From NCBI GenBank assembly GCA_029964075.1, contig CM057136.1, forward strand, positions 806,001 through 870,000: a stretch of DNA of 64,000 nucleotides. Reading direction: 5' to 3'. The notes under the pieces are model-generated. The model made no database searches and was not told the origin of the DNA. It saw nothing but the letters and a program-made list of their open reading frames with translations. This DNA is from Patiria pectinifera (lineage: Eukaryota > Echinodermata > Asteroidea > Valvatida > Asterinidae). The translations under genes and the position numbers were made by a program. Of this stretch, positions 1 to 64,000 are shown one piece after another; the stretch's first letter is position 1; each line of letters starts with the position of its first letter.

Positions 1-1250
1 CAGTGAATAAACACAATGTATATAATGTAGGATACATTTGTACGTGCAAACTGACCTATCACGGTTTGCGAGTTAGCCACGCCCCTTGGACAACCTTATG
101 GGATTTTTGTACGTAAAGTTTTGTTTGTCTCTGATTTTGCGTGTTTCACGTCCTTTTGTACATCATGTAATTGGACAATATTTCCAAGCTGCGTTGACGT
201 GATTCTACCACGATAGGTTAATTGGTTGGAGACAGAAATGGTACCGTGCAAAAACTTGGCCATAACAAACACATTGGGATCCACAGAAGATTGTTTTGTT
301 AGTGGTAATATGTTGCAGCAATTTTTGGGCATCAATTACATTGTACAAACAAATTAGATTTGAAAAGGGATGTTCGTTGTAGCCACGTTCTTCTGAAGTA
401 ATTTTAAACCTGCAAACTCAGTGAATGAACTTAAAACTTGCAATGTATGGGTGCACTGTATATTTTCATTTATGATGTTTGTCGTGATTGGGGGATAGGT
501 TTTTGACAAAATAGACGTCTCCGTATATTACGAGTAATAATGAAAAAGTACCTTCATCATAATTGGTGGAAACAGAGGGGGTGTTCTTTGCAAGCCAATC
601 AGCAGGGTCGTAAGACAACTGGTAGGTTGAGAACTATTGAAACAGGTAAGAAAAAGGACATACTAAAATTGTGAATCTGAATATGCAAATTGATTTAGAG
701 TCTAAAGATTTTCATTGGACAGACAAAAAAATCATCCCTTCAACAACTGAAAGGACAACAGGAAAAAAAAAACTCCACTCCAAAATAACCCACAGACTCT
801 TGGCTACAGCTCTTGTTTTTAAAAAAATGAAGTCTCAAACGCATTTTTCTGTTTTCTTTCTGAAACTCCCACACTAACCTATGGTAAAGGTCATGAATAA
901 CAATCACCAATATTCAATAGTTTGAGCTCATCGGTGAACTCTTTCCCCATTTAGCATAGCCTGTTTGTTTGTCAAATAAAATATTTCCTTATTTAGATAA
1001 TGTCAGCACACAGGCCAAATATGGACCTTTTACTGACAATTACATTTATTTTTGGCTTTACTTACACAACCCTGTCTAATTTTAACAAAGTGGTTTATTT
1101 TAGGACAGGATATCAAGGCTATTTTAAACCATTGGAAAGTTGCCAAGTACAGTTTGCAATACCACGGTTCAATCTTAACAGTTTGTCCAAAAACCAAATG
1201 TGAATTGTACAGACATGCACATGTACATCTCTGCATTACGATTGCTTTAA

Positions 1251-1765
1251 AGGGAATATACATCATTTGCTTTTGCTGTAGTTTTCAGAAATGGATGGAA
1301 TTGGGGGGTTGGAAATATATAGCAAATATAGTTACACTGACTTTTTTTGAGGTTTTGGGTTCGAAAATGCTTTAAAAACCAAGAAAAACAATCATTTTCC
1401 TGTAGTCTGGTTCCCTGACTCCATTTAAGAAGAAACAGAGCAGATTACATACATTGGGGAATTGTAAGGTCAGGGAACCAGTCTAGCTGGCTTGTACCTG
1501 TTCTTAGGTGTGTAATCGATTGCAAACAAGTGCGATGGTCAATTGGGGCCGTATTTGAAAAAAAGCCGGTTTTTTTCCAACGCTAGTCAGCCGACCAGCG
1601 TTGGAAATTGATACAAAAATACCACTTTTCTTGAAAATGACAGTATTCCAGGTGCCATGATTTTACAGGATGCTTTACACTGTCATTCACTAACAGTCCA
1701 GCAAGGTATTTCACAATGATTTGGTAGTTTTATTTTTTGATGTTTGCAAATGTTGTATTTTCCCT
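1251..1765 (+). mobile_element. TTAA-flanked palindromic MITE, copy 1
   Basis: Flanked by TTAA (1247-1250, 1766-1769). Termini AGGGAATATACATCATTTGC and the inverted GCAAATGTTGTATTTTCCCT. Inside are an inverted pair around ctggttccctgac / gtcagggaaccag (about 1407-1484) and a 28-bp palindrome at 1577-1604 with two mismatches. TTAA targets are typical of piggyBac-type elements, but the terminal bases are unlike the usual CCC start. No coding capacity. Confidence 0.8.
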
Positions 1766-2578
1766 TTAAATATGATCATGCCACTGCAAAGTGTGCAGAT
1801 TAATACTCTTTGGACCTCAAGTTGAAAAAGATAAAAACCAACAAAAATAGCAGCTCTGGCAGAAATGCTGATTGTAAACGTCCTTAGATCAACAAGAGGG
1901 TACAATGACATACTGGTTGCATTGTTAGCCATAACAATGCTTATTGAGTATTTGCATTTGGCCACAAATAATCTTTGCATTATATAAATTGCACGTAGGC
2001 CACCATATTGACATAACTGTGGGGGTCAGAGGTCATGTTGCACTTGCTGGCAGCTACATGTAAGAACTATTTTCAGCAGCAAAAAAATCTGTCCAACTTG
2101 CTTCAAACCCACACTTAACCCTCTGACTGGCCTAGTCAACTATTCAGGCAAATCCTATAGGTACAATCCTACAAAGGTTGTTCACATTCATGACATTGCT
2201 GGTTACCCATATCCCTTGCATCATAATGCACAGGATGTATTCAGGGCAGGAGCTTCATGATGACATATTGACTAGCATTTGAAATGAGAAATTCACACGT
2301 TTGCTATTATTTGGCAAACTCAATAATAGCAATGAACTTGCTCTAAGCAATATCGTCTGGCAGTGTGTGGCAACAAGCATTTCTGCTGACATTAACCCCA
2401 ACCGCCTAGACCCTTTTGGCTAAGAACTGAAGAACCATCATATCCTCAATCCTGCCACCATGTAAAAATTGAATACATGCCTCAATCCTCCAAAAATCAT
2501 TTTATCTTTTGAATTTGATGATGTGGAAGATGACCATTGCCTCAATCCTTCAAATTCTGTCAACAATCACTGTTAATA

Positions 2579-3042
2579 CAGGGTGTCCCAAAAAATCAAC
2601 CACACGTAACAATTGTGAACAATAAGCCATACATATAGGTGAACAATTGTTACGTGTGGTTGATTTACAAATAGGTATTTTTAGTCAAAGTCCAATAAAT
2701 GGACAATGCCATGGTTGGTTGGTTTTCTCTTGTTTGCTTGACAACAACTGATGACTGGTCTTTCATAATAGATACCAAGTAGAATTTTTGAAAAGCACAC
2801 TTGACAAAAATCGACATTTTAAAATTGGTGATTTGAGTCCCCAGCGCAGTTGGCAAATGGCGGCGAGTTCATATTTAAACATTTTTGTCCCTAGTGGATG
2901 GATAGTATGATCCAATTTTGTTGGTAGATAACAACCAAGACACATAGCATTCTTACCATGCATAATAAGAACATTTATGCATTCAGGTTTGCTTGAATTT
3001 GTAAAAAAAGGAAAGTGGAGCATTTTTTGGGGGGACACCCTG
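2579..3042 (+). mobile_element. Mariner-like MITE (TA target)
   Basis: Terminal inverted repeats CAGGGTGTCCCAAAAAA and the inverse at the right end (about 3024-3042), flanked by TA on both sides. A strong hairpin with arms tcaaccacacgtaacaatt lies at 2598-2664. 464 bp, no transposase. Confidence 0.75.
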
Positions 3043-3258
3043 TACATCAAATAAGGCAGAGCGAATAATATCAAGAAGCAGTTCGGATGGTATCCAGTAT
3101 AAAAGTTATGTATCCTCCAAAATCAATCTACACTGTTTGGCCATTCAGCCTCAATCCTCCAAACTCCTCCACAGCCACCTGGTAGATTTTGGAGGATTGA
3201 AGGGGGTTAGGATTTTGAATGCATCCAGCATTCATTTCTTAATCTTCAGTTTGGTTAC

Positions 3259-6200
3259 CTCATGTTCCCTTTTCACCATGCCCACATCCAAGTCATGGGT
3301 CCAGCGTGGGCGCTTGGCATCAATCTCTCCAAAGTCATGGATAGCCCTTCTCAGGCTGGCCATGTCTGCCTTGAAGCTGAGAGAGGTGTCCTCCAGTGGT
3401 TGTAGATTCAGTAGGTCCAGTCTAAACATGAACAATATAAAACAAATGGTTTCAATCCATGTGTTTCTCTTTCACAGTGGCTAAGAATTTTCTTACAGGT
3501 CTACTAAAATGTCAACCACATAATAAAGCAATTCGATTTATTAGGGCAAAATTTCACCTTGGGTTAATAGGGCACAGAGTAGTAGTGGTAGTGTACACGA
3601 ATTGAATCATTAGGACATGTAGGAGAAGTAAAAATCTGACAAACTTCACAATTTAAACAGGGAATACATGATTAATTTGACAGATTTAAAGTGATGTCCT
3701 ATGGCGTTTGAGTCAATGTATGATCTTGCCATTTCCAGCAGGTACAACATGTACTACATTAGAACTGGAATATATGTACTGGTTAGCCACACTCGTAATT
3801 TGAAAGGGAATATACAACATTTGCTTTTGCTGTAATTTTCAGAAATGGATGGATTTGGGGGTTTAGTATTTTACAGCAAATTTTGTTACACTGACTTGTT
3901 TGACGTTTTGGGTTCGAAGATGCTGGAAAACCCAAGAAAAAGAATTGTGTTCTTGTAGTCTGGTGCCCTGACCCCACTTAAGATGAAATGGAGCAATTTA
4001 TAGACGTCAGGGAATTGTAAGGTCAGGGAATCAGTCTAGCTGGCTTGTACCCGTTCACAGACCAAATGCAGACTGACTAAATATGATAAATTTGGAGCAG
4101 TGGGCCATGTTTGAAGAAAGCCAGTTTTTTCCAATGCTGGTTCGTCGGCCAACCAGCATAAGAAATCGATACATTGAAAAATACCATTTTTCTTGAAAAT
4201 GTCAGCACACCAGGTGCCATGATTTTACAGGATGCTTTAGACTGTCTTTCACTAAAAGTCCAGTAAGGGTATTTCATAATAATTTGGTAGTTTTGTTTTT
4301 GTTGTTTGCAAATGTTGCTAGTTTTAATCAACTGCTTTCCTTTGACCCCAACCCTTATAAATAGGCCAACGCGCGAGGTCAACAGGAATTATGGCAGCTG
4401 ACCACTCATGCAAATGCTCTGATTATCTATTGGATTACTTTTTTTCATTATCTGTGAATCCAACCACTAGGGCTTTACTCTGGGCCTCAAGGACGCTGAA
4501 TTATCTTTGTGTTCCAATCCATACAAGCCGCACAAGCTATTGTGTTAGATAAGCCTTAGACTAATCCACATACCGGTATAACCTTGATGACGAATAAAAG
4601 CCTGTTATGGCATAGTTGTATGACACAGTTTTTTGGGCGCTTTGTCGATCGTAACTTTGCTGAATTGAGTAGGATCTTAGATCAGGCAAATTCAACACAA
4701 AGTTGCAGTCTTTTTATAGAAGAAGTCTTTTTGAGGTGGCTTGCCCACATGACTCACAATCTTAATGCCGTGCAACATGCAGATTTCGGTAACCTTTACA
4801 TGTAGCACAAAGGAGCATTGAATGCCTGCTTACCTGAGTGCAAACATGGTTCAACTTTATGGAACGAATGTAATCGATTCTCACGAGGGTCTCTGGTTAA
4901 CTCTCTACTATTCAAGCCATTTGTAACTGATAGTACAAAACTGGATGTAACTGAAACTCATGAAGAGGGTCGAGGTTAATAAGGAAATAACCTCACCTTG
5001 ACAAGGCAACTGCCAGTTCTTCATTCAGTGCTTCTCCGTCGTTGTCCTGTCGCTGTGCTAACTCTAGGAGGCGCTGCAGACTGCCTAGCTCGTGCATCAG
5101 ACTAACCAGGTGCTGTTGTAAGAGTTGATCCTGAATGCGTAGAATCACATCCACTTGGTCTAGGAGCCAGACTTCACGGTTACGCAGAGCTTCCAGCTGG
5201 CGTGAAAGGGCGGCATGGATGTCACTCTTGGCCTGAACGAAAAGAGCAATATTTAGAGAAATTTAGCAATGTTCTTTGAACAGAGGGGCTCAGAAGGTCT
5301 TTTTCTGTAGTGAGGATTAAACAAGAAAAGACCCCTTGTGACATACAAGGGGTTTGCAGTGAGAATCTTGGCTTGGCTGCTGGTTTAGAATTCGCCAATC
5401 AGAACTGAGAAGGATTACAAAATGGTTGTCATTTTATATTTTATATATCATCCTTCAAAGGCAAAATCTTTTCAGCGAAATGAAACTGATGGGATGTTGC
5501 TGTCAAAGCATTACGTTGTTGGAAAGACCTCGGTAATCTCTAATGCATCCAAGTACTGTCCCCACAAAAACCTCCTTTGATTTTGAATGCAGGAATACAC
5601 TTTGTTATACATGTTATATTGTGAGGACTGGATTTTTTTCAAAACACGCAACCATTCTTACATAAGTTGGTAATACTGTAAACAACAAGTGAAGCACATT
5701 TCTGAGGCTATCAATATTTGAAGGACAGCGTTTGTAGTTATTTCAGAAACAGAGTTAAGTGGGTGTGCCAGGTTCGTGGTGGCCAATATCTGCATTTCAA
5801 ACAGGGGCACACTACAGACCTGTACGTGGTGTTGTAAACAAACTCTTTGTTGTTGACTCGCATACAAATGTACATCTATTGACTATTGAGCATTTCTTAA
5901 GGTTTGATCAACTTACATATCAAGCATGCCAAGCAAAGCTATAAAAGTATTAGGCCTAATTACATGTATCTGACATTTGCAGAAAAATCAAAACTTGGCT
6001 TGGAACCAACAATGGTGCCTTCATTCACTAGAATGATTCCCTGAACAGAAGTCTTTTATGCCTGTGTCACCTTTTCATTGATTACATTCGGGTACACGTA
6101 CAGTAGTTAAGTTTTTACTTTTTCAGTGACTGCCCGCTTTTTATTAGGTCAATCATTGTTGATTTTCCATGTCACTCACGTCGGCCTGCAGACAACAATG

Positions 6201-7110
6201 GCAGGCATCAGCCTTTGTCAAATTTAAGTTTAAACATGGCTAAATGTTTAAACATTTGAACAATAAGTAACATATTGCTAAACGTTTACAAAATTGAATG
6301 CGAAGTCACACCCTTAACCTGAGTTCAAATTCAATAATCACCAATAAATTCAAAGTAATCGTTGAAGAGTGAATGCCTCAGTGAACAGTATCAATGCCTT
6401 TGGCATTTGCAAGGTACATGTACATGTACATGTACACCGGAACGTAGCAGGAAAGCACAATACGATTCTTTGAAGTTGTCAAGGCTATTCTGTTTATCCA
6501 TAATAAAAAAAACTATTTATCAGTTTATACATGAATTTGGGCAAACAGAGTTGATGTCTGGGTTTATCTGAACATAACTTTTTTTCTGAACAAGTCTGTA
6601 GTCTGGACTTCAAAAGAACCTATGTACATGTTTGTATGTTCAATGCATGAACATCTTTTTTTTTTATTAACCGTCTTTCTTGATTTTTTTAAGTACACCA
6701 CACAAGGAAGTGATGAGGTTTACTTTAAAATCAACATTCAAGTCAACATCCGAGCAGGATTGAACCAATAACTTCCATTACAGTGAATAAAACAAATTAT
6801 CAAGGCACATATCTTGACAATGAAATATATTCAGCTGTACGGTGATGAATTCAATAAGGCCATCAATCATGTATCTAGGCTCTACAATCTAGCTTGCACC
6901 AGCAAAATCTTGTAAAACAAGGTTTTGCATTTCTGATCAGAAAGTTTGATGATATTAAGTATTGAAGCTGGTGATGCAGATTTGAAGACTTACCCCGAGG
7001 GCGCTGTTGTTAAGCTGCTGCTGCTTGTCTGCGATGCTGGCTATAGCATCTTGGATGCAGACCACCTTACGCTGCACCTCTACCAGGACATCTTCACAAC
7101 CGTCAGCCAT
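3259..7110 (-). CDS. NCOA4: NCOA4 homologue, N-terminal ARA70 domain, 3' end not found
   Basis: Three coding exons on the minus strand: 7110-6994 (117 bp, starts ATG), 5232-4997 (236 bp) and 3421-3259 (163 bp), each with GT/AG borders and compatible phases, giving 172 residues. The protein resembles the N-terminal ARA70 domain of vertebrate NCOA4, the receptor that takes ferritin to autophagosomes. The clearest block is residues 48-66, with LSRQLEALRNREVWL lining up with the human ISRHLECLRSREVWL; later LSRLDLLNLQPLEDTSLSF and the stretch around AIHDFGEID also align with the human protein. The region is helical and probably coiled coil. Exon 3 ends at a codon boundary with donor gtaacc. The C-terminal part, which binds ferritin in vertebrates, was not found in 1-3258, so it is beyond the window or unrecognised. 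The start follows an AG acceptor about 18 bp upstream (tgggtcag), so a non-coding 5' exon is likely. Family assignment is from remembered similarity; function is inferred. Confidence 0.85.
3804..4326 (+). mobile_element. TTAA palindromic MITE, copy 2 (degenerate)
   Basis: Same order of parts as the element at 1251-1765: AGGGAATATACAACATTTGC start, ctggtgccctgac / gtcagggaatcag inverted pair, decayed palindrome at 4133-4160, and a GCAAATGTTG end whose last bases are lost. No intact TTAA pair. Confidence 0.7.
5233..6993. other. NCOA4 intron 1
   Basis: No gene or clear transposon seen. Holds an ACATGT tandem tract at 6415-6436. Confidence 0.5.
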
Positions 7111-8656
7111 GGCAGCTCAGCAAGACCTGACCCAAAACAGACAATAAAGCTGGACTGAAAAGATTCAACAAAGCGTCACATTGAAGGTCCCATTGAAAAG
7201 AAAACCTGTGCACAAACTTAGTACAACTATGGGATCCATGCAGAGAGGTCAACTACAGTGTATTGTACTAGAACAAATACATGTAGGTTTTGAATATTTG
7301 CTTGCTTGGAAAAATGAAATGCAAAAGTTCAGGTTGTGTTTCATCAACCGATGAGAAAACCAATATCTCCGCACATGTACATGTACATGTACATGTCACA
7401 CTATGAACATGTTGAACAACTGAACTAAATTTAAGCGTTGGTATAATCTAACACAGAGGTTACAAAACTGCATGTTATCCTGATTAAATCTCTCTGAATT
7501 AAGACATGTAGGAGAAACGTGGTTTAAAAATATTTTCAAGCCTAGATTCCTTGTTGCAGAATTTAATAAATCTCTTTTTGCGACAGCAAAGTTACTGAGA
7601 ATATTGCAAATTACTGTTCATTCAAATGTTTACCAATCAGGTATGCACTGGGAAGTAAAAAAGGAAGAGGAAGTTCCCACATGTACATGTATATTAGCCA
7701 TGTTAGCTGTTCAAGTGAATTCAAATTTTAATGGCATAAGTGTGAATTGAAAAACAGGGAAATCAGACGATCCGAGAAAAACTTGCATGCCTGCTGAATA
7801 AGCCTTTGTTTACGCTTGTGCTTTTTTATGGGAGCCCGGTGGGGACGACGGTTTCGTATCCCCATAGAAAAGCACACAAGTAAACAAAGTGTGAAGTCAT
7901 CAGTCATGTCAGTGCAGAGGCTTATAAATATAAATACAGCATTAATTTTACCATGAATATAGATCTCTCGCACAGGACGCCATCTTCGTAGGAACAATTA
8001 CAACTGCATGTTACACACCTGCGCATTGCTCAAAATTTGTTAGCACAGCCAATGCGCGTCTCAAAAATTTGATGCCCAAAATGCCTATATGTGTACGTTG
8101 CAATCCGTAGAAAGTGACATCATTTGAGAGAGACCTTTAACTTATGAACAACAACTACACAGAAAAGAATGTTGCACACGTGAGAATTTAAGTGTAATTC
8201 ATAAATACCTAAGACAGTTTACACATTCCTATTGGTCGAGAGCCCGTCACGTGGCCGGTATTAAACGGATGATAAAGACATGGCTAGCTGGTCTTAAACA
8301 CTTTTCCAGTGTCACAATAAAATGTGGACTCCTAAAAATCCAGTGCCTCTTATCGTTTCATTGGTTGAACGTTCACAATCCTCCCGTAGGCATGCGCAAC
8401 ACTACCAGGGAGTCAGAATTTTATAGTTCTAAATTCAAAACGCAACGCGCCACGTGCGTTCTGCGGGACATCGCGCAGAACATGATACGCGCGCGTCAAT
8501 CTCCATAAAAGGGTTGTTTACATCTTACTCGCCAGCTGAACACTCCATTATTTTGCAAAAGGGATGTTTCAAAAAACATAAAGTGAATTTGTTGAACAAA
8601 ATCGGATGTTTTGAACGAATTATATGATTTTCTTTTACCGAAAAGGTATTTATGAA
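7111..8656. other. NCOA4 5' flank
   Basis: Upstream of the NCOA4 start. An ACATGT tract lies at 7374-7396. On the minus strand an AAGATGGCG (YY1-like) word at about 7987-7979 is followed by a possible donor (ATG|gtaaaa, near 7953), which could mark a non-coding first exon ending there. This is inference; no TATA box is evident. Confidence 0.3.
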
Positions 8657-8830
8657 TGGGAATAAATATATATGTGCTCCGTCGGTATTTATCACTCTGT
8701 TTAAGACCACTTAGAGTCTGGGTGCTGATAATTACCCTCGCCTCCGGCTCAGGTAATTATCAGCACCCAGACTCTAAGTGGTCTTAAACAGAGTGATAAA
8801 AACCTCCGGATCACACATTTATTCCCTTAT
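8657..8830. mobile_element. Foldback hairpin element
   Basis: Near-perfect inverted arms of about 60 bp, centred near 8746, with ttatcactctgtttaagacc on the left and its complement to about 8799 on the right. Weaker complementarity extends outward (gggaataaat ... atttattccc). Loop ctcgcctccggctcag. No coding capacity. Confidence 0.75.
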
Positions 8831-9661
8831 TATTGCGTACATTCTGTGAGCGCGTGGTGACAATATTACATGTACATTGTTTTTTTTGTACTGAACTAGA
8901 AATGTTTATCAATTCCAGAATGCTGTTTATCCAGACTCATACACAGTCCAAGGGGAATTATTTCGGCTATTGTGTTGTTACATGTCAACTACAGGTAGGG
9001 CCCCTCTTTCAATTTAGTCCTTAGAGTGTTTTACATGTACATATATACATGTAAGCATTCCAAAATAACTTTAATCAGTCTTCTTTTAAACTTAAATGAC
9101 CTACTGTTTTTGTCATTTTGAAAGTATCTTTAAGTAGAACATGATCCTTGTTTTTTGCAAATCAGTGCGGTTTTGTCCATTCATGGTGCGTCTCAGTGCC
9201 AACCATCTTCATTTGTGTCCTGCGTTTTGTCATCTTTATCGTCAATTGTCCTCAAAAATTAAAACCCTGTCCTGTATGCACGTACACAATGACTGTTGGA
9301 TAAAAAAGTGGATTTTCATAATTTCATTCCCTTATAGAAATGGGATCCATTTGCAAAGGGGTTTAAAATTTTGTTTAAAGTTTCCGGGAATTTTGACGGG
9401 TCCTGAAAGTTTCCGGGAATTTTGTAGGGACCTGGAATATCGGGAATTTGGGGAATTTCAAAGCAAATAAAACAACCTTTAATCTTTTCTCAATTCTAAG
9501 TGATGTTTATAAGATAGGAGTGCTATGAATTAAAAATGCTTGTTTCTATGTTCTTATCACAGATTCATACAGTATTGTGAAACTAAAAGAATGACTAAGA
9601 TTTAATCATAATGGGGGATATCATCTTGCGCATTTTGGGATTTCCAAGATCAGCAACTTAA

Positions 9662-10030
9662 GGCCAAAAAAAAAAAGTCTCCGGTTTCTTGTATGTGCAC
9701 GCGTCGCCGTAGCCATGCGCGTCGGCAAAATGAAAAAGGTTTTTTTTCAATGAAAGATGATGTCTCAAAATCGCCAAACTCACTGGTTTGACTGAAATCC
9801 TGCTGCTGCACAATTAAAACGTGTTTTTAGATTGGGTTATGGTCGAGAATAAGCTTTATGTAAACTCTCTTGACTCCCATATATTTACACTAAGTTTAGT
9901 CGGGCACCATTTGCAGTCATCAGCACACATTGGAAGCAAAAAACCACGTAAAAAAAAAAAAAAAGCCGCGTCGCCGCACCACTTTTTGGGCAAGCTCCAT
10001 ACCAGAAACCGGAGACTTTTTTTGTTGGCC
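9662..10030 (+). mobile_element. Harbinger-like MITE, 3-bp TAA target duplication
   Basis: Ends GGCCAAAAAAAAAAAGTCTCCGG and its inverse, flanked on each side by TAA (9659-9661, 10031-10033). Related elements are at 14582-14962 and 47171-47511. The TWA duplication and GG start fit PIF/Harbinger. Non-coding. Confidence 0.75.
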
Positions 10031-10116
10031 TAATGTTGCATATTTTGGGAATTCCCATAGGGCCTAACTCTAGCATAACCGTAAATACTTAAAAAAAAAA
10101 AAAATCAAGATGGTTT

Positions 10117-11234
10117 GGGAAAGAACCCATACATGTATCTGGCCGTCACTGATTTTCCCCTTCAATATGTCCTAAAAAGTCAAATTTAGCACGAGAAATC
10201 TTGAGGTACAGTCGTTTTCCTAGTTCTGGATTTTTCCTAGTTCCGGATCACTTCAAATAAAAACCTACCTCTTTTGGACTAATCTCCAATAAAAAAAATT
10301 CTGACGAAGTGCATTTTGAAAAGGAAACTGTAAGCTTCCTGATACACACATCTTTTCGATAAAACTTTTAGAAAAGGAATTTTGGCCTGATTTCCCACTC
10401 GCACTTTGACATGTTTGGACCGTTTGTAGAAAATCATGGGAGCTGCGAATTGATGATAAATGTTCTCCTCGGTATTTCTCTCGCACCGTGTGGTTTCGAA
10501 TATTTTTTTTCATTCACTACAGTCGTATAAAGTCTTCCATCGAATGTGAGTTCAATCAAAATAATTTGTAGCGTCTCTAATATTTGAAAATTCGCCAACG
10601 AATGACCGTATGCTTTTGCCTAGTTCAGGATCGCGCGTGCACTTACGACCCAACTACACGCTCGTTAATCAATTTTGTGTGACGTATTCTGTGCTGTGTG
10701 CAAGGTTTTCGGTCCGTGCGCGAGTTCATGCCGTTGCGCTGCAGACAAAAGTTTCAAAATTATTTACGTTAATTCTCTTTTGAAAATTTGCTGGAATTCT
10801 CTTGAATGAACATTTTTGGAAAACTAAATAATACTTTATCAGAAAATGTGCTTGATTTGGGGTGGTTCTGGCTGAAAAATTTATTTTCTCGCTTGATTTT
10901 TTTTTCCGCACGAATCAGTTTTTAATCGATTCGGAACTGATTGAACCGATCCGGAACTAGGAAAAGCGGCATCGGTACTTTTGACATCGTAAAGTCACAA
11001 TAAAGAGAGCTGAAATTTGGGCAATTATTTTGTAGTCTCTCCATCACTCAAGGTAAACTTTTAAACCAGTGTCACTTGAATTCGTGGAGTAGTTGAGCCG
11101 AAAGCAGCCTGAATGATGTTTGCTATCCAGAACTAGCATCGACTAGAAAAACGACTGTATTTAGGCCTACTAGTACTACTAACTGAGAAAAGAGTTAGAA
11201 ATGAAAAGTGATGGCCAGATATGGGAAGCTTTCC
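10117..11234 (+). mobile_element. Transposon with GGAAAGA.. termini
   Basis: Outer ends gggaaagaacccatacatg and, inverted, ccagatatgggaagctttcc, related to the ends of 25575-26490. A second element is nested inside it (10209-11157). No transposase frame. Confidence 0.55.
10209..11157 (+). mobile_element. Nested mariner-like element (TA target)
   Basis: Termini CAGTCGTTTTCCTAGTTC and, inverted, ctagaaaaacgactg, flanked by TA. The word tcctagttc(c/a)gga recurs inside at about 10231, 10619 and, inverted, at 10949. Non-coding. Confidence 0.6.
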
Positions 11235-12955
11235 ACCTCTCAATACATAAATCAAATCAAACAATGCTCAAAGTCAAACTGGATTCATATTCGAAATCGA
11301 AGAGATTTGTCCTTCACCAGTTGACCCGCCGCGCCGGCCGCCTCGGCGGCGGCCATGCGTTGGTTGGAAAAACGCACGTAGGCCTACGCGATCCGACACA
11401 CGCAACAACGGCACGCCACGCGAAGCTAACAAAACATATTTTTAATGAAGAAAATATCTATGATCACCGATATCCTTTCATGTTATTTGGCCAGTGTTAT
11501 AATCATTAATATTATTCGCTGTCCAAGGCAAACAAAATAGTTTATAAATTTCATAGTGGGTCACGTAAACTGGGTCAACGTGGCTAAAATAAACATGAAG
11601 GTCACCGGACAGTAGTCCCCCGTACCGTACGCCATGTTCGCGTAGCCGACCTGCAAACTACATGTACATGGACGTCATTCTTGAACATTTCTTCTTCGAT
11701 TTTCTCACCTTTTTGGAAGAGGTAACCTAAGATTTACTGAAGCTAAAATACTCTATAAATATCCTTCTCACTAAATCTCCGTTATTACTAGAATCACTGA
11801 TGAGATAAAAGAGGAAATACGAGAGGTTTTCTTACCGTCTTTACAGCAGAGTTTCGCTGTGCGTACACGTACGGTGGCCGGCGGTACGGTACGGTGGATC
11901 GACGTGACCGGCGCGGTTATTTTGTGTCGGAATTAAATGCCGGTTATATCTATTCATATATTCATAATTGACCTTTCGCACAAGATGTTGATTGGTCAAA
12001 TCAAGATTGAATGCATAATGTTAAGCTGCCCACCCAGCTAGCTCAGAGAGGTACACAGGTGATGATATGACAGTGATACAGGATAAAGGTACTGCAGGTG
12101 TTATCACGCACACAGAGAATGGACACAAACTACTCACGCCATTTTTTAATGCGCATATCACAATGACAACAGTTGCAGATAGGGATCTGATTTCCTCAAG
12201 GCGTTTATATTTTTATTAAGATGTTGGAATAAAAAAACACTTCGAAATGAGTGCATATATTCTTTTACACCATTATTTGTTTTATTCATAACATATTTGT
12301 ACTGATTTATTTACAATTCAAACAACTAATTTACATGTATTTTAGTTTGTAAGTTAATGTAACTTGTACAAAAATTGCCAAGTACCCACTGGTCGATGGT
12401 GTTCAAGCTTGCTCAATTTAACTTTTTTTATCAAATCATCTGGTGGGCCTGGATGGACTTAAAGGAAACATGCAGTGGAAATTCAGCTCATCTTGTTTGC
12501 ATGCAGATTACTATGTGTTTGCAACAATACATACAAGATCATTGGAAGTGACAAGTGGTGATTTTTCAATTATTAGCAAATCCTTTCATCAATACATGTA
12601 AGAGGGCGCTATTTTGCTTTTGTCACACAAGGTACTCCTTGTCAAAAGTGCATATGAACAGTACAAAAATTAGTCCTTCAAAATTACCCACAAAAAAGTT
12701 TTGAAGAAATATTGGCCACTACTATTGTCCAAGCAAGCTGTTTAACATGACAAACAAGTAAAAAGTTGAATGAACTCCAAGAAAATGAGGAAAAGTTTGA
12801 TATAATTTTGTACACAAAGCTATCACGCTTTGGCTCATGAATATGGAAATTTCATTAGCATAAAAACTCCAATGTTGAAATTTCTCCCTTTTACTGCTAC
12901 AAAGGAGGTGGAAAGTCATAGTTACAACTCTTACATGACAAGAAAAATGTTTTAA

Positions 12956-13475
12956 AGGGAATGTACATCATTGGCTTTTGCTGTAATTTTCAGAAATGAA
13001 CTATTTGAGGGGTTAGTATAATAGATCAAATATTGTTACACTGACATGTTTGAAGTTTTGTGTTCGAAAATGCTGGAAAAACCAAGAAAAACAAAAAAGT
13101 TCAAGTAGTCTGGTTCCTTGACTCCACTAAAGATAAAATGGATCAATTTATAGATGCCGGAAAATTGTAAGGTAAGGGAACCAGTCTAGCTGGCCAGCAC
13201 CCGTTCATGAACATGTAACCAATAGCAAACAAAATTTGGACCGAAAAAAGTGTAAAGTTGAAGCAGTAGTTGAAAAATAGTTAGGTTTTTCCAACGGTGG
13301 TCGGCCGACCACCGTTGGAAATGTATACAAAAATACCATTTTCTTGAAAATGACTGTCTTCGCACTAGGTGCCATTATTTTACAGGATGCTGTCATTTAC
13401 CAACATCCTAGCAAGGTATTTCGTAAAAACTTGGTAGTTTTATTTTTCGATGTTTGCAAATGTTGTATATTCCCT
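12956..13475 (+). mobile_element. TTAA palindromic MITE, copy 3
   Basis: TTAA at 12952-12955 and 13476-13479. AGGGAATGTACATCATTGGC start, TATATTCCCT end. The 28-bp palindrome at 13291-13318 is perfect, with arms CCAACGGTGGTC / GACCACCGTTGG: the G/C changes against the main form occur in both arms. Confidence 0.82.
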
Positions 13476-13796
13476 TTAATATGTATTTAAATCATAAACA
13501 TCCTACTGCATGTTTCCTTTAATAACGATAAAATTCAAATTTACCCAGCCGGCCGGGTCTAGAAATAAATCTGAATCAGCATTCCCAAAAACAGGTACCA
13601 TATAGTCCATGGTCTTCTTTCTACCCGACTGATTGACTGACTGAGGCTGATTGACTGACTATCAATTTCAGACATCTCCATCACTTCAGTCTGGGAAGAA
13701 CCATGCCTATTACATGTGCATTTCCAGCTATCTTCATTGTTCAACTGTTATGATATACATGTACATGTATTATTCACTTGTAGCCGTTTGTAGCAA

Positions 13797-14097
13797 GGCC
13801 AAGTAAAAAAATGTATAGTTTCTCATCCGGGCTTTAAAAAAATGGGAGGCGGCCCTTTTTTTTCTTTCAAGATAGCTGATATTCCAAGATGAATTCTTCC
13901 ATTTTCTTGACTCTTTCCTAATATTTTGGGGCTAAATGAATTATAACACCTAAAACAGTATAAAAAAAAATCTGAACTTGCATACATAGCTACAATTTTG
14001 CTGGAAGAACATAAAAATCTAAATATATCGCAAATTATTGATTTACAAACAAGGAAGCAGGCAGGTACCATAAACTTCTTTATTTTTTTACTTGGCC
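13797..14097 (+). mobile_element. MITE with GGCCAAGTAAAAAAA ends
   Basis: Inverted ends ggccaagtaaaaaaatg / ttttttacttggcc, flanked by CAA on both sides (3-bp duplication). A related single end is at 62181. Non-coding. Confidence 0.6.
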
Positions 14098-14493
14098 CAA
14101 TACGGGAGACACTGAACAAGTAGCTCTATCTTTTATGCACAAATAATTACAAATTGGGCAAATACCTGTAACTGTTCTAGCTGCAATCGAATTATGTACA
14201 TAAATTCATTTGGATGGGATCTGCAGGTTTACATTTGTTCAATACAGCAGTTCCTACAATATAGTACAATATTTTCTTCAATATTATTTTATTGTCCACA
14301 AGATAAATCCATTTTTTTGTAAGCAAAATATCAGAACAATTTGTAAAAGGAATTATATTCCTAGGTATATGATTTTTATCAGGAATTGGTAAGAGTTGTT
14401 TTCTAGGTCTGATGAGTAGGCAAGGTTGACATGTGGTGTTCCTGTCCATGGACAATGTGGTAGATATCCGTGGCAAAGCTCTTCCTGTCCGTC

Positions 14494-17400
14494 TCACCTC
14501 TTCTCTAGGTGTTTGAATTTAGCTTCTGTGAAGGAAAAAAAGACATTGAATTACTTATTTAAAACACTGTGGCCCATATAAGGCCAAAAAAAAAAATAAG
14601 TTGGTCTCTGGTCAGCGCGCGCGTCGATTTTAAGCATGCGCGTCGATCTTTTTTTTTTTCAAAATGTTCGGCGGTAGCTCCAACAGCGCCCTCTATTTCC
14701 ACACCTCCTCAATTTTTTTTACCAAAGAGCACCAAGGAATGGGAAATTGCACCAAGGCAAATGATCGAAAGCACCAAGGCAAATTATGGAGGACACCAAT
14801 GTACATGAGGACACCAAAAAGCAAAATAGTACCCACCTTGTCTGTACAATCCAAGCTTGAAGAAAAAAAAGAAAAAAGCAAAAAAAAAAAAAAAATCCGC
14901 GTGGCCGCGTCAATTCCGGAACTTTGGTCTGACCAGAGACCGAATATTTTTTTGGGGGGGCCTAATATGGAGTTTATTTCGTGGTGACAGTAACATCCAA
15001 CCACTACATCGTTGGAGAGCTGGAGTTCTTTATTGTAGCTACACAGATTGTGGGGTTTGGGGAGGGGAGAGTGAGGGGGAGGGGGCGGGGGAGAGAGTGG
15101 GGGGGGGGGGGAGGGGGGGATGTTCCCCCAAGAGTATTGGTGGTGACACCAATGGCAACCCCCCTCCCCACACACACAAAATGATATTCCCAGTGCATAA
15201 TTTCTAGAAAGTTAACCAGTGTTCATAATTTTTCTCCCCCAGTGTAATGGCTCTATAATACTTCTCTTCCAGCATCCATTTTACGTAAATTCAACAGTAC
15301 TTACTCAGAGGAATGTGTACTGAAGTACATTCAGGTCAAACAGCGCCCCCTAGAGTATTAAGTAGGTCAATTATCCGACCTCCCCCAACCCCCTTTCAAA
15401 TTTTCCAAGCTGGTGGCTCCCCATCCCCCTCCCTCAATGTTGATAATGAAATCACTGCCACTGCTTATAGCAATGTTTCAAACCAAACAGGCGTCTTGAT
15501 CAAGCCATGGGTCTGAGTTATAGTTTATATTCTACCTGCACAATTGTAACAATGGGGATTAATTACAACTTTCTGAGTTACAGTTGCCCTAACAATCCTG
15601 AATCATCCAATTTTAATGTGATTTTGCACATCCCCTATTACCCATTGGGTATCACACTATGCTTGCATGTACTGTAGAGGCCCCCATCAAAGGTTAAAGA
15701 GAATATTTGCTGTTGCTGTAATTTTCAGAAATGGATGGATATGGGGGTTAGTATTTTATAGCAAATATTGTTACACTGACTTGTTTGAAGTTTTGTGTTC
15801 GTAGATGCTGGAAAAACCATAAAAAATCAATCATGTTTCTGTTGTCTGTTTTCCTGACCCCACTTAAGATGAAATGGCCGACCAGCATTGATACAAAGAT
15901 ATCACTTTTCTTGAAAATGACAGCACACCAGATGCCAAGATTTTACAGGATGTTTTAGACTGGCATATTCACTTCAAGTTTGCAATTGTTGTATTTTCCC
16001 TTTAAGGCAAAATCCTTTATCTATGTTCAGCACATATACCTCAACTCAGATCTCATGCATTTTTTTAAACCTTGAATTAATGTCTGATCTATATTGATGA
16101 ATCTTTTGGAATGATGTAGCTTTGTGTTTTAAATGACGGAAAATAGTTATGAATAACCCTCACCAAGCTAGACTTTAATCATAAAACTTGGTGACTGTTC
16201 TAGCTGTACACAAAAGACGGACAGATATTTACCGGAGAATGAACTTCTAACCACAGACTTTACCAAGTCTCCTCCCATTTACATCGAATCAAAATACTGC
16301 CTGCAATGTTGTTGTAATTCAGAACATTATTCAGACCATAGACTTTACCTAGTCTTCTGGCATATGCATCCAATCTGAGCGCAGCCTGCTCGAGACTGAG
16401 GACGCTTTCTTCAATTTGATCCACCTGAGCCAAGTAAGGTTCCAAGTTCTTGTCTGTAAGAGGATAATTTATACAAAAGTGGTCAATAATTCAGCAGAAT
16501 CCAATTTCTACATAAAACTGTCAAACTCTCGTTTGCTGGTACCAGAGGGGCCAGGCTAGAATCTTCTCTGTGACTCAGTGACTGGCATGGCGCACCCAGG
16601 ATTTGGTATGGGGGGGGGGGGGGCCCACAACTTTTTGGTCCAAACTATTTTGACGTTGGTGGCACCACTTACCCCCTATTATACTACTCGAAAATGGCCA
16701 CATACATATCACCAAGGTCAAATCGTGGGACTAAAAAAAAAAATACAAAACAAACAAAACAAAACAAAAACCATTGACAACTTCTTCGTGGGTGGGGGGC
16801 TCAAGCCCCCGAGGCCCTCTCCCCCCCCCCCTTGCTTGCGCCTCTGTGACTGACATCACTTGTAACAGGGGTGTGAGTGACCACTGATAAAAATAGCTGA
16901 AAACAGCTGAAAAAGGTGCAAAAAAGCTGAACTTTGGAAATCTCCTATAGTTTTGTACACAGCAAGTGAGGGAAAAAAAGCTGAAATCCAAAACAAAAAA
17001 AAGCTGAAATCAGCTTTAAAGCTGAGACTTCACACCCCTGTTGTAAATTAGACTTGCTTAAGTCTCTCACTGACTGACTACTGCATGTGAATTAGACCTA
17101 TCCGACTGACTGACTGACTACTGACTGCCACTTGTGAATTAGCCGGGTTACCTTTAACCCTTTCCTTACCATGGGCGACTTTTGTCGACAAGAGGAACCC
17201 CCCTGCTGGTTCCCATGGGCGACTTTAGTCGACCAGGAAACCACACGCAGAACGCCCTCAACACAGATATATTCACTACTTTTCAGAAAGGCGGCATGTT
17301 GATATGTTTGGCCGCCGATACATCAACCATATACCAGCTGAAAGAGTGTTTTTGGATCGTTCTAACGGTGTAGTTTATTCATAGTGTTGCCATTACAAAA

Positions 17401-20400
17401 AAATGAGAAAAGTGCTTTAGAAGTATCCACGCACAATTTGAGGTATGGAGTGTTATTCGGTCATGTGGTGAAATGGCTTGCAGTTTGATAAATGGAACCA
17501 GATGAACAAACAGGCATAACTTTGGTATATTTACACATATGGACTTCATTTTTACATCACATAAAGAGTAAGGTTCGAGGAACAAACTTTACACGCAACA
17601 CCTATGATTTAAATCACTCCTTGGCAGTGAAAATCTGGGTTGGAAAAAGTGAGTTTGGGACTTGTGGTCATTTTGTTCACGCTGTAGTGATTTCCGCATG
17701 ACTAAGCAAACAATTTGGTCCTGAGGAGAGCCAAGTCAATAAACAATGTGGTACTGAAAGGGTTAACAATTGTTGACTGCTGTGATGTGGGATACGATGT
17801 TTTGAACACCCGAGGGTTGCATAGCACCTGATACGAAGCTAAGGGTGCTATGCGTCCCTCGGGTGTTTCAAACGTCATATCCCACATCACAGCAGTCAAC
17901 AATCTTCAAAGGTCTTGAATGAGCAAATGTCTCGAAGGAACACATAAGGAAGACAGACTGGTTTGGACAGAGAAAAGCTTCATTAATGAAAAGTACCAGT
18001 ATAAAACGCTATTGCAAACTGGCAAACAACACATACAGTAAGGAATAGTAAACACTAAGGTTTTATTACATGATGTTCATGTACGTATCCTTACATTTCT
18101 CATCCAAGGTCTTCATATCCTGGGCAATACATGTAGCCATTTGCTTCATGTCCTCATACTTCTTAGATGTTAGCCTGTTCATGTCTTCCAGAAGTTTGTA
18201 GTCCTCTGCAGTTGCTATTGATAATAATAAAAAAATAATACATGTACTAAGGGAATAACAGTGTGAGGAGCCGGTCTTCACTGCGTGATAATGACCGGGT
18301 GTGGGGGTGACCGCTGTTAATGGACCGAGACAAGGTGCTCCAATTTTGTGACTTTCTTCGCGATGTTTTCAGACTTTTTTGTGTTCATGTTCATGGGCAA
18401 TATTTTAGCCTAACAGCTATAACGACGTAAACTCAACAGAAACTGCTGCCATAGCGAAACAAATTTCAACAATGTTTTCATATCTTTACCTGATGGAGGA
18501 AGCTGAAATCTCGTTTACACATTCCTTGTGTCCGGAATTACAAAGATGCTTGGTTTAGGAAAGGTAAATATGTCGGTGGGTGAAGTGTTCAAAGAAAATA
18601 AATGGTAGATCTATGCTTTCGTCGTAAACATCCTCAGTATTTACTGCACTGCTGTACGATGTCGTTTCAAAACTTCCTTACGCGCGCGCACGCATGCATC
18701 CCTAGCAACTGTGTTGCGTACAGGCGCGTCAGTCTCACGCGATGGGGGTTGAGCGCATGTGCAGTGCTCTATTGTTACAAGCTACCGCAGGACTGTTGCA
18801 TGGGGCTGAACAGGGCTGGATCAATGCTGGTTCAGGGGCCATTTATTCGCTTGATCTTTGAAGCCGGTCCATTATCACCGTTAATGCCCGGCCACGTGAT
18901 CGAGTCTCGACCAATCAGAAACCATCAACTCTCCAAGGTATTTATTAACACTTTGACTGCTGGGCCCGAATATATTCGGGATAGCTTTACACCCGGCAGG
19001 TGCTATGCCCGAGTATACTCGGGATAGCAGTAAACGTTGTGCTGCCCTCTGTTGAACGACAGATTGTTGTTGTTCAACAGAGGGCAGCACAACGTTTACT
19101 GCTATCCCGAGTATACTCGGGCATAGCACCTGCCGGGTGTAAAGCTATCCCGAGTATATTCGGGCCCAGCAGTCAAAGTGTTAATAATGTTTACAAGTCA
19201 CTTGACACCAACTTTAACAATGCTATTGTTAATCATTTGAAAAAGGTGAACAATACACGACCAAAAATACAAAAGAGATGTTAATTCAAGATTGAGTTTT
19301 GTCTCTCACCAACGAACATTCATCAATACCAAAATACTCAGTGTATTCCAAGGGCCTGTGAGAAAAAGCTTACTCAGGTGGGAATCCAACCCACGACCTC
19401 CTGCTTACTAGTGCAGACGTCTTACCACTTGACCGCTGAGCTTGCTGGGGTCAGCTGGCTGGTTCGAATCAGATACAGCAGGGGGTACTGCAACCAATTA
19501 CAATTCATGTGATGGAATACGTGGGTGGCTGTGTTGCTTGTCAGCAACCCACAGGCATAACATAAAGTAATTGAAGCTGTTAAGCCCCAACAAGACCATC
19601 CGCCCCAACTTAAGCTAGGACCTTCCTAGCCTTGGTCAAGGCGCTATAGTTGTTATTCATCCCAGCCGTAGCGTGGTAAACGATATCCTCGCTAGCGCTG
19701 TGCAGGCGGTGCATTAAAAATACAGTGCGAACAGCGACCTCACGCGGCCACCATTTCTATGCAAATCAGTTGGGGACGATCGAGAGCCTTGGTTCAATCG
19801 TCGGCAAAAGCTTATGTTTTTCTTTATTTTGCGCTGGATTTCTAGCACACGACCTCGTATGCGAATACAGATAAGTGTAGGCGGGGCTAATATGTGGAGT
19901 GTCCAATCACACCTTGGTAAATCTGGACGTCATCCAATTATTTGCAGCTATTCGCCTTTTGCGGACGTGACAGTTTTTGTGCATTGGTGCCGTGTGCAGA
20001 GACACACAACGTGTACGTGTATGGATTATGTACGGTGCCACGTTTCACTATGCAAGTTTCCACGCACGATCGACCAATAAGAAGAAGCCATTTAAGGTCA
20101 GGTAAGGCTATTAACATAATGAGCACCACCCCCAAAACCTCGCATGGACGATTGAACCAAGGCGCTAGACTGGGTCCCACTGATTTGCATAAAAATAGTG
20201 GCCGCGTGATGTTGCTGACGCGCTGTATGTTTAATGCACTGCATGCATGACTGCATGCATAGCGCTAGCGAAGATATCGTTTACCGCGTTACGGCCGGAT
20301 GAATAACAACTAGCGTCTTGACCAAGGCCAGGACCTTCCCAACTAATTGGAACAATATAGTTGGGATGGTTCCAACTGAAGTTGGGACTGTACGTCCCAA

Positions 20401-23400
20401 CTATACAGGGTGAGTAAAAAAAAAAATGTCTGGACCATTGTTTTAGTGAAGTTCTGGATGTAGCACTTTGAAAATCTAGGATATGAAAGCCCAATTCATA
20501 AGCTTTCTTTTAGTACAAGAATCATTCAAATCTCTCTTGTAATTTTCAAGTTACAGAATTTTAAACACTATCACCGCTTTAAAGTTCAGCCAACGGATTG
20601 CAAAAAAGGTAAGTGTTCTTTCAGCAAAACAAAAACAAATCACATAGGGATGTGTGTGAATTGGATTCGTTTTGCTGAAAGAAAGCACAGCTTTTTTGCG
20701 ATCCGTGGACAGGACTTTAAAACGGTGGTTGTGTTTAAAATTCCGTAACTTGAAAAGTACATGAGTGATTTGAATGATTCGTGTACTAAGAGAAAGCTTA
20801 TGAATTAGGCTTTCATATCCTAGATTTTGACAGTGCTATAGCCAGAGCTACACTAAAACAATAGTCCCAACATTTGGGTTTCGGGTTTTTTTTACTCGCC
20901 CTGTAGTTGGGCCGATGGTCTAGTTGGGGCATAACAAAGCCAGTTTGTCAGGCCAATAGTCTGCCTCTACGTACCTGCGAGATCCCCCCTGATATACGCT
21001 GTCATCTTGGTGAACATGTCTCGCGTCAACTCAGCAATGCCATGGTCTGGCTCGGTGGCTTCTGTTCCTGTCTCGACTCCTACTTCAGAACTTTCCACTG
21101 AAGGGCAAATAAGGAAATCACAGAAGGGGTTTTAGATATTGTGCGAGTGGCCACTCACAGATGCCTCATATGTAATTACTTTAAGCTACAGTCCATCATT
21201 TGTAATTTGTGCATTTTGTTCGTTTGAAGCAACAAAAGAGTTCAAAATCTAATGAAGGATACTGAGCAACTAACCTGATGAAGTTTCAGCTGAGCTTCAG
21301 CTGTACATTCCGAGAAAAACAACATTCTAAGATCACAATTTCAAATCAAAAGTTACTGAATCATGTTTTGAATTGTTTTGAATTGCAGCTATATACGCGA
21401 CGTCGCGCACTGATCCGACGAATTATAACAACCGCGCGCGCGTGTGCGTCGTTCCAATACTTGTGCGCGCTGCGCTGAATGACAGAACGAACTACTAATT
21501 TAAATTTTCCTACGGTGCTTCTTAAGAATCACCGTTGGAAATGCCTTCTTTCGTTGATTACTTCAAAATGACAGCTTCCCAGAAAGAATAATTTCACAGG
21601 GAGTTTAGTTCCCTTACTATCTTTCAACCAAGTTTGTTTTTCAACGATAATTACACCAGTTACTTTTCGGATGGCTGCAAATGATGGACTATAGCTTTAA
21701 CATGCAGGTGCTCATAAAACGTCAATGCAGTAGATTGAATGTCTAGACTATGCAACGACATATAGCAGTGTATCAATCAATCAATCAATCAAAAGAAATT
21801 TATAAAGCGCCAAAAATCAAAAGGTTTTCTCAGAGGCGCTGATGGGGCTCCAAAAAGAAGAAAAATTATTGATGGTACACCTCCTGAAACAGGTGAGCTT
21901 TCAGGAGTGTCTTGAATGTATGCAGTGAGGTGGTATCTCTCATGTATTCTAGAAGTTTGTTCCAGATTCTGGGGCGGTATACAGAAAATGATCTATCAGC
22001 AAAAGAGACACGATGGGTTCTGGGCTCAACAAAGTGTAGTGAACAGGAGGTTGATGATCGAAGTCGTCTCTGTTGAGGTCTAATTTGGAGCATGTCCGTG
22101 ATGTAAGCAGGAGCTTGTTTTCAGTATGCTTTAAACACAAGAATGATGACCTTGCAGTTGATTCTTTGTGTGCTTGGAAGCCAGTGTAATTTGATAAGTT
22201 CAGGAGTGATGGAGTCGAAATTTTGTTTGTTTGAAATTACTCTGGCAGCAGATCGCTGAACATTTTCAAGCCTCTTTTTCAGTTTCTGACTGATACCAAT
22301 CAAGAGGCTGTTACAGTAGTCCAGTTGTGATGTCGCCTGAGTGTGCACTGCTAACTTGATGGCCTCCACCTGTCCACAGTCAGCAGTTTACGGGCCCTAC
22401 TGATGTTGATTAGGTGGACATTTGCAGCTTTGATGATACTGGACACCTGAGCAGACATAGTCATCCCCGAGTCAAACATGACCCCAAGATTCCTGACTGG
22501 ATTAGCTTGAACAGGGACGTCAATTCCAGCAACTTTCAGAGATGACAGGTTGAACTTGGCAAGTTGAGCCCTGAAACCAATCACTTATACCTCCATGTAT
22601 ACGGCCATGTAGGGTGTAATCAAATCAAGGCCATGCACATGTTGCACGTTCTACGGAAACAAATGTTGGCATTGTACATGTACAGCGCGTGTGTCAATAA
22701 AAACGCAGGATTAGAAACAAAAATATTAAGAATATAAACCACCCCTATTCATCATAATGGTCACCCTCTATCCATCAAACAAGAACCCTTCGGTAGCTTG
22801 ATCGGTTATGGGTTCGACTACTGTGCTGGGGATCGGGATTCAAATCCGCTGCTGTGCTGCTACTTTTTTTTATCAAATCGTCCTTTTTACTTGAGTAGAT
22901 TTCGTTTTCTTCTTTGTAAGCCATTGCTTTGGAGGATTTGTTTTAAAAGAAAGTCTAAGAACCATTCAGTTGAAGGATACAATATAGTCTGGTTCAAACA
23001 GCCAAAGACCCTTACATTAGTACAGTATTCAGTCAGGGAACCAGATGATGCCGTTACATGTATGATAGCCGTTGACAGTTGCGTTTCGCACGGCTACTGT
23101 AACAACAGTCAATGCTACATGTAGGTAGGGAGGCTATTATTTTTTTTTCTTATTATATTGTCTACATTTGCTTTTATGGCAGACGTACATGTAGACGGCA
23201 CTCATGAATTCAAAAATTATATTTGAATTTTAAATAGAACAGACTGAATGTCCTTAAAAAAAATCACAATTTTAATCACAATTTCCTATAAGCCAATTCA
23301 GTATTCCAATCGAGCATGCATGAGATCTGCTTGATGACCAGTTTCATGAGAGATAAACAAAGCAGCTGAATGCACACAGATCAATGGGTGACGTGGTAAC

Positions 23401-24927
23401 CAAATCTGCATTTTGCAATTTTTTTAGCTAGGTACTAGTAAAAAAAGAAGAAGGAAACTTTTGTTTGCACAAAAATTGGAGCATATAAAAAAAACATCTT
23501 AAACCATGATGCCGTTTACTCCTAGAACTATGAGGCTCCGCGTGAGCGGAGCCTCATAGATCAAGAAGCCCGCATAATTGCCTGCAGCACAAAACACTAA
23601 TAAAGTACAAAAACGTCCATCAAAATGCAGCCATTTCACACAGAACCGCTGCACAGTTTGCCTATACTGCTTTCTCTTGACATACTCACGTATCTTGTGC
23701 GGAACTAACATAGGTGGATTCTGTCGGTTTTTAGGCCAAAATGATGAAAATATGCCCTTTCGCACTGAGCCAACCTGACATGAGACGTGCACATATGATC
23801 GGCGATGATGCAGTTTCGCCGAGCGCCGGGGGTACGGCCGCGAAATGATAGTATGTGCATGCGTACAAGTGCATGTACCGTACCCAGCGCGCTCCGAGCG
23901 AACCGAAAATCATCGCTCGATCATATGCGTGCGTTTCAAGTGTCAGGTTGGCTCAGTGCGGAAAGGGCATATTTTTTCATCATTTTGGCCTAAAAACCGA
24001 CAGAATCCACCTATAGTTCCGCACAAGATACGTGAGTATGTCAAGAGATAAAGTACGGAGTATAGGGCAAACTGTGCAGCGGTTCTGTGTGAAATGGCTG
24101 CATTTGATGGACGTTTTTGTACTTTATTAGTGTTTTGTGCTGCAGGCGATTTTGCGGGCTTCTTGATCTATGAGGCTCCGCTCACGCGGAGCCTCATAGT
24201 TCTAGGAGTAGATGCCGTTAATGATCAACATTTTGCATTTTCTTCAAAACAAGAACTTTTCTTTGATTTTGTTGGTAGGCCTCCCCTCTATGATTTTATG
24301 AACTGCTTATCCCGATCCCGTAACTAAATCGTTGAATCTGATGTGCTCATGCGCAGTTGGCAATGGATTCTTTATTTAACTTAAAGAGTTGTTTTGAGTT
24401 ATGATTCAGAGTGCGACTTATTGAAATTTCACTGTATAAAATAATACAAAACAGTCAACTCCACCCATCTAGCGGGTGCCGCGCAAACCCGCTGGTATTC
24501 AGTAAATGGTAATCCTTACTTTTAGGACACCTCTATTTTTTTAGGAGCTCTGTTCAAAACTGACTTTTGCAGATGTCTGTCCAGTACCAAAGTAACTTTT
24601 GCAGGCTAAAGCAGTCTTTAGAAGTCCGAGAAGGTGGCATTGCCAATTGTTCAGATGTGCCAAGAAGTATCAGAATGTCAATTTTGAGTGTCATTTAGTC
24701 AACTGTTTTGGTGAGTCTTTCCCTTCCTATATAGGAACGGGGTCCTAAAAGTAAGGATTACCCAGTAAATTGGGTCACCAAATGAACAGCGCCCTCACAC
24801 ATTTTCTAATCACGCGTCACTCATGTCACTGGTTAATAACAAGTTATATTTCACCTCTCTTCAGCTTTTTTTCCGCATCACTAGAAGTTTCTGAATCAGT
24901 ACTGTTGTTACTTTTAGTCTTCTCCAT
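14494..24927 (-). CDS. BLOC1S2: BLOC-1 subunit 2 (BLOC1S2), complete
   Basis: Five coding exons: 24927-24855, 21097-20975, 18214-18095, 16453-16349 and 14525-14494 (stop TGA). Lengths 73, 123, 120, 105 and 32 sum to 453, so 150 codons plus stop with all junctions in phase 1; human BLOC1S2 has 142 residues. The splice joins rebuild family-conserved words: [12 protein letters not shown] (about 45-56), [16 protein letters not shown] (66 on), [19 protein letters not shown], and a C terminus ending LEKR. The protein is an all-helical coiled-coil subunit of BLOC-1 (and of BORC in vertebrates), acting in lysosome-related organelle formation and lysosome positioning. The N-terminal 24 residues are Ser/Asn/Lys-rich and not conserved. 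A candidate poly(A) signal (AATAAA on the minus strand) is at 14293-14288. The gene is head to head with RNF181, 521 bp apart. Introns are filled with transposon debris. A second, dead copy of exon 1 is at 44207-44279. Confidence 0.95.
14582..14962 (+). mobile_element. Harbinger-like MITE, copy 2
   Basis: TAA duplications at 14579-14581 and 14963-14965. Inverted ends ggccaaaa..ggtctctggtcag / ctgaccagagaccg..ggcc. Sits directly upstream of the BLOC1S2 last exon (in its last intron). Copy B of RNF181 carries a close relative at 47171. Confidence 0.8.
15059..15130 (+). repeat. G-rich low-complexity tract
   Basis: About 70 bases of nearly pure purine with multiple runs of 4-12 G on the plus strand, able in principle to form G-quadruplexes. 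It lies in a BLOC1S2 intron, so the transcript strand is C-rich. Confidence 0.8.
15698..16001 (+). mobile_element. TTAA palindromic MITE, copy 4 (internally deleted)
   Basis: TTAA at 15694-15697 and 16002-16005. The left third (ttttcagaaatggatggata, gttacactgacttgtttgaa) and right end are present, but the part carrying the inverted ctggttccctgac pair and the left half of the palindrome is missing. In the last intron of BLOC1S2. Confidence 0.75.
16587..16846 (+). mobile_element. Likely non-autonomous element with GGCGCA..TGCGCC ends
   Basis: Starts ggcgcacccaggatttgg followed by a run of 12 G, and ends with C runs and ttgcttgcgcc. Duplication of the target is not clear. Confidence 0.4.
16867..17040 (+). 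mobile_element. Short MITE with CAGGGGTGTGA ends
   Basis: Ends caggggtgtgagtg / cttcacacccctg inverted. The interior is a run of agctgaaa words (at least six). Non-coding. Confidence 0.55.
17158..17762 (+). mobile_element. piggyBac-like MITE (TTAA target, CCCTTT ends)
   Basis: TTAA at 17154-17157 and 17763-17766. Ends CCCTTTCCTTAC and GTACTGAAAGGG are inverted. CCCTTT next to TTAA is typical of piggyBac. Near the left end the word CCATGGGCGACTTT(T/A)GTCGAC occurs twice (about 17169 and 17213). No transposase. Confidence 0.75.
17767..17906. mobile_element. Hairpin element next to the piggyBac-like MITE
   Basis: Inverted arms of about 60 bp: attgttgactgctgtgatg ... acacccgagg on the left, complement on the right up to 17904. 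Small loop near 17832. Confidence 0.7.
18942..19187. mobile_element. Perfect foldback with nested palindromes
   Basis: Arms of about 115 bp around a loop of about 14 bp (near 19057-19070) are almost identical: left aacactttgactgctgggcc, right ggcccagcagtcaaagtgtt. Each arm itself holds two short palindromes, CCCGAATATATTCGGG and CCCGAGTATACTCGGG. The same peptide therefore reads from both strands, which explains the paired open frames here; neither is a gene. Confidence 0.85.
19373..19445 (-). mobile_element. tRNA-like SINE head
   Basis: On the minus strand agctcagcggtcaagtgg (box A-like) is followed after about 30 bases by gtgggttggattcccac (box B-like T arm). There are mismatches to a working tRNA acceptor stem, so a tRNA-derived SINE is more likely than a tRNA gene. 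Confidence 0.55.
19618..20346. mobile_element. Long foldback element, about 730 bp
   Basis: Left arm (aggaccttcctagccttgg ... gtggtaaacgatatc ... gctagcgctgtgcagg ... cgcggccac) is answered in reverse by gtggccgcgtgatgttgctg ... agcgctagcgaagatatcg ... ttggccttggtc-like sequence to 20346. Both arms include ATGCAAAT. Open frames inside are by-products. Confidence 0.7.
20406..20903 (+). mobile_element. Mariner-like foldback MITE
   Basis: Ends CAGGGTGAGTAAAAAA and ttttttactcgccctg, flanked by TA. The whole 498 bp is a long inverted repeat: tatgaaagcccaattcataagctt is answered by aagcttatgaattaggctttcata, and caaaaaaggtaagtg by its complement near 20685. Confidence 0.78.
21181..21700 (+). mobile_element. 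TTAA-flanked MITE, second family
   Basis: Starts TTAAGCTACAGTCCATCATT and ends with the inverse (aatgatggactatagctttaa). The interior (gcagctatatacgcgacgtc .. gcgcgcgcgtgtgcgtcg) is related to 62048-62155. Lies just upstream of BLOC1S2 exon 2 in intron 1. Confidence 0.6.
21770..22590 (-). mobile_element. Decayed LINE 3' end (CR1/L2/Jockey-type reverse transcriptase)
   Basis: Minus-strand frames 22584-22351, 22369-22121 and 22093-21866 together give a reverse-transcriptase C terminus: [20 protein letters not shown], then [26 protein letters not shown] and [12 protein letters not shown], then [17 protein letters not shown]. Three frames mean frameshifts, so it is inactive. It ends in a (TGAT)n tail at 21790-21772, as expected for this LINE class. 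Confidence 0.85.
22791..22862 (+). mobile_element. tRNA-like SINE head
   Basis: ggtagcttgatcggttatggg resembles box A and gggattcaaatccg box B about 35 bases later. The acceptor stem does not pair, so SINE rather than tRNA. Confidence 0.45.
23517..24211. mobile_element. 695-bp hAT-like foldback element
   Basis: Flanked by the 8-bp duplication ATGCCGTT (23509-23516, 24212-24219). Arms of about 290 bp are inverted copies: tactcctagaactatgaggc and aagaagcccgcataattgcc on the left, mirrored on the right. At each tip ggctccgcgtgagcggagcc forms a small hairpin of its own. The right arm recurs in copy B at 43251-43561, where the N gap cuts the element. Confidence 0.82.
24508..24762 (+). mobile_element. 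255-bp hAT-like MITE
   Basis: Terminal inverted repeats GTAATCCTTACTTTTAGGAC (one base in from the ends), perfect over 21 bp. 8-bp duplication CAGTAAAT on both sides. Present unchanged in copy B at 43860-44114. Non-coding; in BLOC1S2 intron 1. Confidence 0.85.
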
Positions 24928-25448
24928 GTTAAGTCGGTCTAAATAAGACTACAAAGCTTAAAGTTCAACATGAAGTTCCAGTCTTGTGTCACTGAGCGGT
25001 CGCCGAGGTCGCCGAGTGCTTTTTCTTTTTTCCGATCCTAGATAATTACGAAGAGCGCCCTCAAGAGTGGATAGCTGGTAAGGTTGAATAAAGTTTGACA
25101 CCCAGACTTCTGTTTCCGTCCGAACCAGATAAATGGTTCTATGACATTTCGGGACCCGATCAAACATGATTTTGTAGTTTTTGTACACAAAATGATGAAT
25201 GATTCTGCTGTTTTGTGATACATGTACCTTTTAGACAGTAAAGACCACAACAAAGTGTTTGATTTCTAAGGCTCACGTTAATATGAAGATATCTGAGATA
25301 AACCTATAACATATAACTTAACGTAGGCCTGTTTTCATGATCTTTTAAGTATTTAACAACATTATTTTTAGAGTGTTGACTTTTCTTGAAATAGAGTTTG
25401 CGCATTTTTTTATTGTAGGCCTTTAAATTGACACGATTGAAAAAGGCC
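24928..25448. promoter_or_regulatory. Putative bidirectional promoter, BLOC1S2 / RNF181
   Basis: The start codons of BLOC1S2 (minus) and RNF181 (plus) are 521 bp apart, so both 5' UTRs and core promoters must lie in this interval unless there are non-coding first exons. There is no convincing TATA box. A short GC-richer patch with a repeated GGTCGCCGAG word lies at about 24999-25017. The same interval in copy B (44280-44791) has one of the two repeats missing and is more diverged than the surrounding DNA. Confidence 0.5.
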
Positions 25449-28400
25449 ATGGCTTCATATTTTGATGAACACGATTGTGAAGAGACAGATGGATCGGGCC
25501 CAGATGAAAATACTCTCTTACGATGGGCAAGGTGAGATTATATCTTATTTTCACTGCTATTTTTATATTACTTAGGAAAGATTCCCATATCTGGCCATCA
25601 CTAATTTTCAATAACATCAGAAAGTGATAATATGTCCTAAAAAGTCAAAATTAGCAGGGACAAATTTGGGTCACACTTAAAAGCGTCAACACAGTGTCTA
25701 CTCCTAGAACTATGAGGCTCCGCGTGAGCGGAGATGAGGAGTTCTAGGAGTACACAGTGTCAACACATGACAGAAGCGTCAACACACCGTCAACACATCT
25801 AAAACACATTCTGAATTGACAAAAAAGGTATATAATTGTAAAGCATAGAATAGAATTTCCATTTTGTTGTTAAGAATATAGTATTTTCACGCGAAAAAAT
25901 GTCCTTTAACTTGCACGGCCGTTGTTCGCCATCTTGACTTCGCACAAAGCTTGGATTACATCATTTCAAGTAGGGGTGTGTAGGTAATGACATTATCTTG
26001 TCATAAACAACAGAGGGCGCCTTGCTTATACCAGTGCACTCTGACACATAGACATCTTTATGTCTATGCTCTGACATGTCTGATCTGTGAGAGACTGAGG
26101 TTTTTGTACAACGCTATCACCCTTTAACATAATGGTATGGTCCGCGCTGCCACTGAGGCAACATGGCAGCTGATCTCGGAGCGGCACGGAGAGCCAATTT
26201 TCTTGAACTGAAAATCGCAATTTTCAGACGTTTAACCTATTGATTTTGAGTCAAAATCTTGTTTCTGTCCATACGGTATGGGTTACATACTGCTTGTGTC
26301 AATTTTAATGTGTTTTGGATGTGTTGACGCTGTGTTGACGCGTGGAGTGTGTTGACGCTGTGTTGACGCTTTTTAGTATGACCGACAAATTTTGAATTTT
26401 TACTGAGAAAACACACATTTTCAGACCAGTCCCATCCCATAGGGTTTGTGCACAGGGTGACAAGTGATGGCCAGATATGGGAATCTTTCCAATATTTATA
26501 AACTTATAACTAGGTCTAATTGAAATTAAATTTTGTTCTGTTATAGGGAATCGGGCCTGTAACTACACGATTGCCATAATTCAAGCTGAATTTATCAACT
26601 CATCAACTACATTTGTAGTACATGTACTAATTACAATGTATAAGGGGTGATTTTTTTTTCATTTCTATTCAGATTGTTGAGGAACGATGTCAGATCTTTC
26701 TTGGCAAGTTTTGATGGGTAAGCCCAATGAGTGCATGCATGTTTATTTGCAAACAAAGTAGTAGTTTGTTGGTAATCACTGCATCAGTAAGACCTGTTTT
26801 TCAAGTGTGATTTATTTGAAAATGAGGTCCTGCATTAATGTATGTATTTTTTTCCACATTAATGTTATGTTTATATATCACAGACTCGACTATTTTGGTG
26901 ATGAGAGGAAAGGTCCACCTGCCTCCAAGGAAGTGGTTGCTAAGTTACCAGATAAGGTGGTCAGTGAAGATGAAGGTTGGTGCTGGTTTGCTTACTGACA
27001 GATTGTTCAATTCTAAGATTCTCCATAGGTAAATATACAACATTTGCAAACATCAAAAAACAAAAACTACCGAATTATCATGAAATACCTTACTTGACTG
27101 TAAATGAATAATAGTCTCAAGCATCCTGCTAAATCATGGCACCTCGTATGCTGTTATTCGCAAGACAAATGGAATGTTTGTATAGATTTCCAACGATGGT
27201 CGGCCAACCATCATTGGGGAAAAAACTGGTGTTTTTTTTTTTAATACTACCCCCAATTTACCAAATTTAGTTAGTGTAATCGATTACACACCGGAAACAG
27301 GTGCAAGCCAGCTAAATGTAGTCTGGTTCCCTGGCCTGACAGTTCTCTGACGTATAAACACTGCTGTATTTCGTCTGAAGTAGGGTCAGAGAACTAGACT
27401 ACACAGTTCTTGGTTTTTCCAGCATCTTTGAAAACAAAACTTTAAACAGGTCAATGTAACTATAGTTGCTATACATCACTAACCCTCAAATCCATCCCAT
27501 TTTTAATCTTACAGCAAAAGCTAATTTATGTCACCTTTAAACCATGATATTTTCCTGTACAATAGATTATTACCACTTAATTATCATTGTAGACCACCAG
27601 ACAAGTACTTCTCTAATAAATTTATAATCAAGTATTCAAATTCAAGTTACAGTTCAAGGAAATTGACCTGAAGAGCCATTTCTCCCTTCTTCTTTCCAGA
27701 TTCAAGATGTCCCATTTGTCTAGTGGACTACAATGCAGGAGAACAGTGCAAAGTGCTTCCCTGTAAGCATGACTTTCATCCCCGTTGTATCTTGCCTTGG
27801 CTGGGTCAGACAAACTCTTGTCCTGTCTGTCGTCATGAGTTACCAACGGACGATGAGGATTATGAGGAGTTCCAAAGAGAAAAGGTGGGTTCTTTATAAC
27901 AGATTGGGTTGCCATTTACATGATAACACAACTTCATCATCGTTTTTGTTGTTTTCATCCCCTGGCTTTTAAGCCAGAAAGGGCGATATTGCGATCGGGT
28001 ATTCCTTCTGTGTGTCTGTGTGTACAAGCATTACATTCACTGTGTGGACTTCCGAACAAAAGAGGTCCACAGAAACCAGGCAGCAGCGACGTTGTGTGGA
28101 CTTGCCCACGTCCACACAAGGTTTCCCCTCTCTTGAAAACAGGTTTAGAGGCATTTTGGGGTTAGGTTTATCCGTGGCAAAATGAAGAGAAACATTAAAA
28201 GGAATCATAGAAAACAATTGGGTTGAAAGAGGTTTCTCTTAACTACACCAAAAAAAAGGAATGTCCACACTAGGTATGTAATGTAAACATGGGTGTCTGT
28301 CCATGTGTTAGGGCATGCGTCCCCGTAGTACATTTTGGTTAGGTTAAATGTTTAGTGCTGTCATATGAAAAGCCAGACTTCACTCTCAACCAAACTTGGT

Positions 28401-29564
28401 GACAATAGTCTTTGGGTAGGGGGACTTCAGATGACTTGAGACATTTGAGGTCAAAGGTCTTCTAAGGGTGAAATGAGGTCATTGTTGATTTTGGTTAGGT
28501 AAACTGAAAAGTGCTGTCATATGAAAAGTCAGACTTCACTCTCAACCAAACTTGGGGACAATAATCTTTGGGTAGGTAGGGGGACTTTAGATGACTTGAG
28601 ACATTTGAGGTCAAAGGTCATCTAGGGGTGAAATGAGGTCATTGTTGATTTTGGTTAGGTTTACTGAAAAGTGCTGTCATATGAAAAGTCAGACTTCACT
28701 CTCAACCAAACTTGGTGACAATAGTCTTTGGGTAGAGGGACTTCAGATGACTTGAGACATTTGAGATCAAAGGTCATCTAGGGGTGAAATGAGGTCATTG
28801 TTGATTTTGGTTAGGTAAACTGAAAAGTGCTGTCATATGAAAAGCCAGACTTCACTCTCAACCAAACTTGGTGACAATAGTCTTTGGGTAGGGGGACTTC
28901 AGATGACTTGAGACATTTGAGATCAAAGGTCATCTAGGGGTGAAATGAGGTCATTGTTGATTTTGGTTAGGTAAACTGAAAAGTGCTGTCATATGAAAAG
29001 CCAGACTTCACTCTCAACCAAACTTGGTGACAATAGTCTTTGGGTAGGGGGACTTCAGATGACTTGAGACATTTGAGGTCAAAGGTCATCTAGGGGTGAA
29101 ATGAGGTCATCGTTGATTTTGGTTAGGTTTACTGAAAAGTGCTGTCATATGAAAAGTCAGACTTCACTCTCAACCAAACTTGGTGACAATAGTCTTTGGG
29201 TAGGGGAACTTCAGATGACTTGAGACATTTGAGGTCAAAGGTCTTCTAGGGGTCAAGTGAGGTCATTAGTGATTTTGGTTAGGTAAACTGAAAAGTTTGC
29301 TTACTAACTTACTGTATAAATACTGCCACTTTGCCAGGGTGATCGCGCAAGTTTAACTTGCCATATTTTTGTAATGAAATCAAGGATTCCTCCAGTGCAC
29401 TTAAAGCTCACAAACCTATAAGAAATCTGTTGCTAGAAGACAATTAAGAAAATTGAAGTTTGCGATCTGTGGTATTAAATTTCTTCCTTGTGGTTATCTT
29501 ACAGGCGAGAGCCAAACAGCGAGATTTTGAGAGAGAATCCCTTCACAGCTCCATGTACACATGA
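25449..29564 (+). CDS. RNF181: E3 ubiquitin ligase RNF181, complete (copy A)
   Basis: Five exons: 25449-25531, 26673-26717, 26884-26975, 27700-27884 and 29505-29564 (stop TGA), total 465 bp, 154 codons; the human protein has 153. The N terminus MASYFDEHDCE matches human RNF181 exactly and the C terminus ends in the family-typical SMYT. A RING-H2 finger is complete: C77, C80, C95, H97, H100, C103, C114, C117 (CPICL ... CKHDFHPRC ... CPVC), followed by RHELPTDDEDYEE. Known role: small RING E3 that recruits an E2 enzyme and ubiquitinates substrates in the cytosol. Intron 1 holds a roughly 0.9 kb transposon with a nested 55-bp hairpin element, intron 3 a reversed TTAA MITE, and intron 4 a six-unit satellite. 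ATTAAA at 29987-29992 may serve as poly(A) signal. The same gene is present at 44792-48705 with a damaged last exon. Confidence 0.96.
25575..26490 (+). mobile_element. Transposon in RNF181 intron 1 (copy A)
   Basis: Ends ggaaagattcccatatctgg and, inverted, ccagatatgggaatctttcc. Subterminal tracts of gcgtcaacac words (25683-25800) are mirrored by gtgttgacgc words (26321-26370), so the element is largely foldback. An insertion of 55 bp sits at 25698. Counterpart in copy B: 44920-45714. Confidence 0.7.
25698..25752. mobile_element. 55-bp hAT-like micro-element
   Basis: Starts ctactcctagaactatgagg and ends gttctaggagta, i.e. the termini and tip hairpin of the 695-bp foldback at 23517. Flanked by the 8-bp duplication CACAGTGT. 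Absent from copy B. Confidence 0.8.
27029..27540 (-). mobile_element. TTAA palindromic MITE, copy 5 (RNF181 intron 3, reversed)
   Basis: Family parts in reverse order: aaatatacaacatttgcaaac start and tcttacagcaaaagc near the end. The 28-bp palindrome at 27190-27217 has arms CCAACGATGGTC / AACCATCATTGG, again changed in both arms. TTAA is decayed at the left. Confidence 0.7.
28361..29300 (+). repeat. Six-unit 156-bp satellite in RNF181 intron 4
   Basis: Units start at 28361, 28517, 28677, 28833, 28989 and 29145 (156 bp each, one of 160) and are highly similar. Each has the segment gacttgagacatttgag(g/a)tcaaaggtc. In units 2 and 5 this gives a perfect direct repeat AGGTCA-A-AGGTCA (28608-28620, 29076-29088), the DR1 layout of nuclear-receptor sites. 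In copy B the array is reduced to about one unit (47936-48090) plus fragments. Confidence 0.9.
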
Positions 29565-30195
29565 TGACAGCCCCACTAGTTCATTAATATTCAACAAAGT
29601 AAAACTAGAATTGAACGCTAATGACAACATGCATTTTGACACACCACCCCAGACCTAAACTGGAATATTTGGGATCTTTGTGTTGGTACTACAGGCTTTG
29701 TTGACTTTTTACTTGATTTTACTTGGCACTTTGGCCATGTTTTTTTTTAACAAATGAGGAATTGTGTAGCAATGCCATTTTCTGGGTACAACTGCTCGTG
29801 AAATCTTGTTCATAGCAGTTTAGTACCTTCACTTAAATCTGAAAATGAAATTTGTAAAAGTGTAATTTTTGATTTGTAACAACGTGTAAATGCCAGTTAC
29901 AGTGGATAAACGTCTGTTTATATCCCCAAAATGGTATTGCTACAGCTCCCTCGTTTGTTCAAGAATAAGCCATACAATATATTATTATTAAAAGGTTATG
30001 GTATGGGTTCTGCTTTAGGTTATACTGTAGTTCACTCATCTCACTGATTTATAAGTGTTTTTTTGACAATTGGTCATTGATAACACAGATGCAAATAGTG
30101 TACTTTTGAATCTCATTACGGGTAATAGATCCTGAAAATGCGCCATTTTGTCTTTGAGCTTCCGGGCCCCTCCGCGACCTTCTATGGGCATTTAA

Positions 30196-30708
30196 AGGGA
30201 AAATACAACATTTGCAAACATCAAAAAATCAAACTACCAAATCATTTTGAAATACCTTGCTGGACTGTTAGTGAATGACAGTGTAAAGCATCCTGTAAAA
30301 TCATGGAACCTGGTATACTGTCATTTTCAAGAAAAGTGGTATTTTTGTATCAATTTCCAACGCTGGTCGGCCGACCAGCGTTGAAAAAAACTGGCTTTTT
30401 TTCTAATACTGGCCCCAATTGACCATCGCACTTATTTGCAATCGATTACACACCTATGAACGGGTACAAGCCAGCTAGACTGGTTCCCTGACCTTACAAT
30501 TCCCCAATGTATGTAAACTGCTCTGTTTCTTCTTATATGGAGTCAGGGAACCAGACTACAGGAAAATGATTATTTTCTTGGTTTTTATAGCATTTTCGAA
30601 CCCAAAACCTAAAAAAAGTCAGTGTAACTATATTTGCTATATATTTCCAACCCCCCAATTCCATCCATTTCTAAAAATTACAGCAAAAGCAAATGATGTA
30701 TATTCCCT
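30196..30708 (-). mobile_element. TTAA palindromic MITE, copy 6 (copy A)
   Basis: TTAA at 30192-30195 and 30709-30712, complete ends. Palindrome at 30357-30384 with arms CCAACGCTGGTC / GACCAGCGTTGA, and the inverted ctggttccctgac pair at about 30480-30556. Lies downstream of RNF181. Confidence 0.85.
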
Positions 30709-32997
30709 TTAACAAGTGGTTGCGCTTACTCTTGCTGTAATTTTTGACAGAATGATTTCTAACCGTAATCATCCAAACTCTCCAAGAAACATTCATGTGG
30801 GAATATTATCTTGGTATTCCTCCATGGGTGATGAGAAATCAGTTGGAAATGGGTACAAAACAAATTGTACTTCCGACCTTTTACTTCCGGATTTTCGTAC
30901 CTAGGTCTCCTTGTTCGATCAGGCCTGTTTTCACATCGTGTACTTGCTTGAAAACAAAAAAAGGATAATAACGCAAAGATTAAGCTACTACATCCCATGG
31001 ATTGTTGTAGACTTAGTCGGGCTTGCTCGGGCTTGCTTGAATACTCTTCCAATTAACAGTCATTTTCGAATTTTTTGGTAAATGATAATGAGCCCTTTAA
31101 GTTTATTCAAAAAAAATTGTTCAAGAGACATTTAAGTCTCCTATTTAAGTTTCAGTTTTTACCCAATGACCGCCACAAAATTATATCACAAAGTTCCATC
31201 TCTTTACGAGTGCTCCGAGATCCACATGTATTTTCGATTTTCGGAAACGATTGCAATTTTTGGCACAACATTTCTCTTTCACGTCATGCAATTCTTCAGT
31301 TTCCATTAATTGAGATGCTAGTAAAAACGTTACGAAGGCCTTTTTCCGAGGGTGATTTTCTTGAGAAATCAATGTACCAAAAATGATTTTAAAAACTTTT
31401 ACACGCTAATTTTGTTATTCGAGGGATCCGGAAGCGCGCCACTAGGGGTCAACTCTCAGGCTCTGTGTAATGCACCACGACCCCCTTACTCTCCCCAACC
31501 CCAGTCATATCCGTAATGTGTCACCCTCAAAAAGCAAGAAAAGCATACATATGTATGAAAAAGTGCCAAGCTCTGACCCTGCTTATCCAGTGAATATCCT
31601 GAGGGCATCAGGGGGGGGGGAGGTTGCATTAATACATCTTTCCTCTGCCAGGATGCTGGCATTACAACATCCTGGATACTCTGTGATGACTGCACGTCTC
31701 TAAGATGCACACGGCCCCAATAGGCCCCCTTGCCTTGCTTCAATAAGGAAGAGCCTTTGATGGGTGTAACCTTTCTGGGCTTTAGGGTCAATACATTCCT
31801 AGAAAGTCACGAAAAACAAAGTCTGGGTTTTCGTTTTCGGAATTATTTCTAGACAATTTAAATTTTGACTGTTGGTAGAATTTTTGCTGCTCCACATTAT
31901 GGCGGGTCATAAAAAAAAAAAAAAATTCTTTATTCTTTATTAAAATTGCATTTTATTATTCTAATATATAACTCAGTGGATAGTGAGTGGCTGATTTTAA
32001 GATTTCTATTTTTTTCCTGTAGAGTATCAGTGCAGATCATAGAGATGTAGTAAATTAATATAGCTCTATGGTGCAGATGGAGTAATGTCCGACTTGTATT
32101 ATAGGTTTTCCCAGGATATTTTTAAACGTTTATCATTCGAATTCACCGTTTCTAATGTTTAACTTCGTTCATCAATATCGATTTAGTGTAATTCCAATGT
32201 TTAATTTCGTCCTTTGTCAGACATTTCAAATTCAGTTCAAGCCAATTCAAACAATTAGCACACGTTTTCGTCCCGGATCACCTTGTTATTCAGAAATCAA
32301 ATTCGTCTAATTGATTTAAACGAGACGAATTTGATCGGCTCTGAATGCGGCCATTCGGCAACAGCTTAGACGAATTTGATCTGTAATGACGAATATTCTC
32401 GACCCGCTGACTAAAGAGGGTGACCAAACTTTGAAATTCAATTGAATTGTAAAAGATTAAATTGGTTTTGTTAAAAATGTTTGAAAGTTTTCTCGGACGC
32501 GATTGAATGTTAGAGTTGGTGAATTTGAATGGAAAACAAATGTTTTTAAAAAGCCGGGAAAACCTACATTATTTATGCATTTCAATTTGAAATTGTGTAT
32601 TTTTAACTGTGGTGAATAACTTGTTAAACACGAATGTGGGGTGATTTACAACAAATGTTTCAAATATGGAGTTTGTGAACTTTTTACAGATCATTATGAA
32701 TAGTGTATTTTCAAGAGATAAGAAAATGGTAAATTATTAAAACAGAAGGAAATTGTGATTTGAAAACAAAATACAAGTTTGTGTACAAAGAGTTTTGGAT
32801 TACCTTTTTGCTAACGATAATTTCAACTTCACCGAGATTTGAATTTTGTTCCCAAGTCGGTCACGTTCGTCCCCGACGCGCTGTATTCAAGCTAGTGCAT
32901 GCTTGGGATTTCCTGGGTAGCGCTGCCAAAGTTCCGAAGACTGGATTCGATTCATCTTGTGAATAGCGACCTCTACCGCCGCGGCGCCTTTGCTGCA

Positions 32998-33642
32998 CTA
33001 CAGCGCGTCCCAAAATACCCGCAACATTTTTTTTTCGCAAGGCTCTAGCGTCGCCGCGGAAACACGTAGTGCCATTATTATTTATATAATTTAAAAGCTT
33101 GGAATCTTAACTGTATTGTGTTCAATAAAGGCATGTCAAAAAACAAACTCAACCAATTTCAAAGAAAATCAATCATGCGCATTTTTTTCTAATGTGGAAA
33201 TGGTTTATCATGTTCATGATGTGAAGATATCGTTGCTTTTACTTTCTGTGTTTCCTATTCTTTGCGATCCACGTAGACTTCACCTTAAATAAGTTCACAA
33301 TATTTTGTTCTTCGTTTCAACTTTATTCCGAGTCTCTTTTGAAATTCACGTGCAAGTATGTACCTATTCAAACAGCGCGCTCAAAGTGTGACTCGAGTTT
33401 GCATCTGATGTACCGCATCATCGACTTTTCTTGAAATCGGTTGTTGAATTTGTTTTCGCCATGCCTTTATTTGAACACAAATAATGTTAAAACTCATTTG
33501 AATATCAAAACCAATTCTCGCCAGGGATGAAGTTCAGATTCCAAGCTTTAAAATGATATTAAAAAATAATGGCGGTACGTGTTTCCGCGCCGACGCTAGG
33601 GCATCGCAAAACAACCTGTTGCGGGTATTTTGGGATTGTAGT
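32998..33642. mobile_element. Foldback element with ACTACAATCCCA-type ends (copy A)
   Basis: Left end actacagcgcgtcccaaaat then acccgcaaca .. ctagcgtcgccgcggaaacacgt. The right end is the inverse (acgtgtttccgcgccgacgctag ... tgttgcgggtattttgggattgtagt). The right terminus read outward, ACTACAATCCCAAAATACCC, resembles the ZNF143/STAF site. The middle differs between the two copies much more than the flanks. Copy B: 52185-52802. Confidence 0.7.
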
Positions 33643-34860
33643 CGGGGACCATCTGAAATGATAGAAAATCCAAGTATGGACCAAAACTAACAGGTCGCGC
33701 ACTTTGCTCGCCCGAAGTGTCATTTAGGCCTACACATCATCAAGGTACTTCCTTCTGCGGGGAAATCTTGTTAACTTGCCATCGCCATAATTGGTCGCTG
33801 TCAACCAATTGCCTGTCTCATTGTTAGCTGTCTATGATCTGTAATGAAGGATTTCCTACTTGAAATTAGCACAGTCATGTTTCTAGCATGTGAAATTAAT
33901 ACATTTCCTGAAATGATGTTTCTTGAACAACAAGCGTCTGCGTTAATCAGTAGTCCTACTTCTTTAAAACACAAAACAAAGACATTAAGATATTTAGTGT
34001 TGATTTTGTTTGGACTACCTCTTTCAAAACGGCGGCGGAACGGTTTCTAAAGCCATATAGGAGGGACAACGTTTCTGAGTGGGCATGCGTCTGGTCAAAA
34101 GGAATATAATCAAATGCATGGGGGAGGGGGCCTTTCGCACCCCCACGCTATATCGCCGCCTACGTCCCAAAATTATTCTGACATGCATCCTTGTCGAGAT
34201 TAGAAAAGTTGGAAAATGCCAAGAAAATAGCGCTTATAATCAATTCTTCGGAATGTTGTATATAGAGCCACAACAGGTGTATGTGTAAGTTGCCCAAAAT
34301 GTGTGATTCAGTAACTTACATAATCTCCTTAAGTGTCTTTTTAATATTTTATACTAAGAAGTACTGAGCAGAAAAGAGTGACCTTTTAGATGTCTATCTT
34401 CTCAAAGTTAAAGCAGAAAGTGCTTTGCTTCTGTCATCCAAACTTTTGCTGGTCACGCCCTTATAGAATGACATGACTCTAGTGAAAGGTATAATTTGTA
34501 CAGTACTGTACATGCGTACACATTTCATCCTGCCGTATTGTTTACACCCACGATCACTTCCTGAAGGTCGCGCGCTGTAGTCAAGAAATAAGGTCAAGAC
34601 AGTGAAGTCAGTTCCGGCGGAGCGGATGAACTCTTAAAGGCTTTCTTCGGTGTCTGGTCATGACTAAGGACTCTCGAATGAATCATCGGGGTTGCGGATG
34701 TGCTAAATGATGGCTTGGGAGGTGCCTCGATATCTCGAGCCGCTCCCTGTTTGTACCCTGCACTCGTCTTAGAGAGTCCGTACGGTCCTCATCCCTTCTG
34801 TTCAACGTCCCGGCCTTTAAGATCATTTTCCTGCAGATTTTTGTACAATTCAAAGTCATC

Positions 34861-37626
34861 ATGGCCAAGTTTATTCTTGGAATAAGCCTGTTCTCGGTGC
34901 TTCTTTTGACGGTGTCAGCTCAGAAGCCGTTGTTTTCGACAGAGACTGGGTATGATTTGTCTTTGAGTTATCTGAATTGAATCAACGTACCCTCTCCTGG
35001 CAGATAGCTTGCGCGGGCTACTGGCGGCTCTGCACCCGAGGGGTTGAGAATTGCAGTACGGTCGGTTCGAATGTAATTTATCGTGAGGGTACTAGCTTCC
35101 CCAACGAGGCGGATGTTGCGGCACTGAACACCCTTCAGAATAAGTTGCGATCGCAGACGATCAATCCAACCTTTCGATTCCTGTCTCAGATTCCCTCCAG
35201 CCGAATCCCCATCGCTAGCGCGGGGGATCTGGCAGAGTTTGGCCGGCGTGAGATACAAGAACTTGCCACGCATCAAGACCCGATTTTCTGAATTCTTCCT
35301 ACCCTGACATCGATTTGAGTAGGTTCAGTTTCCAATCTACCAATGGCTCTAGCAGCATCGAGAGCGCTGTGGCGTTTGCTCGGGGACTTGTTGGGTTGAA
35401 TCAGATATGTGAGACCCTCTCAATGGAGGGTAATGTCACTGTTACCTGCTCGGAGAACAGCCGCTTTACCTGTTTTGTAACCCCAACCTCTGCCTTCATT
35501 TCTCACGACCCGGCCGACATGGACTCCTTACTTCGCCCTACGACACTCCGAGTCGGAAATTATGCTTGAACGAGGTCAATAAAGGGAAGACAGACCAAGA
35601 GGTTATGAGGTTTAAGATGAGTAGGGATGCAAGGCAACTCCGAGACCGTATCGCCCAGAAAATGTCCATGCCAGGTTCACGGCAACTGTTCAATATCTCT
35701 GGAGGTAAGGGCTTATAGGACTTTGCAGACTTTTAGAAGGGCCTATGTTTGGAGTGCTAACTTGCAACATTTTATATTGGGTTTTGCCCTTCGCCGGCAA
35801 TACAAAATTTACATCTTCCCGATGCAAATACCATTATAAAATGAGTATCTTGCAAAAGCTCAAAACTCAAATCTTGTAGGGATAATGTAGGTTCGTTTAC
35901 TTTTCATGCATTTGTTCGTTTCATTAAAAACACCCCAAATCCAAAGAAGAATGTTCAAAACTTTACCTGTTGAAGTTTCAATAGCAAACTGTCGCGTATT
36001 TTCATTGGTTGTAAAAATGAGGCCTGCGATTTTTTTTTAACATCCTAGATGCTTTTAACACTAATTGCACCGCACCAAAGAAGCTGGTTGCCGACTGATT
36101 TTTATTATCCAGGAGAAATTTCAATGCCTTCGATGCTTTAATTGTGTTTGGGGAAAAAGGTACTCAAAATCCGACCATGGACAATTTTGAAATTAGCATC
36201 ATTTCCGGACAGGTATCGATTCTAAAATAATCTCTTGCACATGATTGTTTCAAATACAACTTAACTTGAAATTAATTGAACTGATTATAATCCATGTGTA
36301 GACGAGGTGCAACTTTTGGCCAAGATTTGCGGCTACCATCTGGCAATGTTCAACGACAACAACACCTGGTGCCGACTGTTTGACTATGAAGACCTGAACG
36401 TGGCCGAGTACCAGCGGGAACTGGGTCACTACTGGAACGAATCCTACGGGTTTCCCATCAATTCAATGGCAGCCTGCCCACTCATCAATGACACGCTGGA
36501 GTACTTTGACCGGTTGGCGGCCAGGGGAGCTGGGTCTGGAGCGAGGTAAGAAAGGCCCAATAGACCTTTATCATACTGCCACCATTTCAGTCATGTTCCC
36601 TGTATCCAATAACAGTACTGAATGATATTTGTTTTTGTGCAAAAAAAGGAACCAGACTGTTTGTCCTTCTAGCCTCGCTTTGGTTACGTTGATATGAATG
36701 GGAAAAAAATCAAGATGGCCACAACATGATAATGAGCTATAGCACCTGTGGAACGGAAGAGCTGATACTTGGCTCATCTGGGCTTTATTGAAGTCAATTA
36801 TTGTATGGCTTTATAGTCTTTGTCCAATTAAAAAATAAGAGTGATGTTGTATCCTTTATAATTTACACTTCCCTGTCAAGCCCCAGTGGTGGTTGAGGGC
36901 GCTATCTATCCACAAGACGAATCAAATGAGCATTGGGAACTTTGACACTCAAGACGAGACGAGAACTTCAAAGTGTAGGCCTACCCGGGCGGGCTATAAT
37001 TATTCAAGCTAGTGCGAATTTGAAAGTACATTGTGTATGCACAGTGTCTACAATCTTGAATAGTGTTCCACTCCAGGGGGTTCATTGGGTCGTTATACTG
37101 ACACACGCTTTGATTGGTCAAAATCTCTAATTCAGTGATAGTGATGGTCAAACTTTCTTCCAATTACAGCCTTCCTCTCATGAGCTTCAAGTTCACCGAT
37201 GAGAACACTCTCATACGGCTGGTTAGGGGTCTGCTGGGCATAGCCAAAGACCCACGCCAACTCGGATTTGGTAACTACGCCCAGAGTCGCAACCGTCAGT
37301 TCCGCACGGCTAAGATGGCACCTTTCGGAGGCAATCTGGCGCTCAACCTGTTCCGCTGCGAGCAACCACAAGTGCTGTTCTTCAACGACCAGACCTTCCG
37401 AGTGCAGGTGCTGCTCAACGAGCGTCCTATCAACATCACCTTCTGCCAGGATGCCTTCTGTGATCTGGAAGACTTCAAGCGAGAGTTGATGGCCCAGGCT
37501 GGGCAGTGTCAGTTCCAGGAAGCTTGCAACGTGGCATTGGGGCGGAATCCTGACGGGACATGGCCTGGAAATACAGGTGGAGGGGGGGAGGTGATGCTTC
37601 CGGTATCACACCTTCGCGGCTGCTGA
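34861..37626 (+). pseudogene. MINPP1-like gene, frameshifted (copy A)
   Basis: Same three-exon gene as at 54023-56854, with exons at about 34861-35704, 36302-36545 and 37170-37626. It starts with the same signal peptide (MAKFILGISLFSVLLLTVSA), but relative to copy B exon 1 lacks one T near 34957 (early stop), one G near 35043, two bases each near 35269 and 35293, and one T near 35540. Exon 3 has a GGG insertion near 37227 (LVRGLLG instead of LVSLLG) and indels in the Gly-rich tail that shift the end to VSHLRGC. Exon 2 is the same length and open. The many scattered one- and two-base indels without matching amino-acid change look more like poor consensus sequence than like an old pseudogene, but a real null allele cannot be excluded from sequence alone. 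Confidence 0.75.
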
Positions 37627-40600
37627 TAGCCTACTGCAATGATGGCGATGGCTAAAAGGAGTATCCATGGTTTATAGATAGCTTACAACGGGTTTTCTAC
37701 TTATACTGTTTGTTGGTAAAGTTATATTAACAAGTTAGTAACACACTTTATTTCACGGGGGCGCTCTTCGCATATACCATACCGTTTCGCTCGTACTCTC
37801 ACTACTCTATTCGTAAAGGGTAGGCCTATTACTGGTGTGACGATAAATGTCTTGGTATCCCACTGCCAATACAGGATAGATTTTACTTAATGAGTGACAT
37901 TGCTCGTCCCATCCACCCTCAATAGTATCCAAGGACGCTGGCGATGTCTTCGAGCTCTATCTCATTGATGGTTAGGGTCAGTATTTCTACGTGCATAATA
38001 AACCATCCGGTTCGTTACTGTGACGTCAACTCCAGCACTGTCTGCACGATTTGAACCGGAAGATAACGCAGCTCGAGCGTTTGTAGCCAATGGACACTAG
38101 TAATCAGTGGTGTGCGCGTGTATGACGGTTTTACTAACGAACCGGATAGGCACACAATGCGCGTGCATTGATAATGGTGGTGAGATACCCACAATGCTTT
38201 GCAAAACCTGCACTTCCTTCACACAAAAAGTTAAAAGGGTTTGTCGGTCACCAGTGCCGGTTGGATAGGGGTGCGGTGGTCACACGAGGAAATTGCGTGG
38301 AGGGTACGAGCTGATTCCACGTGTCCTGGGATCGAGAATGAGGGCGTCCTTCACATGCACCGTCGCCCAGTTTGACAGACGAGTGTGTTGCAGCGCTATT
38401 ATATTGTAGGGATAGCAAATTAATTTATACTGATCTGACTATCGAGTGCCGTTCATCGGCAATAAACATACATTGGGATGATACATTATGAAAACAAAAA
38501 CATTTGCCACAAAAATACAGGCGGAAACCAGTTTGTGTGTGTGTCTCAGACCTGAAGTTTGACGACGAAACTACTTTTGTTGCTTTGCTATCGGCATTCT
38601 AAGTGGGATACACTCATTGTCTTGCTTTCATTAGTGATTATTGATTAATTAATCGTTTTAGGTTAAAAGGTCAAAACTGACTGAACAACTGATTGGTTTT
38701 GAATTATGTAAATATTAAAGGAGCAACAAATTAAAAAAATAATATAGGCCTTATGGATTGCTATGCTATAGCTGTAATTATTGTTTAGCGTGCAACAGAA
38801 AGTAGTCTGAATAATAGTTTTTATCACGAGGTCTCAGTTCTGCTTCAGGACACTTTGACAAAAAACTGTCCTTTCGCGGCGACATATATTCACTGCCAAA
38901 AAAGAGACAATTCTATAACCTGCCTAAAAACAAATTGCGTAAAACCACAATAGTTAAGAAAACACACCCTTCGTAACAAAAAAAAATATTTGTCTTGGAT
39001 GATAAAATTATTCAAACAAGCAGAGTTCAATCCATTCAATAGTTTGCTGATTACATTGTTGTCTGATACCCGTTGTCATGCGATGTATTCAAATCATGGC
39101 GGATGCCGTGGCATTTAATTTCCACTCTATCCCCCATTCATAAATCGAGAATCAATGCCACTCATATAATCCAATATAGTAATCTCTACTTTTTTTTTCT
39201 AGAATGATTATGACTATACAGTAACAAGTATCTTTTCTCATTATACCGTAAAGATAATATTGCTGAAATAGTTTTGTAGAGAAGTCGTCGATACATGTAG
39301 TTTGATATGCAGGACAAGGCCGTTTTAAGGAGCATATGATGATACCCACGTCACTGCATAAAGGTATTGATGTCTTATGAAAATGTCATGAGAAACTGGC
39401 CTATAATTAGGTTTTTATGAATAAACGATATCATTTAAACTGAGTAAATTTGTTTCCCATTTTATTTTTTTACCATAAGATCAGATCAAAGGGTACTGGT
39501 TGGGTGGGATCTTGGAGGGGGGGGGTCATTTTTGATCTTCAAAACTTGAGCTGTCGGAGCGCTGATCGTTATTCCATTCACAATATTTAGTTTTGCAAAA
39601 CGTTCTTCTACGAGTGAGTGCTATAGGATGCGATTGTGTGTATGACATGATATCTAAAGATGCATCAACTACATGCATTTACGCGGCGACTGTCTTTTAT
39701 TTATTTTTGATAACAGTTTGTCTCAAAATCGATGCTTTGGAAATAGCGTCAGGAGTAAAAAAATGTTTCAACATTTTCTCCGCTAGACAATATAGGCCTA
39801 GGCCCTATGGATTTCTGTGACCCAGCTTTGAAAATCCAAAATACGATTATTATTTTTTAATCTGGCCTAGCGCACATCTTTGAAAGTGCTCATGCAATAT
39901 ATTTGTTTTAATGTAACTTGACAATACATTTGAGTCCTATTTAAAGTTATGTTTTCTTTGTTTTGCCATTTTCAAGGGTATTGTAACTCTCTTCTTGTTT
40001 GTTTATGCTAATGAATTTACATATTCATGAGCAAAAGTGTGATGTCATTTCAGGCGGTAACCTCAATGTTACAGCTAATCCAGTACCAAAAGTGTCGTTT
40101 CATTTCTCATTTTCTTTGCATTTTGCAAGTAAAAAGACATACAAAAATAATATAAACTACAAAAAAGTGTCCAGAATTTTAGATATTTTGCTGTCAAAAA
40201 ATTTCTTTTCTTTGTTGATCGTTGTGTCAGTACATGTCAGTAAGCCAATGAGCAAACTTCACTAATGTTTTAAATGAGCCAATTTTGGGTAAACAGTTAA
40301 ACAGAAAACCCCTAATCTCACCATCCAGTGTCTTCCTCTGTGGCATCATAGCAACAACGCCTCTGTTGTCCGGGAAATCATGGATTAGTTTTTTTTAAGT
40401 TTAAAGAAGCGCACTTTGAACAAAATTAAACAAAAAGGGATGTCAAATAGTTTCATACATCTAAGAAGAGGCAGAAAGTGTTGCACAGGAAATAGTTCAT
40501 ATCATGGACCCTTTAATCCACATAGCCTATAGATTTTTATTGCCAGAAAAGTAGTAACTGATTTAATGACGAAAACTTGCTCAAAATGAAGACATTACTT

Positions 40601-41480
40601 GTAAATACCTTTGAAATTCTTCCGCCTGGAATGATGTCGTTCGGAAGAAAATCACGCAAGCTGGTTTTCAAATACTCATGCATTTACTCATCACAGAATC
40701 AAGTTTTGATTCCCAAAAAAGTTTGGCATCAGTACTGCTCCGTTTTCTCAAAAATTATACATGTAGTAGACGCCGAGCTAATCCAACAGACAACCTGCGA
40801 TGGCCATATACCCAAATACCTCTCTCGTGACATACTCGGACTGCGTGCCAAATCACACCTTGTATCATGAAAAGCACAACTAAAATAATGATCCCTTCAC
40901 CTATCTGCCGTATACAATGTAAAGTTGCAGGGCCTACTTTAGCCAGCAGCTATCCCGCGCCGGGACCCCCCACCCACCCTTCCCGCATTTAACACACAAA
41001 AACCCGAAATAACGTTAATCAAGCCAGCAGTCCTAAGGGTAAAAAGTATTCAATAAAAACCACTCAAATTATAAAATAAAATCAATTCGTGCAAAACTTA
41101 GGCAAAATATTAACCGCCAATTCACTTCTCGACCGCGCCCATCTTTTCTGAAGTAGTCGTCTTCGGGGACGTACGTACATCTTCTTCAGTTAATTTTTCT
41201 GTAATGCAGATTGAACACGCCCCTCTTCGTACTCGTACTCGTACTCGTAGTAGCAGCATACGAAGAACGAGATTGCAAAAAGCGACATGAAACCCAGACT
41301 CACTGAGGGTTCTTTTGGTACTTTATTGAGGGTACCTGACTATATATGAGATGTGCATGCAAGTCACCACTGATTTCTACTGTACTACATGCGCGACATT
41401 CATTATACGTGTTCACTTCACTTGAAGGGACGTCCACAAAAACTCATCTAAAACAGCTAGCTAGGACAAGCTTTCGTAAA
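37627..41480. other. Intergenic region downstream of the MINPP-like gene (copy A)
   Basis: Holds the hairpin element 38005-38147, AATAAA words near 37998 and 38462 that could end the MINPP-like transcript, a G run at 39517-39526, and a GTACTC tandem near 41228-41249. The open frame around 40577-40870 is not kept in frame in copy B and has no similarity I recognise. Counterpart: 56855-60645. Confidence 0.5.
38005..38147. mobile_element. Hairpin MITE with ATCCGGTTCGTTA ends (copy A)
   Basis: Inverted ends atccggttcgtta / taacgaaccggat, 143 bp. Includes gtgacgtcaac (CRE-like) just inside the left end. Counterpart at 57183-57327 also has tgacgtca. Confidence 0.65.
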
Positions 41481-41534
41481 ATGTTGAACAACAGCCTGAA
41501 CAGTCCGGAGCACAAGAAGCAGAGGATGACAAGT
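41481..41534 (+). CDS. First coding exon of an unidentified gene (copy A)
   Basis: A short exon encodes MLNNSLNSPEHKKQRMTS and ends at a strong donor, AGT|gtaagt. It is 54 bp, whole codons. A TATA-like stretch (ctatatatga, about 41340-41349) lies about 140 bp upstream, a distance that fits a core promoter and 5' UTR. The exon and donor are unchanged in copy B (60646-60699) although nearby non-coding DNA differs, which suggests constraint. I do not recognise the protein and see no following exon before the gap. It could also be a chance ATG followed by a donor. Confidence 0.4.
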
Positions 41535-42750
41535 GTAAGTTTGATCACTTTTGTGAGATATTGTGTGCGTGAGGAAGGAATAAGTTTGGAAAAGGACGGG
41601 ACGCGTTAACTTTTCGTTTGTTGCCCTGCCAGTCATGCCAGTGTGCCACGTATTGTTTTCCCTCTTACTCCTTAGCTGTATTTGTACTGACCGGATACCA
41701 CTTGTCTGCTTGTACTCAGTCATACTCACTTTACTAGTCCAGGCTAGACTCACACTATTAACTTTCATGGACTGGCCCTTTACTACTGACAGCTGACTTT
41801 GGCATGACTTGCTACAGGCACAGTTGAATTCTCTCTGAACTTTGGTCATGTTTTGTACTTGTTATTTTTTTAAAGATTCCCAGGAACGATTCCATATCTG
41901 GCCATCACTTGTCACCCTGTGCACAAAACCCTATGAGACTTTGTCTGAAAATTTCTCAGTGTTTTCTTCTCACTAAAATACTTCAATATTTTCCCCAAGT
42001 AATGACTTTTTAGGAGGCCTGTTATCACTTTCTGATGGCTGATAGCCGTCATTGTAGGTCACTGACATTACTGATGGGAAAAATTGATTTATGGGCCAGA
42101 TATGAGAATCTTTCCGATTCCCATTCATTAACACTTGTCACCCTCCATTTTTCCCTTTGGCACCGTATTTGTGGTATGTATGGGCATGCGGTCTGAAAAT
42201 CAAGTGTTTTCTCAGTGTAATTTCCAATATTTTCCCCTGCTAAATGTGACTTTTTAGGAGGCCTGATATCACTCTCTGACATGTTCTGATGGCTGATACA
42301 TGTAGGTCACTGGAAGAAAAGATTATTGATGGCCAGGATATGCCTATGGGAATCTTTCTTCACATTTTTTTGTGGTAATTCAATATTCTTATACCAAATT
42401 AAATGTAGGACAGGATACCTCACTAATATCATCGCGATACTTTATCAGGATTCTCATTCTGAAGAGAAAATTGCTCACCAACCTTCCTGAGTTGTCACTG
42501 TGCCTTTTGTGTTGTAGCCTTTTTTTTTTATGTAGGCTACACTCTTGCTTTCACATTGATCTAAAAAATCAGACAGTGGTTTGATTTATTCCCATGCACG
42601 ACGCCTGTGAAGATGGACATGCACGGTTGGCGGGAAGTGGTTTTTACAATGATCTAAGCTTATTGAGAAACTCCAGCTCCAATGCCCATCGGGAATTCAA
42701 CATGTAGAGCTGGAGGTCAATGTACATGTACATTGAATTTGTAGCCAGCG
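41535..42750. other. Region after the 18-codon exon (copy A)
   Basis: Contains pieces of the GGAAAGATTCCC-type transposon family: atctggccatcacttgtcac at about 41895, an inverted ggccagatatgagaatctttcc at about 42096, and another end near 42332. No exon recognised. Counterpart 60700-61898. Confidence 0.5.
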
Positions 42751-43250
42751 NNNNNNNNNNNNNNNNNNNNNNNNNNNNNNNNNNNNNNNNNNNNNNNNNN
42801 NNNNNNNNNNNNNNNNNNNNNNNNNNNNNNNNNNNNNNNNNNNNNNNNNNNNNNNNNNNNNNNNNNNNNNNNNNNNNNNNNNNNNNNNNNNNNNNNNNNN
42901 NNNNNNNNNNNNNNNNNNNNNNNNNNNNNNNNNNNNNNNNNNNNNNNNNNNNNNNNNNNNNNNNNNNNNNNNNNNNNNNNNNNNNNNNNNNNNNNNNNNN
43001 NNNNNNNNNNNNNNNNNNNNNNNNNNNNNNNNNNNNNNNNNNNNNNNNNNNNNNNNNNNNNNNNNNNNNNNNNNNNNNNNNNNNNNNNNNNNNNNNNNNN
43101 NNNNNNNNNNNNNNNNNNNNNNNNNNNNNNNNNNNNNNNNNNNNNNNNNNNNNNNNNNNNNNNNNNNNNNNNNNNNNNNNNNNNNNNNNNNNNNNNNNNN
43201 NNNNNNNNNNNNNNNNNNNNNNNNNNNNNNNNNNNNNNNNNNNNNNNNNN
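42751..43250. other. Assembly gap, 500 N
   Basis: Exactly 500 N, a typical placeholder for a gap of unknown size. The sequence immediately left (ending gtagccagcg) matches 61885-61898 in the right contig. The sequence immediately right (starting aaatcatcgccgatc) matches about 23908 in the left contig. So the contig ends overlap each other by almost 19 kb. Confidence 0.98.
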
Positions 43251-43561
43251 AAATCATCGCCGATCATATGCGCGCACGCTTCAAGTGTCAGGTTGGCTCA
43301 GTGTGGAAAGGGCATATTTTTTCATCATTTTGGCACAAAAACCGACAGAATCCACCTATGTTAGTTCCGCACAAGATACGTGAGTATGTCAAGAGATAAA
43401 GTACGGAGTATAGGGGCAAACTGTGCAGCGGTTCTGTGTGAAATGGCTGCATTTTGATGGACGTTTTTGTACTTTATTAGTGTTTTGTGCTGCAGGCGAT
43501 TTTGCGGGCTTCTTGATCTATGAGGCTCCGCTCACGCGGAGCCTCATAGTTCTAGGAGTAG
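43251..43561. mobile_element. Right arm of the hAT-like foldback element (copy B)
   Basis: Matches the right arm of 23517-24211 up to ctaggagtag followed by ATGCCGTT. The left arm is lost in the N gap. Confidence 0.85.
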
Positions 43562-43859
43562 ATGCCGTTAATGATCAACATTTTGCATTTTCTTCAAAAC
43601 AAGAACTTTTCTTTGATTTTGTTGGTAGGCCTCCCCTCTATGATTTTATGAACTGCTTATCCCCGATCCCCGTAACTAAATCGTTGAATCTGATGTGCTC
43701 ATGCGCAGTTGGCAATGGATTCTTTATTTAACTTAAAGAGTTGTTTTGAGTTATGATTCAGAGTGCGACTTATTGAAATTTCACTGTATAAAATAATACA
43801 AAACAGTCAACTCCACCCATCTAGCGGGTGCCGCGCAAACCCGCTGGTATTCAGTAAAT

Positions 43860-44114
43860 GGTAATCCTTACTTTTAGGACACCTCTATTTTTTTAGGAGC
43901 TCTGTTCAAAACTGACTTTTGCAGATGTCTGTCCAGTACCAAAGTGACTTTTGCAGGCTAAAGCAGTCTTTAGAAGTCCGAGAAGGTGGCATTGCCAATT
44001 GTTCAGATGTGCCAAGAAGTATCAGAATGTCAATTTTGAGTGTCATTTAGTCAACTGTTTTGGTGAGTCTTTCCCTTCCTATATAGGAACGGGGTCCTAA
44101 AAGTAAGGATTACC
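43860..44114 (+). mobile_element. 255-bp hAT-like MITE (copy B)
   Basis: Counterpart of 24508-24762 with the same ends and CAGTAAAT duplication; one substitution noticed. Confidence 0.85.
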
Positions 44115-44206
44115 CAGTAAATTGGGTCACCAAATGAACAGCGCCCTCACACATTTTCTAATCACGCTTCACTGATGTTGCTGGTTACTAACAAGTTATA
44201 TTTGTG

Positions 44207-44279
44207 CTGTCTTCAGCTTTTTTTCCGCGGCAATAGAACTTTCTGACTAAGTACTGTTGTTACTTTAAGTTTTCTGTAT
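44207..44279 (-). pseudogene. Dead copy of BLOC1S2 exon 1
   Basis: Aligns without gaps to 24855-24927 but with 11 substitutions in 73 bases. The start ATG is ATA, codon 5 is TAA, a second in-frame stop (TAG) follows, and the splice donor GT is CA. The neighbouring 24.4-24.8 kb / 43.75-44.15 kb DNA has hardly any differences, so this patch is unusually diverged. No other BLOC1S2 exon exists in copy B because the contig starts only about 1 kb further left. Confidence 0.85.
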
Positions 44280-44791
44280 GTTAAGTAGGTCTAAATAAGA
44301 CTACAAAGCTTAAACATCAACATGAACAGTGAAGTTTCAGTCTAGTGTCACTGTGCGGTCGCCGAGTGCTTTTTCTGATCCTGGATAATTACGAAGAGCG
44401 CCCTCAATAGTGGATAGCTGGTGAGGTTGAATAAAGTTTGACACCCAGACTTCTGTTTCCGTCCGAACCAGATAAATGGTTCCATGACATTTCGGGACCC
44501 GATCAAACATGATTTTGTAGTTTTTGTACAGAAAAAGATGAATGATTCTGCTGTTTTGTGATACATGTACCTTTTCTACAGTAAAGACCACAACAAAGTG
44601 TTTGATTTCTAAGGTTCACGTTAATATGAAGATATCTGAGATAAACCTATAACATATAACTTAACGTAGGCCTGTTTTCATGTTCTTTTAAGTATTTAAC
44701 AACATTATATTTAGAGTGTTGACTTTTCTTGAAATAGAGTTTGCGCATTTTTTTATAGTAGGCCTTTAAATTGACACGATTGAAAAAGGCC

Positions 44792-47700
44792 ATGGCTTCA
44801 TATTTTAATGAACACGATTGTGAAGAGACAGATGGATCGGGCCCAGATGAAAATCCTCTATTACGATGGGCAAGGTGAGATTATATATTTAATTTTCACT
44901 GCTATTTTTATATTACTTAGGAAAGATTGCCATATCTGGCCATCACTAATTTTCAATAACATCAGAAAGTGATAATATTTGTCTGTCAACACATGACAGA
45001 AGCGTCAACACACAAATCTATTATCTAAAACACATTCTGAATTGACAAAAAAAAGGTATATAATTATAATATAGAATAAATTTCCATTTTATTTATTAGA
45101 ATATAGTATTTTCACGCGAAAAAAATGTCCTTTAGCACGGCCGTTGTTAGCCATCTTGACTTCGCACAAAGCTTGGATTCCATAATTTCTAGAAGGGGTG
45201 TGTAGTTAATGACATTATCTTGTCATAAATAACAGAGGGCACTTGCTTATACCAGTGCACTCTGACACATAGACATCTTTATGTCTATGCTCCTAAGCAT
45301 GTCTGATCAACGAGAGACTGAGGTTTTTGCATACAACGCTATCACCCTTTAACAATGGTATGGTCGCATGCCACTGAGGCAGCATGGCGGCTGATCTGGA
45401 AGCGGCACGGAGGGTAATTTTCTTGAACTGAAAATGTAATTTTCAGGCGTTTAACCTATTGATTTTGAGTCAAAATCTTGTTTCATCCATACGGTATGGG
45501 TTACATACTGCTTGTGTCAATTTAATGTGTTTTGGATGTGTTGACGCTGTGTTGACGCGTGGAGTGTGTTGACGCTGTGTTAGCGCTTTTAAGTATGACC
45601 GACAAATTTTGAATTTTTACTGAGAAAACACTTAGAAATTTTCAGACCAGTCCCATCCATAGGGTTTGTGCACAGGGTGACAAGTGATGGCCAGAAAGAT
45701 ATGGGAATCTTTCCATTCCAATATTTATAAACTTATTTATAATATAACTAATTGAAATTAAATTTTGTTCTGTTATAGGGAATCAGGCCTGTTACTACAC
45801 GATCGCCATAATTCAAGCTGAATTTATCAACTCATCAACTACATTTGTACATGTACTAAGGAGTGATTTTTTTTTCTCCATTTCTATTCAGATTGTTGAG
45901 GAACGATGTCAGATCTTTCTTGGCAAGTTTTGATGGGTAAGCCCAAATGAGTGCATGCATGTTTATTTGCAAACAAAGTAGTTTGTTGGTAATCTCTGCA
46001 TCAGTAAGACCTGTTTTTCTAGTGCAATTTATTTGAAATTGGGGTCCTGCATTAATTTATGTATTTTTTTTCATATTTATGTTATGTATTTATTTTTCTA
46101 TCACAGACTCGACTATTTTGGTGGGGAGAGGAAAGGTCCACCTGCCTCCAAGGAAGTGGTTGCTAAGTTACCAGATAAGATGATCAGTGAAGATGAAGGT
46201 TGGTGCTGATTTGCTTACTGACAGATTGTTCAATTCTAAGATTCTCCATAGGTAAATATACAACATTTGCAAACATCAAAAACAAAAACTACCGAATTAT
46301 CATGAAATACCTTACTTGACTGTAAATGAATAATAGTCTCAAGCATCCTGCTAAATCATGGCACCTCGTATGCTGTTATTCGCAAGACAAATGGAATGTT
46401 TGTATAGATTTCCAACGATGGTCGGCCAACCATCCACAGGATTTGATTGAGAGGTTGTGGGTTCGAACCCCACCGTTTCACCTCAATTACTCCTCTCAAC
46501 CCAGGTGTTAAATGGGTACCGGCATTGTTCAATGCTGGGAAGGTAACAGACTCGCTGTGGAGGAGGTGTGGCGATCCCCCACAGCAGTATAATGAGTCTG
46601 TCCCAATCGCTAATGAAAGAGAGGTGGGCACTCTGTTCCTGTGAACACAGGTTCTCCTTTAATCCGTTACACATCGAAAACAGGTGCAAGCCAGCTAGTC
46701 TGGTTCCCTGGCCTGACATTATAAACACTGCTCTGTTTCGTCTGAAGTAGGGTCAGGGAACCAGACTACACGGTTCTTGGTTTTTCCAGCACAGTGTCAC
46801 AATATTTGCCATTTTGCTTTTCATCACTGAAGTACTTCTCTAATATTTATAATCAAGTATTCAAATTCAAGTTACAGTTCAAGGAAATTGACCTGAAGAG
46901 CCATTTCTCCCTTTTTCTTTCCAGATTCAAGATGTCCCATTTGTCTAGTGGACTACAATGCAGGAGAACAGTGCAAAGTGCTCCCCTGTAAGCATGACTT
47001 TCATCCCCGTTGTATTTTGCCTTGGCTGGGTCAGACAAACTCTTGTCCTGTCTGTCGTCATGAGTTACCAACGGACGATGAGGATTATGAGGAGTTCCAA
47101 AGAGAAAAGGTGGGATCTTTATAACAGATTGGGTTGCCATTTACATGATAATACAATTTTATCATCATTAGGCCAAAAAAAAAAATTAGTCGGTCTCTGG
47201 TCAGCGCACGCGTCGATTTTAAGCATGCGCGTTGAACAACAGCACTCCAACAGCGCCCTCTATTTCCGCACCTCCTCAATTTTTTTTACCAAAGAGCACC
47301 AAGGAATGGGAAATTGCACCAAGGCAAATGATCGAAAGCACCAAGGCAAATTATGGAGGCCACCAATGTACATGAGGACACCAAAAAAGCAAAATAGTAC
47401 CCACCTTGTCTGTACAATCCAAGCTGAAGAAAAAAAAAAAAAGCCGCGTGGTCGCGTCAATTCCGGAACTTTGGTCTGACCAGAGACCGAATATTATTTT
47501 TTTTTTGGGCCTTATTGGTATTTTTATCCCCCTGGCTTTTAAGCCAAGAAAAGGGGATCTTGCGATAGGGTATTCCTTCTGTGTGTATGTGTGTCCGCGT
47601 GGGTAGGCAATACATTCACTGTGTGGACTTCCGAACAAAAGGTCCACATAAACCAGGTAGCAGCGACATTGTGTGGACTTGCCCACGTCCACACAATGTT

Positions 47701-48705
47701 TCCTTCTCTCTGGAAAACAGGTTTAAAGGCATTTTTGGGTTTAGGTTTATCTGTATCTAAATGAAGAGAAGCACTAAAGGGGATCATAGAACAAAAATTG
47801 GGTTGAAAGAGGTTTTTCTGAACTACACAAAGAAAAAGGAATGTCCACACTAGGTATGTAATGTAAACATGGGTGTCCGTCCATGTGTTAGGGCCTGTGT
47901 CCCCGTAGTACATTTTGGTTAGGTTAACTGTTTAGTGCTGTCATCTGACAAGTCAGACTTCACTCTCACCCAAACTTCGTGACAATAATCTTTGGGAGGG
48001 GGACTTCAGATGACTTGAGACATTTGAGGTCAAATATCTAGGGTCAAGTGAGGGCATTACTGATTTTGGTTAGGTAAACTGAAAAGTGTGTTTGGGCCCA
48101 AAAAAAAGTCTCGGGTTTCTGGTATGGAGCTTGCCCCAAAAGATGACTTGAGACATTTGAGATCAAAGGCTTTTTTTTTTTTTACCTGGTTTTCTTTTTT
48201 TTTTGGCTGCAAATGTCGGCTGATGACTGCAAATGGTGCCCGACTAAACTTAGTGCAAATATATGGGAGTCCAGAGAGGCCACATAAATCTTATTGTTGA
48301 TCATAACCCCAAAACCAGTGAGTTTGGCGGTTTTGGAACATCATCTTGTATTGAAAAAAAACTTTTTCATTTTGCCGATGACTTGAGACATTTGAGGTCA
48401 AAGGTCTTCCAGGCTGCTGAGGTCAGGATTTTGGTTAGGTAAAACTGAAAGCTGCAAACATTAACTTACTGTATAAATGCCACTTTGCCAGGGTGATCGC
48501 AAAGTTTAACTGGCGAGATGGTAATGAAATCAAGGATTCCTCCTAGTGCACTTAAAGCTCACAAAACCTATAAGAAATCTGTTGCTATGAAGGACAATTA
48601 AGAAAATTGAAGTTCATGAGATCTGTGGGTATTGTAAATTTCTTCCTTGTGGTTATCTTACAGGCGATATTTCAAACAGCGCAGATTTTGAGAGAACTCC
48701 CTTCC
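44792..48705 (+). CDS. RNF181: RNF181 (copy B), last exon damaged
   Basis: Exons 44792-44874, 45892-45936, 46107-46198 and 46925-47109 have the same lengths and splice sites as copy A and an intact RING-H2 finger (CPICL, CKHDFHPRC, CPVC). Substitutions: D6N, T22P, D/G in YFGGERK, VV to MI before SEDE. Exon 5 (from 48664) carries several indels: after the acceptor it reads AIFQTAQILRELPS and stops at TGA near 48706, instead of the conserved tail ending SMYT. The surrounding intron 4 sequence (48.1-48.7 kb) is also scrambled against copy A, so consensus error is the simplest explanation. If real, the protein keeps its RING finger but has a changed C terminus. Confidence 0.8.
44920..45714 (+). 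mobile_element. Transposon in RNF181 intron 1 (copy B)
   Basis: Same ends as 25575-26490 but lacks the 55-bp insertion and about 100 bases around it. Otherwise similar, including the gtgttgacgc tract near 45538. Confidence 0.7.
46252..46800 (-). mobile_element. TTAA palindromic MITE, copy 5 in copy B, interrupted by a SINE
   Basis: Matches 27029 on as far as the middle of the palindrome (46433), where a tRNA-like SINE replaces about 75 bases. Similarity resumes at aacaggtgcaagccagct (46680). Confidence 0.65.
46434..46655 (+). mobile_element. tRNA-like SINE present only in copy B
   Basis: Contains gttgtgggttcgaacccca, a good box B / T arm (46453-46471), followed by a non-tRNA body (aacccaggtgttaaatgggtacc, ending near ggttctcctttaa). 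Not in copy A at the corresponding place (27211). Confidence 0.6.
47171..47511 (+). mobile_element. Harbinger-like MITE in RNF181 intron 4, copy B only
   Basis: TTA duplications at 47168-47170 and 47512-47514. Ends ggccaaaaaa / ggcc and inner ggtctctggtcag / ctgaccagagacc. Close to 14582-14962 in sequence, absent from copy A at 27950. Confidence 0.8.
48090..48375 (-). mobile_element. Fragment of a 9662-type MITE within the satellite remnant (copy B)
   Basis: Segments of 9662-10030 and its left flank (caccatttgcagtcatcagc, gtctccggtttctggtatgg, aaactcactggtttg) appear in reverse orientation, mixed with satellite pieces (gacttgagacatttgag). Order is disturbed; it may be mis-assembled. Confidence 0.5.
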
Positions 48706-49387
48706 TGACTCCATGTACACATGATGACAGCCCCACTAGTTCATTAATATTCAACAAAGTAAAACTAGAATTGAACGCTAATGACTTAACATGCATTTTG
48801 ACACACCACCCCAGACCTAAACTGGAATATTTGGGAGACTTTTGTGTTGGTACTACGAGGCTTCTGTTGACTTTTTACTCTGATTTTTTACTTAGGCACT
48901 TTGGCCATGTTTTTTTTAACAAATGAGGAATAGTAGTTAGCAATGCCATTTTCTGAATACAACTGCTCGTGAAATCTTAAGCCCAGCAGTGCTTAGTACC
49001 TTCACTTAAATCTGAAAATGAAATTTGTAAAGTGTAATTTTTGATTTGTAACACCTGTAAATGCCAGTTACAGTGGATAAACGTCTGTTTTATATCCCCA
49101 AAATGGTATTGCTACAGCGCCCTCGTTTGTTCAAGAATAAGCCATACAATATATTATTATTAAAAAGAGTTATGAGTATGGGTTCTGCTTTAGGTTATAC
49201 TTTGTAGTTCACTCATCTCACTGATTTATAAGTGTTTTTTTAGAACAATTGGTCATTGATAACACAGATGCAAATAGTGTACTTTTGAATCTCATATACA
49301 GGGTAATGCAGATCCTGAAAATCGCCATTTTGTCTTTTGAGCCCGGGCCCACTCCGCTTTGAATCATGACCTTCTATGGGCATTTAA

Positions 49388-49894
49388 AGGGAAAATACAA
49401 CATTTGCAAACATCAAAAAATCAAACTACCAAATCATTTTGAAATACCTTGCTGGACTGTTAGTGAATGACAGTGTAAAGCATCCTGTAAAATCATGGAA
49501 CCTGGTATACTGTCATTTTCAAGAAGAAGTGGTATTTTTGTATCAATTTCCAACGCTGGTCGGCCGACCAGCGTTGAAAAAACCGGCTTTTTCTAATACT
49601 GGCTTCAATTGACCATCGCACTTATTTGCAATCGATTACACCTATGAGCAGGTACAAGCCAGCTAGACTGGTTCCCTGACCTATACAATTCCCCAATGTA
49701 TGTAAACTGCTCTGTTTCTTCTTATATGAGTCAGGGAACCAGACTACAGGAAAATGATTATTTTCTGGTTTTTATAGCATTTTCGAACCCAAAACCTAAA
49801 AAGTCCAGTGTAACTATATTTGCTATATATTTCCAACCCCCAATTCCATCCATTTCTAAGAAAATTACAGCAAAGCAAATGATGTATATTCCCT
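49388..49894 (-). mobile_element. TTAA palindromic MITE, copy 6 (copy B)
   Basis: Counterpart of 30196-30708 with the same TTAA flanks (49384-49387, 49895-49898). Several one- to three-base indels. Confidence 0.85.
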
Positions 49895-52184
49895 TTAACA
49901 AGTGGTTGCGCCTTACTCTTGCTGTAATTTTTGACAGAATGATTTATAACCGTAATCATCCAAACTCTCCAAGAAACATTCATGTGGGAATATTATCTTG
50001 GTATTCCTCCATGGAGTGATGAGAAATCAGTTGGAAATGGGCTACAAAACAAATTGTACTTCCGACCTTTCACTTCTCTGATTTTCATTACCTAGGTCTC
50101 CTTGTTCGATCAGGCCTGTTTCTCACATCGTTGTACTTGCTTGAAAACAAAAGGATAATAACGCGAAGATTAAGCTACTACATCCCATGGATTGTTGTAG
50201 ACTTAGTCAGGCTTGCCTCGGAGCTTCTGCTTGAATACTCTTCCAATTAACAGTCATTTTAAGAATTCTTTTGGTAAATGATAATGAGCCCTTTAAGTTT
50301 ATTCAAAAGAATTGTTCAAGAGACATTTAAGTCTCTTTTTAAGTTTCGGTTTTTACCCAATGACCGCCACAAAATTATATCACAAAGTTCCATCTCTTTA
50401 CTGAAAGTGCTCCGAAGATCCACATGTATTTTCGATTTTCCGGAAACGATTGCAATTTTTGGCACAACATTTCTCTTTCACGTCATGCAATTCTTCAGTT
50501 TCCATTAATTGAGATGCTAGTAAAAACGTTACGAAGGCCTTTTTCGAGGTGATTTTCTTGAGAAATCAATGTACCAAAAATGATTTTAAAAACTTTTACA
50601 CGCTAATTTTGTTATTCGAGGGATCCGGAAGCGCGCCACTAGGGGTCAACTCTCAGGCTCTGTGTAATGCACCACGACCCCCTTACTCTCCCCAACCCCA
50701 GTCATATCCGTAATGTGTCACCCTCAAAAAGCAAGAAAAGCATACATATGTATGAAAAGTGCCAAGCTCTGACCCTGCTTATCAGTGAATATCCTGAGGG
50801 CATCAAGGAGGTTGCATTAATCATCTTTTCCTCTGCCAGGATGCTGGCATTACAACATCCTGGATACTCTGTGATGACTGCACGTCTCTAAGATGCACAC
50901 GGCCCCAATAGGCCCCCTTGCCTTGCTTCAATAAGGAAGAGCCTTTGATGGGTGTAACCTTTCTGGGCTTTAGGGTCAATACATTCCTAGAAAGTCACGA
51001 AAAACAAAGTCTGGGTTTTCGTTTTCGGAATTATTTCTAGACAATTTAAATTTTGACTGTTGGTAGAATTTTTGCTGCTCCACATTATGGCGGGTCATAA
51101 AAAAAAAAAAAAATTCTTTATTCTTTATTAAAATTGCATTTTATTATTCTAATATATAACTCAGTGGATAGTGAGTGGCTGATTTTAAGATTTCTATTTT
51201 TTTCCTGTAGAGTATCAGTGCAGATCATAGAGATGTAGTAAATTAATATAGCTCTATGGTGCAGATGGAGTAATGTCCGACTTGTATTATAGGTTTTCCC
51301 AGGATATTTTTAAACGTTTATCATTCGAATTCACCGTTTCTAATGTTTAACTTCGTTCATCAATATCGATTTAGTGTAATTCCAATGTTTAATTTCGTCC
51401 TTTGTCAGACATTTCAAATTCAGTTCAAGCCAATTCAAACAATTAGCACACGTTTTCGTCCCGGATCACCTTGTTATTCAGAAATCAAATTCGTCTAATT
51501 GATTTAAACGAGACGAATTTGATCGGCTCTGAATGCGGCCATTCGGCAACAGCTTAGACGAATTTGATCTGTAATGACGAATATTCTCGACCCGCTGACT
51601 AAAGAGGGTGACCAAACTTTGAAATTCAATTGAATTGTAAAAGATTAAATTGGTTTTGTTAAAAATGTTTGAAAGTTTTCTCGGACGCGATTGAATGTTA
51701 GAGTTGGTGAATTTGAATGGAAAACAAATGTTTTTAAAAAGCCGGGAAAACCTACATTATTTATGCATTTCAATTTGAAATTGTGTATTTTTAACTGTGG
51801 TGAATAACTTGTTAAACACGAATGTGGGGTGATTTACAACAAATGTTTCAAATATGGAGTTTGTGAACTTTTTACAGATCATTATGAATAGTGTATTTTC
51901 AAGAGATAAGAAAATGGTAAATTATTAAAACAGAAGGAAATTGTGATTTGAAAACAAAATACAAGTTTGTGTACAAAGAGTTTTGGATTACCTTTTTGCT
52001 AACGATAATTTCAACTTCACCGAGATTTGAATTTTGTTCCCAAGTCGGTCACGTTCGTCCCCGACGCGCTGTATTCAAGCTAGTGCATGCTTGGGATTTC
52101 CTGGGTAGCGCTGCCAAAGTTCCGAAGACTGGATTCGATTCATCTTGTGAATAGCGACCTCTACCGCCGCGGCGCCTTTGCTGC

Positions 52185-52802
52185 ACTACAGCGCGTCCCA
52201 AAATACCCGCAACATTTTTTTTTCGCAAGGCTCTAGCGTCGCCGGTGAAACACGTAGTGCCATTATTTATATAATTTAAAAGCTTGGAATCTTAACTGTA
52301 TTGTGTTCAATAAAGGCATGTCAAAAAACAAACTCAACCAATTTCAAGGAAAATCAATCATGCGCATTTTTTTCTAATGTGGAAATGCTACATCATCTTC
52401 ATGATGTGACAATCTCGTTGCCTTTTACTTTCTGTGTTTCCTATTCTTTTCAATCCATGTAGACTACACCTTAAATATTGTTCTTTGTTTTTCGAATTCC
52501 GAGTCTCTTTTGAAATTCACGTGCAAGTATGTACCTATTCAAAAAGTTTGACTCGAGTTTGCATCTGATGTACCACATCATCGATTTTCTTCGAAACCAG
52601 TTTATTGAATTTGTTTTCGCCATGCCTTTATTTGAACACAAAGAATGTTAAAACTCATTTGAATATCAAAACCAATTCTCGCCAGGGATGAAGTTCAGAT
52701 TCCAAGCTTTAAAATGATATTAAAAAATAATGGCGGTACGTGTTTCCGCGCCGACGCTAGGGCATCGCAAAACAACCTGTTGCGGGTATTTTGGGATTGT
52801 AG
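52185..52802. mobile_element. Foldback element with ACTACAATCCCA-type ends (copy B)
   Basis: Counterpart of 32998-33642, shorter by about 27 bases, with clustered substitutions and small deletions between about 52240 and 52620. The ends are unchanged. Confidence 0.7.
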
Positions 52803-54022
52803 TCGGGGACCATCTGAAATGATAGAAAATCCAAGTATGGACCAAAACTAACAGGTCGCGCACTTTGCTCGCCCGAAGTGTCATTTAGGCCTACACATCA
52901 TCAAGGTACTTCCTTCTGCGGGGAAATCTTGTTAACTTGCCATCGCCATAATTGGTCGCTGTCAACCAATTGCCTGTCTCATTGTTAGCTGTCTATGATC
53001 TGTAATGAAGGATTTCCTACTTGAAATTAGCACAGTCATGTTTCTAGCATGTGAAATTAATACATTTCCTGAAATGATGTTTCTTGAACAACAAGCGTCT
53101 GCGTTAATCAGTAGTCCTACTTCTTTAAAACACAAAACAAAGACATTAAGATATTTAGTGTTGATTTTGTTTGGACTACCTCTTTCAAAACGGCGGCGGA
53201 ACGGTTTCTAAAGCCATATAGGAGGGACAACGTTTCTGAGTGGGCATGCGTCTGGTCAAAAGGAATATAATCAAATGCATGGGGGAGGGGGCCTTTTCGC
53301 ACCCCCACGCTATATCGCCGCCTACGTCCCAAAATTATTCTGACATGCATCCTTGTCGAGATTAGAAAAGTTGGAAAATGCCAAGAAAATAGCGCTTATA
53401 ATCAATTCTTCGGAATGTTGTATATAGAGCCACAACAGGTGTATGTGTAAGTTGCCCAAAATGTGTGATTCAGTAACTTACATAATCTCCTTAAGTGTCT
53501 TTTTAATATTTTATACTAAGAAGTACTGAGCAGAAAAGAGTGACCTTTTAGATGTCTATCTTCTCAAAGTTAAAGCAGAAAGTGCTTTGCTTCTGTCATC
53601 CAAACTTTTGCTGGTCACGCCCTTATAGAATGACATGACTCTAGTGAAAGGTATAATTTGTACAGTACTGTACATGCGTACACATTTCATCCTGCCGTAT
53701 TGTTTACACCCACGATCACTTCCTGAAGGTCGCGCGCTGTAGTCAAGAAATAAGGTCAAGACAGTGAAGTCAGTTCCGGCGGAGCGGATGAACTCTTAAA
53801 GGCTTTCTTCGGTGTCTGGTCATGACTAAGGACTCTCGAATGAATCATCGGGGTTGCGGATGTGCTAAATGATGGCTTGGGAGGTGCCTCGATATCTCGA
53901 GCCGCTCCCTGTTTGTACCCTGCACTCGTCTTAGAGAGTCCGTACGGTCCTCATCCCTTCTGTTCAACGTCCCGGCCTTTAAGATCATTTTCCTGCAGAT
54001 TTTTGTACAATTCAAAGTCATC

Positions 54023-56854
54023 ATGGCCAAGTTTATTCTTGGAATAAGCCTGTTCTCGGTGCTTCTTTTGACGGTGTCAGCTCAGAAGCCGTTGTTTTCG
54101 ACAGAGACTGGGTATGATTTGTCTTTTGAGTTATCTGAATTGAATCAACGTACCCTCTCCTGGCAAGCGCTTGCGCGGGCTACTGGCGGCTCTGCACCCG
54201 AGGGGTTGGAGAATTGCACTCCGGTCGGTTCGTATGTCATTTATCGTGAGGGGACTAGCTTCCCCAACGAGGCGGATGTTGCGGCACTGAACACCCTTCA
54301 GAATAAGTTGCGATCGCAGACGATCAATCCAACCTTTCGATTCCTGTCTCAGATTCCCTCCAGCCGAATCCCCATCGCTAGCGCGGGGGATCTGGCAGAG
54401 TTTGGCCGGCGTGAGATACAAGAACTTGCCACTCGCATCAAGACCCGATTTTCTGAATTCTTCCCTACTCCTGACATCGATTTGAGTAGGTTCAGTTTCC
54501 AATCTACCAATGGCTCTAGCAGCATCGAGAGCGCTGTGGCGTTTGCTCGGGGACTTGTTGGGTTGAATCAGATATGTGAGACCCTCTCAATGGAGGGTAA
54601 TGTCACTGTTACCTGCTCGGAGAACAGCCGCTTTACCCGTTTTGTAACCCCAACCTCTGCCTTCATTTCTCACGACCCGGCCGACATGGACTCCTTACTT
54701 CGCCCTTACGACACTCCGAGTCGGAAATTATGCTTGAACGAGGTCAATAAAGGGAAGACAGACCAAGAGGTTATGAGGTTTAAGATGAGTAGGGATGCAA
54801 GGCAACTCCGAGACCGTATCGCCCAGAAAATGTCCATGCCAGGTTCACGGCAACTGTTCAATATCTCTGGAGGTAAGGGCTTATAGGACTTTGCAGACTT
54901 TTAGAAGGGCCTATGTTTGGAGTGCTAACTTGCAACATTTTATATTGGGTTTTGCCCTTCGCCGGCAATACAAAATTTACATCTTCCCGATGCAAATACC
55001 ATTATAAAATGAGTATCTTGCAAAAGCTCAAAACTCAAATCTTGTAGGGATAATGTAGGTTCGTTTACTTTTCATGCATTTGTTCGTTTCCTATTAAAAA
55101 CACCCCAAATCCAAAGAAGAATGTTCAAAACTTTACCTGTTGAAGTTTCAGCTCAGTGCAAACTGTCGCGTATTTTCATTGGTTGTAAAAATGAGGCCTG
55201 CGATTTTTTTTTAACATCCTAGATGCTTTTAACACTAATTGCACCGCACCAAAGAAGCTGGTTGCCGACTGATTTTTATTATCCAGGAGAAATTTCAATG
55301 CCTTCGATGCTTTAATTGTGTTTGGGGAAAAAGGTACTCAAAATCCGACCATGGACAATTTTGAAATTAGCATCATTTCCGGACAGGTATCGATTCTAAA
55401 ATAATCTCTTGCACATGATTGTTTCAAATACAACTTAACTTGAAATTAATTGAACTGATTATAATCCATGTGTAGACGAGGTGCAACTTTTGGCCAAGAT
55501 TTGCGGCTACCATCTGGCAATGTTCAACGACAACAACACCTGGTGCCGACTGTTTGACTATGAAGACCTGAACGTGGCCGAGTACCAGCGGGAACTGGGT
55601 CACTACTGGAACGAATCCTACGGGTTTCCCATCAATTCAATGGCAGCCTGCCCACTCATCAATGACACGCTGGAGTACTTTGACCGGTTGGCGGCCAGGG
55701 GAGCTGGGTCTGGAGCGAGGTAAGAAAGGCCCAATAGACCTTTATCATACTGCCACCATTTCAGTCATGTTCCCTGTATCCAATAACAGTACTGAATGAT
55801 ATTTGTTTTTGTGCAAAAAAAGGAACCAGACTGTTTGTCCTTCTAGCCTCGCTTTGGTTACGTTGATATGAATGGGAAAAAATCAAGATGGCCACAACAT
55901 GATAATGAGCTATAGCACCTGTGGAACGGAAGAGCTGATACTTGGCTCATCTGGGCTTTATTGAAGTCAATTATTGTATGGCTTTATAGTCTTTGTCCAA
56001 TTAAAAAATAAGAGTGGATGTTGTATCCTTTATAATTTACACTTCCCTGTCAAGCCCCAGTGGTGGTTGAGGGCGCTATCTATCCACAAGACGAATCAAA
56101 TGAGCATTGGGAACTTTGACACTCAAGACGAGACGAGAACTTCAAAGTGTAGGCCTACCCGGGCGGGCTATAATTATTCAAGCTAGTGCGAATTTGAAAG
56201 TACATTGTGTATGCACAGTGTCTACAATCTTGAATAGTGTTCCACTCCAGGGGGTTCATTGGGTCGTTATACTGACACACGCTTTGATTGGTCAAAATCT
56301 CTAATTCAGTGATAGTGATGGTCAAACTTTCTTCCAATTACAGCCTTCCTCTCATGAGCTTCAAGTTCACCGATGAGAACACTCTCATACGGCTGGTTAG
56401 TCTGCTGGGCATAGCCAAAGACCCACGCCAACTCGGATTTGGTAACTACGCCCAGAGTCGCAACCGTCAGTTCCGCACGGCTAAGATGGCACCTTTCGGA
56501 GGCAATCTGGCGCTCAACCTGTTCCGCTGCGAGCAACCACAAGTGCTGTTCTTCAACGACCAGACCTTCCGAGTGCAGGTGCTGCTCAACGAGCGTCCTA
56601 TCAACATCACCTTCTGCCAGGATGCCTTCTGTGATCTGGAAGACTTCAAGCGAGAGTTGATGGCCCAGGCTGGGCAGTGTCAGTTCCAGGAAGCTTGCAA
56701 CGTGGCATTGGGGCGGAATCCTGACGGGACATGGCCTGGAAATACAGGTGGAGGGGGCGGGAGAGGCGATGCTTCCGGTATCACACCTTCGCGGCTGCTG
56801 ATAGCTCTTACTGCAATGATGGCGATGGCTAAAAGGAGTATCCATGGTTTATAG
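54023..56854 (+). CDS. MINPP1-family protein lacking the catalytic histidines (secreted pseudophosphatase)
   Basis: Three exons, 54023-54872, 55476-55719 and 56344-56854 (850, 244, 511 bp; 534 codons), with clean GT/AG borders. Residues 1-20 form a signal peptide (FILGISLFSVLLLTVSA), so the product enters the secretory pathway. The family is shown by blocks shared with human MINPP1: ENCTPVGSYVIYREGT near the pocket, the SAVAFARGL helix, CGYHLAMFNDNNTWCRLFDYED, LGHYWNESYGFPINS, MAPFGGNLALNLFRC and FRVQVLLNE. MINPP1 removes phosphates from inositol polyphosphates. Here the pocket motif RHGxRxP is REGTSFP (75-81), the distal HAE is DEN (375-377), and the downstream pocket Arg appears to be Ser. 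Catalysis by the family mechanism is therefore not expected; ligand binding or scaffolding is a guess. N-glycosylation sequons are frequent. The tail is Gly-rich with RGD (505-507) and a short hydrophobic run (516-527), and has no SDEL-type ER signal. Human length is 487. Confidence 0.88.
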
Positions 56855-57182
56855 ATAGCTTAAGCAACGGGGTTTTCACTTATACTGTTTGTAGGTAAAG
56901 TTATATTAACAAGTTAGTAACACACTTTATTTCACGGGGGCGCTCTTCGCATATACCATACCGTTTCGCTCGTACTCACTACTCTATTCGTAAAGGGTAG
57001 GCCTATTACTGGTGTGACGATAAATGTCTTGGTATCCCACTGCCAATACAGGATAGATTTTACTTAATGAGTGACATTGCTCGTCCCATCCACCCTCAAT
57101 AGTATCCAAGGACGCTGGCGATGTCTTCGAGCTCTATCTCATTGGATGGTTGGGGTCAGTATTTCTACGTGCATAATAAACC

Positions 57183-57327
57183 ATCCGGTTCGTTAGTGTG
57201 ACGTCACCTCCAGCACTTTCTGCACGATTTGAACCGGAAGTTAACGCAGCTCGAGCGTTTGCAGCCAATGGGCGCTAGTAATCAGTGGTGTGCGCGCGTG
57301 TATGACGTTTTTACTAACGAACCGGAT
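57183..57327. mobile_element. Hairpin MITE with ATCCGGTTCGTTA ends (copy B)
   Basis: Same ends and CRE-like word as 38005-38147; several substitutions inside. Confidence 0.65.
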
Positions 57328-60300
57328 AGGCACACAATGCGCGTGCATTGATAATGGTGGTGAGATACCCACAATGCTTTGCAAAACCTGCACTTCCTTC
57401 ACACACAAAAGTTAAAAGGGTTTGTCGGTCACCAGTGCCGGTTGGATAGGGGGTGCGGTGGTCACACGAGGAAATTGCGTGGAGGGTACGAGCGATTCCA
57501 CGTGTCCTGGGATCGAGAATGAGGGCGTCCTTCACATGCACCGTCGCTCAGTTTGACAGACGAGTGTGTTGCAGCGCTAATATATTGTAGGGATAGCAAA
57601 TTAATTCTATACTGATCTGGACTATCGAGTGCCGTTCATCGGCAATAAACATACATTGGGATGATACATTATGAAAACAAAACATTTGCCACAAAAATAC
57701 AGGCGGAAACCAGTTTGTGTGTGTGTCTCAGGACCTGAAGTTTGACGACGAAACTACTTTTGTTGCTTTGCTATCGGCATTCTAAGTGGGATACACCCTA
57801 TTGTCTTGCTTTCATTAGTGATTATTGATTAATTAATCGTTTTAGGTTAAAAGGTCAAAACTGACTGAACAACTGATTGGTTTTGAATTATGTAAATATT
57901 AAAGGAGCAACAACAAAAAAATAATATAGGCCTTATGGATTGCTATGCTATAGCTGTAATTATTGTTTAGCGTGCAACAGAAAGTAGTCTGAATAATAGT
58001 TTTTATCACGAGGTCTCGTTTGTGGACACTTTGACAAAAAAACTGTCCTTTCGCGGCGACATATATTCACTGCCAAAAAAAAGAGACAATTCTATAACCC
58101 GCCTAAAAACAAATTGCGTAAACCACAATAGTTAAGAAAACACACCCTTCGTAACAAAAAAAATATTTGTCTTGGATGATAAAATTATTCAAACAAGCAG
58201 AGTTCAATCCATTCAATAGTTTGCTGATTACATTGTTGTCTGATACCCGTTGTCATGCGATGTATTCCAAATCATGGCGGATGCCGTGGCATTTAATTTC
58301 CACTGTATCCCCCATTCATAAATCGAGAATCAATGCCACTCTTATAATCCAATGTAGTAATCTCTACATTTTTTGTCTAGAATGATTATGACTATACAGT
58401 AGCAATTTTCTTTTCTCATTATACCGTAAAGATAATATTGCAGACATAGTTTAGTAGAGAAGTTGTAGATACATGTAGTTTGATATGCAGGACAAGGCCG
58501 TTTTAAGGAGCATATGATGATACCCACGTCACTGCATAAAGGTATTGGATGTCTTATGAAAATGTCATGAGAAACTGGCCTATAATTAGGGTTTTTATGA
58601 ATAAACGATATCATTTAAACTGAGTAAATTTGTTTCCCATTTTATTTTTTTACCATAAGATCAGATCAAAGGGTACTGGTTGGGTGGGATCTTGGAGGGG
58701 GGGGGTCATTTTTGATCTTCAAAACTTGAGCTGTCGGAGCGCTGATCGTTATTCCATTCACAATATTTAGTTTTGCAAAACGTTCTTCTACGAGTGAGTG
58801 CTATAGGATGCGATTGTGTGTATGACATGATATCTAAAGATGCATCAACTACATGCATTTACGCGGCGACTGTCTTTTATTTATTTTTGATAACAGTTTG
58901 TCTCAAAAATCGATGCTTGAAATAGCGTCAGGAGTAAAAAAATGTTTCAACATTTTCTCCGCTAGACAATATAGGCCTAGGCCCTATGGATTTCCTGTGA
59001 CCCAGCTTTGAAAATCCAAAATACGATTATTATTTTTTTAATCTGGCCTAGCGCACATCTTGAAAGTGCTCATGCAATATATTTGTTTTAATGTAATCCT
59101 TGACAATACATTTGAGTCCTATTTAAAGTTATGTTTTCTTTGTTTTGCCATTTTCAAGGGTATTGTAACCCCTTCTTGTTTGTTTATGCTAATGAATTTA
59201 CATATTCATGAGCAAAAGTGTGATGTCATTTCAGGCGGTAACCCTCAATGTTACAGCTAATCCAGTACCAAAAGTGTCGTTTCATTTCATTTTCTTTTGC
59301 ATTTTGCAAGTAAAAAGACATACAAAAAAATAATATAAACTACAAAAAAGTGTCCAGAATTTTAGATATTTTGCTGTCAAAAAATTTCTTTTCTTTGGTG
59401 ATCGTTGTGTCAGTACATGTCAGTAAGCCAATGAGCAAACTTCACTAATGTTTTAAATGAGCCAATTTTTGGGTAAACAGTTAAACAGAAAACCCCTAAT
59501 CTCACCATCCAGTGTCTTCCTGTGGCATCATAGCAACAACGCCCTCTGTTGTCCGGGAAATCATGGATTAGTTTTTTTTTAAGTTTAAAGAAGCGCACTT
59601 TTGAATAAAATTAAACAAAAAGGGATGTCAAATAGTTTCATACATCTAAGAAGAGTAGAAAGTTGCACAGGAAATATTCATATCATGGACCCTTTAATCC
59701 ACATAGCCTATAGATTTTCATTGCCAGAAAAGTAGTACCGATTTAATGACGAAAAACTTGCTCAAAATGAAGACATTACTTGTAAATACCCTTTGAAATT
59801 CTTCCGCCTGGAATGATGTCGTTCGGAAGAAAATCACGCAAGCTGGTTTTCAAATACTCATGCATTTACTCATCACAGAATCAAGTTTTGATTCCCAAAA
59901 AAGTTTGGCATCAGTACTGCTCCGTTTTCTCAAAAATTATACATGTAGTAGACGCCGAGCTAATCCAACAGGACAAACCTGCGATGGCCATATACCCAAA
60001 TACCTCTCTCGTGACATACTCGGACTGCGTGCCAAATTCCACACTTGTATCATGAAAAGCACAACTAAAATAATGATCCCTTCACCTATCTGCCGTATAC
60101 AATGTAGTTGCGGGCCTACTTTTAGCCAGCAGCTATCCCGCGCCGGGACCCCCCACCCACCCTTCCCCGCATTTAACACACAAAAACCCGAAATAACGTT
60201 AATCAAGCTAGCAGTCCTAAGGGTAAAAAGTATTCAATAAAAACCACTCAAATTATAAACAAAATCAATTCGCAAAACTTAGGGTAAATATTAACTGCCA

Positions 60301-60645
60301 ATTCACTTCGACCGCGCCCATCTTTTCAGTCGCGTCTCGGGGACGTACGTACATCTTCAGTTAATTTTTCTGTACGCAGATTGAACACGCCTCTCGTACT
60401 CGTACTCGTACTCGTAGTAGTAGCATGAGAACGAGATTGCAAAAAGCGACATGAAACCCAGACTCACTGAGGGTTCTTTTGGTACTTTATTGAGTGGTAC
60501 CTGACTATATATGAGATGTGCATGCGTGTCGACCACTGATTTCTACTGTACTACATGCGCGACATTCATTATACGTGTTCACTTTCACTTGAAGGGACGT
60601 CCACAAAAACTCATCTAAACAGCTAGCTAGAGCAGCTTTCGTAAA

Positions 60646-60699
60646 ATGTTGAACAACAGCCTGAACAGTCCGGAGCACAAGAAGCAGAGGATGACAAGT
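60646..60699 (+). CDS. First coding exon of an unidentified gene (copy B)
   Basis: Identical 18 codons (MLNNSLNSPEHKKQRMTS) and donor AGT|gtaagt as at 41481-41534, with the TATA-like ctatatatga about 140 bp upstream (60504-60513). Further exons would lie to the right. None could be identified in 60.7-64 kb. Confidence 0.4.
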
Positions 60700-61024
60700 G
60701 TAAGTTTGATCACTTTTGTGAGATATTGTGTGCGTGAGGAAGGAATAAGTTTGGAAAAGGACGGACGCGTTAACTTTTCGTTTGTTGCCCTGCCAGTCAT
60801 GCCAGTGTGCCACGTATTGTTTTCCCCCTTACTCCTTAGCTGTATTTGTACTGGACCGGATACCACTTGTCTGCTTGTGTCAGTCATACTACTTACTAGT
60901 CCAGGCTAGACTCACACTATTAACTTTCATGACTGGCTCCTTTACTACTGACAGCTGACTTGCATGACTTGCTACAGGCACAGTTGAATTCTCTTGAACT
61001 TTGGTCATGTTTGTACTTGTTATT

Positions 61025-61512
61025 TTTTTTTAAAGATTCCCAGGAACGATTCCATATCTGGCCATCACTTGTCACCCTGTGCACAAACCCTATGAGACTT
61101 GTCTGAAAATTTCTCAGTGTTTTCTCACTAAAATACTTCAATATTTTCCCTGCTAAATGTGACTTTTTAGGAGGCCTGTTATCACTTTCTGATGGCTGAT
61201 AGGTCATTGTAGGTCACTGACATTACTGATGGGAAAAATTGGATTTATGGCCAGATATGAGAATCTTTCCGATTCCCATATCTGGCCATCACTTGTCACC
61301 CTCCATTTTTCCCTTTGGCACCGTATTGTGGTATGTATGGGCATGCGGTCTGAAAATCAAGTGTTTTCTCAGTAAATACTTCAATATTTTCCCTGCTAAA
61401 TGTGACTTTTTAGGAGGCCTGATATCACTCTCTGACATGTCTGATGGCTGATACATGTAGGTCACTGGAAGAAAAGATTATTGATGGCCAGATATGCCTA
61501 TGGGAATCTTTC
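61025..61512. mobile_element. Cluster of GGAAAGATTCCC-type transposon ends (copy B)
   Basis: atctggccatcacttgtcac occurs at about 61055 and 61278. ggccagatatg..gaatcttt occurs inverted at about 61249 and 61487. The unit between them (tttttaggaggcctg(t/a)tatcac, gatggctgata) is repeated, so at least two related elements lie in tandem. Confidence 0.55.
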
Positions 61513-61898
61513 ACATTTTTTTGTGGTAATTCAATATTCTTATACCAAATTAAATGTAGGACAGGATACCTCACTAATATCATCGCGATACTTTATCAGG
61601 ATTCTCATTCTGAAGAGAAATTGCTCACCAACCTTCCTGAGTTGTCACTGTCTTTTGTGTTGTAGCCTTTTTTTTATGTAGGCTACACTCTTGCTTTCAC
61701 ATTGATCTAAAAAATCAGACAGTGGTTTGATTTATTCCATGCACGACGCCTGTGAAGATGGACATGCACGGTTGGCGGGAAGTGGTTTTTACAATGATCT
61801 AAGCTTAGCTTGAGAAACTCCAGCTCCAATGCCCATCGGGAATTCAACATGTAGAGCTGGAGGTCAATGTACATGTACATTGAATTTGTAGCCAGCGG

Positions 61899-64000
61899 TC
61901 TAAAATTGGCGGAGGCCGTGAAATTTGACCTCAACACAGCTGCCGAAATCATCTCTTTTTTTTCGCATTTTAGTCAATCCTTTGCTTTGTGAGTCATCTT
62001 TTGAATTGCACCTAAAATCAGCGTCCAGGACAAGTTCTCACCCAGCCGATTGCAGCTACGCGATGTCGTGCACTGAACCAATGAATTATACAATGTAGCA
62101 ACCACGCACGTGTGTGTGCATCGTGTCAACGGTTACGCACTTCGCCGAATTAAAAACGAACTACATTGTACATGTACTAAGGCCAAGTAAAAAAAAAAAG
62201 GTTTAGCACCCCCGCCATGTAGGACATAATTCTTCCAAAATTGTTAAAAATTAATACATGCACTTCAGGATATAGGGGCCTAACAGATGGTATTGTGCAG
62301 TTTTTGTCTTCAAAGATGAAGTATGTACCCAGAAAATAAACTTCAAATTTCGAGGAGAACACCGTTTACCCAAATTTCGTTTTTAATTAGGCTTTCATTA
62401 AGAAGTTTTAGACAGATGTGATCCCGAACTGATGAAACAAAAGCGACTTTTCATTGTTCATTTTAAAGCTTAAGATATTGTGCTTGGTATTAACAGGGTT
62501 ATGCAGTTATTACTTATAAGAATTCATAAATAAAGACCAAAAACGTAGACTCATGAACGTTCAAAAATAAAATTAGCTTGCTTGACTGACTTTGACACCA
62601 GATCGGGCGCAGAAAGCCATGCAAATCTGAAAGCCGCCGCGCGCAGGGGTCTTTGTTGACAAGCATTCAAGGTGGTACTTGCCACCAGTCACATGCCAGT
62701 ATGGGCCGTTATCACGCGTCTAGACTCGCACACTGTACAACTTTCATGACTGGCTCCTTTAGTGACACCTCAGACTTGCATGACTTGCCACAGTTCAACT
62801 CTCCTGAACTTTGGTCTGTTGGTCGGGTACGACTCGTGTTTGTATTTTTTTGTCAAGTTTGGTGTTATTCAATATTCTGACACGAAATTAAAGGTCACTG
62901 TACCACTAAGTACAAGGGACATGAGCAAGGATCCCTGTTCTATTCAACTTTGCCCCACATCACTTTGCCCCAGTAGTTAACTTTGAACACATGCCTGGGT
63001 GATACCCTGGCCAAAAAACTATCGGGTACATGTACCGGGCTCTGCTTAACCGGAGCCCCATAGTTCTAAGGGTACCTAGGTGACAGAACTTCATGACTCA
63101 TGAGAAAAAGGTTCAAAAGTCAGTAATGTATTAATTTTTTCCCACATCCCTTTAATAGAATTTCGGCTGAATATCGACCTTCCGAATTTGAAAATCTGAC
63201 TTTGACTTCAATTATAGTAAATAAAGTTCCGAACTTTTAGACTTTCCAACCTACAGTATTTTGGAAAATTGACTTTAGCCGTGTTCCCATTGGACTTTTT
63301 TTGGTTAAAGTACCGCGACTTTTTTGTAGAATGACAAAATTAAATCCAATGGGGACACACGGTAAACTGACGTCCCTGTCAACTTACCGCGACCGTGATG
63401 TAAAACTAACAGGCCGAAAGAGGACGCGGAAGACTTCCGCGCAGCCACGGTAACTTAACAGGGCCGCTAAAAAGTCCAATGGGAACGCTCCGCGCTGTAA
63501 ACCTACCGTGTCCACGCTGTAAAACGCTATGCAAACAACAACATTTCCTGTATACACAGAATTCGCGCGAAAATGGTAGTATGGTTCCCTGTCTCGTTTG
63601 CACTGATGGCGGTGTGATATTATCATCGTACCGTACACAGCGTGAGAAGCATGCACTACGCTCAGCTGCAGCGCTTTTTTCAATCTCGTCCAGCTGCTGC
63701 AGTTTCGCTACTTTGTTGAGTTGTTTGTAGTACAATGATCTTTGTGTGCCAGCGTCGCGTCGTGTCAGTGTTGACGTTGACGTGGCCGACTAAATTCAGC
63801 GTGCGAAAAATACGTCACAGGCACGTCATATCCCGCATAGGTCAAAGGTGACTGTGCACAGCGCCCGCAATGTGTGACATTCTACCAGTCTCGAACAGCG
63901 AATGAACCCTTCCGTCGCGGAATATAAGTCCAGGTGGGAACGCACGGTAGAATTACACCAAAGCCAGTCACGGTAACTTTCCGCGTGGCCGCTGAAGAAA
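61899..64000. other. Unique sequence right of copy B
   Basis: No gene supported. Contains a relative of the 21181-21700 interior (62048-62155), one end of the ggccaagtaaaaaaa family (62181), a lone tip related to the hAT-like foldback (cggagccccatagttctaag, 63052-63071) and a repeat cluster from 63271 on. Open frames at 63384-63735 overlap on both strands inside that cluster and are probably not genes. Confidence 0.5.
63271..64000. repeat. Inverted and dispersed repeat around gttcccattggac
   Basis: gtgttcccattggacttttt (63273) is inverted at 63468-63489 (aaaaagtccaatgggaacgc). Further weak units are at 63343 (aatccaatggggac) and 63930-63990 (gtgggaacgcacggtag, cacggtaactttccgcg). Probably a foldback transposon running off the window. 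Confidence 0.5.

Follow-up and report, generated by a model that had tools for sequence, protein, structure and literature searches.

In the analysed window, that is, the whole stretch of 64,000 nucleotides, a gene was identified whose product belongs to the MINPP family and has lost most of the family's active site. We consider it probable that this gene is a dead paralog (pseudophosphatase) which arose by duplication of an MINPP gene, and that its product is likeliest an extracellular or surface non-enzymatic binding or scaffold protein. The pseudophosphatase reading, already put forward in the original prediction, is well supported, as only one of the six catalytic residues is left. Judged from the sequence, hydrolysis of phosphate by the family mechanism is very unlikely, because neither the nucleophile nor the proton donor is left and only one phosphate-holding arginine of three remains.

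Sequence-based gene finding placed this animal-type gene (hereafter, the window gene) at positions 54023–56854 of the forward strand, with three exons and 534 codons followed by a stop codon (Table 1). Both introns have GT..AG boundaries and all 534 codons are open, so the three spliced exons and the intact frame stand as described earlier. The N-terminal hydrophobic stretch resembles a signal peptide, which is evident both by eye and from the hydropathy profile (highest 15-residue value, 2.62). At the C-terminal end, a Gly-rich linker precedes a hydrophobic tail with a hydropathy of 1.42, compared with 2.51 in the active-type paralog described below. The description of the protein as secreted thus holds with regard to its signal peptide, but the tail leaves room for anchoring by GPI or within the membrane. 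In Drosophila, the homolog Mipp1 carries a GPI anchor. The window protein contains 54 Lys and Arg residues and 55 Asp and Glu residues, versus 38 and 72 in the paralog; i.e., it is less acidic overall.

Table 1. Features of the MINPP-like gene, its altered active-site codons, and related sequences. Coordinates are window positions unless a contig (C14, C415) is given.
Feature	Coordinates	Strand	Description
Exon 1	54023..54872	+	Signal peptide, mutated RHGxRxP block REGTSFP, mutated second-Arg block STNGSSSIESA
Intron 1	54873..55475	+	603 nt, GT..AG
Exon 2	55476..55719	+	Coding
Intron 2	55720..56343	+	624 nt, GT..AG
Exon 3	56344..56854	+	Mutated HAE block, conserved C-terminal Cys, Gly-rich linker, hydrophobic tail, stop
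Glu76, codon GAG	54248..54250	+	Replaces nucleophile His; His in 60/60 bacterial MINPPs and the paralog
Ser79, codon AGC	54257..54259	+	Replaces second Arg of RHGxR; Arg in 60/60 bacterial MINPPs and the paralog
Ser166, codon AGC	54518..54520	+	Replaces BlMINPP Arg-142 equivalent; Arg in 60/60 bacterial MINPPs and the paralog
Asp375-Glu376-Asn377, codons GAT GAG AAC	56372..56380	+	Replaces His-Ala-Glu
Frame-broken second copy of the gene	34861..37680 (end approximate)	+	Judged to be an unmerged contig overlap
500-N gap	42751..43250	.	Between overlapping contig ends (23907-42750 = 43251-61897)
Exon-3 pieces	C14:28366682-28503868, C415:265381-643114		Loci L029, L031-L037, L042-L049

The assignment to the MINPP family, within branch 2 of the histidine phosphatases, was upheld by profile comparisons. 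Between residues 65 and 470, the profile built from the window protein and its paralog matched one made from 18 bacterial MINPPs (hhalign, probability 98.7%, E 2.6e-16). The Pfam family His_Phos_2 (PF00328) was recognized with 64.2 bits (cut-off 23.6), over profile positions 59–354 only, the match thus beginning past the first active-site block; the paralog scored 119.4 bits. A PDB search with the single sequence of the window protein gave a best match at E 0.26, and among the solved structures retrieved by the two-sequence profile were those of fungal phytases (E 1.5e-12) and, from E 9.9e-8 on, of bacterial MINPPs. A predicted model of the exon-1 part, built with the bacterial rows, was of low confidence (mean pLDDT 58.8, pTM 0.47). 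When this low-confidence model was compared with the PDB using Foldseek, ranks 1–36 were histidine phosphatases, with MINPPs at ranks 1–21 and the flea pseudoenzyme at rank 22, and none of the 75 matches reached E ≤ 0.001 (best, 0.053). The model is consistent with a histidine phosphatase fold, which is no proof of it.

The catalytic centre of BlMINPP comprises Arg-44, His-45, Arg-48, Arg-142, and the triplet HAE, the Glu of which is the presumed proton donor (excerpt of PMC7762957). The corresponding set R, H, R, R, H, E reads R75, E76, S79, S166, D375, and N377 in the window protein, and R75 is the only one kept. The replacement of RHGxRxP by REGTSFP (residues 75–81) and of HAE by DEN was found as described, with the residue numbers 76, 79, and 375 correct, and the suspected change of the second pocket arginine to Ser was confirmed as S166 (AGC), in the same column as the pocket Arg in the fungal phytase alignment. 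Beyond the residues named earlier, the Glu of HAE is also lost (N377). At the distal site, where fungal phytases have an HD motif, residue E376 occupies the position of its Asp; an acid is therefore not wholly missing there, and the nucleophile still is.

For the bacterial MINPPs, a first scan confirmed none and a second gave 61 loci, from which L108 (133 aa) was left out; the remaining 60 were used for the column counts and 12 for the tree. The residues R, H, R, and R were kept in 60/60, in columns unaffected by the composition of the scan query, while the His of HAE (60/60) and its Glu (58/60, with Q in two) were partly favoured by this query, which contained FRFAHAET. All six catalytic residues are present in the active-type paralog.

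The window protein contains four histidines (217, 296, 326, and 532) and no RHG. The original prediction had named a real RHGxRxP elsewhere in the protein, or a missed exon carrying it, as evidence that would speak against the loss. A search of positions 53000–57500 in six frames found none; the one RHG string in this region, RHGLLT, lies in another frame. The three altered motifs are identical in three copies in the assembly and are thus not a base-calling slip.

The active-type paralog is located at C8:16523335–16526087 on the reverse strand, on the same contig as the window gene and about 15.7 Mb from it. Its active-site blocks read RHGTRYP and HSE, the latter with both His and Glu present, and the pocket Arg is also retained. 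It likewise has three exons and similar N- and C-terminal ends, with a stronger hydrophobic tail. Identity between the two proteins is 43% overall (217/509) and 43–44% in exon 1, and all 12 cysteines of the window protein are common to the paralog, in agreement with the predicted retention of Cys. A protein search of the genome, in which the best candidates alone were scored and counts of relatives are therefore lower bounds, revealed no other gene among these candidates whose exon 1 is comparable. At least eight further places on contigs C14 and C415 match exon 3 only, and part of exon 2 lies near four of them; no exon 1 was found at the eight. All eight (16 loci, each place having been fetched twice) read CALSET, with Leu at the position of the distal His, and a stop codon lies within three of these exon-3 matches. 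These pieces are probably relics of the active-type gene.

A second gene in the window was considered and rejected, since segments 23907–42750 and 43251–61897 correspond to each other from end to end, precisely up to the 500-N gap. The start of the second contig (43251) matches position 23907 and the end of the first (42750) matches position 61897, which gives an overlap of ~19 kb. The overlap across the gap doubles every feature in between, the window gene included. When the copy at 34861–37680 was compared with that at 54023–56854, exon 2 was identical at every compared base, and no substitutions were found in intron 2 or in 1,023 bases of the 5′ flank. In exon 1, the damaged copy differs from the intact one by 12 substitutions and 8 gapped columns; in exon 3, the numbers are 3 and 9, respectively. 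We conclude that one gene is present at this locus and was drawn twice by the assembly. In addition, an intact near-identical copy is located at C8:330358–333188, within an inverted homologous block (C8:322.7–353.4 kb), the sampled pieces of which run collinear with one copy; C8:320001–321500 had no match in the window. The near-identical copy represents the second haplotype or, alternatively, a genuine duplicate in inverted orientation.

Several other features were observed in the window. A RING-H2 finger exon is found at 27708 and 46933, one in each copy of the overlap. Positions 28259–29342 hold a tandem array with a 156-bp unit, for which six overlapping register copies were listed, and positions 20424–20875 a near-perfect palindrome with 221-nt arms (85% complementary, 10 nt apart), perhaps a foldback element. 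A dispersed repeat of ~430 bp at ~63267–63700 occurs at more than 20 other places on many contigs with 95–99% identity. A search for COX1 in the whole assembly gave no match at E ≤ 0.001; thus, a mitochondrial contig is probably absent from it.

Constraint on the window gene was assessed indirectly, from its divergence. Compared with the paralog, 76% of the 93 shared fourfold-degenerate sites differ, i.e., they are saturated, and dN is 0.57; NG86 yields no pairwise dS and ML gives 18.8 (saturated), so dN/dS is unusable for this pair. In neutral-decay simulations started from the coding sequence of the window gene (2,000 runs), 0.85% of the runs were stop-free at 0.1 changes per site, 0.05% at 0.2, and 0/2,000 at 0.5. 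The window gene and the copy at 330 kb of C8 differ at 3 of 1,605 exon positions and at 27 of ~3,397 noncoding positions (p = 0.009), and there is no exon indel. The three exon differences (V13L, A340V, and one silent, at S338) are too few for pN/pS. A plain pseudogene, against which the original prediction had also decided, appears unlikely because the frame is open despite saturated silent sites and the exons vary less than the noncoding DNA.

On the tree with 12 bacterial MINPPs, the branch of the window protein is about four times longer than that of the paralog (1.12 vs. 0.26), and the paralog is nearer than the window protein to all 60 bacterial MINPPs. Losses at family-conserved columns numbered 16 in the window protein and 3 in the paralog at the 80% level (p = 0.004), 9 and 3 at the 95% level (p = 0.15), and 32 and 22 at the 40% level (p = 0.22). 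The excess of losses and the long branch fit weak constraint as well as new function. The loss of five of six catalytic residues differs significantly from the retention of 12/12 cysteines (p = 0.0007); relative to the general identity of the pair (217/509), the catalytic losses are not significant (p = 0.25). At bacteria-conserved columns where the paralog agrees, the window protein keeps 19/28 (95% level) or 24/40 (80% level) residues, and the catalytic retention of 1/6 compares with these at p = 0.06 and p = 0.08, respectively (overall range, p = 0.06–0.10). Loss of the active site in preference to the rest of the protein is only suggested by these values. On the whole, the sequence comparisons fit a gene under some constraint whose function is new or reduced.

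The long branch and the extra losses at family-conserved columns would also be expected if the window gene were a decaying duplicate, whose function was lost after the active site had gone and whose frame is open by luck, and decay does occur among copies of this family, as seen from the exon-only relics of the sister gene at other places in the genome. Such a course is nevertheless unlikely: the open frame, the splice sites, and 12/12 cysteines are kept at saturated silent divergence, the exons vary less than the noncoding DNA between two assembly copies, and in the neutral simulations the frame seldom survived above 0.1 changes per site. A loss of function may have been recent. An artefact, in which a wrong gene model, a missed exon, or a sequence error makes the loss, is practically negligible and was already largely refuted. 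Although the assembly is mis-joined around the locus and indels abound in one copy, the motifs lie in continuous exons, in register with the paralog and the bacterial MINPPs, and read alike in three assembly copies.

The inositol-phosphate binding proposed in the original prediction was not supported for the old pocket: Ser stands in for Arg-48 and Arg-142, acidic residues have taken the place of both His, and the anion-binding site is gone. As the phosphate-gripping residues have been lost, two of them to acids, the old site is unlikely to hold an inositol phosphate. We regard a pseudophosphatase that still binds inositol phosphates there, as a sink or a receptor, as quite improbable. The fold is probably kept, Arg75 is retained, the whole protein is less acidic than the paralog, and the BtMINPP mutant E325N, with Asn at the position of N377, was solved with InsP6 bound, according to the title of entry 9qz0; against this, positive charge has been removed from the place where phosphate sits in BlMINPP (PMC7762957, in excerpt). 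Inositol phosphates may be bound elsewhere on the protein, outside the old pocket. The change of both His to acidic rather than random residues, together with the alignment of E376, could also be read as a rewired enzyme, in which E76 and D375, along with E376 where HD-type phytases have their Asp, make up a new acid or metal site and support a different catalysis. However, only two replacements are involved and the exon-1 model is unreliable (mean pLDDT 58.8), which makes this reading highly improbable. A His mutant of rat fructose-2,6-bisphosphatase, cited in the excerpted text of PMC10728186, had its activity reduced less than tenfold; the loss of His need not abolish activity, and this counts against an inactive window protein.

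Our preferred reading therefore remains a pseudophosphatase derived by gene duplication. An active-type MINPP gene would have been duplicated, with the sister copy remaining on the same contig. Both catalytic His, the first being the nucleophile, would then have been lost from the other copy together with the proton-donor Glu and two of the three phosphate-holding arginines, with the disulfide framework and the open frame retained. The product would be an extracellular or surface-held putative binding or scaffold protein performing no chemistry, and its old cleft or a new pocket would take a ligand other than polyphosphate. Such a non-enzymatic role is conjectured by analogy with known systems; dead enzyme relatives often become binding proteins or regulators. 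The acidity of the replacing residues is a weak hint that the ligand is a cation and not an anion. That the charge-inverted pocket (Glu and Asp for His; Ser for two Arg) binds a cation, whether a metal ion or a small amine, is rather unlikely; if true, the window protein would be an extracellular receptor or scavenger of cations or amines, derived from an MINPP and of a kind absent from the literature found. If the window gene is real and conserved, an active-type and a dead MINPP would be paired in one animal-type genome, and this would offer a direct test of the capacities of the extracellular MINPP fold without chemistry.

In comparison with the MINPP1 family (BlMINPP, BtMINPP), the window protein has in common the overall sequence over residues 65–470, as well as the F[KR]F...T block and the N-E block near the C terminus. 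It differs in that five of the six catalytic residues are replaced, so that phosphate hydrolysis would not be expected. No pseudophosphatase of the MINPP group was found in the open-licence papers searched, whereas dead branch-2 histidine phosphatases are already known from flea saliva. The nearest precedent is provided by XcAP-1, -2, and -3 of Xenopsylla cheopis (8gdl), described in the excerpts as acid phosphatase-like amine and leukotriene scavengers. The XcAP proteins are of the prostatic-acid-phosphatase type, unlike the MINPP-type window protein, and their ligand binding was measured, whereas that of the window protein is putative. According to the excerpted text of PMC10728186, both His are replaced in the XcAP proteins, by Gly and by Ser or Pro, in contrast to the Glu and Asp of the window protein; they have no pNPP activity and bind serotonin, histamine, or leukotrienes at nanomolar levels. 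Like the window protein, the XcAP proteins are branch-2 relatives with both His replaced; they are secreted, as the window protein may be, and were duplicated from active enzymes (PMC10728186, in excerpt), as is probable for the window protein.
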